Below are positions 1-64,000 of a stretch of 64,000 bases of DNA, piece by piece. How positions within the stretch are numbered: the stretch's first letter is position 1; each line of letters opens with the position of its first letter. Both the position numbers and the translations under genes were made by a program. The DNA is from Allacma fusca. Lineage: Eukaryota > Arthropoda > Collembola > Symphypleona > Sminthuridae. The stretch is from the NCBI GenBank assembly GCA_947179485.1, contig OX359248.1:46820847-46884846 (forward strand). The letters are read 5' to 3'. Below the pieces are notes generated by a model that saw only the letters and a list, made by a program, of their open reading frames with translations, was not told where the DNA came from and searched no databases.

Positions 1-236
1 TCAAGAGAGCTGGCTGCGGAGAAGTGATATTGATTATATATGAGAATTTCGTGGGAAACATCGGAAAACATTTTCAAAATCCTGCTTAAACTGGTTTTAT
101 ATTTACCCCAAGAATATTTTATAAGCAGAGATTTTACTATGAATTTGAGTACCTTAATTTATGAAAATTTTAAGGACTGAAAGTGAAAGTTTAGAAAGTT
201 CAAGGGAGAAAGTACAATTAAACCTGAGGATCTTAC

Positions 237-427
237 CAGACACGTCCAGCCTGAAGATCCGCTTGGGAGAATGATTGGATGGAATTCCCTTGATCCGTTG
301 AGAGTTCCAAGTAACCTTTTTTCTCGGCTGCAGTGCCCATTGACATTAAAGAGAAAATAAGGTCTTCGGCCCTTGTGTCCGGGTCAAGCGAAGTGATGAC
401 TTCTGGCATGAGGCGTATTTTCGTTCC
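237..427 (-). CDS. CSPG4: CSPG4-like exon: CSPG repeat 2
   Basis: Acceptor TTAAACAG|GGA and donor TCTG|GTAAGA; phase 0 in, phase 2 out. It encodes GTKIRLMPEVITSLDPDTRA, then EDLIFSL and SFSQADLQAGRV, all characteristic of CSPG repeats. The next exon should start with the last base of a codon and lies at or beyond the left edge. An AG occurs near position 14, but the 13 bases after it do not give a convincing continuation. Confidence 0.92.
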
Positions 428-1826
428 CTGTTTAACATTTCCACAGACTCATTTTAAATCTGATGTAATCACATGAGGAAACCTTAATTGAATATTCCTT
501 AAATTTAATTCCCAGGAGGGGGAAAACCATAGGGATAACTAATCCCAGGAAATGTTCCCCTTTACCTCTCCCCTCCGCTGATGCTCAGTTGATGTTATTA
601 AAATCCCTCAAAAAAAACAATTTTCGCTTGTGTGTCTGAGCCTGCATAATAAAATGTCAAGTTATTAAATTTGTTGGATGGGGGAGAAAATAAATATAAT
701 TCTGGCTTCAAAAAACTCTACTTTTCCATCTTTATTCTAGGAGGCTTTTGGAGGTGCTCCAGGGATTTTTGTATATAAGAATCTTATCTTCATTTGGATT
801 TCATTAAAAGAGAGAATGTGCACTTTGTCAAAAAAAACAAATCTCCAGCGTCTCGTTTCTTATGTAGAGACTGGTATAGTTTTTCATGTAATTATTTTAC
901 TTTTCAGGGGGATCACTGAGTAAATGGGATCATCCATCAATTAGTAAAGTTCCCAGTGGGAGAAAGCACAGGGGATGTGAAAGGGACGAAGAGAAAAAAA
1001 CAACAGGGGGAAATACGCTCAAAATAATCTGACGTGAGAAATTGGAAAGACTATGAAAGCGTATATGCGTGAGAAATGCTAAAGAAATGTGTGTATGCAC
1101 TTATAACCACATTTCAAAAAAATTGCTGCTTTCAGCTTTGCAACATTTGATCTTTAAATATTATGTAAAAAAAACAGATCCAATTCCCACCATATATTTC
1201 ATGCTATTAGAATTACATTTGAACTTTGAATCTTTGAAATGTGGTCCGTTAACACCTTCGAGAGAAAAACAAACTATTTTTATGATTTGAATAGTATAAT
1301 TAAAATTACAGAAAGAAAAATGCTACAAAGGAGAAAGTCGGTGAAAGCGAGATCCGAGGATTTTAGTAATCAATGAGAACTTTCTAAGTTATCAAATATG
1401 TGATCAACAGAAATACCTAGTGAATGTAAGGGAATCAGTAAACTACGATAAAGAAACATACAAGAGAAAGTGTGTGAAAAAAACAAGCAAAAATAAAGGG
1501 TGAGGAAAATGCTGAAAACAGGACATGTCCAGTTGGCGTACAAGGAGAAAAAGGGCTCAAGATGTAAAAGCTAGAAAATATTGCAATACTACAAGTGAAA
1601 GTGGTAAGGACAAAAACCTGAGGGAATATAAGAAAGGAAAGGCACGGACGTGTGGAGGATTAAAATCACGAGGTCTAAAGACCATAGGAATATACGAGAC
1701 AACGGGAGAAATTATTAAACAAAAACTGGGGAAGAAGTCCAGCATCTAGAGGACGTCCGAAAGAGTAAGTGAAAGAAAGAGGAGCTAGACAACCATTTAA
1801 AATTGTATACAAGATAAACAATTCAC
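428..1826. other. Intron without recognised content
   Basis: AT-rich intron between the two leftmost CSPG4-like exons. Short ORFs here have no recognisable protein character. It holds several copies of the GAGAAAGT/GTGAAAG motif, including the composite at 1330-1347. Confidence 0.5.
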
Positions 1827-1922
1827 CTCCGCAAGACGAAGCACACCTCCAGGTACTAATCGGATCTCAGGAGGGTCATTCACAGCCGTGATCTCCACTG
1901 GCAATGCCAAAGGTCTCTCATC
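1827..1922 (-). CDS. CSPG4: CSPG4-like exon: junction of CSPG repeats 1 and 2
   Basis: A 32-codon exon, acceptor TATATAG|GAT and donor GAG|GTGAAT, phase 0 on both sides. It reads LPVEITAVNDPPEIRLV, the (I/V)-x-V-N-D-x-P word that closes one CSPG repeat, followed by GGVLRLAE opening the next. Confidence 0.91.
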
Positions 1923-2220
1923 CTATATAAAAAAACCATTTCAAACGAAATTATTTCCCCAGAAACATACTTTCTCATTCTCTGTTCCCAAACCAAACAC
2001 CGGGTGACACAATATATTTAATTCCCCACTGCCGCAAGACGGCATTGCACTGTACTCCGTGCAATGCAGAAGTGGAAAAACCAGTCAGAGCCTCTAGATT
2101 TTAAGAATTTTCCGCCAAATGTTTTTTTTTAAATCTACATTAAATAACAAATTGTTGGTAAAAAAACATTGGATTAAGTAAAAATTTGTTAAATTATTAA
2201 CATCCGATCCGGATACATTT

Positions 2221-2560
2221 GCGCAAAATTTAACTTAAAGTTGAATAGGAATTTGTACAACAATTAACATTAAGTTGAATAGGAATTTGTACAACAATTA
2301 ACATTAAGTTGTTTAGGAATTTGTACAACAATTAACATTAAGTTGACTAGGAATTTGTTAAAAAATTAGCATTACGTTGAATAGGAACTTGTTCAAAAAT
2401 TAATATAACGTTGAATAGGAACTTGTTCAAAAATTAATATAACGTTGAATAGGAACTTGTTCAAAAATTAATATAACGTTGAATAGGAACTTGTTCGAAA
2501 ATTAATATAACGTTGAATATTAATTTGTTCAAAAATTAACAGTAGATGGAATTACGGACT
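2221..2560. repeat. 34-bp tandem repeat array (about 10 copies)
   Basis: Intronic minisatellite. Each unit contains GTTGAATAGGAA, then CTTGTTCAAAAATTAA or the variant TTTGTACAACAATTAA. The central copies (about 2365-2515) are nearly identical and the edges decay. The rest of this intron up to 3794 shows nothing else recognisable. Confidence 0.85.
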
Positions 2561-3794
2561 TGTTAAAAAATTAGCACGGATTGGAATAGACAACCGTCCA
2601 AAAATTAATAATGGTTTAAATTGGGAAAATAATTGCTACACTATTAACCCTGAGACTTCATCACTTCCAACACCAATACATTAAGTGAATAAGATGAATC
2701 AAATTTTTAAAAATCCCTAAAGAAAATTTATTAATAACATCTGGGACTTGATTTTTTTAAACAAGTTTCCTCTTCAACAGGATAGGCACGAAAGGGTTTC
2801 CAGGACTCTGTATATACTCCCACTAAATAATTTCACAAGGCAGGACAATAGAATTGAAAGGGGTTGACATTGAATGACTTTCTCCGCCAACATATGTCAC
2901 TGGAGTTAAATTCCTTTTGACTGGAAAAAGGAGAAAGTTGCCAAAAAACCCCCAACTTTCCCCATTAAAATGTAATGACTTCAAAAATTCAAAACCAACA
3001 TCGTGGCCCTATAAAGAGATAAGGCCTGGACGCTTAGCGGAAATGTGGTGAAAGTGGGAGAAAGGAACTGCCGTGTGTAGGAACGACAAAGGCGGGAAAT
3101 TCAAATCCTACATTCATTCAAATGTTATAGCCAACGGAAGGAAATGGTCTGCAGAAATCTCTGACAAGTTGTTTTCTCTTCTCATGGAAATGAGGTCATC
3201 CCTCAAAAAACTTTCCCTGACCGAAGCAAATTTTGCGTGAGTGACAGCCACAGACAGTCACTCTGCGGATGAGCGGCAAAGGAGATCTTACTTAGAGGAT
3301 GTCCGTCTCATTCGGAGCTACTCTTATCTCTGGCTTTGTCCAATCTCATCCCTGACGGATGGGAATGGAAGTTCGAACTTCTTTATGGCCCGCTAAGAAG
3401 CTGCTGGGAATTCATGGAAGGCATATCCTCCGACAAAAATTGTAATTTTTAAAATAAATCCTTGTTTAAATTTTTTTCAAGGCAAAATTTCTTTATCATA
3501 AAAAATGACACATATTAAAAATAATTTTTAAAATTTCTTAAAAATTTTGTCTAAAATTGTCAAGTTCCATTGTTTTGGGTTCACATTTTTGTGTTTTTCA
3601 CATTTTCATTTTGAGCCCTAAGTTTACTCTAGTCGATTTTGCCTCTTCACCCAAGTCGTAGCCCATTATGCTTTTGATCAAAAATGCATGTGGACCGTTT
3701 TGCTTGGCTTCAAGAACATCTTGCAACTTCACTCAAGATGCTTGCATATGTACGCACATGAAAAGGTAATGGTTCGAGGAATTTAAGGGCGAAC

Positions 3795-3977
3795 CTGGAG
3801 ATAGGCGGGTAGGAGAAAGCCCGTCATTGGGACCAAACGAAGAACCAGCTCGATCAAGTCCCGGGTGCTTTCTGCTCCATTATGCCAATATCGTACACGA
3901 CCAGCCCCCACGTCCAGAAGCGAGAATGTTTCCAAAGTCCGAGCGGAGCCTGCTGATCCCGCTGCCCGCGTCGTCAC
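3795..3977 (-). CDS. CSPG4: CSPG4-like exon: CSPG repeat 1, C-terminal half
   Basis: Acceptor TATTTAG|GTG and donor CTCCAG|GTTCGC (weak after GT); 61 codons, phase 0 on both sides. It encodes TFSLLDVGAGRVRYWHNG, the F-s-x-x-D-v-x-x-G-R-V-x-Y-x-H-x-G signature of CSPG repeats, then DLIELVLRLVPMTGF. Confidence 0.92.
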
Positions 3978-4969
3978 CTAAATAAAAAAAAGGGGGAAAA
4001 CGAAAGGAATAAATAGTTTCTCATTGCTCCTGAAAATATACGTTGGGAATAGTAAGTAGGCGGGGATGGGGAACTAAATACAACTAATTTTCTCCCTTAT
4101 TTCCCATTGATGGAGGATATTTTCTCCAGACCATAGCTATATGGACTTGAATGAAACCTCACAAGATACAAAAAAAAGTAGCAACTGAATTTCCCCCTTT
4201 GATCAGTCTTGTATGTATTTTTCTCCTGTGGAATATTAAGGTCTGGGTCTCATATTAAATTCTGAGATTGTCTCAATCAAACATGTATGCGCAAGGGAAT
4301 CAAATAACGAGGCCTGGCTCTTTCACAAAAAGCGTGTACCTACATCTCTGCGGGCACAATTCCCCAGAATTTTTCCCACTGTGAGAATGAGAGGAGGTGA
4401 AAGTCGGGATTGAAAGCGTGGAGGGAAAGCGAGAGTTGAGGAAGGAAGGAATGAATGAGAAAAATCACAGAGTGGGAAGTAAATTGCATGGTTTAGTAAA
4501 TTAGCGGAATTTTTCAGAGGGGAAGGTAAAAGTCTAGAAACTTCCCTCCACCTCCATCAGAATAAAGCTTATAACGGAAATTCAATTTTGTTTTCATTTT
4601 GGGATATTTTTTTAAAATCCCATCCCATTGAAGATCATATAGGTTCGGGAGGAATAAGAAAATCAAGACGAGGTCAAATTAAGGAAATTCCGGCGTAAAC
4701 TAAAATTCAGAGATTGTTATGTGTCAGGGTCATTTAGCTGTCCATTCATGGGGGTATAATGGTTGGTAAAGTTAAATAAGGTCATTTGGAGGGAACGTAA
4801 CGCTGAGTTGAGGTCATGTCAAGGGTAGTTTATAAATTATCAAACAAATGTCAAGTGTGTAAAAGAGACATGATTGTATGTCTAGTTAAAGTTAACGCGA
4901 AATGCAACAAATTCAAATGAGAGTCAATTAAACTACAAGGTCAGGCTGCGGTCAAGGGAAAGTAAAAAA

Positions 4970-5200
4970 ATCAAACAGAGGTCAGACTGAGGTCAAATGG
5001 AGGTCAAACATAGGTCAAATAGAGGTCAAAAACAAATAAAGGTCAAGAAATAGTACAAAAAATCAAATAGAGGTCAAATAGAGGTCAAATAGAGGTCAAA
5101 TAGAGGTCAAAAACAAATAAAGGTCAAGAAATAGTACAACAAATCAAATAGAGGTCAAAAACAAATGAAGTTCAAGCTCAGGTCAATAAAAAATAAGCAA
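4970..5200 (+). repeat. 11-bp AGGTCAAATAG array with higher-order copy
   Basis: Intronic array. AGGTCA starts at 4990, 5001, 5012 and 5023, and again at 5071, 5082, 5093 and 5104, with exact 11-bp steps. A longer block carrying a run of these units plus an AAATAAAGGTCAAGAAATAG segment is duplicated (about 5012-5070 and 5082-5150). Confidence 0.85.
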
Positions 5201-5292
5201 AAAATTCAGGGTAAATTCAGTAAGTTTAAAACTCATATCTTTAAGTCAAGTAAATGTCAAGTGAAGGAGAAATAAAATTGAGCAGTCCTTAC

Positions 5293-5552
5293 CTCCAGTC
5301 GTCCTTGCTGAGGTCCTTTGGACACCCGAAATAGCACTCCACTCTCCCTCACTCCGAACTTGGACAGATCAAGTGTGATTGCCAAGTGCCTCGGAGTAAT
5401 AATAACAGAGTCGCCTTCAGCAACTTGCACTGGACTCACCCTCATCACCTCCAGCTCCCCCAGGGCAGTTTGAGTCACAATACGGATCACATCCCTAGCA
5501 ATCGTAATCACCTCAGAGGAGTTCGAGCCCCTCATCTGTGTCCCATTGTTCC
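5293..5552 (-). CDS. CSPG4: CSPG4-like exon: first CSPG repeat begins
   Basis: Donor GAG|GTAAGG. The acceptor at TCGGTAG|GG is chosen because its phase 1 matches the preceding exon; an alternative AG lies 17 bp further in. It encodes NSSEVITIARDVIRIV and then the start of a CSPG repeat (VSPVQVAEGDSVIITPRHL, later SKGPQQGRLE). The x-EG-x-x-x-I-x-x-x-L pattern is the usual repeat opening. Confidence 0.9.
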
Positions 5553-5903
5553 CTACCGAAATTAAATCCCACATTTTAACCAATCACAAAAAAACATACT
5601 CTTTCTTCGCACTTCCTCAAACATAACATATGCACTGTATAACGAGTAAGCCCCAAAATAATTCCACCTGGTTAGTCTCCCACAAGGTACAATCCACCAA
5701 AAAATATCATTTAAAAAATGTTAAACCAAATTTTATGCCAAATTCAATGAAATCTCCACCATTACCCAAATCACTACCACACACAAAATTATGAAAAACA
5801 TCAAAGAATTATTTTTAATTTCCCTGAAAATTTGTTCCCAAATGATTCAAATCTAAATAAATGCATAAATAAGAGGCCCTTAAACTGAGTCCAAGATACT
5901 TAC

Positions 5904-6108
5904 TGGAGGATGCGCCGCCAGAAGTGTGATCTGTGCAATTAAAGCGCTTCTTCCCCGAACCACTGCTGGCGCTGCTAGTGAGAGTGCAATCCCCTGGAGC
6001 TTGGTTCGTGCTGGACGTGAGGACGCATCCAGTAGTGACGTTGTTGGTCACATCCACTTCAGGAAGACCATAGGCTTTGTTGTCTATGAGTAAGTTGCGA
6101 ACACAGCC
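5904..6108 (-). CDS. CSPG4: CSPG4-like exon: end of laminin-G domain 2 and Cys-rich linker
   Basis: Acceptor AAATTCCAG and strong donor CCTCCA|GTAAGT; phase 0 in, phase 1 out. It starts GCVRNLLIDNKAYGLPEV, the last strand and cysteine of LamG2, followed by a Ser/Thr/Gly-rich linker with three more cysteines and N-glycosylation sequons (NVT, NCT). The linker separates the LamG pair from the CSPG repeats. Confidence 0.93.
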
Positions 6109-7473
6109 CTGGAATTTTTCCCCAAACAAAAAAAATCCTTTAGCATAAGCACCAGAACCCATGAGCTTAAAGGGATTCCCTTCCCTTCCTCGTCCCATCT
6201 AAAACCCCCTATAGTCTAGTAGATGCACAAATCTCCAAAGTTCTCAACTTCCATGAAGTACGCCCTCCCAGACCTTTCTTCCCAACAACATAAATACATA
6301 AGATTAAAAATTGGCTCTCATAATGATAATAATGCAAAAGTACTTTCTGGACCTGGCAATTCCCCAGAACGTTAATCTTAATTTCTCTCCTTACAGCAAA
6401 CAACTTCAACTCAAATCCGGCTTCCCTTACAACGAGAGTCCACTGTACCTCCGGTTGGCCCGAGTGTATCGCTTCATATACAAAAGCCATAAGTGTATGA
6501 TGTAATGCAAAGTCTCTGGCTGTGGCTGACTTTGTGAGACACGGAGAGAGGGAAAGTACTGTAATAGAATTTAAAGGGAGAAAGCATAGGTCGCGGGGAG
6601 AGGACGGAGGACCCGACGGAGCTGAACTTGCTATTGGGCCCGTGCATAAAGGGCTATTTACATTGCCATTGATACGTGAAACTACTGTTTGCCTCTTATT
6701 ATTTATCTTTGGATGAGTAAAAGCGAGCAAAGGGGGAAGGGAGGGAAGGGCTCAAGTGCGCATATAAAAGCAAGGCATAAAAATAAAGATGATTCTATTG
6801 CGGGAGTCATTGTGGACGCTCTGCCATGTTAACGGCACATTGACTTACGGCTTCCGCTCTCAATTCCTCCCTTTTCCCACCAAACTCTCCCAAACTTTCA
6901 CTCGCCACAACGCCCAATACTTTCACTCCAGCTCTCTCCTCATTCCTCCTCTTCCTGGCGTCCTTTCACCACCAGTCAGCAAGATTCTCCTAAGCACCCA
7001 AAGCCATATGGACCTCACTCTCCCTCCTGTATCCCTCACCATTCTCATTATCACTCTCCAAAAAAGCCCTGGCATTTACAGTAGTCTCAATAAAACACGA
7101 GGACAGCTTTCTCCAACCATTTTTTTTGTCTTCGAAGAAAGCTGAAAAAATCCGTTCGCAGGTACAGTGGACCCCCTTTGTAAGAAAGAGTAGTAGAGTT
7201 ATGAGGTAGTGTGTATACGCATTTTGTTGAGGGATAAATGGAAGGGACTTATTGGGAGAATTTTTTTCTTCTGGGGACGCTGACCAAAACAGAAGGACTT
7301 GGGAAATAAATGATAAAAGGAATTGGGAATGGATGAGAAGTTGGACTGACGTGACGCCTCTCCCTGTCACTGAACAACACTGTCAGGGATAAGGGAATGA
7401 GAGGGAGAAAGCGGAGAAAGTTGGGCTTTTGTGTGTGTGTGTGTGTATGTTTGGAGCTTCATATTCCTTTTAC
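6109..7473. other. Intron without recognised content
   Basis: Between two LamG2 exons. ORFs on both strands are composition shadows. It ends with a (GT)n microsatellite at 7431-7446, about 30 bp outside the exon's donor site. Confidence 0.5.
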
Positions 7474-7644
7474 CCTAAAACTATGATCGATTAATCCTTG
7501 GCTCCGAAGTCGACTCCGCTTCGTCTCCTCCACGCCCAGATAGACCATCTCTGAGACGTCCAAATGACGGCTTGCTCCCCGAGCTGGGCTTTCTGACGTC
7601 CAACTTTGATTGTCAACCGTCAGAGACAATACAGTGGGGGAGAC
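7474..7644 (-). CDS. CSPG4: CSPG4-like exon: laminin-G domain 2, third segment
   Basis: Acceptor GATTTTAG|GTC and donor AGG|GTAAAA; 57 codons, phase 0 on both sides. It contains LSLTVDNQSW and MVYLGVEETKRSRLRSQG, ending DHSFR so that SFR|GCVRN rebuilds the LamG closing motif. The Y-L-G strand has one Gly where most LamG domains have two. The preceding intron is about 5.6 kb, the longest inside the recognised chain. Confidence 0.88.
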
Positions 7645-10600
7645 CTAAAATCAAAAACACATGCCATGTAAATCCATATATGTACACCACCACAGGAGTT
7701 TTGTTAAGAGTGAAATCCCTCAGTTGAAAATTCTAAAGCGGGGGGGGGGGGCAAAAAAAGTACCCGGGGAAAATAACTCATAAATAATAGCTCGGGATGC
7801 GTTTCCTAGTATGGAGTGCAATCTTGCATCCCCACCGACAATATGTACGCCACATTGGGAGGTCGGGGCAATGCAGGAGTATAGACACATTAAATAGCAT
7901 ATAAGATATGGCCACTGCGAGAAACACGTGCACTCATGTTCAATTATCTTGTTATCTTTACCGTCACTTCCCCCTTTTAGTGTGACTTCATTCGAGGACA
8001 ATCCTCTGGACCTTACATAATTACGTACATATTACTCCATATGTACTCCCATATTGGGGATAGGCTCTGGAAGGGAAGCGTTCCTTCCAGGAGGGGCTTA
8101 TCTGCTCCTCTCCGTATACAAAAGACTTTCTCTTGTCTCCCTCCTTAAAGCCTGGCTGGCCCAACAGCCGTCATTATAATGCTCCTTGCATAATGTCCCA
8201 TTATGTCACAGCGTATTAACATTCGACCAGATACACCCTCTATGCAGTCAACCCTTGATATAAGGGACTAGTGAAAGGAGGAACTTTCTCCAGTGAAAGC
8301 ACTAATTATTCCTTGAGACAATTCGTATTTAAGAATTTTCTAAGAATGCATTAGCATTAGATAGTTAGATATAATTTCGCCCTTATATCGAGACCAGCCT
8401 CCATAAGCAGTCCCTTATATCGAGGCTCTTCTGCATTGTAACCAGGGGCTGGGAAGAATGGATGGATGAAAGGGCTTATCTCCAACAGCTTTCTCAATGG
8501 ACGACCCTGTGCACGCAGGGATGTGAACCTTGTCTCAGATATTGGGTAGAGTCTCGCTATTACGAACCCCCTTAAAAGAGCATTATTGTCTCTGGAGGGG
8601 AGAAAGCAGGTCGTTGGTAATCCGCCATCCATTACTCCATACTTTGCTCAAGAACTGTATTGACCTCGCAGAGGCGAAAGCTAATCTTGTAGCCTATGAG
8701 GATCTTTTAGGCAACGGATTCTCTTACAGTATAGCTCCTATAAGCTGTCATTGTACGAAGCAAAGCATAGGGCGATTTACTCTTGCAAAATTTGAGGCTT
8801 GCAGAGAAAAAGGGTAAAATATTTTGGGATTTATTCTTTTAAAAACACCATCTCACTTTCTATGAGGAAACTTTTAATGGGATGTTTAGTACTGAGACAA
8901 CATTCTATGAGATTTTACAAGAGGGGAATCCGCATAAGAAATACATTGGAGAAAGCAAGTGAGGAAATATTTGTTGCAAATATTTTGTCTCGGAGATGAT
9001 GTGGGGAAATCGTAAAGTTACGGTGAGCGTAGGAATTTAGGAGGGGTTGATGAAGCGGGGGGAAATGGGCAAATCCCTGGAAAAAGTGTACTTATGGGAT
9101 TGTGAAAGGGAAAAAGTAATTGCGCCAAAATGACGTTAAATAGGAGATGTGAAGTCGGGGAAAAGAGGGAGAGAGAAAGAAAGACAAGAGTGAAAACAAG
9201 TGTGGGTCTTGGGAGAGTTAAGAGAAAGTATTAAAGAAGAAGCGAAGCGGTACAAGTCCCATAAGAAATATGAGTGTGTGGGTGAAAAAAAGGAAAATAG
9301 GGAGAAAGTAGGTGAAAGGAAATGCTAAAAGGGCCAGAGACTCCTCAAATACTTATCCCTAACAGAATCTTTGAAGGAAGTGAAGGAACGCAGGGGGTTC
9401 AGCTACCTCTCACGTACAGCCTGAATTTATGTTTCCCAACTTTACATATAACAAACTCAGGACTAGATCCCACCTTTATGTGTACACTCACTCTGTTGTC
9501 CATGTACAGGGTAGGTCCTTTGAATTTCCCGCCCAAGTGGGACAATACATCAGGGGAGAGATCACATTTTAAATATTTAATCCCCCTCTTTTCCAACAAT
9601 TTTCTCATAATTTTCTTACAATTTATCTCAAATTCATTCCAATGACCTAAGTCAATATTTATGTTCACACGGGTCACTCATACAAAACAATGTTTGGGAT
9701 TCTTATGAACGTTTTCATTACTCCAGAAACTATTTTCTACAAAAAATTTTAACGTGCATTTAAAGCGCCTTTTTTGGACGATACTTCAATAATCAAAAGA
9801 GAAAGCTTTTACATTCTTTCTATTTTCCTTTTTCAAATTCATTATCAAATCCCTGGGAATTATTTGTATAGAAATGTCATGTCAAAAAAAAGGAAAAATC
9901 ACAAGCTTAACAAATAAAAAAATCCTTAAAAAATTGTTTCTTCGAGGGAATTTTTGCAGGCATATTTTAAAGATGGGAAAATTGGAAGTGTCCCTGTATA
10001 TAAGTACACGGGAGGAAATAAATGTATGCCTTGTAGACAAGCCCTGTCCCAGGAACTATTCATGGCTCTGTTATATTCATAAACCTGGGACATGAGGGAA
10101 GGAGAAGGCGGAGAAAGTTTGCGGGTGGAAGTGAGTTCCCGTGGAAAAGAGAGATCCTGATGAAATAAAATAATGTCCTTGTAATTTATTGCGGCTCTGA
10201 AATCCTCACCGCAATGCAAATTGTAAGGAAGGAGGGAAAGTCTTGGGAGAGAGGAGAAAGCCAGGGGAAGATCATGTTCCCGACGCTCCCAGCCCCAACA
10301 TGCAATCATCCCAGTCTTTATAGACATCAAGACAAATTACCATTTCGGCTTTTATAAATTAAAAAAGGATGAAAAATATCGCCTTTTCATAAACCCTCCT
10401 TCCCATGCATATGCACTTTTACCCAACCCAAATATTACCAGTCCCAAAAATCCCTCAGGGAGTAAGACTCGCAACAGATTTATGAGCACTTGTACACACA
10501 CGTTTATGTATATCTAACTATAGGTAATATTTTCGCACTTGCGAAGAAGGGCTTTTCCAAAGGGATCCGAACTAAAGAAACATCATTCGAACGCTCTCTC

Positions 10601-11507
10601 AAACAAGGATAGGAATTAACACTGATGAATTTGCAGGAGGGGAAATATTTTTGCTCCCGCTAAATGTAGGAAAATAGTCTTTGGAAATCCGCTCAAGTGC
10701 ATTTGTTAATTAGACAATTGCGATTGTCAATTTTCATTATTTTTGGGCCATTTTCCCAATGAGAGGAAAACGCTCTTGTTAGAGGGTCCTATATTGTGAG
10801 AGCTTACTCTTCGTTTTCTTACGAGGACATTTTAACATTGTAGTGAACAACGAGGAAATATTTTTTGGCTCTATAGGGAATAACCTGCGTATTGTGAGTT
10901 TGTGGGCGTCTGTTTGAGGAAGACTTTTTTTGTATACGGAGTTAAGTTTCTACAGAGGGATGTCTTTTTGACTTGTTGCCAAATACAACTATATTTTGCT
11001 CATTTACTGAGGAAACGTAATGGGGAAAAGGTAATAAATACATTGAGACATGCCCTTTTTTCCTCTTCCTTCCACAGTTATATCCATAGCATTACATTAA
11101 ATTACAGGCCGTTATGCGTGTCTCTGACTTCCCTTCCATTTTCCTCTCCGTCCTTGCCTTTCAAGGCACAAATATTTACATGTACTCATAAGGTTATACA
11201 GTCCTGTCTCTGGAAGGAGGGGTCCGTTAAAAGAGCAGATTTTGTAGCAAGGGTCAGCATAAACACGTTTTGAACATATGTTCACAAATGCAATACTTGA
11301 AAATTATTACTAATTCCGATTTTTAGCTACAAGTAATTACTAATCTGATAACTTTTGGTAGAAAACACTGGGAAAATTTTGCAATCAAATTTGCTGATTT
11401 GGTCAGTAAATTGACCTTCATACGGACGCCATAAACTCATACTTCTGTTCAAACTCTGTAGAATTGTAGCCTCGTCACTATTTGCATAAATTTGAAGCAA
11501 ACCCTTA
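7645..11507. other. Long intron, unique part
   Basis: Largely unique AT-rich sequence with a G homopolymer at 7739-7751 and repeated GAGAAAG motifs (for example at 9225 and 9305). No splice-flanked open frame with protein character was seen on either strand. Confidence 0.4.
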
Positions 11508-12112
11508 GTTAGGCACAAAACCTAAATTTGACACAAAACCTAAATTTGACACAAAACCTAAATTTAACACAAAACCTAAATTTGACACAAAACCTAAATT
11601 CGACACAAAACCTAAATTTGACTCAAAACCTAAATTTGACACAAAACCTAAATTCGACACAAAACCTAAATTCGACACAAAACCTAAATTTGACACAAAA
11701 CCTAAATTTGACACAAAACCTAAATTTGACACAAAACCTAAATTTGACACAAAACCTAAATTCGACACAAAACCTAAATTCAACACAAAACCTAAATTTG
11801 ACACAAAACCTAAATTTGACACAAAACCTAAATTTGACACAAAACCTAAATTCGACACAAAACCTAAATTCAACACAAAACCTAAATTTGACACAAAACC
11901 TAAATTTGACACAAAACCTAAATTCGACACAAAACCTAAATTTGACACAAAACCTAAATTCGACACAAAACCTAAATTTGACACAAAACCTAAATTTGAC
12001 ACAAAACCTAAATTTGACACAAAACCTAAATTCGACACAAAACCTAAATTTGACACAAAACCTAAATTTGACATAAAACCTAAATTTGACACAAAACCTA
12101 ATTTTGACACAA
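11508..12112. repeat. 18-bp tandem array, about 33 copies
   Basis: The unit is CCTAAATTTGACACAAAA with few substitutions (TTTG/TTCG/TTCA). Because 18 is a multiple of three and the unit has no stop in some frames, the array is open on both strands (a 220-aa and a 182-aa frame of six-residue repeats). Nothing suggests that it is translated. Flanking sequence to about 12400 contains decayed AATTTGAC/ACCAAATTT words, probably older copies. Confidence 0.9.
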
Positions 12113-13249
12113 TTATAGCCTCATCAAAATATTCCTTTAAATTTGACCCAATGCAGTTTTGAATCAATTATTAATTTGCCAAAATTTGCTTGAATTTGAC
12201 TACGTTCTAAATTTACAGAAATTTGCATTGATTTGACGCAATCCCTAACTTACTAAAATCAACTTAGTTTGACCAAATTTTGAATTTACCAGAATTTGGT
12301 TAAATTTACCCCAATCCAAAATTTCACTCAATTTTAAATTCAGCAAAATTGGTTTAAATTTAGTTTAATCTTGAAATTATAAATTCAAAAAAAAATTCAA
12401 CAAATTTGTCGAACTCTAAACCTTCAAGAATTGGCTACATTTCATTTACATCTTATTTGACTGAGTTTCCTCAAAATTGAAAAACATTAGATCTAATTTT
12501 TTTGCAAAATATTTCCACCCAAATTGTAATTAAATTCAGAGAGAATAATTCTTTCTTGATTTTAAAACAGAAAGTTGAAAATATTGACTAACAGAAGTTA
12601 CTGCATCTACGTATGTATTTGTATAATTATGTATGTAAGTACTAATATCTTTCCTAAATTTGCATGAGTGAAAACCTCAAAATTTTAGTTTTCCATGAGA
12701 GGGTGCTGTTTTGCTTGAAACTGAAAATAACGCACCTTTTGAATGGAAGATATAAAACGTGAGCCTTATGCAAGGATATAAATGTTTGGGAGAAGTAAAT
12801 CCTGAGGAAAATCCATTGCCTTTGTAAAGTATAGATGGAAAGTTTTTGGAGCATAAAATCCGGCCATACTTTCATAATATAGATTGTGAGCGGAGTAAAA
12901 AAATGTGTAAAGAAGGACATTTTCTATTTCATGAGCGCTCATAAAATAAAGCTTTCTTGCCGACACCCCATTCTTAGATTTTCCTACAAAAATCAACATA
13001 ACATTGAGGCCAGTTTAGCTACAGGAAGTCCTAAAGCCAAAAGAAACGAAAACAATTTCTCGAAATTACTGATAGAAACCTGTTACACGAAATTAACTCC
13101 GTGCAATTAAATGCTAGCTGTGGCACTCCCAGTAATATTTTCCAACATTATTCTTCCCGGGAAGTCAGGTATACAGTGATGTTGGGAATTTTGAGACAAT
13201 TAAAAAAAGAAAATACATACTAGAATGAGAGCATGTGTTACAATCTCAC
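12113..13249. other. Intron, remainder
   Basis: AT-rich sequence after the 18-bp array. Decayed repeat words reach about 12400; beyond that I see nothing to annotate before the exon ending at 13250. Confidence 0.4.
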
Positions 13250-13342
13250 CTGCAATGTAATGTCATGCCAGTGAAGGTCCGTTGTGTTTATTGACGACTC
13301 CACCTGCATCGGCCCGCTTCCCATTTCTGCTACGAAACGGGG
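13250..13342 (-). CDS. CSPG4: CSPG4-like exon: laminin-G domain 2, second segment
   Basis: A 31-codon exon, acceptor TTATTTTAG and donor CAG|GTGAGA, phase 0 on both sides. It reads PRFVAEMGSGPMQVESS and then TDLHWHDITLQ. The WHDITL word is the LamG core strand and follows smoothly from LELRDGK in the preceding exon. Confidence 0.92.
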
Positions 13343-13589
13343 CTAAAATAATTAAAAAATTAATGAAGTCACAGATGTTGATTTTTTATGTTTGAATAGG
13401 GTTGAAGACAGTTTAGAATTCAAATGAGGTTTCAAAGCTGAAGTTTGTACCCGATTTATTAAATGGGCGTAATTATTGGAAAAATATTGAAAAACAAGTG
13501 CATCGTAAACGTAAAACAGGGATCGACATGATCGGCTGAAATTGTACTAAAGCAATTTATTAACCCAATTTCAGTTTCAAATTCAATAT

Positions 13590-13930
13590 AAAGTTGAACT
13601 CAAACCTGAATTTAAAAGTTCGGTTAAACTTCAACTTGAATTTAAAAGTTTGCTTAAACTTCAACTTGATTTTAAAAGTTAGCTTAAACTTCAACTTGAA
13701 TTTAAAAGTTTGCTTAAACTTCAACTTGAATTTAAAAGTTTGCTTAAACTTCAACTTGATTTTAAAAGTTAGCTTAAACTTCAACTTGAATTTAAAATTT
13801 AACTTGATCTTCAACTTGAAATTAAAACTTAGCTTGAAACTTCAACTTGAAATTAAAACTTAGCTTGAAACTTCAACTTGAATTGGAAACTTAACTTGAA
13901 CTCAAAATTTAACTTGAACTTGAACTTGAA
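13590..13930. repeat. 30-bp tandem array, about 10 copies
   Basis: Intronic array whose unit contains CTTAAACTTCAACTTGAATT and then TAAAAGTTTG. Two unit variants (TTTGC and TTAGC ends) alternate in blocks, indicating duplication of multi-unit segments. The open frames across it (84 and 89 aa) are by-products of a period divisible by three. Confidence 0.85.
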
Positions 13931-14189
13931 TTGGAAATTTGATTTAAACCAAAATAAAATGTCTGCCTAAACATAAATTCCTACTCACACTTGAATTATT
14001 AAAAAACATGCTGGAATACGTTGTAAAGAATTGTATAATTAGAAACGATTGACACGAGGTTTAATGAATTTAGTAAACTATGAAAAAAAAAGATTAGCAA
14101 AAGGATTAAATGTGCGGAGTAAAAATTGGGGAAACGAAGTGAAGTGTTTAAAAAAGTGAGAAAGTTTGTAATAAAAAGGATTGACTGAC

Positions 14190-14417
14190 CTTGCCGTCCC
14201 GAAGCTCTAAAGCGAGGTAATCCGGTCGAGAGGACATTCCAGAGACGTAAAAGACCAAGCCATCATTTTCATAGGGTCGAACATTGAGTTTTACAGTGGT
14301 CCCTCCACGGGAAATTGCAACCCGAGAAATCACGTAGCTCGTGGGACTCACCAAACTGAAGGGATCCGAACTACCCGCATCAAACTCATCCGAGCAGTTC
14401 CAAGTGATCCCACTCAC
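14190..14417 (-). CDS. CSPG4: CSPG4-like exon: linker and start of laminin-G domain 2
   Basis: Acceptor TTATAG|GTG and donor AAG|GTCAGT; 76 codons, phase 0 on both sides. It encodes ITWNCSDEFDAGSSDPFSLV, matching the W-x-C-S-x-E-F word between LamG1 and LamG2 in this family, then strands including DGLVFYVSG and DYLALELRDGK. The internal ATG is not a start; the exon is read from the splice site. Confidence 0.93.
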
Positions 14418-15002
14418 CTATAACATTTCATCATTCCATTTTATGAGGCAAACTTGTTTTTTCCGTTTGTCAATTTCACCCACAATATCCACCCCAATCA
14501 CCTTCGTTTTCCTCAAATTCTAAACACTGCTTATTTCCGAAGGGTCGGGGAAGGAGGAATTCCTTGGCAAACAAATAAACCCAAATGATCCTCCATATTT
14601 TTACACCGCAATGTTTCAAAATACCTGTATCAACAGGAGGTCTGTTTGGTCAACTTTCAATTTAACTGGGACTCACTTTAGATTAAACATTAACCAAACT
14701 TCCGATTACAACTCAATATATAAAATTTGAACGCGGTTCAGGCCAAAATTTTAGCTTGACTCAAACTTGCACTTGAAAACTAATTGTATTTAAATTTTAC
14801 ACAAACTTATATGAAAACCCAACCTGAATTTTGGTCAGACTTAAGCTTGAAGGTTGGTCGGAATTTTTACATTAAAATTCAAATATATTTATTCGAACTG
14901 AACTTGAATTTGAATTAAACTTAAAAATGAATATATTTCAAACTCAGTAATATACACTTATCAATTAAAACTTTCTGATTCAAATTTAGTTTGATATAGA
15001 CT

Positions 15003-15530
15003 TCAGTTTGACTCAAACTCAGACATGAAATTAACTCAAACTTGAATTTGACTCAAACTCAGACTTGAACTTGACTCAAACTCAGGCTTGAACTTGACTC
15101 AAACTCAGACTTGAACTTGACTCAAACTCAGACTTGAACTTGACTCAAACTCAGACTTGAACCTGACTCAAACTCGGACTTGAACTTGACTCAAATTCAG
15201 ACTTGAACTCAGACTTGACTCAAACTCAGACTTGAACTCAAACTCAGACTTGAACTTGACTCAAACTCAGACTTGAACCTGACTCAAACTCAGACTTGAA
15301 CTTGACTCAAATTCAGACTTGAACTCAGACTTGACTCAAACTCAGACTTGAACTCAGACTTGACTCAAACTCAGACTTGAACTTGACTCAAACTCAGACT
15401 TGAACTCAGACTTGAACTTGACTCAAACTCAGACTTGAACTCAGACTTGACTCAAACTCAGACTTGAACTTGACTCAAACTCAGACTTGAACTTGACTCA
15501 AACTCAGACTTGAACTTGACTCAAACTCCG
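15003..15530. repeat. 24-bp tandem array with shorter variants
   Basis: The unit is ACTTGACTCAAACTCAG plus ACTTGA, mixed with shorter CTCAGACTTGA units. Blocks of several units recur, which points to repeated unequal exchange. Scattered ACTTGA/TTGACTCAAAC words extend from about 14700 to 15800. Confidence 0.85.
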
Positions 15531-17254
15531 TCACACAATTATAAAACTTGAACACGTATAAAACGTGAATTTGACTCAAACTTAATCTTCAATATAGAAC
15601 ATGTAAATTTGATTCAAACTTGAACTTGAAAAACTAATTTTGATGGAACCAGAATTAAAATATTATAATTTGAATCGTACTAAAACTGCTATCCTCACTC
15701 GAAAAGACTTGACTCACACTTAGCTTTTGTTTTTTCAATTACTTAATCCCAAATGAATCTCCACCCGTACTTGACCTCAACTCGAATATGAATTAATGAA
15801 GTAAAGGTTGAAGTTGAGCTAAGCTCTGGTAAATAGAGTTAAAGGGAAGAGAAAGTCGTAAAAGTATACTGTTGCATGGTCTGTGTTTACGAGGAAGAGG
15901 AAGTGTTAAGGTTGATGAAATGATGGGCCATTTCACTCGCACTTTCTCCATTCCCATGAAAGGCAAGGGAGAGAGTTGAGGCTTGGCAGTTTGATGGCAC
16001 GTGCACTCAAGTCATGTCTACATTTGTGAGGTTGGACAAGGGAGAGAAAGCACCTTCACTCAGCCTTTGTCCCGTCAGGGGACTTCCATCCCCAAACCTG
16101 ATCATACCCAGTCCTTCAAATCCGTCCTGCTTTCCCTAATTCTCTCTCCGTTCCATCAACCACATTCCATCTTCCCAAAATTCCACACACCTCCCTTTTA
16201 CAGCTGCGTCCAGCCAGGAGCTAAGAAAATTTACAGCACCACAATCTCTTGCTCACCTTCAGCAAAAGCCTCACATTTTATGTCCCATAACTCGGCCCAC
16301 AACCATCAAATTCTAATTGCCGTCCTTTCACTCTCTCTCCCTCTCGCTTTTAGTATATCTATACAGAGTGCACCAAAACAATTTTCCTCCCACAGCACGA
16401 CTGCTCCATAAACATTTCAGTTCTACTTTTTAAGAGAAACTATCACCCAGATTCTAAATTTTCCCTTGACCTAGGTCAATTTTCCCGGTCACAGGAATCC
16501 CAAACGTTTTTGAAAAAATTTAAAAAGCGCCTATATTTTACCGCCCTAAATTGGTTTAATATTTTCCCATAGCAAGTTTTTTACAAGTTTTTTAAACCTC
16601 ATTCCATGACCCAGGTCAAATATCTGGTCTTATGGGTCAAAGCCTGGAATTCAGGTCAATCCTTCGACCGGAAAAGAAAATAATATTGACCCAATATGTA
16701 ATTTTCAGTTTAAAAATGTTACAAATGACACTAATGTTGTTGACCCCTGTGACCCAGTACAGTGACCAGGGTCAAGAGAAATAATTCCAGGAAATTTGAA
16801 ACAAGAAAATATGTGACTAAACGTAGAATTAAGAATTCACAATAAATTGCTCTTTATACTGGAAATAAGAAGAGTAAAGGGTTTTGTGGTATCTTGTACA
16901 TGACTTTATTTTCACAGTTTAGACACCTTCCAGGAAAACTGGGCCGAGCCATTAAGCTCCCTCACATTTTAGGATAAAACATTAACTGGGTTTTAGCAAG
17001 TCCAGCTTTTCACAGGTGACAGCTGAGATCCCCTCCGAAATTCACAATATGCCATTCCCAAAACATGTTCATAGTTTCTCTTCCCTTCCTCCTACCATGC
17101 CCCTATTTACTTCCCTAGATCATTTTCTACACACACTGTATACATAAAACATCTCCAAAATGCTCTCTATAAGTCTCTGTTGCAAAAAATTCTTCTGAAT
17201 TTATGAAAGAGTGAAAATTTTGCAGGGAGCCATTTAATGGAAACCAGAAAATTT

Positions 17255-17740
17255 TTACAAATTAAAGAGACCGGATTGGGCAGAACAATACTGCCGGAGA
17301 ATATAAAATTAGGCCCGAAATCAAATACCCGGGTAATATCACATGCCCGTTTAAAAAACATCCGGCCAAATTCAAATTCCCCGGGCAATTCTGTATTATA
17401 TGCCCCTTTAAAAAATATCCGTTCAAAATAAAACCCCGCGCAGTATGAAATATCAGAACAAAATAAAAAGCGGGTAGTATCAAATACCCGGTCAAAAAAC
17501 GTTTACTATATAAAATATCAGGGCAAGGTAAAAAAATGCCCGGTAAATATCAAATATCAGGAAATACAAAAAACAGGCAATATCAAATACCCGTTCAGAA
17601 AATACCAGTCCAAAATAAAATACCAGGGGGGTATCAAATTTCAAAAGAAAATAAAAAAAAACGGACAGTATCAAATATCAGGGCAAAAAACATCCTGAGG
17701 AAATATCAAATACAGGCCGAAAATAAAATGTTCAGGTAAA
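17255..17740. repeat. Degenerate tandem repeat
   Basis: An irregular array built on ATATCAAATACCCGG/ATATCAGG and AAAAAAYATCCGG words spaced about 25-35 bp apart. It is more diverged than the other arrays and differs from them by lacking the ACTTGA core. Confidence 0.6.
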
Positions 17741-18072
17741 AGTGAAAATATGATGATGATTTAGAGTGTGTACTTTCTTGGAGCGTAGGAATTTGAATGT
17801 AAATCAGTGCACGCTCCATGATAATGTACGGGAGAAGATCAGAGAGGAAGAAAAATCGGGAAAATGAGTAGCAATAATTTTGATGGGTCTGAGTCCACAA
17901 GGGGGATGGGGGAAAATGGGGGAATTTTTAAAAAATATTTGTTCTGCAATATGTAGGGCTACCATGCTTAAGGTTAGGGAAATATGGGTTTACTTTGGGC
18001 GCCGGGCTGATATTCGGAGAAAGGACGATTAGCATAGACAGGAATGTTTTTATGTGGAAAAATAATGCTTAC

Positions 18073-18250
18073 TTGGCCAGGTTGAGTCTTGGCACGTAGA
18101 AGGACGTCCTCTTGGTTGTAAGTGATATGCGACATGCAACCGCGGAAGGAGGGAAGGTTGCCCAGGAAAATCTCATTGAAGCCGGCTAAGCCCCCCAGCC
18201 AAATGCCAAAATGAATGTTGAGCTCATGGAAGCGAACGGGAAGATTGGCT
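18073..18250 (-). CDS. CSPG4: CSPG4-like exon: end of laminin-G domain 1
   Basis: Acceptor TTTTACACAG and donor CAA|GTAAGC; phase 2 in, phase 0 out. It contains IHFGIWLGGLAGF and then FLGNLPSFRGCMSHITYN, the closing F-x-G-C strand of a LamG domain with its conserved cysteine. The following residues lead into the linker between the two LamG domains. Confidence 0.93.
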
Positions 18251-18446
18251 CTGTGTAAAAAAGATGGGCAAGAAAGGGAAAACGTGTATATAAATCAATC
18301 GAATGTTTCCTTTCGCTTTCGCCAACGCCTCTCTACACACAGTATGTACGCACAGGGATGTGTATGTATGTATACCCAGCCAAAAAAAAATACTACAAGC
18401 TTTGAGGAAAAAGCAGAGAACCAGCTTCACCATCCCAACTCTCTCA

Positions 18447-18465
18447 ACACACACACACACACACA
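18447..18465. repeat. (AC)n microsatellite
   Basis: About nine AC dinucleotides in an intron. A (GT)n tract of similar length is at 7431-7446. Confidence 0.9.
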
Positions 18466-18954
18466 AGCATTACCAGCATGACAAATTGCCAGACAAATCA
18501 GGTCACATTTCCACGTTCATTTTCTTTTCTTCCCTCCACCAACTTTCTTCCCAAATGTAACAACAGCACTAGCCAGTTAGTCGCTTTCCCATATCTCTCA
18601 ACCCACAAATGCTATATTCTAAATAATCAACGTTTACCAAATTATTTCCCACAACCAAAAATACACAGGGCTGTGGACAAGTGAGGACAGAGCTTAATGC
18701 GATCCTCACTTTTGATTAGGTGAGTATTGGATTCAGGTGTCACGGATCCATTTCAGTGAGAGGACTAGTTTGGGTTTATGCTGTAGATTTGATAGTAATG
18801 TAAAATGCGGGTCAAATTTATATTGGAGCGGGTAAGTTTGAAACAAATTAATAGATATGGAAAGGTCAAGTATAGGCTAAATGTATGTGGAAAAGACAAT
18901 ACTAAAGTTAGAAGGGCCAGATATTGTCAAATTTATATGGAGATATAAGTTAAA

Positions 18955-19215
18955 GTATGAGTCAAGTACGGGTCAAATACGGGTCACGTATGGGTCAAGT
19001 ATGGGTCAAGTACGGATCCAGTACGGGTCAAGTATAGGTCAAGTATAGGTCAAGTATAGGTCAAGTACAGGTCAAGTATAGGTCAAGTATATGTCAAGTA
19101 TATGTCAAGTATAGGTCAAGTATAGGTCAAGTATAGGTCAAGTATAGGTCAAGTATAGGTCAAGTATAGGTCAAGTATAGGTCAAGTACAGGTCAAGTAC
19201 GGGTCAAGTTCGGGC
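18955..19215 (+). repeat. 11-bp AGGTCAAGTAT array, about 23 copies
   Basis: Near-perfect intronic array with unit AGGTCAAGTAT. The left edge has GGGTCA variants and the centre two ATGTCA variants. Each neighbouring pair of AGGTCA hexamers is separated by exactly five bases. Looser GGTCAAGT words continue to about 19900. Confidence 0.9.
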
Positions 19216-19219
19216 CAAG

Positions 19220-21109
19220 TATGGAATATAAGATTACGTATGGATCAAATTTATATTGCAAAGGTCAAGTATATGTTAAATTCAAGTAAGTATAAGACAG
19301 GCTAAGCAAGGATCAAGAACAGATTGAAATTTCAATGCTGACCTAGTTTAGATTACAAAAGTCAAATTTAAGCAAATTTAAATTGGAAAGAACAAAGGGC
19401 CAAGAATAAACTCAAGGGTCAAGTTAGAGCCTAATGTAGATTTGAAGGGTCAAGTAAGTTATAAATTCAAGTTGGAACGGTCAAGTTGGAAATGTCAAGT
19501 CACAATCAAGAATGAAATTAAGGGTTAACAGTGCTCGTAATTTAGGTTCCAATGTTCAAAAATAGTATTCATATTTTTCAGATCAATTGGGGTCTAAATT
19601 CTAATTTCAAAGGTCAAGTCCCGGTCAAAATTTGGATGTCAGGAAGGGAAAGTACGAGTTATTTGGCCATTACAAGAAGGTCTAAAAGGGGATCAATTTC
19701 AAGTTCAGGTCATTTATTTACTCTAGGTCAATTAAGGGTCAACTTGATTCCAAGTCCCTCATCAAATCAAAACTTTTTATTCTAAATAAATACAAATTTT
19801 GCTTTCTCGAACATAAATTAAGAACTTGACTAAAATTTAACTCTAGGGATTTGATATCATACAGGTCAAGTTTAGGTCAAAACTCAAACAGTCCAATTTC
19901 AGAGATCTTGAGCGGAGCCCAGTTGGGTCTGGGGAAGGAAACTCAGGACAAAGTTGTCAGTTTTTTCCCCCTTTGACTTTCTTTTCTAGGGAAGTTGTTG
20001 GGGAAAAGTTTCCCTCTAAGGTTTTCCAGTACACAGGGAGAAAGTTGTGAATTTTTTCAGGTGTGCGTACTAAAATATTGACTTTTTTTCACTTTGTTGC
20101 GTATTTATTGAGACGAAGCTTTGGGGAACGTGCTGAGGGAATCTTACACACATCACATAATGGTTCCGTGTAGTCAGTTTTCTGTGTTGGAGTAAAGGGG
20201 AAAAAAGAGCCAGGATTGAAAAAGCATACATCTACACAAGTGTCAATAAATTTTGATGTTGGCGCTGGTTCATAAAAAAGAAAATCTTTTTATACACATT
20301 CAGTACTGATAGGTTGAGGGGAGTGGTGAAAGTTGTTGGTGGATGACTTGGAATGAAATGAGTTTTTGAGCAAGTCATAAAGAGCGTTGAGAGTATTAAA
20401 GAAAACTTTTTCCTTGTTGATCGTAACTTAAAGAAAGGGATCACCGTAAAAAAGTTGTGGGAGTTGGCGGAGGGAGAAAGAACCAAATCTGCAAAGAAAG
20501 TCGAGCTCGCAGGAAACACAGATGAGGAAATCCAACGCAGATACATTACACAGTCGACTATCTCTATAGCAGCCCTCCTTAGGCAACAAAATTAACCCCT
20601 CTATTTTCCTCATCCACAAATGATTTCCTCATCCCACAGTACACACACTCTCACAGAATAAAAATTTTCCACTGGACATAACACCCTCATTTTTAAAAAT
20701 TCTAAACTTTTTTCACTTTTCAATATTTTTAAAAATTACAGGGAAAATTTGCAAAAATTCACAGCTCAATTAAAATCATTCACTTACAAATGTAATTATG
20801 CCTTAGTGAAATTACAAACGTTTATAGGAATGCATTTAAATACATTTGGTCTCTTAATAAAGCCCTAAACAGTTGTCTAGCTTTATACAGAAGGCATAAG
20901 TCTTTTTTATATGGGTAAGATGTACGGTGGAAAAATGAATATAAATATCAGTGAAAGCTCACAAAATTCGGAATAGAAGATATATGAGGCTATATCGGGA
21001 GGATCGTTACAGAGAAAGTCGCCTGTCAACGGACAGAGAAAGTCAAAAGCTGGAGAAAGCAAGGAAGCCAGCTTTAGTCCATATGAAATAAAGAAGGTAT
21101 TTGGTTTAC
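19220..21109. other. Intron, remainder
   Basis: After the 11-bp array and its decaying GGTCAAGT words, the sequence to 21109 is AT-rich and unique. No recognisable exon or element was seen. Confidence 0.4.
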
Positions 21110-21249
21110 TTGGTGAGATGACTGTCGACCTGAATGGTGAGTTGAGATCCTCGGCGCGTGAGGTTAACGGCGTGCCATTTCATATCGTTTAGTAGGAAAG
21201 GAGCTTCCGAAGCAATTTCTGTTTCACCGGCTCCCAAATTTATGTGCAC
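21110..21249 (-). CDS. CSPG4: CSPG4-like exon: middle of laminin-G domain 1
   Basis: Acceptor TAATAG|GTG and donor ACCAA|GTAAAC; phase 0 in, phase 2 out. It encodes VHINLGAGETEIAS followed by the LamG core word WHAVNLTRRGSQLTIQVD. The split Lys codon at the end (AA+A) is completed by the next exon, an independent check on both splice sites. Confidence 0.92.
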
Positions 21250-22208
21250 CTATTACATGGAACGTACATGCATATTAGACTTTGACACTAGATACAGGGA
21301 CCTACGGAGAAAGGTGAAAGTCGGGGAAATGTAACTTCCCCTCCTCTAGCCCTAGCCCTTATGGTCTACCAAATGCGGTCTCACTTTTCAACATATGTGG
21401 GAGGACAGTGTCCTTGTCAGGAATTTGTGCGTGGGCCATATGACTCTTATACAGTCACATGCACTGGTCTTATGTTATTACGTAGACCAAAGCATGTATG
21501 TATATAGAGTATAAGCATTCCTGAAAAAAATACCTCAGGAAAATCCCACAGCTCTCTAAAATTCCCAGTAATTCCTTTCAACAACTCGTGTCTTCATAGG
21601 GGAAGTTGATACAAAAGCTGTTTTCAAAATAATCTGCCCATTAGCAAAGGGCTGTTAAGAGGGAAAGTAGACCTTTAGGAAATTTCTCTTGGGTGGGGGA
21701 AGCAAAATAAAATTTCCTGTCAAGAGGGACAATGTCCCCTTTGATTCTTTTAATTATTACATTTAAATTGAAAACTACAGATATTTAAAGAGTTAGAAAA
21801 AAACATGTGTTTGCTAGCTTGGATATTGGGACGTCAAAAATTTAATTTATGTAGTTTGGTATTTTATAACGTAATTCAAATAAATTTTGATTTCATCCGG
21901 AAGAGCAATGTATTTTTTAAAAGGTATTTTTTGTTCCTAATGTTGGGAACAATTTTTCTGGGGACGGAAGTACAATATGAAAAAATTATAGGGATGATGG
22001 GTTGATAAGGATAAAATAAAAACAATTTCTCGCGGGGAAAGCTCATGAAATGAAATGGGATTTATTAGTGAGGGCCGGATTGAGTAGTAAAAACAAACGA
22101 GAGAGTAAACAATTTTTTTTGGAGAAAGTTGGAGAAAGGAACAGTTGCCATTAAAATGGGTGGGACTGGAGAGGTTTGTAAGATTGGGAAAGAACGAGGC
22201 GTTAATAC

Positions 22209-22372
22209 CTTTAATCGGCCCGCATCCAGCACCAGAAGGCAATAATCAGTTCGTCCAGCTGCAAGGAATAGCATCGAATCCGCTCTTCGTGTTCGCAGGC
22301 GAAAGTATATATCACTCGAACTCCGAGCTTCCTGAAGACGCACGCTCACATGACTCGAGCCAAAGAAGGAGG
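22209..22372 (-). CDS. CSPG4: CSPG4-like exon: start of laminin-G domain 1
   Basis: First recognised coding exon. The acceptor is a T-rich tract ending CCAG and the donor is AAG|GTATTA. It enters in phase 1 and leaves in phase 0, giving 54 complete residues. It opens with SFFGSSHVSVRLQEA, the counterpart of the ASF-G-ENH start of mature vertebrate CSPG4, then runs on with LRTRRADSMLFLAAGRTDY, a typical LamG strand pattern. The signal peptide must come from an earlier exon that ends after the first base of a codon; I did not find it. Confidence 0.9.
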
Positions 22373-24792
22373 CTGGAAAAAAATACGAGACAATTCTTCT
22401 TGTTACAAAAACTCACTCAAAAATCCCTTTTTCCTTCTTATGAGATTATGTTTCCATACACACGGCACGAGGATTATGTCATTTATCTTTCTTCCCAAAT
22501 AACTTTTATCCCTGGTGAAAGGACTCTCTCCTATTAAATCAAATGCTCAACATGTATTATTACTCCAGTGCTATTTAAACTCTTCTAATTACAATTTTCG
22601 ATATCATCCAGCCTCAAGGAAATTTACTTAAGTGAAAGCAGTGAAAGCCTTAGAAGCATGAAATATGTATCTATATGCTAAAAAACTGGTCTCGAAGATA
22701 AAAACTACTTTGGAAAATTATGGCAGAAAACCAAGAAAGTGTGGATAAATTGAAGTGAAAGCTGAGAGAAATTTAGGATCAAGTTTATCAAAATTTAAGA
22801 ATAATTAATTAATTGTATAAAATGTTTCAAGAAACATTTCATACAAAAAAAGAGAAAGTAGGATAGAGGGAAAGGAAGGTGAAAGCTGTGAAAGTGTTTT
22901 AAAAATTTGCTCGAAAAAAAAGTTGGAGAAAGTCGGTGAAAGTCCCTGGTTTAGGAAAATCTTAACTGATGGAAATTGAATTCATGAGCACTGCGAGCAG
23001 GATGCGGTGAAAGTCTGCACAAATTTAACACATCAATTAGAAATTTAGTCTACCCTTTGAAACCCAAAGTTTGCAATTTTCGCATGCTCACACAACCTGC
23101 AATTTCTTCTGGAATCGCAACACCTGCTGCATGAAAGGAAGGAGAAAGTGACAAAAGCTTATTTTTAGAATAGAAATAAGCGTAATTGCTGGCACACGAG
23201 TCAAGAACAAAACACCCGAAGCCGACGTAAACAGAAAGCAAACAATGTACTTTCCGGAGAGAATTCAAAGGAAAGTTTAGAGCAAGTAAAAAAATACCGA
23301 TAAGCTCCAGGGAAATAACCCCAAATGTTTCCTTTTAGTGCTACAATATACGGAACAAAGTGTGCTGAAACTATGGTGAAAACAAAGGGATATGGGAAAA
23401 GTACGAGGAAATTGGGAGAAAGTTGAATATTTTTACCACACTATTCCTATTCCTCGAACCAGAGAGAATGTCCAGTGATAGTATTTTTTTTACTTTCACT
23501 GATTTTTTTCTAAAACAGTTTTTAGAAAGAAAGTAAAAGAGAAAGTCGGTGAAAGTTGGTGAAAGAAATTATTACAAAAGGTAAAAGTAGCTCACTTGTA
23601 GAGATCCACAGAAAAGTAACTATTTCTTAACGAAATATGAAGCAAATGTTTTTTAATTTCCCAGTTTTTTAATTTAATTTAGAAACCCTTTGAGGACTAA
23701 TTTTAGAGAAAAATGTTTTGGAAAACTTGTTGTTTGAATGTGAGAAAAAATGACGGAACTAAAAATAGGTAATATGGGAAAGGACGGACGGGAATGACAT
23801 AACATTTGAATAAAATCCATGCATCCACGTTTTATTTTGGTACTAGTCTTAACTCAGACTTTTCGTCCAGTCAACCTTTGAAATTCCTGCCGGAGCCTTT
23901 AAATGGACTTTTACAATGGCAGCATTATTCTTACAATGCTGTCATAAGAATTGATGAAAAAATGCAAACTGCACTAGAAATTTCACCAGAGCTGTGATCG
24001 AGGTTAGAGTGTGAAGTATAAAATGGATTCTGGTAATCGTTTAGCCTCAAAGAAAATATTATCTAAACTTGACATGACCCTGACCTCAATCTGGAATTAA
24101 TTTAGGTCTAACATTGAACTTTGCTTAAATTTGATGTCACACTTGACCTCATTTGAACTTTAATCATGTAAGCTTGAACTTGACCTCCATTTGAGCTTGA
24201 CCTTCACTTGAACTTGACCTTCACTTGAACTTAATCTCAATTTGAACCTACGCAGGACTTAAGCCTTGCAGACCCCTGCCCTTTCACTCCAAATTTAACT
24301 TGAACCTGAACGCACCTCTGGACTGCAAGCACATTGTACCGTAGATATGGAGAAAGCACCATAAAGCATCATTGCTCTTGCCGGAAGTGACTGCCATAGA
24401 TGTAAACGGAGAGGGAGGAATTGCGTTTGAAATAATAAAATTACTTTCCCTCCTTTCACGCAATTTTACGACAGAACTCCCCCTCTTTCTATTTTCCCAG
24501 GGAATTTTTCTCCCTCCAGTTTCCCATAGAAACCCAAATTCAACTTGTGTACTTCAAAAGAGATCCCATATTGATCTCTCCGCCTCCCTCACACATATAC
24601 ATACCGAGCTATATTTCCCCAATAAATGATTCTCCCGTCTTAAATTATTGGCTCAGAAGATGATAAATTTTCTTCTCCCAGGGAGGTTTGTTTCCAAGGC
24701 CAAAGGATAAGAATTTTCATTCTAATTTCTCCTCTTCAATTGCCTCCTTTTCTCATTTCCTTTTCTCAAGCTGGCACAAACTTACTTAATAT
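22373..24792. other. Region between the first recognised exon and the retroelement
   Basis: Probably intron of the CSPG4-like gene. It has the densest cluster of GAGAAAGT/GTGAAAGT motifs (22625-23570) and a short CTTGACCT-rich patch at 24160-24250. I searched the minus strand for a signal-peptide exon with a phase-1 donor and found none that convinces. Confidence 0.5.
24788..24792. other. Left flank with target-site duplication
   Basis: The last four bases before the left LTR are ATAT (24789-24792), matching ATAT at 53524-53527 after the right LTR. Four-base duplications at alternating TA sites are common for Ty3/gypsy elements of the errantivirus type. Confidence 0.8.
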
Positions 24793-25362
24793 TGTTATGT
24801 ATTTATATTACCCGGGTATTGATGTTGTGTGGGTAATAGTAATGTAGCCTAGGTTCGGGTGTTCCATCCCCTGAATTCCTGGAATCCGATGTTGTTGGAA
24901 ACGCATGAATAAATGGAACTATTGAATTCTGTGTGTAGTTCTTTTATTTAACTTTGGGCCAATTTATTGTTCCTAAACTGATACAATTTACACTGAACAA
25001 TTAACATTTAACACAAATAGAATTTGAAGTCTGAATCTCTTCTTCATGAAATCTCCCGATTTCATGTCGCCCCGCTTGCTACCTTTTGAGCTCCATCCCG
25101 GAGGGAATGGACTCTAGGTGCGGCTCCTCTTGATGTTGCTTGCTTGAAGTCGAGATTAGAACTTGTACTTAATCTACGTGTCTTAATCTAAATCTAATCT
25201 TATCCTATTCTTAGTTTATTGTTTATTAAATAATCTGAATCATTTCCTTATAATTATGTTATGTTAGCGTTTGGCGTCACGTAGCCTCTGCTTACGACCT
25301 TCCAAACTATTTGCTGACTTAGATTATGCTTATTCTACTCTATTTATAATATATTCGTAACA
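24793..25362 (-). repeat. 3' LTR
   Basis: 570 bp. On the plus strand it starts TGTTATG and ends CGTAACA, giving 5-bp terminal inverted repeats TGTTA/TAACA. In the sense strand a TATAAATA box lies close to the LTR start (plus coordinates 25341-25348) and AATAAA words follow. Confidence 0.95.
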
Positions 25363-25372
25363 TTCCTCTTCT
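25363..25372 (-). other. Polypurine tract
   Basis: Sense-strand AGAAGAGGAA directly abuts the 3' LTR. This is the expected primer for second-strand synthesis and sets the element's orientation. Confidence 0.8.
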
Positions 25373-28042
25373 GGGTAATTGTCGACCTCGACAATATCAT
25401 CTGTCGAAGTTCAAGTTCATATTATTTGTAATTATACTAATTTTATTTTTGTTACCATACTTTGTAGCTTAATCTTGGTCGTAATGGTAATGGTTGGTCT
25501 TTGTAGCATGGTCGTAATGGTATTCATGGGCATTATTATTGTTAAGGCATTGTATACAATTTTTGTACATGTTCATCATCATATGTGTATATACTTTGTA
25601 ATGCTGTACAATATTTGATAGTGTTAAATGTTTGTATACTTGTTATGGATGTTACAAGAATTACAGACTTTGGGTATTAGAGCACAACAAATACATAGAG
25701 CAAGTAAAACACCTAACTTTTGATGAAAGATGTATGTAGTTCATACAATCCTTGTACTTTTACAATTTTGCATATACAATATTTACATGGAATACATCGT
25801 AGTTACATCACGATTTAACTTGATTTCTAATGTTATTTGTCTTATATCTAAGATTAGAAACATCGTAGCAGAATTGAAAATTTTGTACACATGTTTTGAA
25901 AAGAATTGTTTGTAAAAACTGTCTTGACTGCTCTCCAAACATATGAGGAAAGGTCAGCAAAGATTACTTGAAGGCAGATATGAAACTATTGACTCTTGTT
26001 TCTATTCTCCTTTGATTTCTAAATTTTCTCTGATATTGAATACTAGTTGTTGAAACATTGTGACTACTGTCAGTTACTGCTATTACTAGGGTAGTGGCCT
26101 AATGTATTTTTAAAGGTGTATTTTAATTATTAAGCTTGTAAAATCCCGTGAGTTTCCTTGTAAAACAATTTAACATGTCACAGACAAATCATTGTGGGGA
26201 AGTTTTGTCAAAAATTTGTGATTTTTTCGAATCTTTATTAAGATCAAAAGAGACGGTTTTTGAGCGTTGAAGTCGCTCCCTGAATTGTTTTTCGGTGTTT
26301 AGATTAGGAATTATGTCCTTCTCATGCACAACTGTTGGCAATTTCACCAAATGTGAAAACATCGTGCTCCATGAAATTCTGTAAGTGGTTCTTACTACTC
26401 CATAAGACATAAAATCATATTGTACCGTGAACTATTTCCTTAATTGAGATAGGAATGTATTTTGGCGATAATCATAAATATATATATATACCTTGATCTG
26501 TAAAAAAATCCTATTTGATGAAATGTGTCGAATTTGTAAGTTAATTTTGTTTTCTCGGGGATGTTCCGAAAAGAAGAAAAGTATATGTAGGTAATAAAAC
26601 TTGGGACTGACTTAAGATCGAGTCTTCAGAATTGTGTCCTCCTAATACAATTTGTCTTGGGAAACTATGGAATATATCAAGCTAATAAGACGTTTGATCT
26701 TTTAAGATTTAAAATTTTTGTTCTTAAATGTTGAATTTAATCCTTGTGTATAATGAACGAAGTGAATTTAATGATTCCGTAAACCGTTGGAATCCATCAC
26801 CGAAACTGTAAGAACTAACTTTTCTAACGATAACTATTGTCATTTCTGATGTGTATAAAATTGTAAAAAGATGTTAACACTGTTTGCAATGTAGATCTTA
26901 GCTGCCTTTAAACTCGCGATTTAAAATACGAAACTGCTCTAACCTATGTAGATGACATATTAATCATGTCATACAAAGTTTCCATTACTGTAATTTTCTT
27001 ACTTTTTATATTTGTATTTAAAGTTCCTCCTACCTATTTGTGGTATGTATTTTTGTTTATTTTTCTGATCCCTATAGGATGTCTAGTGCTCCTCTGATCC
27101 TTCTGATCTGGGCACATTCATGTCAACTTTCATTTGAAGTGCGATACATTTTGCAAGTAAATAATTTATAAATGAACCTGTATTACAGAAATTCTTTTGA
27201 AAGAATCTATTCTTCGGACTTCTGTCTTACTTAATCTGTCTTTCAAGGTACCTAAGATATTTTTCTTAGCACATCTAGCTAGGTAGATTTTGTTAAACTG
27301 AAGTTAAAAGGTAAACTGATCCTGATCGTAGAGAACTTGCTTATACAGGGTTCTGATTTTTGCTGGAAATTTGTTATCCCGCTCATCCTTAAGCGGTGAG
27401 TAGGTTAGAAATTTAATTTTTATCCTTCTCATATGGATTTGAATGACCTAATAAAGTCACAAGACATTACAATCATCACTCATTGGCTGTTGAGTAAACA
27501 AGCCTCAAGGAATTATGATATTGCCTAAAATTTTTGTTAGAACTGAACCTTATCTTGAAACATTTTTTTATCTCGTTAACAAATCAGTGTTTGTTTTGAA
27601 AACACAGCCTGACTTGATAGTGTTGATGTCTAATAAAAACCTAATCACTGGAATCAATGGGGTGAAAAGGAAATTGGAAAGAAAATGGATAATGAATCCA
27701 TCGAGACACGAAAGATATTTTGATTTGAATCACAATCTTTAGACTCTTCCTTTTACTCCTATTGGGGATCTGCCTCTTTAACTAAATTGAACTTTTCATT
27801 CGTTATGTGAACTTTTATTATTTTCATTTCATTTTTATATTTTTGTTGTATATGAACTTGTTTTTCTGTCTTTTCTCTTCCTAACCTTATTGTACTTATA
27901 ACTACTTATCCTATTATTTTGCTAATACTATCTTATAATCTAGAAATATTTGTAAAATATTTTTCCATACAATTTTATGGTTTTGCATATTTTTCTTCGT
28001 TGTTTTCTTTCTTGCGTTGTTTCCTTCCCGGTTGGGTCGGTG
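25373..28042 (-). other. 3' region of the retroelement, largely non-coding
   Basis: About 2.7 kb, markedly AT-rich compared with the ORFs. One ATG-started minus-strand ORF of 73 residues (26189-26410; basic, mixed composition) could be an accessory frame, but nothing supports it beyond length. No transposon insertion or host gene fragment is recognisable. Confidence 0.55.
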
Positions 28043-28774
28043 TTATAGTTGTACGGTTGCTCTGGTTGTGTGTCGGCTGGCTTGTTGTTGTGTATTGGGT
28101 CTCACAATTCTGCATCCGACTAACTGCTCTATAGAATTTTGGACTAATGCCTGCGTGTCTGCAACATTGTCTAATTCTCTCTCATTCGGTGTTTGTTGAT
28201 CTGATTTCTTTTTCTGCGTTCGAATTCGGTACAGTATTACTGTGAATATAAATATCACTACTGTGGTAATACAACCGAATGAACTAATAATGACTACGGT
28301 GTAATCCGTGTCTGATGTTGGAACCTCATTGGATTTCCAATCTATTTCGTTGAATTGTTCCATCCATGGTGGTCTGTTATCCCTCAGCATCGTGGGCTGT
28401 TGGTTTTGTATGAATTGTTGTTGAGGTTGTAGTAGAGCCATTTGTTGATTCCTCTCCATGATTCTCTGGGCTTCTACGTTTGGGTCGTTCGGGTCATACT
28501 GCACTATGGCTAGTTTCCCGTCATCCTTGTGGTGTAGTATGTGTACTGTTGGGTCCTTTTGTGATAGCACTGATGCTGTGATAGCTCCGCTTCCGACGGT
28601 TATGGCTGGTACCATGTAATTTGCGAACCATTTTCCGACTTGAGTTCCTAGGGTTGCCATCAGTGGTCCTCCCCATGGTTCTGGACTTGGTTGTGCTATC
28701 GGTCTGGTTTCGGAAACGTCCATTGCAATTAGAATTATTGCAAGGTTCAAAAGATTTTGGCACTTCATTTTCAC
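28043..28774 (-). CDS. Retroelement ORF4: predicted type I membrane protein, 243 aa
   Basis: Residues 1-23 form a signal peptide (a short basic start, then NLAIILIAMDV). A glycine/alanine-rich hydrophobic stretch (VPAITVGSGAITASVL) follows near residues 53-68. A strong transmembrane helix lies at about 160-184 (IISSFGCITTVVIFIFTVIL), then a basic stop-transfer YRIRTQKKK and a polar tail of about 55 residues. The middle is Gln/Pro-rich. The layout resembles a small membrane glycoprotein or a transmembrane subunit, but there is no sequon-rich ectodomain and I recognise no family. It sits 567 bp after ORF3, in the 3'-most coding position. Confidence 0.75.
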   Translation of the reverse strand: MKMKCQNLLNLAIILIAMDVSETRPIAQPSPEPWGGPLMATLGTQVGKWFANYMVPAITVGSGAITASVLSQKDPTVHILHHKDDGKLAIVQYDPNDPNVEAQRIMERNQQMALLQPQQQFIQNQQPTMLRDNRPPWMEQFNEIDWKSNEVPTSDTDYTVVIISSFGCITTVVIFIFTVILYRIRTQKKKSDQQTPNERELDNVADTQALVQNSIEQLVGCRIVRPNTQQQASRHTTRATVQL

Positions 28775-28943
28775 TGTGTGAAAAAAACTTTGTGTGACTG
28801 TTCCTTATCCTTTAGTAGTCTCAAGTATTTGAGCTCTCCGTGGGTGTTGAGGTTATAATGAGTACTCTGGTTTAAGAGTCTCTTATTTATATCAATATAT
28901 TGTTTGTGTTTTCATCTTCCGATTGCGAAAGAGAATTCTTTTC

Positions 28944-29162
28944 CTAATTCCGATGTTGTAATCCGTATGTCCCACTTCCGGTGACATAATCTTTTGTTAG
29001 TATTTCTATCCTATGAACTCTATAAAATGTGTTAGTAAGTAAGTTGTTTTTTGTTTTGTTTTCTATTTTGTATTTTATTTTTATTTGTTTTTCTTTTCTA
29101 ACTATTCTGTTATGGTGATCATTATGTAACATCCGCCGTAATCCCGATGGTTGATGCTGCAT
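28944..29162 (-). CDS. Possible small ORF between ORF3 and ORF4, 72 aa
   Basis: An ATG-started Lys/Asn-rich reading frame in the gap between the two larger ORFs. Composition is close to that of the AT-rich surrounding DNA, so it may be chance. Confidence 0.2.
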   Translation of the reverse strand: MQHQPSGLRRMLHNDHHNRIVRKEKQIKIKYKIENKTKNNLLTNTFYRVHRIEILTKDYVTGSGTYGLQHRN

Positions 29163-29341
29163 AAGATCTTAAAAATGTTTTATCGTAGATCCTCTCTTGC
29201 GAAATGATCTACACTTTACATTCCCTTCGGGAATTTCTTCCGTCATCAGGTAATTTGGCTTCTACTTTTCCCCGCTAGTTCTCTTTCTCTTTATACCATG
29301 ACCTGGATGGAATGGTCAGGTTATTATCCTCTGTGACGTTT

Positions 29342-32300
29342 TTAATCGTCTTCCTCGGATGGCCCTCTGAGGGTGCCTGTCTCCTCCTCTCCTTCCGCTA
29401 GTGTTCGGAATGATATGATTGCGAATCTGTTCTCGGATAAAATCTCCGGGTCCCATCTTGCCCGTTCTGATCTTTCCCATAACTGATCCATTAGCCTTCT
29501 ATGCTCCACAGGGTTTGTTATGGAAAGATAGCTGGTTCTTTGTTGTGTCACTGGGTCTCTCCTGAGTTCTTCCTGTAAAAAATCATGTCCGAGGTCTCGA
29601 AAAACTATTTCGATTCCTGTTCGACCTCTGAGGGTTCGTATGAGATTTATTATGTCCGGTTCATCTGGTCTTCCATCAATGACAACTGATCGCCATTGGG
29701 GTGTTTGGAATCGATCTATAGCGCTTGGTACCATATGTATTGGTGTTATTCCGGGTCGTCTTTCATTTCTTGGTGATAAATGATATGGTTTGTAACTTGG
29801 TCCGTCTCCACGGTTGCTAATTTGCTCCCGAATCCTGTGAAAATGTTCTCTTTGCCAGATTCGTATCGTGACAAGTTCGTTTAGGTCTCTGAAAGAACCT
29901 GTTTTTCGGGGTTGTCTTAGGGTGGCTACTCCTCCTTTTAGTTTTCTAGCGTATAGGGTAGTTGGCTTTTGGCCTTCCCCTGCTAGTTTCATTGCGAATA
30001 TCCAGTCTTCCCATTGTCCTAGTTCTTCTTCTATGTCGTCTATTGGATTGGGTTGACTTCTGCCGCTTTGGTTCATCGCTCCAAATTGTCGCCACTCCTG
30101 AATTGCCTCGTCCTGATGATAAAGAGTTATGAGCCTTTCGGTCATACTCGCGAATTCTTGAAAACTTAGCATGTGTATTGGTATGCTTGCTAGTTGTTGT
30201 AAAGCTTTCTCTCCACGTCCGGTGATGGCGTCTCCTCTCAGTAGGAAACTATTTATCCATATTTCTTGCTCTCGCCAGGTTGGCTGAGTTCCTATGTCAA
30301 ACCACATCTGAGTAATCAATCTGCGTAGCTCGGTTCCTGTTAGCCCTTGCATTACTCCTTGATGTTCCCGACATGTTAGGTATGTTGGTACTTGATGATT
30401 GTCAATACCTCTTTGACCATTGAACAGTGTTGTCCAAAGTCTCGGTATCATTTCCCCTGGTGAGATGTTCATGTCTCCTGCCATTGTTTCCAGACGGGTG
30501 TTTTCCATTGGTACGTTTCTTCGACTTTGCCCGTATAGGATGAGCAGGTCTCGCTCCCTTGGGTCTAGTCGGCGGTAATCGGTGGGATGGTCCATTGCAT
30601 CATACAGCAATGCCCTTCTTTCCCGGATTAATTCTCCGTGATTGTTGTAATCTATTCCTGCCTGGTGTTCGGCGTATTCTATATTTGATTCATGAGCATC
30701 TGTTCTGGGTTCGCTTAAGGTGCTAAGCGCCCTTCGTAACTGCTCGAGTCGTAGTTGAGGTGGTTGGGTAGGTTGTTGGTGGATGTCAAGTCTCTCGATA
30801 AATGTCTCCCTGTACATTCTGTTGAGCCATCTTACCAGATTTTGCTCTGGACTGTTGGTTGAACGATGTGAGATATTATATGTTGGAAATCTCTCTGGGT
30901 CGATGGTAGATTTCTGGTAACAATGAGGGCACATTGTGGCTCTTTCCCTGGTATCCATGTTGTTACTGAAGTAGTTTGTTCTCCTGGAGTACTGTGCTTC
31001 TATCCGGCCATGGCGTTCGTCTCCAGATATATCTTCCATTACTTGGTCCGGAAATCTTGGCGGTGGTGAGTGGTCCAATGGGTCATTGGCCCTTTCCACC
31101 ATCTTTCTTACTTGAAGTCGTACCGGATCCAGTTGGCTGTATAGCTGTGTCTCGTTCGGGTTGGTAAAGATGACTATTTCTGCATCCTCATCTTCCCAAC
31201 TTGGTGCTACCATCCATCCACGGACTCCTATGTAAAATGATACGTGAGCTAAATCAACGAATCTTACATCAGGTGAGTCGGGTTGTGCCAGTGGATCTTC
31301 CGGTGTTGGAGCTGGTGGGTTTTCCTGGCGTTCTTCCTTGAACTCCACCTTTCGTTGACGTTGTCTAGCTCGTCTGGACTTCAGTTTGTCTTCAATAGGT
31401 GGTATAGATTGTCCTGTTATCGTGGATGGTCCGGGTGACGGTGACCTTGATCCTCGTCTGTCCCTCGTATCGTTGAATATTACAGTCCTAATGGGTGAGT
31501 ATACTCTAACCCTGGGTCGTTCAATTTCTGGCTCTGGACCTCGTCGTCGTCCTCTATACTGGAATGTACAGTTTGGAGCGTTGTCTCTTCCATACAACCT
31601 GTCCAACTCGGGTCTACTCCTTCGGATGTATTGTACAGGAATGTCCTTTTGTCTTTGCCAAGCTTCATGTGCTGCTAACTTGGTCTTTGGTCGTACGGGT
31701 GGCTTATGGCCATGTTTGAGTGGGCAGTATTCGCATCTGGTCTGCACCCACTTACTGTCTGTCTCGTTGTCTGATGAACTATCTACCTGATGTTCCAATG
31801 GTGGCTTCTCCTCGTCGTCTAAGACTTCTTCCTTGATTACATTCAATGATGTGCTGGTTCCTTCTTCTTGAGCCTCCATAGCTTGTTCCGTTGGCACAGC
31901 CGGTTCCTCTTCTGAGGCCAAAACCGGTCCTTCTGCTCCCTCTGTCCTTCGTGGGTGGCTTCTTCCTGGGTCACCTTTCCGTATAGGGTCCTGGTTTCCT
32001 CCGAAGTCCATTCCGACGGACGTGCCAATATAGATTACCATTCTGAGGGTAAATCGTACAAGCTGTTGAATAATCCCTGTAGGTCTTCCTGACGATGAGT
32101 GAGCCTCCTCTTCCTCGATTCGTGCCAGCATAAGCTGTAGCTGTTGTTTTAAGAACTGTTTGCTATAACTGACGGGTGACCATGCGTTGGTCGGTCCTAC
32201 GAATGCATCTCGCCTCTGTCGTTCTCTGGCTGCTCGTTCCGACGTTCGCTGGAAGAGTGGGTGGGTTTGTGAGACGTTGGCATGTGCCTTTGTCTCCCAT

Positions 32301-35300
32301 CCTTTGAGTTCTTTTTCTTCGAGATGGTCAACTCCGTTGTATATGTGTGGTATGAGCAAAACTATCGTCCAGTTTGCTTCCGTGATTGTTGTTGCTAGTG
32401 CGAAGTGTACAACTTCACCTATTGCAATTTCCTCAGTGGGGTGAACATAGTCTTCCCCTTTTGTTATACTGTGAGGGTTGTTTTGCATCTGGCGTTGTAG
32501 ATTGTTTATCTGGTCTTTTGCCAAGATACTTCGCCTGGTACGTGTATGTGTGTTCTTAAGTCCCAAAATTTTGATGATTTTGCTGATGAACGTTCCGTAC
32601 TGTAACTCGTACTCCTTCCAAATTTCATATTCGGTATGAAGTGGTAACGGGATTGTTTTTGTGATTAAGTCCATTGCGACTGATTGTAAAGTTCTTGTTG
32701 TTAGATGGTAACCGTCACGTATTGCTTGTGACATTAACCAAATAGCTTGCGGTAATTTCCGTTGGTCTCGAATCTTTTGTCTTCGTTCCTCTTCCTCCGA
32801 AGTGGGTTCAGGAGCATGTCGTCGTTCTCTCCCGTTTTCGGATTCTTCCTCCTCCACTTCCTTGCCTAAAGCTTGGTTCCATACTTTGGCTACAGAAGTT
32901 TCGTTGAGGTAATGAGCATTCCTTTGGATATCACCTGGTAATGCTATTAAGTTCGGAGATATTTCTGTTGCTGTTGGATCTCCCTTAAGAAAATCTTCTA
33001 ATTCTTTTTCCTCACTGGCGTTGACGGGCATTATCATCCAGATGGGTCGTTGGTCTGGTAGTTGGGACTCAATGAGTACCCAGTCCTGTGGTATTTTGAC
33101 TGTTTTGAGTGGTTTATTCCATCTCCTAACTGCGTCTAGGATTGAGCTGGTATAGACTCCTACTATGACCATTCCCGTGGTACACATGCCTACGGCTCCT
33201 GCTACTCCTCGTACTACTCCATTCTGCCAGAGTCGGTGCGCTGTGGCTGAGCCGAAACCTTGGTACCGTACGGCTGAATTTCCGACCGGTGGGCATTCCC
33301 GTTGGCCGTAAGGGTCATAGTGTCCGATTTCCTCTGAGTCTTCCTTATTTTCAAAGTCTAGGCTGACATGGTCAAAGCCTCTTGGACTGGTTAGATTCTC
33401 GGTTTCCAATCGGGTCCACCACTGGTAATGTGATGCCCGGGTTGTTGGATATGGTCCGTAGTGTCCCGTCAATTCCTTTCTCAAGTTGGATTGTCCTACA
33501 GCAGATGTAATTAAACCGAACATTAATAAAAATGATAACCAACTGTTACCGAGGTAAGGTATGGGTCCTCCTCGTCTTCCTCCTCCTCCACGTCCCATTT
33601 CCGGCGTGTGGGGTGGCGTTTGGATTGATGAGGTTGGCTGTCGTGGTTCCTCGTCGTCACTAAGAATGACGGTTCCGTCCTGGGGTGAGTTGGCAAAATC
33701 AGCCAATGAAAGCTGGTGGTGATTAACAATTTCCGTTGTATCCGAAGTTATTGATGATTCTCGATCTTTGGCTCTTCTCTTTGATCTGATCACCTCAAAA
33801 TCCTCTGAGCTACTGCTCTGTTCGTTGTGTTGTTCGGCTATGGATAGCTCAGATGTTGCAACTTCGACGTTTTGTGCTGGTGAGGGTGGCATTTCCGTTG
33901 CCATTCCTGTTGGGCTTGCAGTTTCTGGACCGTTTCGTTTTTCCTGAGCGAGCAAACGCTCTAGCTTTCCGGATGTGGCTGTTGACGTTGGAATGTTCGT
34001 TGGTTCGAAGTGTGCTCGAGGTAATTCTCTGGTTTGAAGGTCTATCTTTGACTCAGCACATACCAAGTGAAAGTCGTTATCATTTCTCCACTTTATCCAT
34101 TCCTGGCGGTGGCGTGCTAATTCTTTCATTAATCCTTCCTTCTGCTTTTTCGCAGTGTCTGCATTGACATTTTGTCTGGCAAGGTTGCGGATGATTTCCC
34201 CGAGATCTTTTATTCGGTTCACCATCTCCTCATGCTTCCCTGCCTTCCTGGAGTCCTCTCCAATCTTTATGGTGTTCGACTGCCATTTCGCCGGTGGTTG
34301 GGTTGGTGTTGTGCTCTGTCCGAATAGCTCTAAGATGGTCATCTGAGCCTCCTTCTTGACCTTCTTCTCCTTTTTCGCACGCTTCTTTGCATGATGTTCA
34401 CATTCCTGTTGTACCACTGGTCCACTGTCGGTTGCAATTACTTGTCGTACCCTTTTACATCCTTTCCTACTACAGGTTTGGATGGGTACTGTCTCTTCCT
34501 CTTCTGAGTCTGAAGAAGATTCATTGGCAGTATCTCTGTCCGCTGTTGTAGCTGTGTCCGTGGCAATTTCCTCGCTCCATAATGTCACAGCTACTGGTGG
34601 TGGAGTCTCTATGGGTACTTCCACGGGTCTTTCTCTTTGAGCGATGCAAACTGCACGCTGTGGTTTAGGTGGTTCACTATTGACCGGTATTGTTGGCGGT
34701 GGCATCTTTGTGACCGCTGTGTAGCTTAAAGCTGGAGCTGCTATGGGTGCCGTCAGTATTGACTCCCTCTCCACTCGGTCCCTATAATCTCTCGCTGATG
34801 GCGATAGAAATGGTGAAGGTGGTGGGGTTGACTCTCTCCTGCTCCTTGATCGCGCTGGACTATCATAGCGGCTCCTTGACCTGTCGTCTTCCCGTCGCTT
34901 CTTCCTCTCCGATGACGACTCTGTCTCCCGCTTCCTGGTCCTGCTGTCCTTAGAGCTGTGTCTTTCCCTTGAACTTTCTCTTGAGCTTCTGTGGTGTCTG
35001 CTCGAACTTTCTCCGGTAGTGATGGCCCGCCCGCGGCCTCTCCCGGCTGGTACCATGTGCGCCGAGTAGGCTGCGAATCTCGGAGGTTCCCTTCGTCGGT
35101 CCTCCAAGTTCCCTCGTCTCAGATCGGGTCCATAGTTGTCATCAATACGTCTACTGATTCTATGGGCTACATCCTCGACCTGTTCTTCATGTTGCGGTAA
35201 CCATTCACTAATTTCGGGGATGTTGACCCGGGTTACTCCACAAATAGGGTCGGCTCCCATCATTTTCCGAGATGAGCTTCGACTGGTCTTGCCTCGTTCA

Positions 35301-35911
35301 TATTGAAGCCCTGGAGTAAACGCCCATGGATCATGTTCATAATCTCCCCTTGGATTCTTTTGTCCGGGCACGTCCTTTTCTTGCCTGTAATTTTGGACTA
35401 GCCATGGGTCATCTGGCTGTCTATTACGTGTTCTACAGATAGGGATCTGTCGTCGTATGGGAGTGGGATTAAATTCTTGCCCTTTAAAAAGGTAAACAAG
35501 ATCATCTGGCGCTCGCTCGCCTTTATCAACTTCCACCTGCTGCTCCGGAAAATTTATTGACCCGCAAAAGTGCGGTTCTCGTCGTAATATACGATAATCT
35601 AGTGTTAACTCTCTAGGCTTTCTGAGAGCTCCGATGAGTACTGAATGAGTTACGATTTCTCGTCCATCTCGTCCTTGGATGATAATCCTGTGGGGTAACT
35701 TCCCGTCTACTCTGAGAACAACTTCCAGTCGTCCCGTATCTGAGTTTGGTAAAATTTTTGCTTGTGGTATTTCCACTTCAGTTTGACTCACGTATTGGGT
35801 CCAATAACGTGGTCGATCGTCGTCGTCCCTGTCGACGACGGGTAGGGCGTCTTGGCGTGGAGTCTCGTTGGTTCGAGACCCGGATGCACGTGACCCTCTG
35901 TTCTCTGACAT
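29342..35911 (-). CDS. Retroelement ORF3 (env position), 2189 aa
   Basis: A giant ORF downstream of pol, where envelope genes lie. Seen features in order: an RS-rich basic tract (residues about 295-365, many SR/RS/RE pairs); a possible zinc cluster (CSRKGC then CEHH, about 480-505); a hydrophobic, signal-like segment WLSFLLMFGLITSAVG near 790; a second, glycine/alanine-rich hydrophobic stretch (GVAGAVGMCTTGMVIVGVY) near 900, fusion-peptide-like in composition; two multibasic RERR and RTRR sites near 1027 and 1125; another hydrophobic segment near 1285-1300; a CEYC/HGH cluster near 1395; MCPHC near 1657; and a helical Trp-rich C-terminal part. The middle third could be an envelope-type glycoprotein inside a much larger polyprotein. 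The flanking thirds have no counterpart I know. Confidence 0.8.
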   Translation of the reverse strand: MSENRGSRASGSRTNETPRQDALPVVDRDDDDRPRYWTQYVSQTEVEIPQAKILPNSDTGRLEVVLRVDGKLPHRIIIQGRDGREIVTHSVLIGALRKPRELTLDYRILRREPHFCGSINFPEQQVEVDKGERAPDDLVYLFKGQEFNPTPIRRQIPICRTRNRQPDDPWLVQNYRQEKDVPGQKNPRGDYEHDPWAFTPGLQYERGKTSRSSSRKMMGADPICGVTRVNIPEISEWLPQHEEQVEDVAHRISRRIDDNYGPDLRRGNLEDRRREPPRFAAYSAHMVPAGRGRGRAITTGESSSRHHRSSRESSRERHSSKDSRTRKRETESSSERKKRREDDRSRSRYDSPARSRSRRESTPPPSPFLSPSARDYRDRVERESILTAPIAAPALSYTAVTKMPPPTIPVNSEPPKPQRAVCIAQRERPVEVPIETPPPVAVTLWSEEIATDTATTADRDTANESSSDSEEEETVPIQTCSRKGCKRVRQVIATDSGPVVQQECEHHAKKRAKKEKKVKKEAQMTILELFGQSTTPTQPPAKWQSNTIKIGEDSRKAGKHEEMVNRIKDLGEIIRNLARQNVNADTAKKQKEGLMKELARHRQEWIKWRNDNDFHLVCAESKIDLQTRELPRAHFEPTNIPTSTATSGKLERLLAQEKRNGPETASPTGMATEMPPSPAQNVEVATSELSIAEQHNEQSSSSEDFEVIRSKRRAKDRESSITSDTTEIVNHHQLSLADFANSPQDGTVILSDDEEPRQPTSSIQTPPHTPEMGRGGGGRRGGPIPYLGNSWLSFLLMFGLITSAVGQSNLRKELTGHYGPYPTTRASHYQWWTRLETENLTSPRGFDHVSLDFENKEDSEEIGHYDPYGQRECPPVGNSAVRYQGFGSATAHRLWQNGVVRGVAGAVGMCTTGMVIVGVYTSSILDAVRRWNKPLKTVKIPQDWVLIESQLPDQRPIWMIMPVNASEEKELEDFLKGDPTATEISPNLIALPGDIQRNAHYLNETSVAKVWNQALGKEVEEEESENGRERRHAPEPTSEEEERRQKIRDQRKLPQAIWLMSQAIRDGYHLTTRTLQSVAMDLITKTIPLPLHTEYEIWKEYELQYGTFISKIIKILGLKNTHTRTRRSILAKDQINNLQRQMQNNPHSITKGEDYVHPTEEIAIGEVVHFALATTITEANWTIVLLIPHIYNGVDHLEEKELKGWETKAHANVSQTHPLFQRTSERAARERQRRDAFVGPTNAWSPVSYSKQFLKQQLQLMLARIEEEEAHSSSGRPTGIIQQLVRFTLRMVIYIGTSVGMDFGGNQDPIRKGDPGRSHPRRTEGAEGPVLASEEEPAVPTEQAMEAQEEGTSTSLNVIKEEVLDDEEKPPLEHQVDSSSDNETDSKWVQTRCEYCPLKHGHKPPVRPKTKLAAHEAWQRQKDIPVQYIRRSRPELDRLYGRDNAPNCTFQYRGRRRGPEPEIERPRVRVYSPIRTVIFNDTRDRRGSRSPSPGPSTITGQSIPPIEDKLKSRRARQRQRKVEFKEERQENPPAPTPEDPLAQPDSPDVRFVDLAHVSFYIGVRGWMVAPSWEDEDAEIVIFTNPNETQLYSQLDPVRLQVRKMVERANDPLDHSPPPRFPDQVMEDISGDERHGRIEAQYSRRTNYFSNNMDTRERATMCPHCYQKSTIDPERFPTYNISHRSTNSPEQNLVRWLNRMYRETFIERLDIHQQPTQPPQLRLEQLRRALSTLSEPRTDAHESNIEYAEHQAGIDYNNHGELIRERRALLYDAMDHPTDYRRLDPRERDLLILYGQSRRNVPMENTRLETMAGDMNISPGEMIPRLWTTLFNGQRGIDNHQVPTYLTCREHQGVMQGLTGTELRRLITQMWFDIGTQPTWREQEIWINSFLLRGDAITGRGEKALQQLASIPIHMLSFQEFASMTERLITLYHQDEAIQEWRQFGAMNQSGRSQPNPIDDIEEELGQWEDWIFAMKLAGEGQKPTTLYARKLKGGVATLRQPRKTGSFRDLNELVTIRIWQREHFHRIREQISNRGDGPSYKPYHLSPRNERRPGITPIHMVPSAIDRFQTPQWRSVVIDGRPDEPDIINLIRTLRGRTGIEIVFRDLGHDFLQEELRRDPVTQQRTSYLSITNPVEHRRLMDQLWERSERARWDPEILSENRFAIISFRTLAEGEEETGTLRGPSEEDD

Positions 35912-36104
35912 CTGGTTGAAGATAAAATACTTTGCAGTAATCTGATTTAATGATTGTGTACGTACCTACGTATCGGATTTTCCTTCGACCTTGTCGTATG
36001 AGGTAACTAATGAGATTTATACGGTCTCCAATCTTGAGATCAATCTCGCTTTGACCAAAACTAACACAGTTTGGTATTGTTGTTAAGTATCTGGTGGTGC
36101 TCAT
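35778..36104 (-). CDS. Small basic ORF between pol and ORF3, 108 aa
   Basis: Its ATG (36102-36104) overlaps the stop of the preceding 87-aa ORF as ATGA, and its 3' part overlaps the start of ORF3. The first 60 residues form a compact mixed sequence (IGDRINLISYLIRQGRRKIR); the end is arginine-rich (PRRPTRRRQGRRRS). The position between pol and env and the basic tail recall accessory ORFs of complex retroviruses, but there is no sequence match I can name. Confidence 0.45.
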   Translation of the reverse strand: MSTTRYLTTIPNCVSFGQSEIDLKIGDRINLISYLIRQGRRKIRYVGTYTIIKSDYCKVFYLQPDVREQRVTCIRVSNQRDSTPRRPTRRRQGRRRSTTLLDPIRESN

Positions 36105-36364
36105 TCGTTTTCAGACTGATCCAAATCTTCTCGTCCTCTTTCGGGTACGAGTTGGGTATCGTCTACTTTCTCCGGTTTCTTCAGCGCTTCCTTCTTGAGG
36201 TGTTTCCCCTGCTTCTTTAACTCCCGAATTTCCTCCTGAACTTGTTGAAGTTCCCGTTGGATTTGTACTCGTCGGGTTCTGAGGATCGCTGACTGTCTCT
36301 CGGCGATCTGACGTATTCGTTCTAATTCTCTCAGGCCTTCTGGGACTGTCTTTCGTGATGACAT
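36101..36364 (-). CDS. Overprinted coiled-coil ORF e, 87 aa
   Basis: ATG-started, in a different frame from pol, overlapping the last codons of the pol tail. Residues about 10-65 have regular hydrophobic spacing in a Glu/Arg/Gln-rich context (LRELERIRQIAERQSAIL, then VQEEIRELKKQGKHLK), typical of a coiled coil. It is the last of five similar ORFs in the same frame. Confidence 0.45.
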   Translation of the reverse strand: MSSRKTVPEGLRELERIRQIAERQSAILRTRRVQIQRELQQVQEEIRELKKQGKHLKKEALKKPEKVDDTQLVPERGREDLDQSENE

Positions 36365-39300
36365 CCAATGACCTGTCCTCTTCTGTAGAAAATTCTACAG
36401 GTGTATTGATGACTTCTGTATGCGTATCTACAGAGTCTTGTCCGTTTTCGTCTGTCAGAACTTCCTGGAACTCTTCGTCCTCTTCTGTAGAATTTTCTAC
36501 AAGGACTTTTCGTTCCTTGGGTTGGTTGAATTGTTGGCTAGCCTGTTTGCTGCTCGTATCTGATTTTTCAGAATATTCTTGGCTCTCTCGGTTTGTTCTA
36601 TTTCTCTCTCTACTCGTGCTATTGCCTCTCTGATCCGACTGCCTTGCGCTTGTAGGCTTTGCAGTGTTTGTCTCTGAGCTTCGCTGGGTGGGCTTGGTGT
36701 TGAGTTCCACAAAGGGGGGCTCTTCCAAGGCCTTTTGCTCATCTGTGTGAAGCAATTGTGTTGAAATATCCGCCTTTACTGAGGGCCAAGGCACCTCAAC
36801 TCGTGAAGTCGCTTCTGAAGGTCCTTGATTTCCTGTTTCAATTTGTCCAGGTCTCCCTCTCTCTGTCGTAGGCGGTTGATTAATTCTCGGTTCTGATCCC
36901 GAATTGTAAGAATTTGTCTCTCTACGCTCACTGCTGTCGTCCACATCAAGTTCTGTTGGACTTGTCCCTGAACTACTTAATTCCTTAAGTGTTTTAAAGT
37001 CACTTTCATCAATAAGTGGTTGAGTCTCTTCCTCACCTTCGGATGTTACACCTGAGCTGTTTTCAGCTGGTTTATTAAATCCGAAATATCTTCTTTGGCT
37101 TTCTGAGTTTCCTGGAGGGTTGCTTTGTGATCTTTCTCCAGTTGTTTCAGCTTGCTCAGCACTTCCTGCTGTTCTGAAATCTGATGTAAAATTCTTTGTT
37201 GGAGACGAATTTCGTTCTCCTTTGCCTTGATTAATTGGGCTTGTAATCCCTTGATGATTTGGATTAATTCTTGCTTCGTATGTGTCATCAGTTACTCTGG
37301 TTGAACCTCGTCTTGTGATTTCTCCACTTGTGGGCAGAAACTTGACGTTTGAGGTTTTGTCTCTTGAATTAGCAGTTCTAAAGCTGCGATTCTCTGTTTG
37401 ATGTACTCTTCCTGAGCTGCGTACTTCCAAATTTTTATTTGGACTAAATTCCTCTGTTGTTTCAATCCCCTTATCTCGTCCCTGATTTCCTCTAGGGTGT
37501 TCATTTACTTTCGAGCGAGTGAAATATGGGTAATTTTTATCTAAAAATTCCCTATTGTCTGAATAATTTTCTGACGAAAGTTTTCTTACTTGTGTACTTG
37601 ACTGCTTAGTTGTACCTTTTTCTCCTTGAGTGTTATCTTTGTGTTGACGTAGTCCCTGGTTTGGTTTCCCTCCTTCACTTGGGGTGATTTGAGAGTGTGA
37701 GTAATTTTTATCACAAAATTCTCCTCTCTGTTGTACTGGCTGAGCTTGGTCACTTGAACTGTCTGAGTAATTTTCGGATGAAAACTCTCTAGTTATTTCT
37801 TCGGTTTGAGCAGGTTGAACTTTAAAAGTCACCTTCTTGCTCGTAGTTGAACTGTTATCTGAAGTGGTCGAACTCTTAAGAATTGACCGTGGCTGACTCA
37901 CTATAACTTTTCCACACTTGTTCCAATTTCGTTTTGTCACCAATTCCACTATATCGGAATCTAAATCATAACTATACTCGTCCTCAATGTGTTCACGCTG
38001 CAGGCACTTCTTAAGCCTTTCCACATGGACTTTCTGTCTCTTTTTAGAATTCCTAAGGTCTTGAATGATATAATTGTCTTTGGCTAAAACTTCTATGACT
38101 ACAAAGGGTCCTTTGTAAGGGTGAAGAAAGCGTTCGCTCTTTCCAACTATCCTGGTCGGTGTGAAGACTCGCACTGTGTCTCCGATGTTGAACTTAACGA
38201 ACCTTCTTTTCCTATCATACCAATCCTTACTGTAGTCCTGACGTTCCCTTATCTTAGCAATAGCTTTTTCTATTCTAGTAGTGGCTTCCTCAGCACTCAT
38301 AAAATTTGTGTCGACGCTGCTTAAGCACAGTTGTAAGTTAAAATCATATATGGGTTGTCGCCTAAACATCATAAAATAAGGAGTTTCTTTAGTCACGTCA
38401 TGGTGACTGCAATTGTAAGCATTTATTAAAAACGGTAAACAACTGCACCATAGTGCTTGCTCTTTTTGAGTGTAATGACTCAGCATAGTGCTTATAGTCT
38501 GGACCATTCTTTCTATTTGTCCAACACTATTATGTCTTAGTGCTGTAGATGTAGAATGGTTCATGCCTAATCGGCGAAGTAATGCTTGAGTGATTTCCGC
38601 TCTGAATTCGGATCCTCCGTCACTCAGCAAGTTTTTAAACAGTCCGTATTTTAAAACTACTTTGTGAAGCAAAAACTCTGCTATCCTGTCAGCAGTTTTA
38701 TCTGGAATTGCTTCTGCGATCACGAACTTTGAAACATAATCCTGTGCGATTATAATGTACTTATTCCCTTTTATGCTAATTTGCATGGGTCCAATGAGAT
38801 CAATACATAGTGCATCTCCTACATTTTCTATCCTGATTGGATGAAGCAATCCTGCTGGCTTCATTCTCATGGATTTAGCTGCTTGGCAACTTTCACATGA
38901 CATGACATATTTTGCTACTGAGACGTTCATTTTTCTCCAAAAATAATTTTTGTTGAGTCTATGAAGAGTTTTCTGGAATCCTAAATGTCCTCCGCATAGG
39001 ATCCCATCATGAGCTTTTGATAGTAGGAAATTTCTAAGTACTCGGGGTACGTATAACTTACGTCCATCTTTATGTACTATAGTAAGAATCCCTTCTTCAT
39101 CAATTTCATATCGGCTATACTTTTCTTTGTCCTTCCAATTTAACGTATGCCGCATCTTTATTTTGTCCATGATGAATAAACAATCTGGATCGTCCCTTTG
39201 CATCTCCTGCATGTTATGTTCCTCTAACATAGTAACTTGCTCTTCATCTTCAAGTATCCTACACACAGGCTTGTGTGTGGAAAAAGTATCTTTGCTCCCT

Positions 39301-42300
39301 TCGCACCCCTGTAGTGCGTGAGCTCCTGGAACAAATTTTATTGCTCTATTTAATGACATGTCCTCAGTTTTCTGAGCGTCTTTATTCCTTGGGTCTTCAT
39401 CCTGTGAAAGACATAGTGAATGTGACGTCTTTTTACTTGTCACAACACCCTGCCCTTTCAGAGGTTGAATCTTCCATGATCTTCCATCGGTGAATTTGAT
39501 TTCACCTTCCCGGATATTTTTCCTCAGCTCTTCTACTGTGGTTGCCAGTAGAGAGTAATTATCTTCATTTACTGGATTCTCTGTGGATATGTACGTATGC
39601 GACGGCGGAGGGTTTTTGTTTTCCTCCGACTCGCATGCTGCAGATCTTCGTTGGATATTTTTCATCCATTCCTCCACATCTCTGGAAATCTTCATCGCCT
39701 TGATCCGCTGTGGGGTATCAAGATCCGGATTGTTAGCATATCCTGGACTTTCTGCATCAGGAACTTGATCAATCTTCCTGGCAGATTGTGCAGTGTATGT
39801 CTTCAATTGCGAAATAACTTCCTGTTTGAGCTTCCATTCGTCTCCTTTTGCTGACGTTGGATTCCTCCAAGTCTCTTCAAATGCAAACCATTTCTCTTCA
39901 TCTGTGGGATCGTGTCCGGATGGAATGTGATTTTCCACACTGAACTTTTCTTGTTTCAGTGTCGGTCGGTCGCATTCCTTTTGGACGTTCCTATCCTCAT
40001 CCGTGAGTACCAATTTCTTGGCCTCTTTAGGACTGGCGGGATGGGTGGGCGGGTTAGTTGAGGACTTCTCTTGTGTAGTCTCAGCTGCCTGGCTCACCAG
40101 ATCCGCTGTCTCCTGATTCTTCAAGGTTTGATCATGGACTTCCGTATCGGAGTCTACAATTATGGCTGGTGGTAGATGTACAGCTTTAGTTTCAGCCTCA
40201 CCTGCCCCATCCATTGTTGTGAATTCCATTGTACTCCGTGTCATCTGCCCTAGGGATTTTGGTGAGTCAATGTCGACCTTCCCATTGGCTGAACTTTGTG
40301 ACGTTGTTGCTGTCGTTGACTTTGGAGTAGGAGACCAATCAGTCCCCATTCCAATGTCAGTGATAGTATTTCTGTCAAAATCTTCATGCTCATTTTGAAC
40401 TTGAGCTTTCTTTGGCGATAGAAATTCTTTCATATCTAATTCATTTATTGTTGCATTGTGACGCTCTATATCTTGTATTAGTTTGAGATTTTTCTCGTAG
40501 ATATACTCGTTGGTGTATTTCCAGGTATTTTCATCCTCTAGTGGATCATCCTCCCGAAATTCGTGGATTGTAATTATGTCATCTACGGATAATTTCCATT
40601 CTTTGAGCGCTGAGTAGCTGTGTGTAACTTCATTAACACAGCTCTTTACGCTCATTGTATGGTTCTCCCAATCCGTTTCCTCCAAATTCGGTTGAGGTAC
40701 TAAAATTTCCACTTGTGATTTGACTTTACGCCTGGGTTGACCTTTCAATCTTCCTGACCATGGATTTTGTCGCTGTGGGATTATGGCTTCCTCTTCGTCT
40801 GAGGATTGACTTTCGTCATCCGTCCAATATTTTCCCTTATAGCTTTCCCTGGTCGTAAGGCTGGCTGCACACGTTGGTGGTGGCATTATTATGTTCCCCT
40901 GAGGGATTTGTTTTTGCTCTTCCAAAGCAATTTTGTGTTCCTTGACCGGGTCTGGTTCAAATTCAATCACTCGGTCCTCTGTATCCTCCAAATCTTCCTT
41001 TGTATAGGGTAATGGAGCTCTTGATAGAAAGTCTGCATCCAAGTGTAATGCTCCTTTCTTGTATGTAACTTGAAAGTCAAATTCCTGTAGTTTATTTACA
41101 AACTTACTTATTCGGTGGTTTGGATCTTTTTGTAATCGTAGGTAGCATAATGCTAAATGATCTGATCTGATTAAAAATTTTCTCAAATAAAGATATTGTC
41201 TGAATTTGCGAACTGCATATACGACTGCTGCTAGTTCTAATTCTGTGACTGAGTAATTCTTTTCTGACTGAATTAATGTCCTTGAAGCATAAGCTATTGG
41301 ATGTTCTCCTCCATCATCTTGGAGTATACAGCATCCTAGTCCTGAAATTGATGCATCTGTATGCAGTATGCAATCCAACTCTGGGTTGAAATGAGCTAGA
41401 ACTGGCTGTGTCATTAACTTAGTTTTGAGAATGTTGAAGGCAATTGTTGCATCTGCACTCCATTGGAAGCATCTTATGCGTTTTTGTCCTTCAGATTTCC
41501 CTTTACTCCCAATCCATGATTGTGAGATAGGACTAGCAATTTTTGCGAAGTCCTTGATGTATTTTCTGTAGAAACTGCATATTCCGAAAAATCTTCTTGC
41601 TTCTGTTTCGGATTTTGGTATTGGCACATGTCTAATAGCGTCCACCTTTGCAGGATCTGGACTGGTGCCTTCCCTGGATACTTTAAATCCTAAAACAATT
41701 ACTTCAAAATATCCGAATTTGCATTTCTTTGGCTTAAACTTAAAGTTCTTGTTGCTGGCTCTTAACATCAATTCTTCGAGAGATGCTAATTTGTCCAAAA
41801 GATGAATTCCATAAGAGATTACATCATCTAAATATACCATGGCTCCCCTAAATTTGAGTGAGCCCAGCATTTGATCTGCTGCTCGCTGAAAAGCTGACGG
41901 TGCAATCTTGACTCCCATAGGTAGTCGTTTGAATGCATATAATCCGTCCTGTGTAATGAAAGAGGTTATAATTTGATCATCCTCGTGTATTAATAGTTGA
42001 AAGAAGCCTGACTCCATGTCAAGAGTGTCGAACATTGCAGATTTTCCAAATTGCATAAGTATGTCATCTATTCTTGCTAAAGGGTAAACTTGATCTGTGA
42101 TGGTCTTATTTAATGCTCGATAATCCACAACTGATCTAAATGTTCCGTCTTTCTTTTTGATGAGAAATAGTGGACTGCTGTAAGGTCCGTTTACTTCCTT
42201 TATTATGTCCGCATCTAACATCTTTTGTACTTCCTCACGTACTTTTTGTCGCTCCATAGGTGAGCAAGGGAAAGGTTTTGCCTGAACGGGTGGATTATTT

Positions 42301-43307
42301 CCCGTATGAATCCGAATGGGATCAATCCACGCTGGTTCTTTCAAATCTCCCTTGTTGAATGCGAAGCATTCTGGATATCTTGTCAACAATGCTCGGTACT
42401 TTGCTCTTCCTTCCTCATCGAGCTCTTCATTGATGTCGAAACAATCGAGCTGTTCTTGTGTGAGCCTTTTGTGAGCATCACGTAATTGATTGCGTTTGAT
42501 TTTGATGAGATCAAAATTTTCCTCAGCATGACCTATAGCTGTACGTCCATACATCGTTTGTGGGCATGGAGCTGGATTAAATACGTATGCGAAAGGTTCT
42601 TCATTTGGTACTACACCTGCGGCTACTAAAAGTCGCTTGCTGGTGTAAAGCTTTTCTGATGGTTGCAAATAAAAATCCTTTTTGATACGTTTTGGAATTT
42701 GTATGGGCACCTTCATGTGTCCATAGGCTGGTATAGTGACTGCTTTTCGAGTCCTGCACATCATGTTCCTTGGTCCTTTGACTTCATGAAATGAAAAAAT
42801 TGACCTGACAAATTCTATGTCGGCCTTTTTCTCTCCGACGTAGAGATGAGTGTCTCTAGTCATTGGGACTGTTTGAAATCGGTCGCTCCGTATTTCATTA
42901 TTCTTGTAATCCAACGTTATTCCATAACGTGATAAAAGATCTTCACCTATAATCATTCGTGGCTCTAGTGTTTCCATCACTAGACCTTTGAATAAAAGTT
43001 TTTCACCTTCAATCATCATTGTGAATTTGGTGAGACAAATTGGTTTTACCAATTCTGCATTTGCTACTGCTACTCGCAGGGCGCTTGGAACTTCTTTTAT
43101 TTCCGCACATCTGGGTACTAAGTTTCTTTGGATACAGGATCTTGTTGCTCCTGAATCTAGTAAAGCTGGTATCATCATACTACATATTTGCACTTGTAAA
43201 GTTGACTTGTTGCCGTTTGATAAACGACATGGGTTAAGATCAATAATTTCTAATTCTTCGTCGTCTTTGGACTGACTTTCTAATCTAGTTGCTATAATTG
43301 CATTCAT
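36111..43307 (-). CDS. pol: Retroelement Pol polyprotein, 2398 aa
   Basis: Aspartic protease active site LLDSGATRS at residues about 49-57. Reverse transcriptase about 345-540 with SVVDYRALN, RLPMGVKIAPSAFQ and catalytic YLDD (492-495). RNase H about 645-765 (LHTDAS, then ELELAAVVYAVRKFRQYL and RSDHLAL). Integrase with an H-x4-type zinc finger (HLGFQKTLH, then CESCQ, about 1430-1480), a catalytic triad D-D-35-E near 1502, 1564 and 1600, and a GPF-type C-terminal module (YKGPFVVIEVLAKDNY). Two additions are unusual: about 640 acidic, low-complexity residues between RNase H and integrase, and about 650 Ser/Thr/Glu-rich residues after integrase. Pol begins 20 bp after the gag stop in another frame. 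The family commonly uses frameshifting or re-initiation here. Confidence 0.95.
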   Translation of the reverse strand: MNAIIATRLESQSKDDEELEIIDLNPCRLSNGNKSTLQVQICSMMIPALLDSGATRSCIQRNLVPRCAEIKEVPSALRVAVANAELVKPICLTKFTMMIEGEKLLFKGLVMETLEPRMIIGEDLLSRYGITLDYKNNEIRSDRFQTVPMTRDTHLYVGEKKADIEFVRSIFSFHEVKGPRNMMCRTRKAVTIPAYGHMKVPIQIPKRIKKDFYLQPSEKLYTSKRLLVAAGVVPNEEPFAYVFNPAPCPQTMYGRTAIGHAEENFDLIKIKRNQLRDAHKRLTQEQLDCFDINEELDEEGRAKYRALLTRYPECFAFNKGDLKEPAWIDPIRIHTGNNPPVQAKPFPCSPMERQKVREEVQKMLDADIIKEVNGPYSSPLFLIKKKDGTFRSVVDYRALNKTITDQVYPLARIDDILMQFGKSAMFDTLDMESGFFQLLIHEDDQIITSFITQDGLYAFKRLPMGVKIAPSAFQRAADQMLGSLKFRGAMVYLDDVISYGIHLLDKLASLEELMLRASNKNFKFKPKKCKFGYFEVIVLGFKVSREGTSPDPAKVDAIRHVPIPKSETEARRFFGICSFYRKYIKDFAKIASPISQSWIGSKGKSEGQKRIRCFQWSADATIAFNILKTKLMTQPVLAHFNPELDCILHTDASISGLGCCILQDDGGEHPIAYASRTLIQSEKNYSVTELELAAVVYAVRKFRQYLYLRKFLIRSDHLALCYLRLQKDPNHRISKFVNKLQEFDFQVTYKKGALHLDADFLSRAPLPYTKEDLEDTEDRVIEFEPDPVKEHKIALEEQKQIPQGNIIMPPPTCAASLTTRESYKGKYWTDDESQSSDEEEAIIPQRQNPWSGRLKGQPRRKVKSQVEILVPQPNLEETDWENHTMSVKSCVNEVTHSYSALKEWKLSVDDIITIHEFREDDPLEDENTWKYTNEYIYEKNLKLIQDIERHNATINELDMKEFLSPKKAQVQNEHEDFDRNTITDIGMGTDWSPTPKSTTATTSQSSANGKVDIDSPKSLGQMTRSTMEFTTMDGAGEAETKAVHLPPAIIVDSDTEVHDQTLKNQETADLVSQAAETTQEKSSTNPPTHPASPKEAKKLVLTDEDRNVQKECDRPTLKQEKFSVENHIPSGHDPTDEEKWFAFEETWRNPTSAKGDEWKLKQEVISQLKTYTAQSARKIDQVPDAESPGYANNPDLDTPQRIKAMKISRDVEEWMKNIQRRSAACESEENKNPPPSHTYISTENPVNEDNYSLLATTVEELRKNIREGEIKFTDGRSWKIQPLKGQGVVTSKKTSHSLCLSQDEDPRNKDAQKTEDMSLNRAIKFVPGAHALQGCEGSKDTFSTHKPVCRILEDEEQVTMLEEHNMQEMQRDDPDCLFIMDKIKMRHTLNWKDKEKYSRYEIDEEGILTIVHKDGRKLYVPRVLRNFLLSKAHDGILCGGHLGFQKTLHRLNKNYFWRKMNVSVAKYVMSCESCQAAKSMRMKPAGLLHPIRIENVGDALCIDLIGPMQISIKGNKYIIIAQDYVSKFVIAEAIPDKTADRIAEFLLHKVVLKYGLFKNLLSDGGSEFRAEITQALLRRLGMNHSTSTALRHNSVGQIERMVQTISTMLSHYTQKEQALWCSCLPFLINAYNCSHHDVTKETPYFMMFRRQPIYDFNLQLCLSSVDTNFMSAEEATTRIEKAIAKIRERQDYSKDWYDRKRRFVKFNIGDTVRVFTPTRIVGKSERFLHPYKGPFVVIEVLAKDNYIIQDLRNSKKRQKVHVERLKKCLQREHIEDEYSYDLDSDIVELVTKRNWNKCGKVIVSQPRSILKSSTTSDNSSTTSKKVTFKVQPAQTEEITREFSSENYSDSSSDQAQPVQQRGEFCDKNYSHSQITPSEGGKPNQGLRQHKDNTQGEKGTTKQSSTQVRKLSSENYSDNREFLDKNYPYFTRSKVNEHPRGNQGRDKGIETTEEFSPNKNLEVRSSGRVHQTENRSFRTANSRDKTSNVKFLPTSGEITRRGSTRVTDDTYEARINPNHQGITSPINQGKGERNSSPTKNFTSDFRTAGSAEQAETTGERSQSNPPGNSESQRRYFGFNKPAENSSGVTSEGEEETQPLIDESDFKTLKELSSSGTSPTELDVDDSSERRETNSYNSGSEPRINQPPTTERGRPGQIETGNQGPSEATSRVEVPWPSVKADISTQLLHTDEQKALEEPPFVELNTKPTQRSSETNTAKPTSARQSDQRGNSTSRERNRTNRESQEYSEKSDTSSKQASQQFNQPKERKVLVENSTEEDEEFQEVLTDENGQDSVDTHTEVINTPVEFSTEEDRSLDVITKDSPRRPERIRTNTSDRRETVSDPQNPTSTNPTGTSTSSGGNSGVKEAGETPQEGSAEETGESRRYPTRTRKRTRRFGSV
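36497..36742 (-). CDS. Overprinted coiled-coil ORF d, 81 aa
   Basis: ATG-started, in the same frame as the other four short ORFs. After a Pro-rich start it runs QTLQSLQAQGSRIREAIARV and EREIEQTERAKNILKNQI, a clear heptad-like pattern. The overlapping pol frame is low-complexity Ser/Thr/Gln sequence. Confidence 0.45.
   Translation of the reverse strand: MSKRPWKSPPLWNSTPSPPSEAQRQTLQSLQAQGSRIREAIARVEREIEQTERAKNILKNQIRAANRLANNSTNPRNEKSL
36776..36946 (-). CDS. Overprinted coiled-coil ORF c, 56 aa
   Basis: ATG at 36944-36946, stop at 36776-36778. Reads MWTTAVSVERQILTIRDQNR and then ELINRLRQREGDLDKLKQEI, a textbook heptad pattern with Leu/Ile at a/d positions. It is found by continuing the frame of the neighbouring short ORFs and is shorter than common ORF cut-offs. 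Confidence 0.4.
   Translation of the reverse strand: MWTTAVSVERQILTIRDQNRELINRLRQREGDLDKLKQEIKDLQKRLHELRCLGPQ
37046..37288 (-). CDS. Overprinted coiled-coil ORF b, 80 aa
   Basis: Starts 3 bp after the stop of ORF a. It is coiled-coil-like over nearly its whole length: ELIQIIKGLQAQLIKAKENE, then QQEVLSKLKQLEKDHKATLQ. It overlaps pol tail codons in another frame. Confidence 0.45.
   Translation of the reverse strand: MTHTKQELIQIIKGLQAQLIKAKENEIRLQQRILHQISEQQEVLSKLKQLEKDHKATLQETQKAKEDISDLINQLKTAQV
37292..37504 (-). CDS. Overprinted coiled-coil ORF a, 70 aa
   Basis: First of the series, ATG at 37502-37504. Reads MNTLEEIRDEIRGLKQQRNL, then EEYIKQRIAALELLIQE, followed by a polar tail. Tight spacing to ORF b suggests coupled translation if both are real. 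Confidence 0.45.
   Translation of the reverse strand: MNTLEEIRDEIRGLKQQRNLVQIKIWKYAAQEEYIKQRIAALELLIQETKPQTSSFCPQVEKSQDEVQPE
37520..37795 (-). repeat. Duplicated module in the pol tail
   Basis: Two copies of a peptide module SSENYSD followed by (E)F-x-DKNY occur in the pol frame (about 37682-37795 and 37520-37592), with matching DNA words GTAATTTT. They show that the tail has grown partly by internal duplication. Confidence 0.6.
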
Positions 43308-43327
43308 TCTTTCTTGGATATCTTCAT

Positions 43328-46300
43328 TTACTGGGGGTGCATCCCCCTCTGTGAGTTTCCCGACGGATATGGGCTAGACTGTCTTTTGTGTGGGCAGTTT
43401 CTTCTTAGGTGGCCCATCTCTCCACATCCGAAACATTTTAAGTCGGTTTGGGTGGATTCTAGCGCCAATTGTCCCGGTATCGGTTGTGATTGCTCCTGGC
43501 GGTCTGGTTGATTCCTCCAGGAGTTGTTTCTGTCGGTGCTTTGGCTGTTCCGGTCCCTGGAGTTAGTTCTACTCCTGTTGTTATTGTTGTTGTACTGTTG
43601 GGGTCGTTGACCTCCTTGGTTATTGTTGGGCTGATAACCCTGGTTCTGGTAACCTTGTGGGTTGGCCTGAATTTGCTGCATGCCAGGGTTGGCGTACCCT
43701 GCATTTTGTCCTGGACCGTATCCTTGTTGCGGTACGTATCCTTGAGATGGTCCATACCCTTGAGTGGGTGCATAACCTTGAAATGGTGCATAACCCTGTT
43801 GTGGTGGGTATCCTTGATTCGGATTAAACCCTTGAGGTGGCATAAAGCCTTGAGTTTGATTAAATCCTTGGCTGTTATAGCCGTTGTAGGATTGGTTGTA
43901 CCCTTGGTTCATCTGTTGGTCATTCCACTGACGATTTCCCTGGTTGTTAGGGTTGTTGTTGTAGTATTGTCGGTTCGGACTTTGTCTAGATCCGAAGTTT
44001 TGGTTCCGCTGAGGGTAACCTTGGTTGTTGGAGCTGTTGCCATCATTTCTGTACTGAGGCCTACTCCTGTCTTGATTATTGTAGAATCTCTCAGGTGTTG
44101 GAGATCTACCTCGGTTCCCATAATTTCTTCGGTCATCATACCCTTGGTTGTTACGTCCCCTGTCCGGGTAGTTGTTATTGTTACTGTAACCTGGGCTGAA
44201 ATTCCGTGAGTTGTTGAAGTTTCCCTGACCTGGACTTCGTCCTCGTTGGTCATTAGGTCTATTCTCAGGTCTCCGATGGTCCTGTTGTTCTCTCACTGCA
44301 GCTATTTTCACTACAGTTGTTTCCGCTGGAACGGATTTCATTCCGGAGGTTAATTTCTCCAACATTTCTTGGACTTTGGCAAATCTTGTCTCAATAGATT
44401 CCGCGCCGTCCGTCTTTCGGTCTTCATCATACTGCTTGATTCCCTCTATGAAATCTGCTACAGTTCCTGCTGTCCATCCTCGGCAGAAAACTATGTATTC
44501 GGATGTTAAACCTGCGCGTAAGAGTCTGATTTTCTCCAGTTCGGGCATAAATCTGTCGACTCTATTGATTAGTGCTAATTTCGCATCTATGTATGCGCAT
44601 GGATCTTCATCCGTATTCATCTTTCGCTTTTCCATTAGTGTACGTATCATTTGGTCGGTGATACTGTACCTTATTAAAAATTCCTCCCTGAATTCGTCCC
44701 AGTTAATGGTGTCGTAGGGTAGTTCCTCATGTAATCTTCGTTCGGCAATCCAATTTCTGATCCAATCCCTGACGGGTGGGTCAAAGATGATCTGTACGTA
44801 TTGCATCCTAGTTATGATGGTATCTCCTCCGAACCTGTTGGTCTGAAGCTCGGCTGTTGCGAAGGCTGTCTCTGGGTCATCTACACCCGGTTTGAATTCT
44901 ACTTTGGGAAACATGAGGGCGGTCATGTCGTCGTCCAGATGTCTCCTTGGAATTATTCGTACTTGTTCTTGGTCTGCAACTTCCTCAATACGTATTCCCT
45001 GATTGCGATTGAGTGGTACGTATGGGTTGATGATATTAACGTTGACCTGGTTGAAGAAATTATTTCTGTTCACAATCTGTCTATTCCTCCAGTTGTCGAA
45101 GGCTTCGAAGTCGTGAGGGTTACTTGAGTTGCTACTACTGGAGCTGGATGATGAACTACTTCCTCCGGAACTTCCGGGGTCGCTCCTTGCTCTCTGTCTA
45201 CCTCCGATGTGTCTACCTCCTCTTGAGCCTCCTCGACCTGGATTTGACCTTGATTGTGATGGTCGCTGGTTGTGGGAGTTGTTGTTATTAGCTCCTCTCG
45301 GCTGGTTTCCTCTCCCTGATCCACTTGGTCCTGGGCCTGGTGGTCTGGGTTGGTTATTTCCAATTTGACGGCGTGCTCGTAAGGGTTTACGTCTTTTTCT
45401 GACTTGAGTGAGTACTACTTGAGTTTCCGGACTAAGATCTCGGAGTCGGATTCTTGGGAAGAAGTGAGTTTCTCCGGTATTATCCACAAATCGGACTTCC
45501 TCTTGTATCTCTTCGTCTCTTTCGATTGCTCTGAACGCTGCGTCGTAGGCGTCGTCTATAGAGATTCTTATCGTGAATTGACCTGGTACTTCTGGAATAA
45601 TGAAGTCCTCTTCGTCAACTCCAATAAAAATGTGGTCTGTCTCTTCACTAGACTGTGCACTGTTATGCTGCCCACTCTCACGTCTTGGAGTGTCTCTCTG
45701 TACTACCTGCTCTTCTTCTTCCTCGCTGGACGTGTCACTCAAGATTTCTACGTTAGGGTCGTGAATTAATCTATTCAGTGCCTCTTGGTGGTCGTGTTCG
45801 TTCTCGATTTCTTCCAAGAAGCCTGGTGGTACCCTTTGTCTGCGAACGCCGTTCGGTAGACTGATGTGTCGATGGTAAAGTCTGAAGTTGGGTGCGATGT
45901 AGCTGGAGATCTGCCCTGGATCTAAAGATCTTCGGGTGATTATGTTCCAGAAGGTAAATATCGGGTGTTCACTCAGAACAATCTCTTCGTGTTCAGCTCT
46001 TGTAGCTGCAAACGCTTCAAAGTTTGAATCTCTTGCTGGTCTGAACCTTCGTTGTATGATACCGTCCCTTCTGTTGTAATAGATCAGGCGTCTCACTTGG
46101 CCTGTCCAGGTTGCTTCGTTTTCTACCCCCTGGTTTCTGAATCTGTCTTGTTTACGGGCGATCTTAGCGTATTGCCTCACTGTTATTCTGCTTGGTACTA
46201 ACTCGTCTTCGGTTGCTTCGTTCTCACTGGTGTATACTCGGCCACTGGGTCCTGTCCAAATGTTAACTCCGTATTGCAAGTCGTCAAGCCAATTGACTTT

Positions 46301-49300
46301 ACCTTGACTTGTGGTTGGAGTTGTTGTTACTCGAGATGGTCCTGCTACCGCTGAACTTGGTCTGATGGGGACAGCTGGAGCTGTCGGTGTCGTTGGTCGG
46401 TTCACTGATCTGGTTATGAACCTTCCGGTTGGCCTAGCTGGTACTGCAAAAGTCGTTGCTGCACGTGTCGTAGATGCAGGTGTTGCTGTCCGTGACCTTA
46501 AGGTGTCACCTTGGACGTACGACTCGTTGCTTCTAGATGTTTGTTCTGAAGGTGGTGGTTGTGGTGCTGTTACAAGCTCTCCACCTTCTATGATGGTCCT
46601 GTCGTTGTTGGTTGCTCGTTGCAGGATGTCTCGACCTCGTAAACTGTGGCGGTGTATACCTGTGCGTCCTATCGGTAGGCTGTTGTATAACGAGCCTCTC
46701 GGTGATTGATAGACGGTAAACCTGTCTTGGGGTCTAAATGCCTGATAGTAAGTACCTGTGTCAGAATTTCTGATGGTATTTGCAATAGTCAATGACGGAT
46801 TCTGTTCCCGTAGTTGTCTCCCTACTTGCACCAATGTTCTTAAAGCTGTTTCACTAACGTCAAGTGGCGGTGCTCGCAACGCGTGCACGGGTGGATGTAC
46901 GTAGATTCGACCTCCCGGTGACTGATAAACTCGGTGTACCAGTTGTTCGTTACCGTTTGCCTGGGTGGAATCTGTGTTGACGTACAACTTTGTTGTTGTT
47001 AAATCCCTCTTAACGGTAGCCTGTGATGTACTACCAATTTGGGTGGTCTCGACCTCCTCAGTTGGTGTCTCCAAATCGTCTTGGGTGGGTTGAGGTCTAA
47101 ATTGCAGGTTAGGTTGAGTTGGTCGATTTCTCGGCGTATTTTCCGTTGACACCTGTCTGTTCTGACTGGCTGGTGAGATGTGTACTGGATTAATCTGCTG
47201 TGTTGTTTCGTGAGAGTTGCTGTGTCGGCTTGATTGCCCCCTATCACCGGTTGCGGGTGTTGAGCGACAGGAATTACTGGACCTCGGGGTTCCTCTCGGT
47301 TGTGCCGTAGAGCTCCCTGCTGGCGTCCGATTACCTGTCTGGACTGTGGGTGATGTAGTGGGTGCTCTTGGGCTACCCTTCTGTATGGCTGTCTCGCAAC
47401 GGCTGTTGCTTGGTCTCTCACGTGTCGTAATCCCTTGTGGACTGGTCCTGGGATTTAAGTTGCTGTTCTCCTCAGCACTCTTTACCCTATAATGTCCTCT
47501 CACCGATTTCTGGAAAAGTTGTGACCTAGGTGATGAGTAATCTACCTGGTTACTATCCGTCACCTGGTTACTTGGTCTGAGATGGTCACGATCGGAGTTA
47601 CTCGACTTCCGATTTCGAGGGGTTGTTAAACCTGCTTGAAGTGTCGCTGAGGCTATTGCCTGGGCTATAGCCTTGTTGATTGAGCTTGAGCTGGTATTCA
47701 AGCTTTCCGGTGAAATTCGTCGTGGCGTAACGGGTTGTACTGTAGGTTCACCTGAGATGGTCCTTAGCGTAGATCTAGATGCTGGTTCTAATAAACCCGT
47801 AACCGGATTCCGTGTTACTGGTGGGTTTCGTTGTTCGTACCTAAGGTACCTGCTAATGATGTCGTCAGCACTGGAGTCGATTACTCTTTGTTGGGTGGTC
47901 TCGTTGTTATTTGGTTCTTGTTCTGGACCTGACCTACTCTCGTCGCTGACTCGCCTTTCTTGTCGCTGTTGACCAAATTCTAGATTTTCACTAAGTCTTC
48001 CGGATTGTATCACGGTCGTGTACCTAGGTGTATCGTTGAAGAAAATCTGGCTATCCTGGTGTGCCTGATGACTTCTCAACGACAATACCCGGTGCTCTAA
48101 AAGGTTTCGGATGACGTCTGTGGGGATGAAAATGTTGTCCCTGACGTTCCGACCGTACTCGAAGGCACGTGTACGTAGCACTTCCCTTTCTTCCCTATTC
48201 GGATCTCTGTTATTGTCCCGTCTGTGGGTGACTTCAGCTAATCTAAGGAAAAAATGTGTCCACTGGACTGTACCTGTATAAAGATTTTGAGCTAACCTGT
48301 GATACACCTCTATCAGCTGTCCTTCCAATCCTCGAACTACCAGAAAATTTTCCACTGAGTTCCGTTGGAAGCCTGCTGTGGTCACTAATTGTTGAAATGA
48401 ACCTGCTGGTACTATCACACCTGTACCTGTCACTAATTGTACGAAATTTTCTTCCACTCTTTGGATGTTATCTTGCCCTTCTCTGTTCGGTGGTAGCTGA
48501 TCCTCGACTGGGCCTTCCTGTTCTGTAGACTCAGACACCCGGCTGAGTGTCCTTTGAAAGCCTACGTCTCCTCTATTGGAAAATCCTGGAGGTGGTCTTG
48601 ATAGAAACCTATCTCGCACAAGTTGTTGTATGTCCGGTTGTTGAGAAACTGTAGTATTCGACTGTGACGATTTACGGTGGTCACTAATACTTAAGTTTGA
48701 TAACTGCTGATTTAGTTGAGTAGTGACCTGGTCCCGATCACTCCCTATACTGTTATTGGTACGTGGCACTCCTGTTGGTGAGTCACCTTGTTCGCTCTGT
48801 TCGGTTGACTCGTCCGATTGAGTTATTGCTAAATTGTCCCTAAATGATGAGTGTGTACTGAGATTCCCTTGCTGGATAATCTCTGGTGTACTAGTTGCTA
48901 TAGCTATTGGTTTGTTGGAATCCTCCAATTCATCCAATTCCGTTGAGCTTTGCTGATTAACCTGTTGTTCTGTTTGTCCAGTAGCTTTGCTGCGCATTCC
49001 TTGGCTTTGTACATCCTGTTGGGATTGTACACTCGTGTCTTGAGGAATGTCTCCGTTGCCAACTGGGTTTGTCAGGTTGCTGACAACCACATTGTTGGGT
49101 GATTCATTGGTCACGTCTTCCATCTCACTTTCCGGAGTTGCGAATCCTTGCTCGCCCTCCCCTACGCTTGTATGATTGCTTCCAGGATCCGTGAGTATTT
49201 CAAATGATGACATGGCAGCGCTACTAGTTGGTCTTTCCTCAGGTTGATTAAATTGCGACAGGATTTCCTTGATCGTGGGGTCAGCATCGTGACTGACGAA

Positions 49301-49894
49301 AACCATGTCTCCTCTAGCATTTAGCATGAATTCGCCTGTGGCCTCAACCTCCTGGTCTTGTTGGACCTGTTGGCCCTCCAGGTTGGTTACCTCGAGGTCG
49401 CGTAATTCTCGTTGCATAGCTAGTCTATGGAGATTCTGTCCTTGCACCACCTTTGTTTTTGAAAACTTTGGTGTTTGTGCTGTCGATACTGTTGGTGTTC
49501 GTTTAGGACTGGTTGCCGTACCTGTTACAGGTGTTGACACCGTGTCCAAGAACACATCCATGCTCTCATCATTATTGTCAGGATTATCTCCGTGCCCCGT
49601 GGCCTGCGAGCCCGATGGACTTTGTGCAGATAATGCCAGGGTTGTACTGCCGGATTCTTCCATGACTGTAGATGTCGAAGCTGAAGATGTTGAAGAGAGG
49701 TCTACACCTGCCGTTGCTGTATTAGCTTTGGCTTTTGCTGCTTTCCTCTCCTCTTTCCTGCGGGCGAGGATCTCCTCCAAGCCTGTTTCATTCTGTGGCA
49801 CTGGTCCTGCCGATCGCGTAGTCCTTCGAGATGGTATTGAAGGTGCAGGTTGTGGTTCCCTTCTTGATGGATGTTGGTTCTTTTCGGGTTCCAT
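43328..49894 (-). CDS. gag: Retroelement Gag polyprotein, 2188 aa
   Basis: About 1500 N-terminal residues are Ser/Thr/Gln/Arg-rich and probably disordered, with a recurring (Y/W)-x-(S/G)-P-x-G-R-x-Y motif. Next come an RGG-type patch (GRGGSRGGRHIGGRQRARS) and a run of ten serines (about 1510-1590). A capsid-like helical domain lies at about 1665-1830 (WIRNWIAERRLHEELPYDTI, then EFREEFLIRYSITDQMIRTL), like Ty3/gypsy gag domains. From about 1880 to 2110 is a Q/N/G/Y-rich stretch with many QGY repeats. A CCHC zinc knuckle, CFGCGEMGHLRRNC, is at about 2150. Typical gypsy Gag is 300-500 aa, so the recognisable core is embedded in roughly 1700 extra residues. It should form particles and bind element RNA; that is inferred from the family. 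Confidence 0.92.
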   Translation of the reverse strand: MEPEKNQHPSRREPQPAPSIPSRRTTRSAGPVPQNETGLEEILARRKEERKAAKAKANTATAGVDLSSTSSASTSTVMEESGSTTLALSAQSPSGSQATGHGDNPDNNDESMDVFLDTVSTPVTGTATSPKRTPTVSTAQTPKFSKTKVVQGQNLHRLAMQRELRDLEVTNLEGQQVQQDQEVEATGEFMLNARGDMVFVSHDADPTIKEILSQFNQPEERPTSSAAMSSFEILTDPGSNHTSVGEGEQGFATPESEMEDVTNESPNNVVVSNLTNPVGNGDIPQDTSVQSQQDVQSQGMRSKATGQTEQQVNQQSSTELDELEDSNKPIAIATSTPEIIQQGNLSTHSSFRDNLAITQSDESTEQSEQGDSPTGVPRTNNSIGSDRDQVTTQLNQQLSNLSISDHRKSSQSNTTVSQQPDIQQLVRDRFLSRPPPGFSNRGDVGFQRTLSRVSESTEQEGPVEDQLPPNREGQDNIQRVEENFVQLVTGTGVIVPAGSFQQLVTTAGFQRNSVENFLVVRGLEGQLIEVYHRLAQNLYTGTVQWTHFFLRLAEVTHRRDNNRDPNREEREVLRTRAFEYGRNVRDNIFIPTDVIRNLLEHRVLSLRSHQAHQDSQIFFNDTPRYTTVIQSGRLSENLEFGQQRQERRVSDESRSGPEQEPNNNETTQQRVIDSSADDIISRYLRYEQRNPPVTRNPVTGLLEPASRSTLRTISGEPTVQPVTPRRISPESLNTSSSSINKAIAQAIASATLQAGLTTPRNRKSSNSDRDHLRPSNQVTDSNQVDYSSPRSQLFQKSVRGHYRVKSAEENSNLNPRTSPQGITTRERPSNSRCETAIQKGSPRAPTTSPTVQTGNRTPAGSSTAQPRGTPRSSNSCRSTPATGDRGQSSRHSNSHETTQQINPVHISPASQNRQVSTENTPRNRPTQPNLQFRPQPTQDDLETPTEEVETTQIGSTSQATVKRDLTTTKLYVNTDSTQANGNEQLVHRVYQSPGGRIYVHPPVHALRAPPLDVSETALRTLVQVGRQLREQNPSLTIANTIRNSDTGTYYQAFRPQDRFTVYQSPRGSLYNSLPIGRTGIHRHSLRGRDILQRATNNDRTIIEGGELVTAPQPPPSEQTSRSNESYVQGDTLRSRTATPASTTRAATTFAVPARPTGRFITRSVNRPTTPTAPAVPIRPSSAVAGPSRVTTTPTTSQGKVNWLDDLQYGVNIWTGPSGRVYTSENEATEDELVPSRITVRQYAKIARKQDRFRNQGVENEATWTGQVRRLIYYNRRDGIIQRRFRPARDSNFEAFAATRAEHEEIVLSEHPIFTFWNIITRRSLDPGQISSYIAPNFRLYHRHISLPNGVRRQRVPPGFLEEIENEHDHQEALNRLIHDPNVEILSDTSSEEEEEQVVQRDTPRRESGQHNSAQSSEETDHIFIGVDEEDFIIPEVPGQFTIRISIDDAYDAAFRAIERDEEIQEEVRFVDNTGETHFFPRIRLRDLSPETQVVLTQVRKRRKPLRARRQIGNNQPRPPGPGPSGSGRGNQPRGANNNNSHNQRPSQSRSNPGRGGSRGGRHIGGRQRARSDPGSSGGSSSSSSSSSSNSSNPHDFEAFDNWRNRQIVNRNNFFNQVNVNIINPYVPLNRNQGIRIEEVADQEQVRIIPRRHLDDDMTALMFPKVEFKPGVDDPETAFATAELQTNRFGGDTIITRMQYVQIIFDPPVRDWIRNWIAERRLHEELPYDTINWDEFREEFLIRYSITDQMIRTLMEKRKMNTDEDPCAYIDAKLALINRVDRFMPELEKIRLLRAGLTSEYIVFCRGWTAGTVADFIEGIKQYDEDRKTDGAESIETRFAKVQEMLEKLTSGMKSVPAETTVVKIAAVREQQDHRRPENRPNDQRGRSPGQGNFNNSRNFSPGYSNNNNYPDRGRNNQGYDDRRNYGNRGRSPTPERFYNNQDRSRPQYRNDGNSSNNQGYPQRNQNFGSRQSPNRQYYNNNPNNQGNRQWNDQQMNQGYNQSYNGYNSQGFNQTQGFMPPQGFNPNQGYPPQQGYAPFQGYAPTQGYGPSQGYVPQQGYGPGQNAGYANPGMQQIQANPQGYQNQGYQPNNNQGGQRPQQYNNNNNRSRTNSRDRNSQSTDRNNSWRNQPDRQEQSQPIPGQLALESTQTDLKCFGCGEMGHLRRNCPHKRQSSPYPSGNSQRGMHPQ

Positions 49895-50763
49895 ACCTGT
49901 AAACGTCCTAACTTTTTCTGGATGGGCTGAAAAATGCTAAGGCGTTTCGTAGAGTTCGGTTTTATGAATTTGTTTTGACGGTTGTGAGAGTTCTGTTGTC
50001 AATTTCAATCCTGAAAACCTTCTTAAAACTTATGCCAAATTTCAACTTAAACCGTTTCCTAAAATTTTTTGCCTTGTATGCCTATGCTTATGTAACTCTA
50101 GTTGTTAAACTTAATTGCCAATTGGTGATGATGACTTGGAAAAGAAATTTTTCTGTGCTTATAACCTAAGTGTTCAAACCCTGAACGTCCCTAACCTTAG
50201 CTGTGAATCGTCTTAGAACTTAGTCTCTGTAATCCTAACGTTTCCAATGAGTACCTCCTGGTGTTACCACCTGAGTCTCCTTAAAACCTAAACTGTCGTA
50301 AACTTACTTTCTTTAAACTTAAACTCCTTAGAACCTATTTTCCTTAAAACTTAGTGTCCTTTTAAACTTAACCTTCCCTAAACTTAGTCTCCTTAATCCT
50401 ATCCTCCTTAAAACTTAAAGCTCTTAAACTTACTCACCTTTAAAACTTAATCTTCTTAAACGTACTTATTTGCAATGGCTAATTGCGTCTAACTCCTTAG
50501 ATTATCAGTCTTATTGTCAATCAACACTCCTCACATTCGGGCCGGTGTTGCCTAAATTCCCTAAATACTCCTGTAATGATTCCCAGAATTAATAAGGACT
50601 GTATTCCTCGCTACTAATTACCCTTCTGTCCCAAAGGATATGTTTCGCGTCCTAATTCGTACCTAAGAACTTCCTTGAACCGATCCTACCATCAGCAAGG
50701 CTTGTATCTGTTGTAGACAGCAAAAACTGAAAGCACCAGAATTTACTGAATTCCTATCCCTAT

Positions 50764-50939
50764 AACCAACTCTCAAAAGCCATGAGCCTGTGGTTTCTTA
50801 TGCCAATTCTCTCTACTCTAGCAAAATCCTTCGAGAATGGCTAATCTTATGATGCACTCAAAACCATGAGTCATCTATGGAAGAAGTAATAAATATGAAA
50901 GTCCCTATGTATGGCCATAGCTGGAAACCGCATACATAG
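50764..50939 (-). other. Three further leader stem-loops
   Basis: 50764-50795 (stem AACCA/TGGTT) and 50851-50875 (stem GATG/CATC) share the sense loop word CTCATGG-TTTTGAG. 50905-50939 has a perfect 9-bp stem CTATGTATG/CATACATAG and a different 17-base loop. Confidence 0.6.
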
Positions 50940-50949
50940 ATTTTAAAGT

Positions 50950-51215
50950 GAACATCCGTGCTTTGGAATGTCCCCTGTTATCCTATCCACTAAACCATGG
51001 ACCTCCTTACTAGTAATAGTCATTGCTGTTACCTATCCGCTAGCTCGGGCACATTACAAACATATACCTATATCGGTGCGTCAATCATAGCCTCTCCGAT
51101 TACCTCTAGTAGGTCACAGGCTTATCGGTACTTTTGTCGGCACTCCATCCGATCACCTCCGTGCTTGGAATGACTCGAACCCTACTAAACCATAAGGTCC
51201 CTCCTAATCTTCCTA
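50950..51215 (-). other. tRNA-like blocks in the leader
   Basis: Sense strand ATGGTTTAGTGGATAGGAT (50980-50998) closely resembles the D-arm/A-box of tRNA-Glu. A related block near 51190 reads ATGGTTTAGTAGG, then GTTCGAGTC, a T-arm-like word. Both are followed by CATTCCAAGCACGGA-like sequence, so they are diverged copies of one another. No complete cloverleaf was found. Confidence 0.45.
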
Positions 51216-51489
51216 GCCTCTCGGATTCTACGTATACTAAACTTATACACAACAATGATTCCGCTCACATTTCGGCCCTTGAATCCCTAAAAACTACGTA
51301 GATGAGAATTTTCTTATATGTATGCTTATGTACTATGCCAATGTGTCCACGCTCAATGTACCTCGGCCCTTTGGACTAAATTTTGTTCAAACCTTAATAA
51401 AACTGTCCTAATCACCTCGGTGCTCATATTCGGCCCTCCCGAGTAATTTTGCTCACCTTACATACTATAGTCTTTAGATGGTCTGATCT

Positions 51490-51519
51490 ACCTATGCTCT
51501 CTAACTGAGCTATATAGGT
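51490..51519 (-). other. Leader stem-loop with tRNA D-arm-like loop
   Basis: Stem ACCTAT/ATAGGT. The sense loop reads ATAGCTCAGTTAGAGAGC, very close to the consensus tRNA D-arm TAGCTCAGTTGGTAGAGC. The following sense bases TAGATCAGACCATCTA can form an anticodon-arm-like hairpin. Confidence 0.5.
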
Positions 51520-52881
51520 TTTGATTTGCAAAATGACTAACTGAAATCTGATATGCTCCGTGCTCACATTCGGCCTTCCGGATTGACTTTGGAATCCTAA
51601 TATTTGCCAAAAAACCATGACAAATTATTTCCTAATTACCCAGCGCACAAAACGGCATTTCTGGTAGAAATGGAAAGATGGAAGAAGGAAAAGATTTTTG
51701 TGAAAAGTTTATGATAGATCCTATTGTTACCCGTGTAAACCTACACATCAGGTAGAGAAAGTAATTTTCAGCGAAAGAGTTTTAATTGGGTTTTGCCACC
51801 TAGCCCTGGGGCTCTTAATTACGTAATTTGGAGATAAAGAATTAAAGACATCTGCGCTCAATCCCGGCCCTTCAGATGTGCTTATACTAGAAGGAGAAAA
51901 GATGTAGAGAAAGAAGAGAGTGAAAACATTATTTTGAGTTATTTACTTGAAAGATAGATCATATTGTTGCTTTAAACTAAGCTTGGAAAGTGAATTTTGA
52001 GAGTCTTGTATTAATAAAAAAGTCCTGATTGATTGAAAGATTGTAATTGTGTTTTGGGTTCCTATCCCCTAGCCTGGGGTTTCCCAAGACTTGAAAAGTA
52101 ATTTGAAGAGTTAAAAGAATTTCAATGCTCAAAAAAAAAAAACGGCCCTTTTGAAATTAGGAACTTAAAACTTACGAAGAGAAAGGTTACTATTATACTG
52201 CGCACAAGAACGGCACTTCAGCCGGAATAGTTCCCTTTACAATACGAACACTGTTTATGCCTCCGCTCACAACGGCACTTAAGGCGTTTAAAAAGATAGA
52301 AGAAGACTTATTTTACTGGAAGAAGCTAATTTTGGTGAAAATTTGTTGTGCACCTATACCTACTATGTACTCTGAAAACCACAAAATACATATACATATA
52401 TGCGCAATTTTCTAATTTGAACCTATGATTTGTCACTAAACTCTGGTTAATTACTCCTGAATATTAGCTACGCTTCGTAACTACATGACAAAATTTATAT
52501 GCTCCTAAACATGAAATTCATGGACCTTAAAGAAAATAGTATTACCTTATTGGACGTCCTCTTCCCTTAATTTTCCGGTTGGAAAGAGTCCCACTTTCAC
52601 TGGTCACTTAAAATAATATTTCCGGCCGTAAAAAATAGTTCTTTTTATAGTGCCGCACTAGGACTTCTGAACTGTTGTTTGAATCCGCGCGTGATGATAA
52701 TGGCCAATTTTCTTTCTTGAGGTAACATTATTGCATGTTATGACTGCCTTTCACGAGAAGTTTCGGGTGGCCCTGGAGAGAAATGAAGCATTTTCTCCTT
52801 GTCGAGCCCCATACTTCCATCCCATGAATTTTTGAAAACTGCGACCGTACTTGCTACAAAGTTGGTCTTTGTTTCAGGGTC

Positions 52882-52906
52882 ATCCGCAGGTCCCCGACCT
52901 ACGGAT
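52882..52906 (-). other. Strong stem-loop near the 5' LTR
   Basis: GC-rich hairpin ATCCG-C-AGGTC | CCC | GACCT-A-CGGAT: two 5-bp stems with a single mismatch and a 3-base loop, 48 bp inside the LTR. The location is that of packaging or dimerisation structures in related elements; function here is inferred. Confidence 0.6.
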
Positions 52907-52953
52907 CCTCCGGGTCCTTACCAACTAAACCCGAAGGCCTGGCAGAAACATCA

Positions 52954-53523
52954 TGTTATGTATTTATATTACCCGGGTATTGATGTTGTGTGGGTAATAG
53001 TAATGTAGCCTAGGTTCGGGTGTTCCATCCCCTGAATTCCTGGAATCCGATGTTGTTGGAAACGCATGAATAAATGGAACTATTGAATTCTGTGTGTAGT
53101 TCTTTTATTTAACTTTGGGCCAATTTATTGTTCCTAAACTGATACAATTTACACTGAACAATTAACATTTAACACAAATAGAATTTGAAGTCTGAATCTC
53201 TTCTTCATGAAATCTCCCGATTTCATGTCGCCCCGCTTGCTACCTTTTGAGCTCCATCCCGGAGGGAATGGACTCTAGGTGCGGCTCCTCTTGATGTTGC
53301 TTGCTTGAAGTCGAGATTAGAACTTGTACTTAATCTACGTGTCTTAATCTAAATCTAATCTTATCCTATTCTTAGTTTATTGTTTATTAAATAATCTGAA
53401 TCATTTCCTTATAATTATGTTATGTTAGCGTTTGGCGTCACGTAGCCTCTGCTTACGACCTTCCAAACTATTTGCTGACTTAGATTATGCTTATTCTACT
53501 CTATTTATAATATATTCGTAACA
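52954..53523 (-). repeat. 5' LTR
   Basis: 570 bp, identical by eye to the left LTR. The sense-strand TATAAATA box lies at plus coordinates 53502-53509, near the LTR start, so U3 upstream of it is very short if that box is used. Confidence 0.95.
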
Positions 53524-53527
53524 ATAT

Positions 53528-54689
53528 TACGATTTCAAATAAAATTTTGTCCTCATAAATTTCCCAATGAATTTTTATTCCCTAAGGATTAGCAAAGGAA
53601 TGGTTCATTTCTCTTTGGCAAGCCTCGGGGCAGAAATATGACTTGTATTTAAATCACGAGAAAATTCTTATTCCTTACTATTCCCTTCAGAGATTTTTTC
53701 CCTGAAATTTTCTCCTTACCATTCCTCTCCCTCGGTGTTCTAAAATTCGATAATCGGCTAGAGCATCAGTTGACCAAATGTTTTCTAATAAATATTTTTA
53801 TAAGAGTGTCTGCAATCACAAGAGTATACTACAAAAAGATGAATGAATCTTTGAGTTTAAATTTTTTCCTGAGGAGTTTTCAAGAGTCATAATCCTCTTT
53901 CTTCATTTTTTGTCTCACCCAAATTCCTTGAAGATTAATTTTTGTGCTATAAATCATATTTGAGCAGTATTGGATGTGAAACTTTGAAGGTGTTCGAGGA
54001 AAAAGGATGTGGGAGTTAATCCTTGAAAAAAGGAATTGACAACTGAGGGAAAGGGAAGGAAAAGTAAGTGAAAGAAAACAAACGTTTTGGGCTGGTGTTT
54101 ATACTACTGGAGTGAGGGGTCAAAGGTTTAGGGAACATTTAATTTCCCAAAGAGAATATGTTGGTTGGTCATTGAAGACAAAGGGGAGGACGTGGTAAAT
54201 CCTCTGGAGGGCTTAACAAGATCAACTCTTTGATCCCCATGAGGTGAGCATTACAAAAAAGCGTATCTTTACTGGAAAGAAAGCAAAGGGGGAGAGAAAG
54301 TCAATAAAGGAGCCGCTTCGTCTTTTTTCTCGAACTTCGTTTGTACATACAACAAGAGCTTAGCCCAATAGCCGCCTGGCTCTAATTCCCTTCGATTCGC
54401 CAAATGCCTTTCAGTCCTATAGAAATCGATGCAACTGCATTTCCTTGATAAAAGCCTCAAGACATGCAATAAAAGCGGTGAAATCAGCTTTCTCCTAAGT
54501 AGATATCCACCAGGCTTGTGGTTTTCAATGCCGGAAAATTCAACGAGCTTCAGCTTGAAATTTCAAGTTCAAGTTTGGGGTGAACGTTTTTATGCATTTG
54601 CTTGAACGTTTTTGGGTAATACATATAATTTTGATCAAGAGGTGACATATTGTTGGTTTGTCAAGTTGCCTGGATTGTACGTAACCTTT
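53528..54689. other. Right flank, no recognised gene
   Basis: AT-rich host DNA after the target-site duplication, with GAGAAAG motifs. No exon of the CSPG4-like gene or any other gene was recognised. Confidence 0.4.
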
Positions 54690-54790
54690 ACTTAACTCTT
54701 ACTTGACCCTTACTTGATCCTCACTTGACTCTTACTTGACCCTTACTTGACCCTTACTTGACCCTTACTTGACTCTTACTCGGTCTTAAC
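54690..54790 (-). repeat. 11-bp CTTGACCCTTA array
   Basis: About eight units with TGACCC/TGACTC hexamers every 11 bp, the reverse-strand equivalent of the GGGTCA arrays at 4970 and 18955. Confidence 0.8.
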
Positions 54791-57599
54791 TTGCCAGCCT
54801 TTTTATCTTCAATATTGTTAAATTAAAACTTATTTGCATTACACCTTTCCTTTATTGACTGAGATAGAATCTACTTGAAACTACAACTTGACCTATACAA
54901 GACAGATTCAAGTGCCTAACTTGACAAACGCTTATTTTAAAATTGACCGTAGTGCATAATTACACTTTATGTAAGTTGATTGCAGTTCAAACCATGCAAT
55001 AATTCGTACAAGGCTTAAATATTGATGCATGTAATACACCTGACCTTAATTTGACCTTGACCTTTCGTACATTGAATTCGCACTATACACTAACTTGAAC
55101 TTGATTTAACACCTAACATAACCCTAACTTGATTCCACATATTTCTAAAGCATTTACCGTTAGTTTGGGTCTGTCTCCCGTCAAACAAGTCAAGTATGGG
55201 ACAAGTGACCCTAACTTGACCCTTGATTGACCCATGACTGAACTCGTGAAGATACTCGGTACTATTTATTCTCTATGCTACAATTTTGCAGTCGGACTAA
55301 TCTCTTGGCATCACACTTGACACTGCACCCAACTTGACCTTCCACTGACCCCAATGTTATAAAATACAACTTGACTAGGACCAAAGCTCGGTCTCAAGTC
55401 TGAACCACTACATGTCTTTTCCTCCGACAAAAGTCTCATTTCCTCCGCATAAGTTAGGTTTTCATCCGTATGAGAGGGAAGATGCAAGACTAGTCTTTTA
55501 TACGCATAGGAAGCCACGTAGAATGCACCATGCCTGAATTTCTCTTGATCTTCTTGCTCCCTAGCAGATTGCATTTGTATTCTCAAGTGTGGCTTGAATG
55601 AGAAGGAGTTGATGTACGCGGCTAGAATTGTGGCTGGAGAAAGCCACGCTGGGAAAATGTAACTTAACATTGGGATTCACGCAGATGTTCAGCTTTTGAT
55701 CCAAATGCAAGATCACCTTCTATCCCCACAACACGTCCTCACTAAACACAGTCGAGTCTCACTACAGCAGACCCTTTTAAAAATATTAACTCCAATGGAA
55801 TTGAAAACAAATTACATCACTTTTCCCTTGCCCCAATGCTAGTTCTGACGCTTCAAAAAAATTCCTCCAAAGAATATAAATTTTGCTCACTTTCAAACAC
55901 CTCCACTAAACTGAATGCACTGTATTTACTTTCCCTCATGGGGCGAAATTCCAAATAAAAATTCGCAATCTGTACCAAATATGCAACCAAATGCAAATGC
56001 CATTCATTTAAATTCCTCCTACTCCCTTCCCCCTTTTTATTTTCGGGGCTAAAAAGGATAAAAATTATTTTCAGAGCTGGAGGAATTTATTTGTGAAAAT
56101 ATTTGATAGGATTTTGCAAATTGTCAAATTACTTTTGTTTTTTTTTTGTGAACTCACTTTAGCTACCTCAATAGCTATACCTCTCTGCAATGCAAGCAAA
56201 TTTGATTTCCTGGCATGTACTTTTAGTCTAAATACTTTCTACCACAAATTTTCTCGGTAAACAAATTTCTTCTCGAAAACGTTTCACCCCAAATTTTTAC
56301 GAACAAAGAATTCACCGAAACTATTAATTTTTGCGAAAGCTTTTTAATTCAAAAAAATAAAAAAAATATGTGCATTCGAAAAATCCCAAAGAAGAAAATT
56401 CGACAGAGGCAATTTTTAAAGGGACAAATTTTATGAAGAAATAATTTAGAAATGCGCTTTACGAAGGTCCTTTTAGGAGATTCTTCTAGTGCAGGGATAA
56501 AATTTTGCAATTTTTTACACATAGGACCCGCTTTTCCATGATGCGCTTTGAACATTTGAATATCAATTTTTTGAGCAAAACTTTTAATTAAAATAATTTT
56601 AAAAAATCCTCCTAGGAAGTTTAGTGATACATTTTTAGGGGCTCCCTGGATTTGCTTAGGAATTCCCGCTTGTTTTAAAGTGAAAGACGAGAGACAAAGG
56701 AAAGAAGACAAAAGAGATTTGTTGGGAAAGGGTTCCGAGTAAACAATTTTGATGATAAAAGAATAGCGTAAAAGAGAGAACTATAGTGTTTTCAAATAGC
56801 AATAATTTTTTTGCCTTGGGGAATTATTTTTCTTTCATGCTACAGTGTACTTCTTATGTAAGAGGATGATGCGCCTCTTGAAACAATGCTTTCTCTTTAA
56901 TAATCGTATGGGATCGATTTATAAGTAATTTGCTGAAATGTATATTTTTATATTCTATTCTAATTTTCCAACATTTATTTAGAACTTAAGTATTTTTTGC
57001 AAGGTATAGTGTTCCATATTTAAAAAAAAATGGGAAGCTCATAGCTATAGGTTCTAGTATAGTATATTGCAGTAGGGGTGCTTTTATATAGTTGATGGAC
57101 TTTTGTGTATGTAAACTAATGGAGAGGGGAAGGGGGAAGGATGAAAGAGTAAAAACACAGGTTGAGCCTTGACTTTCTCACACAAGACTCGTTTCACGTT
57201 ACATTTGCCTCAACTCAAGTTTGACAAAGTTCAAAGTGAAAAGTTGACTGTGACAGTTTGATCAAGCATAGGACACCATTCCTTCATCACACAACCTCAC
57301 TTTCCATTCCTCATTTCACGCTCGCATTTCAGGAGTCCTGAAACACAAATACGCACACAAGTGGTTCGAATATTAAATAAAATTCCACTTCCAGCATCTG
57401 ACAATCAATGAACAAAGGAAGTTGAGCAGACACTTGTGTCTGTAATTACATCACACAAAATCCTAAGCTTCTAGGGCTCGGGTCGAGCTCAATAGTTTTA
57501 ACATCAAAGCTTAAAAATGAGAAGATCCAATTTCCCGGTTGAAAATTCAAACAAAATATCACAAAATATTTACTCGGAAATGTGGAGGTCAAATATTTA
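54791..57599. other. Unannotated flank
   Basis: Contains CTTGACC-rich sequence to about 55330 and otherwise unique DNA. A 119-residue minus-strand open frame (55311-55670) has mixed composition but no recognised domain and no convincing splice pair. Confidence 0.35.
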
Positions 57600-57930
57600 T
57601 ATCTGGTCTCTATTTGACCTTCGATTGACCTTAACTTAACCCTTAATTAATTTTTGTTGGCATTTTCAAGAACCTTACTGAACTTTTACTTGACCTTCAT
57701 ATGACCTTTACTTAATCATCACTTGACTTTCACTTAACCGTTAATTGATTCGTGTTTGACCTTTACTTGAACTTCACTTGAACTTTGATTGAAACTCATC
57801 AAACCTTTACTTAGCATTTGCTTGAATCGCCCTTGACCTTCACTAGACCTTCACTTGACCTTCACTAGACCTTCACTTGACCTTCACTTGACCTTCACTT
57901 GACCTTAACATGACATTTACTTGACTTTCG
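57600..57930 (-). repeat. 11-bp CTTGACCTTCA array
   Basis: Central run of about eight TGACCT/AGACCT hexamers at 11-bp steps (57830-57925), with looser CTTGACCTTTA units before it. Confidence 0.85.
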
Positions 57931-60900
57931 CTTGAACTTTACAGCGCACATGATTTCCCTTGCCTTGACTGATACCTCTCCAACATTTTCCTAACTTGAC
58001 CTCACTCGAATGGACCTTAATTGACTACTTACGCATATTTGACCCTGTCGTTATTCTAAATTGACACTGTCTTCAGTGAATGAATATTTCCTAAACGCTA
58101 ACATTACTTAACTCCTCTTGTATTAGATACTTGACTCTTGGCAATTTTCCAATTTAAATAAACGGGACTCAACTCAAGATTGTTGTAGAAAAATAGCTCC
58201 CCATAATTCTCGATTTCTCCCTTCCCAGGACGGATAAATAGGTTGGAAAACAAACTAAATATGGACCTATAAAAGTAAAGTTATCTGAGGGAAGTTTGCA
58301 CAAACTTACGCCTTTTTCCCGGCATTTAATCTCGCACACTGGAATATTTCCATTCCTCGCACTTTCCCTCTCACGCACAATCTGATTTCTTATGCTCAAC
58401 TTTCCGGGCAAGGCTAACTCTCTCCGCACATAAGTCCAAAGCCAAGTTAATGACGCCGTAGTAAATTTAAAGTACATTTATGTTGCTCAAATACCTAATG
58501 AACTATATACAGAGGAGTGGCTAAGGCACTCTTACTATTCCTATTACAGGACGTTTACATTTCAGAGTTCTCTAAAGTGCTTTTATGACTACGACTCAGC
58601 TCTCTAATGGACGCTTAGGAATACAACTTGTTTCTAGACCCATTCTAATAGCTCCACTTTTGACCAAACACTTTCCCTCAACTTCACTCATTCCGCAAAA
58701 GTGAGGACAATTTTATAGACCTCTCCACAGATTTTAATATGCGAATTGTGAATCTAAAAATATTCCTAATTCACTCCAATATTCAGCTTAGTATTCCCCT
58801 CTTGACGTCCATGGGACCAAGAAACTAAACTGGATGGAATAATGTTTTAAAAAACATTTTAAATTATGGAACAAAAACATAATCAGGAGTACAGCAGAAA
58901 TTGAGCTTTTTCGGGGAAAATGGAGAAAGTTTGTTTTACACAGAAATTTGCAAAATAACAATTTGACATTTTCTACTTAAGAAAGTGACATTTTAAGTAA
59001 AACTGGGGAAATATTTAATAAATCGTAGAATGTGAAATTTTGGTGAAAGCATTTGTTTCAACTGGAGAAAGCATATTTTTCGTGCTTATTGGAGAATTAA
59101 TTTTTAATGGAAACCGGGTTAAAATTTGCGGGAAAAAATGGGAGCAAACCAAACAGTGTACAAAGTGGGAAGTTTGGGAAGCGAAAATTTCCAAATGAAA
59201 ACCTGAAAGATTCTCATGGAGAAAAAAAGAAAGATAATTATTTAGGTGAAAGTAGAGTAAGCAAATTTTTGGAATAAAATGAGCAAGGAAAATTTCTTGG
59301 AATAAAAGAGAAAACTAGCGTTGAAATTTAATAACCGCAAATGAAAGTGATGAAATTCGAGGAAGACGTGCAGACGCAAAAGGAAAAGGAGGGAGAGTGA
59401 AAATGAAGATAAAGTTGATAAATTTTCAGACGCTTATACTTAACAGACGTAGAATTATCCACACATGCACACATACGCCTTATTATACTCACTTTTGAGA
59501 GGTTCCCTTGAGACCCCTCGCTTTTAGAAAGTACATCGGGCTTCATAGTGTCTTACTCCATTCCAAATACACGGCCCCCAAAAGTTTTTCAAAATTCTCG
59601 ACCATTTACAAAACTTATTTTACCAAAATTCCTTAAAACATTCATTCACAAATTTTATCACAATTTCTTAACTAATAAATTTGATTTTTTTTAAATTTTC
59701 CCCAAAACTTTGTTCACATTTTGTAGATTTGTTTCCACCAGGTTCTAAAAAATTTGAGTGTTTTAACAAATTAAAATTAATTAAAACTGGCCGATCTTGA
59801 GGTAAACTTTTACTAATATTTCATAAAATTTTGTTGCACAGCAAAAAGTTTGTTTTTTGATGCTTCCATAAATCACAAATATTTGAGGATTTTTATCTAA
59901 AGTTTTTGCATACAGTTTATGTGATGGTTAGAAATGTCTACGTATTTGACACCCACGTTGCAATTATAAATTCGATTTCCTGCAAAATGAATGGAAAAAG
60001 TTGCAATAAAAATACTGACGAAGTGTGGAACATTTTGAATAAAAGAAATCAAACTATTTAGATCAAAATTATTTTTGTAAACTTTTGCGTAAACTTTTAA
60101 AATTGTGGGGAAAAAACTGAACAGAATTAGGAAGAAAGTTTCAATAAATTTCCTTTCAAAATGAGTTGAAACTTTCCCAATACATTTTCTTGTAAAAGGT
60201 ATCAAGAATTTTTCAATAAATGCTATTACACATTTATGGGAATATTGTGAATGTAAATTCTTAGAAAATGAAGGGAAAATGTCTTTCTAAACGTTTCCAG
60301 GATTTGGAGCTAAACACATTTTTTTTAAATTCATAGAATGGGGTAACAAGCTTTACTAAAATTTCTTACCACAACATTACAACCGTGAGATTAAAATTTA
60401 CTATAAAATCGGGAAAATAGGAGATGTAAGAAAATTTTATTAGTCAGGGGTTGCAAGGTATATGGAATGAAATTTAAATCCTAATTTGTACTAAATGAAC
60501 TATGAGGTAGGAGGGGAAATATTTTTGGGACGCTGTAGTGTGAAAGTAAAAGCGGGGAAGATTTTGTCCATATTTTTTGGCGGAAGATATGAAAACAAAT
60601 TCTTGGGAGAAAGTTGGTGGAAAAGGGATTATGGTTTGAAGGGTTGATAAAAAGTGGCGGAAGAGAAAGTGAGACAAAAGATGAGGAAAGGAGGAAGCGA
60701 TATTGAGAAAAATGGACGCTCAAGCATTCTAATGGTCCTTTGTTTGTTTCCATTTGAGCTAACGATGATGGATGGAGGAGATGAATGACTCTAGTCATCC
60801 TTAAATATTTAAACCGCTTCCCCACAGACGCTCACTTTCTCCCTCGCCCGCCAAAAACTCTCTTCAAGAATCCGTCTCCGTCATTTTCTCCGGCCTCAAT

Positions 60901-61324
60901 AATATTTTCCTTCCACACACTTTCACTCCCTTCTTTTTATTTCAACACCATCATACACAACTTTTGATTCCACAACTTTCCCCAACTTTTTACAAACCAA
61001 AATGGACTTTTCAACATAAACTTTCCTAAAAAAAAGCAAGATTGAAATTTTTCCTGAAAGAACTTTACTCTTTTACTTTTTTTAAAATTCTGTTGTTTCC
61101 TCAAGTTTTGTAATTAACTATCAAAGGAAAACTGATGTGTTAAACAGTAAGTGTTTTTATCCAATCAAAAACAATCTGCATTTTTTCAAAGGTACATAGA
61201 TATTTGATTTGGCTAAAATTTATGTGTAAAAATAAATGTAAAAAACATCTTTTATTTTACCCGAAATCAAACTTGCAATTGAAGTTAAATTCACTATAAT
61301 TTATTAAAACTACTATTTAACCTG
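57931..61324. other. Unannotated flank
   Basis: AT-rich unique sequence. Good donor-like sites on the minus strand near 58315 and 59492 follow short open frames, but none yields a recognisable protein or a signal peptide. Confidence 0.35.
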
Positions 61325-61915
61325 AAATTGAGTTAAGCCTCAAGTTGTACTGCACTTGAATATAAACACAACTTGACCTGAACTTGAGTTAAACCTCAAC
61401 TTGACCTGAAATTGAGTTGAGCCTCAACTTGACCTGAATTTGAGTTGAGCCTAAACTTGACCGGAATTTGAGTTGAGACATAACTACACCTGCACTTGAA
61501 TAAAGACACAACTAGACCTGAACTTGAGTGAAGCAAAAATTTGACTTGAACTTGAGTTAAGCCAAAACTTGACTTGAGCTTGAGTTAAGGCGCAACTTGA
61601 CCTGAACTTGAGTTAAAACACATCTTGACCTGCACTTGAATTAAGACACAACTTGACCTGCACTTGAATTAAGACACAACTTTACCAATACTTCAGTATA
61701 GACACAACTTGACTTGAACTTGAGTTAAACCTCAACTTGTCCTGTACTTGAGTTAAACATCAACTTGACCTGTACTTGAGTTGACACACAACTTGACCTG
61801 AACTTGAGTTGAGACACAACTTGACCTAAACTTGAGTATAGACACAACTTGACTTGAACTTGAGTTGAGACACAACTTGACCTGAACTTGAGCTGAGACA
61901 CAAGTTGATCTGACA
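61325..61915. repeat. About 28-30-bp tandem array
   Basis: The unit contains ACACAACTTGACCTGAACTT and then GAGTTGAG. About 18 copies of varying divergence, the right-hand ones most alike. Confidence 0.85.
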
Positions 61916-62814
61916 TAGAATGTAAATGAGCCTTGCATAAGACTTGAATGATCCTCAAGGCAGTTCAATTATTTTTTATTAATGTTTTTCATCTCACTAC
62001 AAGACACAATGCAATACGAGACTCAATTATAAGATCATGTTCTCTACAAAGGCTAAAATCATACAGATTCCCCTATACCATAATGTTAATCCCTCCTTGC
62101 AATATCCTGTATCTAGATAAGAGTTCGGCAGTGATTTACACAGAAAGAGCAAAAAAATGGTAAAAACGCTGTAGAGCATGGGGTTACATGAGTGGACAAT
62201 TTATATTTATTTGGAGACATATTGACACCCATTACCGTCCAGAAACAAATTCAATTGCTTAGTTAGACCCGAGATCTGTTGCACTTGTAGGGATCGTTCC
62301 AAGAAAAAAATGCGTGAGGGGCGGATTGGACAGTGTGAAAACATGGGATTAGAGCACTCAAAATGGTTTTGTAATTCACCAGGACGACTCAACTTTCTTC
62401 AACTGGAATTTCTGCTCGCTGAATTCTTTACATTTTCCTTCCTTCCCGTCTCCCTTCAGCTTCTTTACTCTGTCGCATACTTTCTGGCTTTCATTTCTTT
62501 AACCTAACTTCCAGTTGCTGTATTGTGTCAAGTCCAATTTAAAATCAGCGTATTTAAGAGCATTTCAAATGCTTCACTTAAGATTAGCTTCCACAGAAAT
62601 TCAAGCGTGAGTAAAGATAAGAATTTAGACTTCACGCTAAAGTCAACATTGATCTTCAAGAGCAGTTAGAATTTGGGAGAAGCTAGAGCTAAGTGTAAGG
62701 TGAGGGAAATTCAAGTTTCTGCTTGAGTGAGGTTTAACTTTCACTTGAGGGAAACTTAAGTATTGCTTTCAATAAATCCATGATTTGATTTCAGTTAAGG
62801 TCAAATTAAGAATA

Positions 62815-63372
62815 AAGTCAATTGTAAGTTCAAGTTCAAGTCAATTGAAAGTTCAAGTTCAAGTCAATTGAAAGTTCAAGTTCAAGTCAATTTTAAGTTC
62901 AAGTTCAAGCCAATTGTGAGTTCAAGTCAATTGTAAGTTCAAGTTCAAGCCAATTGTGAGTTCAAGTCAATTGTAAGTTCAAGTTCAAGTCAATTGAAAG
63001 TTCAAGTTCAAGTCAATTTTAAGTTCAAGTTCAAGCCAATTGTGAGTTCAAGTCAATTGTAAGTTCAAGTTCAAGTCAATTGTAAGTTCAAGTTCAAGTC
63101 CATTGTAAGTTCAAGTTCAATCCAATCGTAAGTTCAATCCAATTGTAAGTTCAAGTCAATTGTAAGTTCAAGTCAATTGTAAATTCAAGTCAACTGTAAG
63201 TTCAAGTCAATTGTAAGTTCAAGTTCAAGTCAATTGTAAGTTCAAGTTCAAGTCAATTGTAAGTTCAAGTTCAAGTCAATTGTAAGTTCAAGTTCAAGTC
63301 AATTGTAAGTTCAAGTTCAAGTCAATTGTAAGTTCAAGTTCAAGTCAATTGTAAGTTCAAGTTCAAGTCAGG
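62815..63372. repeat. 23-bp tandem array, about 24 copies
   Basis: The unit is CAATTGTAAGTTCAAGTTCAAGT minus its final bases in some copies, with 17-bp short units lacking one TTCAAG. Decayed GTTCAAGTCAA words continue to about 63680. Confidence 0.88.
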
Positions 63373-64000
63373 CAGAAGGTCAAGTAAAGTGTAAATTAAG
63401 GTGAAATTCAAGTTAAACAGATTTTAGTTCAACTCAAGTGTAAGTTCAAGTTCATGTCAATTGTAAGTCCAACTTTATTAAAGTTCGGGTCAATTGTAAG
63501 ATCAAGATACGGGTGAGCTTAAGTTCAAGTCAAGCGTTAGATCAAGTTATTGTGAGTTTAAGTTCAAGTCAAGTGTAAGATCAAGATAAGGTTAATCTTA
63601 AATTTACGTCAATTCCAGAGCTACTTTACTTCAAGTTCAAGTCAATTTAAATGCTCTTTGAAACCTAGTTCAAGTCAATTGTAAACTCAACACCAATTTT
63701 ACCACTCCTAAATCATGTCCCAAAATTTCGAATCATAGTTATATTTTCTTCCAAACTTGAAGTTTAGAGTGAAGTTTCAATTTGAATATTGATTTGTAAG
63801 GAAACTTCTTGCCTTCCAAGGCGGCCCCTCCAGTATTCACTTTGATTTTCCAAAGTCGCCTGCCTCACTTGCTCGAGTGGAACCTCCAATTTCGGATCTA
63901 CATACATGGAAAGTATGGGAGAATTCCTGAGCTCAATTTTGCCGTTAAAATTCAATTCTTTGGAATGCATTCCCTTTGAAGCGTTTGCTTTCTCCTCGTG

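What the first reader, a model, noticed from the sequence alone, without database searches (positions are those of the whole stretch)
50522..52285. Leader hairpins with a constant loop and changing but complementary stems
Seen: about ten hairpins share the sense loop AAGGGCCGNNTGTGAGCR, while their stems (for example CAACAC/GTGTTG, ACATCTG/CAGATGT, AATTTCAA/TTGAAATT, CTCGG/CCGAG) have unrelated sequences that still pair. This is the pattern expected from selection on RNA structure; simple repeat duplication would have kept the stem sequence. Inference: a multi-copy recognition element, perhaps for packaging by Gag or for internal initiation. I know no described family like it.
Basis: partly seen in the sequence, partly recalled or inferred. 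Interest (0 to 1): 0.88.

Follow-up and report, generated by a model that had tools for sequence, protein, structure and literature searches.

The report
Constant-loop RNA hairpins in giant retrotransposons
The untranslated start of the RNA of a very large springtail retrotransposon carries about ten small hairpins whose loop stays the same while the stems change but keep pairing, which points to a repeated docking site for a protein, perhaps the element's own coat protein.

Summary
The window holds an intact-looking 28.7-kb Ty3/gypsy-type LTR element on the minus strand (24793-53523, identical 570-bp LTRs) in a globular springtail genome, probably Allacma fusca. Its 3.06-kb leader carries nine hairpins plus one register variant. 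Each has the core R-A-R-N-GCCG-N(3-11)-YG(A/U)GC-R, flanked in fixed register by differing but complementary arms; 0 of 1000 shuffles give one. Two further families in the same genome share the core; family B's leader has no BLASTN similarity to the window's beyond 22 nt. Across ten sources, 40 of 41 distinct arm pairs have at least 3 of the innermost 4 positions paired; of 120 chance core matches in viral contigs 2 were fully paired. Homologous hairpins show compensatory changes, one of them in an inner helix GCCG/UG(A)GC with a bulged A. The core is under purifying selection; stems drift at background rate yet pair. Rfam has no match. Selection on RNA structure is well supported. Function is inferred: most likely a multivalent protein-binding (Gag/packaging) signal; RNA export or translation remain possible. 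Against: folded in 50-nt context, most outer stems get low probability (alone, 8 of 10 form).

The parts
24793..25362 (-). 3' LTR (570 bp)
   Evidence: 570-bp, 100% identical pair with 52954-53523; TG...CA ends, ATAT on both outer flanks
52954..53523 (-). 5' LTR (570 bp)
52924..52953 (-). presumed primer-binding region directly after the 5' LTR (TGATGTTTCTGCCAGGCC...), shared with family B
   Evidence: 22-nt match to L042, L045 and L046 at the LTR end; the exact string TTTCTGCCAGGCC is at that place in L042, L045, L046 but not found in L044, L047; role as PBS inferred
43328..49894 (-). gag-like ORF, 2188 aa, zinc knuckle near the C-terminus
   Evidence: (zf-CCHC 3.6e-4, 20.9 bits against cut-off 20.8)
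36111..43307 (-). pol ORF, 2398 aa: protease, RT, RNase H, integrase
29342..35911 (-). third ORF, 2189 aa, no Pfam match at E<=1
49895..52953 (-). 5' leader, 3059 nt, 39 ATGs (about 63 expected from composition)
52257..52287 (-). hairpin 1 (GCCTT/GAGGC; other copies GCCTA/TAGGC)
52194..52225 (-). hairpin 2 (GCTG/CAGT), with a basal helix ACTATT/AATAGT predicted below it
52119..52157 (-). hairpin 3 (AATTTCAA/TTGAAATT; the T run in its apical loop varies among copies)
51848..51879 (-). hairpin 4 (ACATCTG/CAGATGT; other copies ACATTTG/CAAATGT)
51637..51667 (-). hairpin 5 (CCAG/CTGG; family C CCCG/CGGG)
51554..51585 (-). hairpin 6 (TCCG/CGGA; family C TCTG/CAGA)
51414..51445 (-). hairpin 7 (CTCGG/CCGAG; family C TTCGG/CCGAA in L044, TTCGG/CCGAG in L047)
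51343..51378 (-). hairpin 8 (GTCCA/TGGAC; family C GTCTC/GGGAC)
51255..51287 (-). hairpin 9 (GATTC/GAATC; other copies GATTG/CAATC)
50522..50550 (-). hairpin 10, register variant (CAACAC/GTGTTG) whose inner helix is C-G where family C has G-C (CCCG..TGAGG against GCCG..TGAGC)
   Evidence: not found by model R1 in the window at E<=5
51490..51519 (-). tRNA D-arm-like hairpin ACCTAT..GCTC-AGTTAGA-GAGC..ATAGGT in the same array, similar layout; membership uncertain
52051..52090 (-). other leader hairpin around CCCCAGGCTAGGGG: outer TTGGG/CCCAA in the window, TTTTGGG/CCCAAAA in other copies, TTTCGGG/CCCGAAA in L007; in L004 and L005 the outer stem has mismatches
   Evidence: (12 commonest variants shown)
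51728..51755 (-). other leader hairpin around TGATGTGTAGGTTTACACGG: TACC/GGTA in most copies, CATC/GATG in L004 and L007; L005 has lost the outermost pair

Best explanation
The leader of the element's genomic RNA carries an array of small structured RNA motifs: a variable outer stem of about 4-8 bp, an asymmetric purine internal loop (RARN on the 5' side, R on the 3' side), a short constant inner helix GCCG/UG(A)GC with one bulged base, and a free apical loop of 3-11 nt. The stem only presents the constant core, so its sequence drifts while pairing is kept. Shown: the repeated motif, its restriction to the sense strand of the leader in the window, pairing kept through sequence change within and between families, and purifying selection on the core. 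Inferred: the core is a binding site for one protein, and 9-12 copies give multivalent binding, most likely to the element's Gag polyprotein (or another element-encoded protein) to select full-length RNA for packaging. My estimate is about 0.97 for the structural part and about 0.45 for Gag/packaging specifically.
For: Covariation: 10 hairpins chosen for equal length (8 of the 10 slots), covariation score 0.523 against 0.191 shuffled, 0/500; 64 model matches, 55 distinct rows, 0.499 against 0.172, 0/500, and slid partners pair in at most 44% of cells against 87% (alignment fitted to the structure). Stem-blind core search over ten sources: 65 matches, 41 distinct arm pairs, 36 with 4/4 and 4 with 3/4 innermost pairs; 30 distinct 5-bp arm pairs, 135 of 150 cells paired, best of 100,000 permutations 103. 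Negative control: 120 chance matches of the 18-base pattern in viral contigs, 2 fully paired. Genome: 223 matches of that pattern, 0 for its reversal. Selection: pairwise diversity 0.0045 at GCCG (3 of 2000 background samples as low), 0.0186 at UGAGC (55 of 2000), 0.006 at the A (252 of 2000), 0.0415 in the leader background; the three together 0.0117, 0 of 5000. Inner helix: one compensatory G-C/C-G exchange between families, and G-C for G-U in 2 of 55 rows. Placement between LTR/PBS region and gag, as for retroviral packaging signals (recalled), and absence from the rest of the window.
Against: No protein partner was tested. In 50-nt context the partition function gives the innermost outer pair P>=0.3 in 2 hairpins and at most 0.04 in 7; the tenth was measured out of register. 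Folded alone, 8 of 10 show the outer stem; on a 14-copy alignment 6 of 10 outer stems reach mean P>0.5, taking the best of the overlapping windows. Two of the five measures do not exceed shuffles (pairs with a double change 471/500 as high, further pair types 470/500); these are 41/500 and 10/500. The inner helix is nearly invariant, so it could largely be unpaired recognition sequence. Family B carries only 2 of these hairpins in 2.5 kb of leader, so many copies are not obligatory. Parsimony gives only 3, 1 and 2 changes for the three covarying pairs within family A.
Confidence: 0.5

Rival explanations
1. RNA export element array: the hairpins recruit a host or element export factor so that the unspliced 28-kb RNA leaves the nucleus, in the manner of the MPMV CTE, the Rev/RRE pair or CERV of Cer1.
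For: Needed by any element with spliced and unspliced RNAs; Cer1 needs its own protein for gRNA export, and MPMV uses an RNA structure that binds NXF1 (title, abstract and passages of PMC10309623). A conserved internal loop on variable stems suits protein recognition.
Against: No splicing or export data; placement in the 5' leader rather than near the 3' end is not typical of CTEs (recalled).
Confidence: 0.22
2. Translation element: the structured leader drives internal initiation or ribosome shunting to the gag start codon.
For: A 3.06-kb leader with 39 ATGs upstream of gag is a poor substrate for plain scanning.
Against: Ten near-identical small modules spread over 1.7 kb are not the layout of known IRESs (recalled); number and spacing differ between families A, B and C.
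Confidence: 0.1
3. Dimerization by loop-loop kissing through the GGCC palindrome of the core.
For: Position N11 is G (giving GGCC) in 64 of 81 distinct hairpins.
Against: 15 of 81 have T at that place and some of these have no palindrome in the core; GCC is used in the proposed inner helix.
Confidence: 0.06
4. DNA-level palindromes or mini-insertions whose arms are made complementary by template switching during reverse transcription, without selection on RNA.
For: Arms are perfect in many copies; copy number changes by local duplication (family C segment at L044 1565 and 1795).
Against: The core is under purifying selection while arms drift at background rate; the near-invariant G-U pair (53 of 55 rows) is a mismatch on the other strand; G-U exceeds A-C among arm cells, 9 against 4 with 11 other mismatches and 12 against 7 with 9 others.
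Confidence: 0.04

Closest known systems
Retroviral packaging signals (Psi stem-loops; recalled, with MMTV, MPMV, FIV and HIV papers seen as listings and abstract starts)
   Same: Hairpins with conserved loops in the 5' leader upstream of gag
   Different: As far as recalled, those have a few hairpins; here 9-12 copies of one internal-loop motif spread over 1.7 kb in families A and C. Gag binding not shown
Dispersed packaging signals of ssRNA viruses (STNV, MS2, enterovirus-E; listing and abstract starts)
   Same: Several short RNA sites with a shared motif read by one coat protein
   Different: Those are capsid viruses; this is an LTR retroelement and in the window the array is confined to the leader
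Burro giant gypsy-like elements of planarians (passages of PMC6431247)
   Same: Giant Ty3/gypsy-like LTR elements
   Different: Burro exceeds 30 kb with a 4,873-aa ORF1 polyprotein; this element has separate gag, pol and third ORFs. The passages read mention no such hairpins
Cer1 of C. elegans (passages of PMC10309623)
   Same: LTR retrotransposon; export of its gRNA needs an element protein
   Different: No conserved-loop hairpin array in the passages read

Membership tests
Ty3/gypsy LTR retrotransposon (Metaviridae) | RT closest to Ty3-type enzymes | tested here: met
   Best solved structures 4ol8 (RT/RNase H, 3.5e-67) and 7q5b (Ty3 Gag-Pol, 1.2e-66)
Ty3/gypsy LTR retrotransposon (Metaviridae) | Order protease-RT-RNase H-integrase | tested here: met
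   RVP 34-132, RVT_1 383-543, RNase H to 743, integrase zinc, core and C-terminal models 1420-1767; the rve core is at 32.2 bits, just under its cut-off of 32.6
Ty3/gypsy LTR retrotransposon (Metaviridae) | TG..CA LTRs and short target duplication | tested here: met
   570-bp identical LTRs, ATAT on both flanks
Any described RNA family (Rfam 15) | Score above gathering threshold | tested here: not met
   0 matches in the window; three sub-threshold matches in 49000-54000
Retroviral-type packaging signal | Structured hairpins between primer-binding region and gag | tested here: met
   (PBS inferred)
Retroviral-type packaging signal | Specific binding by Gag/NC and need for RNA encapsidation | not testable with these tools
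   needs biochemistry
Constitutive transport element | Binding to NXF1 through paired inverted internal loops (recalled) | not tested
   no sequence comparison was made
Burro | Giant ORF1 polyprotein spanning gag to pol, over 30 kb | tested here: not met
   28.7 kb, separate gag and pol ORFs (features from passages)

The most novel reading that the evidence does not exclude
A modular packaging code: each family of these giant elements carries an array of a family-favoured loop (RARN-GCCG..YGAGC-R in families A and C; in family B mainly a second constant loop, C-GARGUACU-G, on four stems plus two of the first kind), read by its own Gag, so that loop and protein co-evolve and keep co-resident giant elements from packaging each other's RNA.
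Probability: 0.17. Interest if true: 0.88.

Novelty: new variant of a known kind. Interest (0 to 1): 0.73.

Why it matters
It is a new, computationally well-supported RNA motif, found 9-12 times per leader in two families of very large LTR elements and twice in a third, with core and stems evolving in clearly different ways. Metavirus packaging signals are poorly known (recalled), and this offers a short, testable module. The constant core with drifting stems also gives many natural compensatory variants, and co-resident families let one ask whether loops and Gag proteins change together.

Tried and rejected
Simple repeat duplication: rejected, arms differ yet pair. Chance: rejected. Known RNA family: none. 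tRNA genes: none by ARAGORN, though tRNA-like remnants sit in the leader. A general search for loop 6-mers shared by several stems (output partly cut) did not clearly separate leaders from shuffles (window 64 shared 6-mers against a mean of 35.75 in 60 shuffles, but most copies 6 against up to 7; family B 45 against 23.8, 6 against 7), so it was dropped. A search for covarying columns in 37 copies gave 440 candidate pairs, 412 of them in helices shorter than 5. Gag homologues (residues 1650-2188): none at E<=0.001 among 2175 candidates. A paper search on Allacma with broad terms was uninformative.

Alternative loop of family B: four C-GARGUACU-G hairpins in L042. Beyond the constant C-G, three have 3 of 3 further pairs in register; one has 1 of 3 (it pairs as GAAC/GUUC only with a bulged base). 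Among L042, L045 and L046 the stems are mostly conserved without clear covariation, with some broken pairs, and the loop itself has changed at two of the four places in L045 and one in L046. It is only suggestive.

Full report
What the element is. The finding lies in the leader of a minus-strand LTR element, window 24793-53523 (28.7 kb). The two LTRs are 570 bp and 100% identical, with TG..CA ends and ATAT on both outer flanks. ORFs of 2188, 2398 and 2189 aa are gag-like (one zinc knuckle), pol (protease, RT, RNase H, integrase) and an ORF without a Pfam match. RT is closest to Ty3 among solved structures; among the 120 best of 366 listed proteins the top one is 44% identical, from a pseudoscorpion; residues 1650-2188 of gag have no homologue at E<=0.001.

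Host. The genome holding the window has 392,743,791 bases in 91 contigs. A nuclear COX1-like copy is 89% identical to COX1 of Sminthuridae. The genome note for the springtail Allacma fusca gives 392.8 Mb and 6 chromosomes (abstract start in a listing); the leader hits fall on six contigs (C1, C5, C8, C9, C10, C12). The host is therefore probably Allacma fusca; the assembly's name was not seen.

The observation. In the 3059-nt leader a core defined without regard to its flanks occurs 9 times, always with at least 4 complementary flanking bases, and nowhere else in the window; 1000 dinucleotide shuffles gave no hairpin. With a hand-set register for two of ten, 37 of 40 innermost flank cells pair, cross-copy mean 2.0 of 4, 0 of 200,000 permutations. 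A covariance model built from ten hairpins (eight slots, window and relatives) finds the nine in the window at E<=0.001, next best 0.42; it does not find the variant at 50522-50550.

Copies of the same family. DNA search with the leader scored 40 of 160 candidates, 95-100% identical, the window included, and with a diverged copy 40 of 162. Leaders of 37 copies were compared (L009, which is the window itself, and L035, which is the place of L008, were left out). Compensatory changes within slots: ACATCTG/CAGATGT to ACATTTG/CAAATGT, GATTC/GAATC to GATTG/CAATC, CCTT/GAGG to CCTA/TAGG; parsimony needs 3, 1 and 2 changes of pair state. Arm cells over distinct stem variants of nine slots: 128 Watson-Crick, 12 G-U, 7 A-C, 9 other; one copy of one slot had no core. 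Three diverged copies fetched with whole leaders have all nine slots (27 matches).

Selection. Mean pairwise diversity is 0.0415 over 1529 background leader sites, 0.0045 at GCCG, 0.006 at the invariant A, 0.0186 at UGAGC, 0.0409 in outer stems, 0.179 in apical loops; positions 8, 10, 11 and 25 are not conserved (0.054, 0.152, 0.111, 0.124). So the core is constrained, the stems change as fast as the background and yet pair, and the apical loop is free. Over 81 distinct hairpins with at least 4 flanking pairs (368 in all, overlapping loci counted twice) positions 8 and 25 are A.G 56, A.A 17, G.A 8 and never G.G.

Other families. The pattern AAGGGCCGNNNNTGAGCG occurs 223 times in the genome, its reversal 0 times (only the first places are listed). 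Some of these are single hits outside family A. One (L042) is a second family, B: leader without BLASTN similarity to the window beyond 22 nt at the LTR end, two hairpins of the same core with other stems (AUCGG/CCGAU, GUUGG/CCAAC). Searching with its gag start gave 98 matches from 97 scored of 363 candidates: about 30 places at 84% identity or more (family B), places of family A at about 40% over about 115 residues, and places at about 30% of which 13 have open frames of 2256-2289 aa. The last I call family C; its leaders (L044, L047) are about 77% identical to family A in the best stretch and carry 11 and 12 core matches. L043, of unclear family, has two.

Covariation across families. Ten sources gave 64 model matches. 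On that alignment, which is fitted to the structure, 87.1% of cells pair against 69.7% shuffled and at most 44.2% slid, covariation score 0.499 against 0.172, 0/500; 'pairs with a change on both sides' and 'further pair types' do not exceed shuffles (471/500 and 470/500 as high). The stem-blind count avoids the fitting: 65 core matches, 41 distinct arm pairs, 36 fully and 4 three-quarters paired at the innermost four; the one exception is the hairpin-10 variant in family C, which pairs one base out of register. Chance control: 120 exact pattern matches in viral contigs, 2 fully and 12 three-quarters paired; 1146 loose cores there, 18 fully and 156 three-quarters paired.

Slot by slot, A against C (four A leaders, two C leaders): double changes at hairpin 5 (A-U/C-G), 6 (C-G/U-A), 7 (C-G/U-A in L044; one side only in L047), 8 (A-U/C-G), and at hairpins 1, 4 and 9 changes that also occur within family A.

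Inner helix. All 55 distinct rows have G-C and C-G at two of the four inner positions; at the others 53 have C-G (2 unpaired) and 53 G-U (2 G-C). The informative case is hairpin 10, where family A has CCCG..UGAGG and family C GCCG..UGAGC, a compensatory exchange. I take the inner helix with a bulged A (or U) as likely, not proven.

Thermodynamics. Folded alone, 8 of 10 hairpins show the outer stem. In 50-nt context the innermost outer pair reaches P>=0.3 in 2, is at most 0.04 in 7, and was measured out of register in the tenth. On a 14-copy alignment six of ten outer stems have mean P>0.5, best of overlapping windows. The motif is therefore marginal by nearest-neighbour energies, as might be expected of a purine-rich internal loop or a protein-bound RNA.

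Function. Placement, polarity, repetition, a constrained core presented on a free stem, and an element that encodes a zinc-knuckle Gag fit a multivalent protein-binding signal, best guess packaging (inference). Export and translation are kept as rivals. Paper searches (titles and abstract starts seen, with 0 papers) showed no description of such an array in a retrotransposon; only open-licence papers were searched.

Second constant loop. Family B carries four C-GARGUACU-G hairpins (L042 sense 2300-2443) with different stems; two neighbouring copies of CGAAGTACTG occur at 62 places in the genome, the reversed control at 2. Stems show no clear covariation among L042, L045 and L046; this is a lead only.

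Noticed in passing
24793-53523 (-): A 28.7-kb Ty3/gypsy-type element with identical LTRs and three ORFs of about 2200-2400 aa; the third ORF and most of the gag-like ORF have no recognised domain.
   Followed up: partly
L042 2559-2702 (-): Family B leader has four hairpins with another constant loop, C-GARGUACU-G, on different stems.
   Followed up: partly
50948-51012, 51145-51216, 51466-51530 (-): tRNA-like remnants in the leader (D-arm and T-arm like stretches, judged by eye); the first shares GGATAACAGGGG with family B.
   Followed up: partly
51728-51755 and 52051-52090 (-): Two further leader hairpins with fixed inner parts and compensatory outer-stem changes in some copies.
   Followed up: partly
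L044 1565-1598 and 1795-1828: A hairpin-bearing segment is duplicated in family C, a likely way of gaining hairpins.
   Followed up: no
50200-50470 (-): Purine-rich AAGTTTTAAGGAG-like imperfect repeats upstream of the gag-like ORF.
   Followed up: no
2183-2590, 11361-12200, 13537-13960, 15000-15540, 18904-19255, 61216-62019, 62705-63450: Many short-period tandem arrays (11-34 nt), several with related CTTGACC/TCAAGT-type units, outside the element.
   Followed up: no
G000 C5, C8, C12: Four nearly full-length copies of mitochondrial COX1 on large nuclear contigs of the host, besides contig C91.
   Followed up: no
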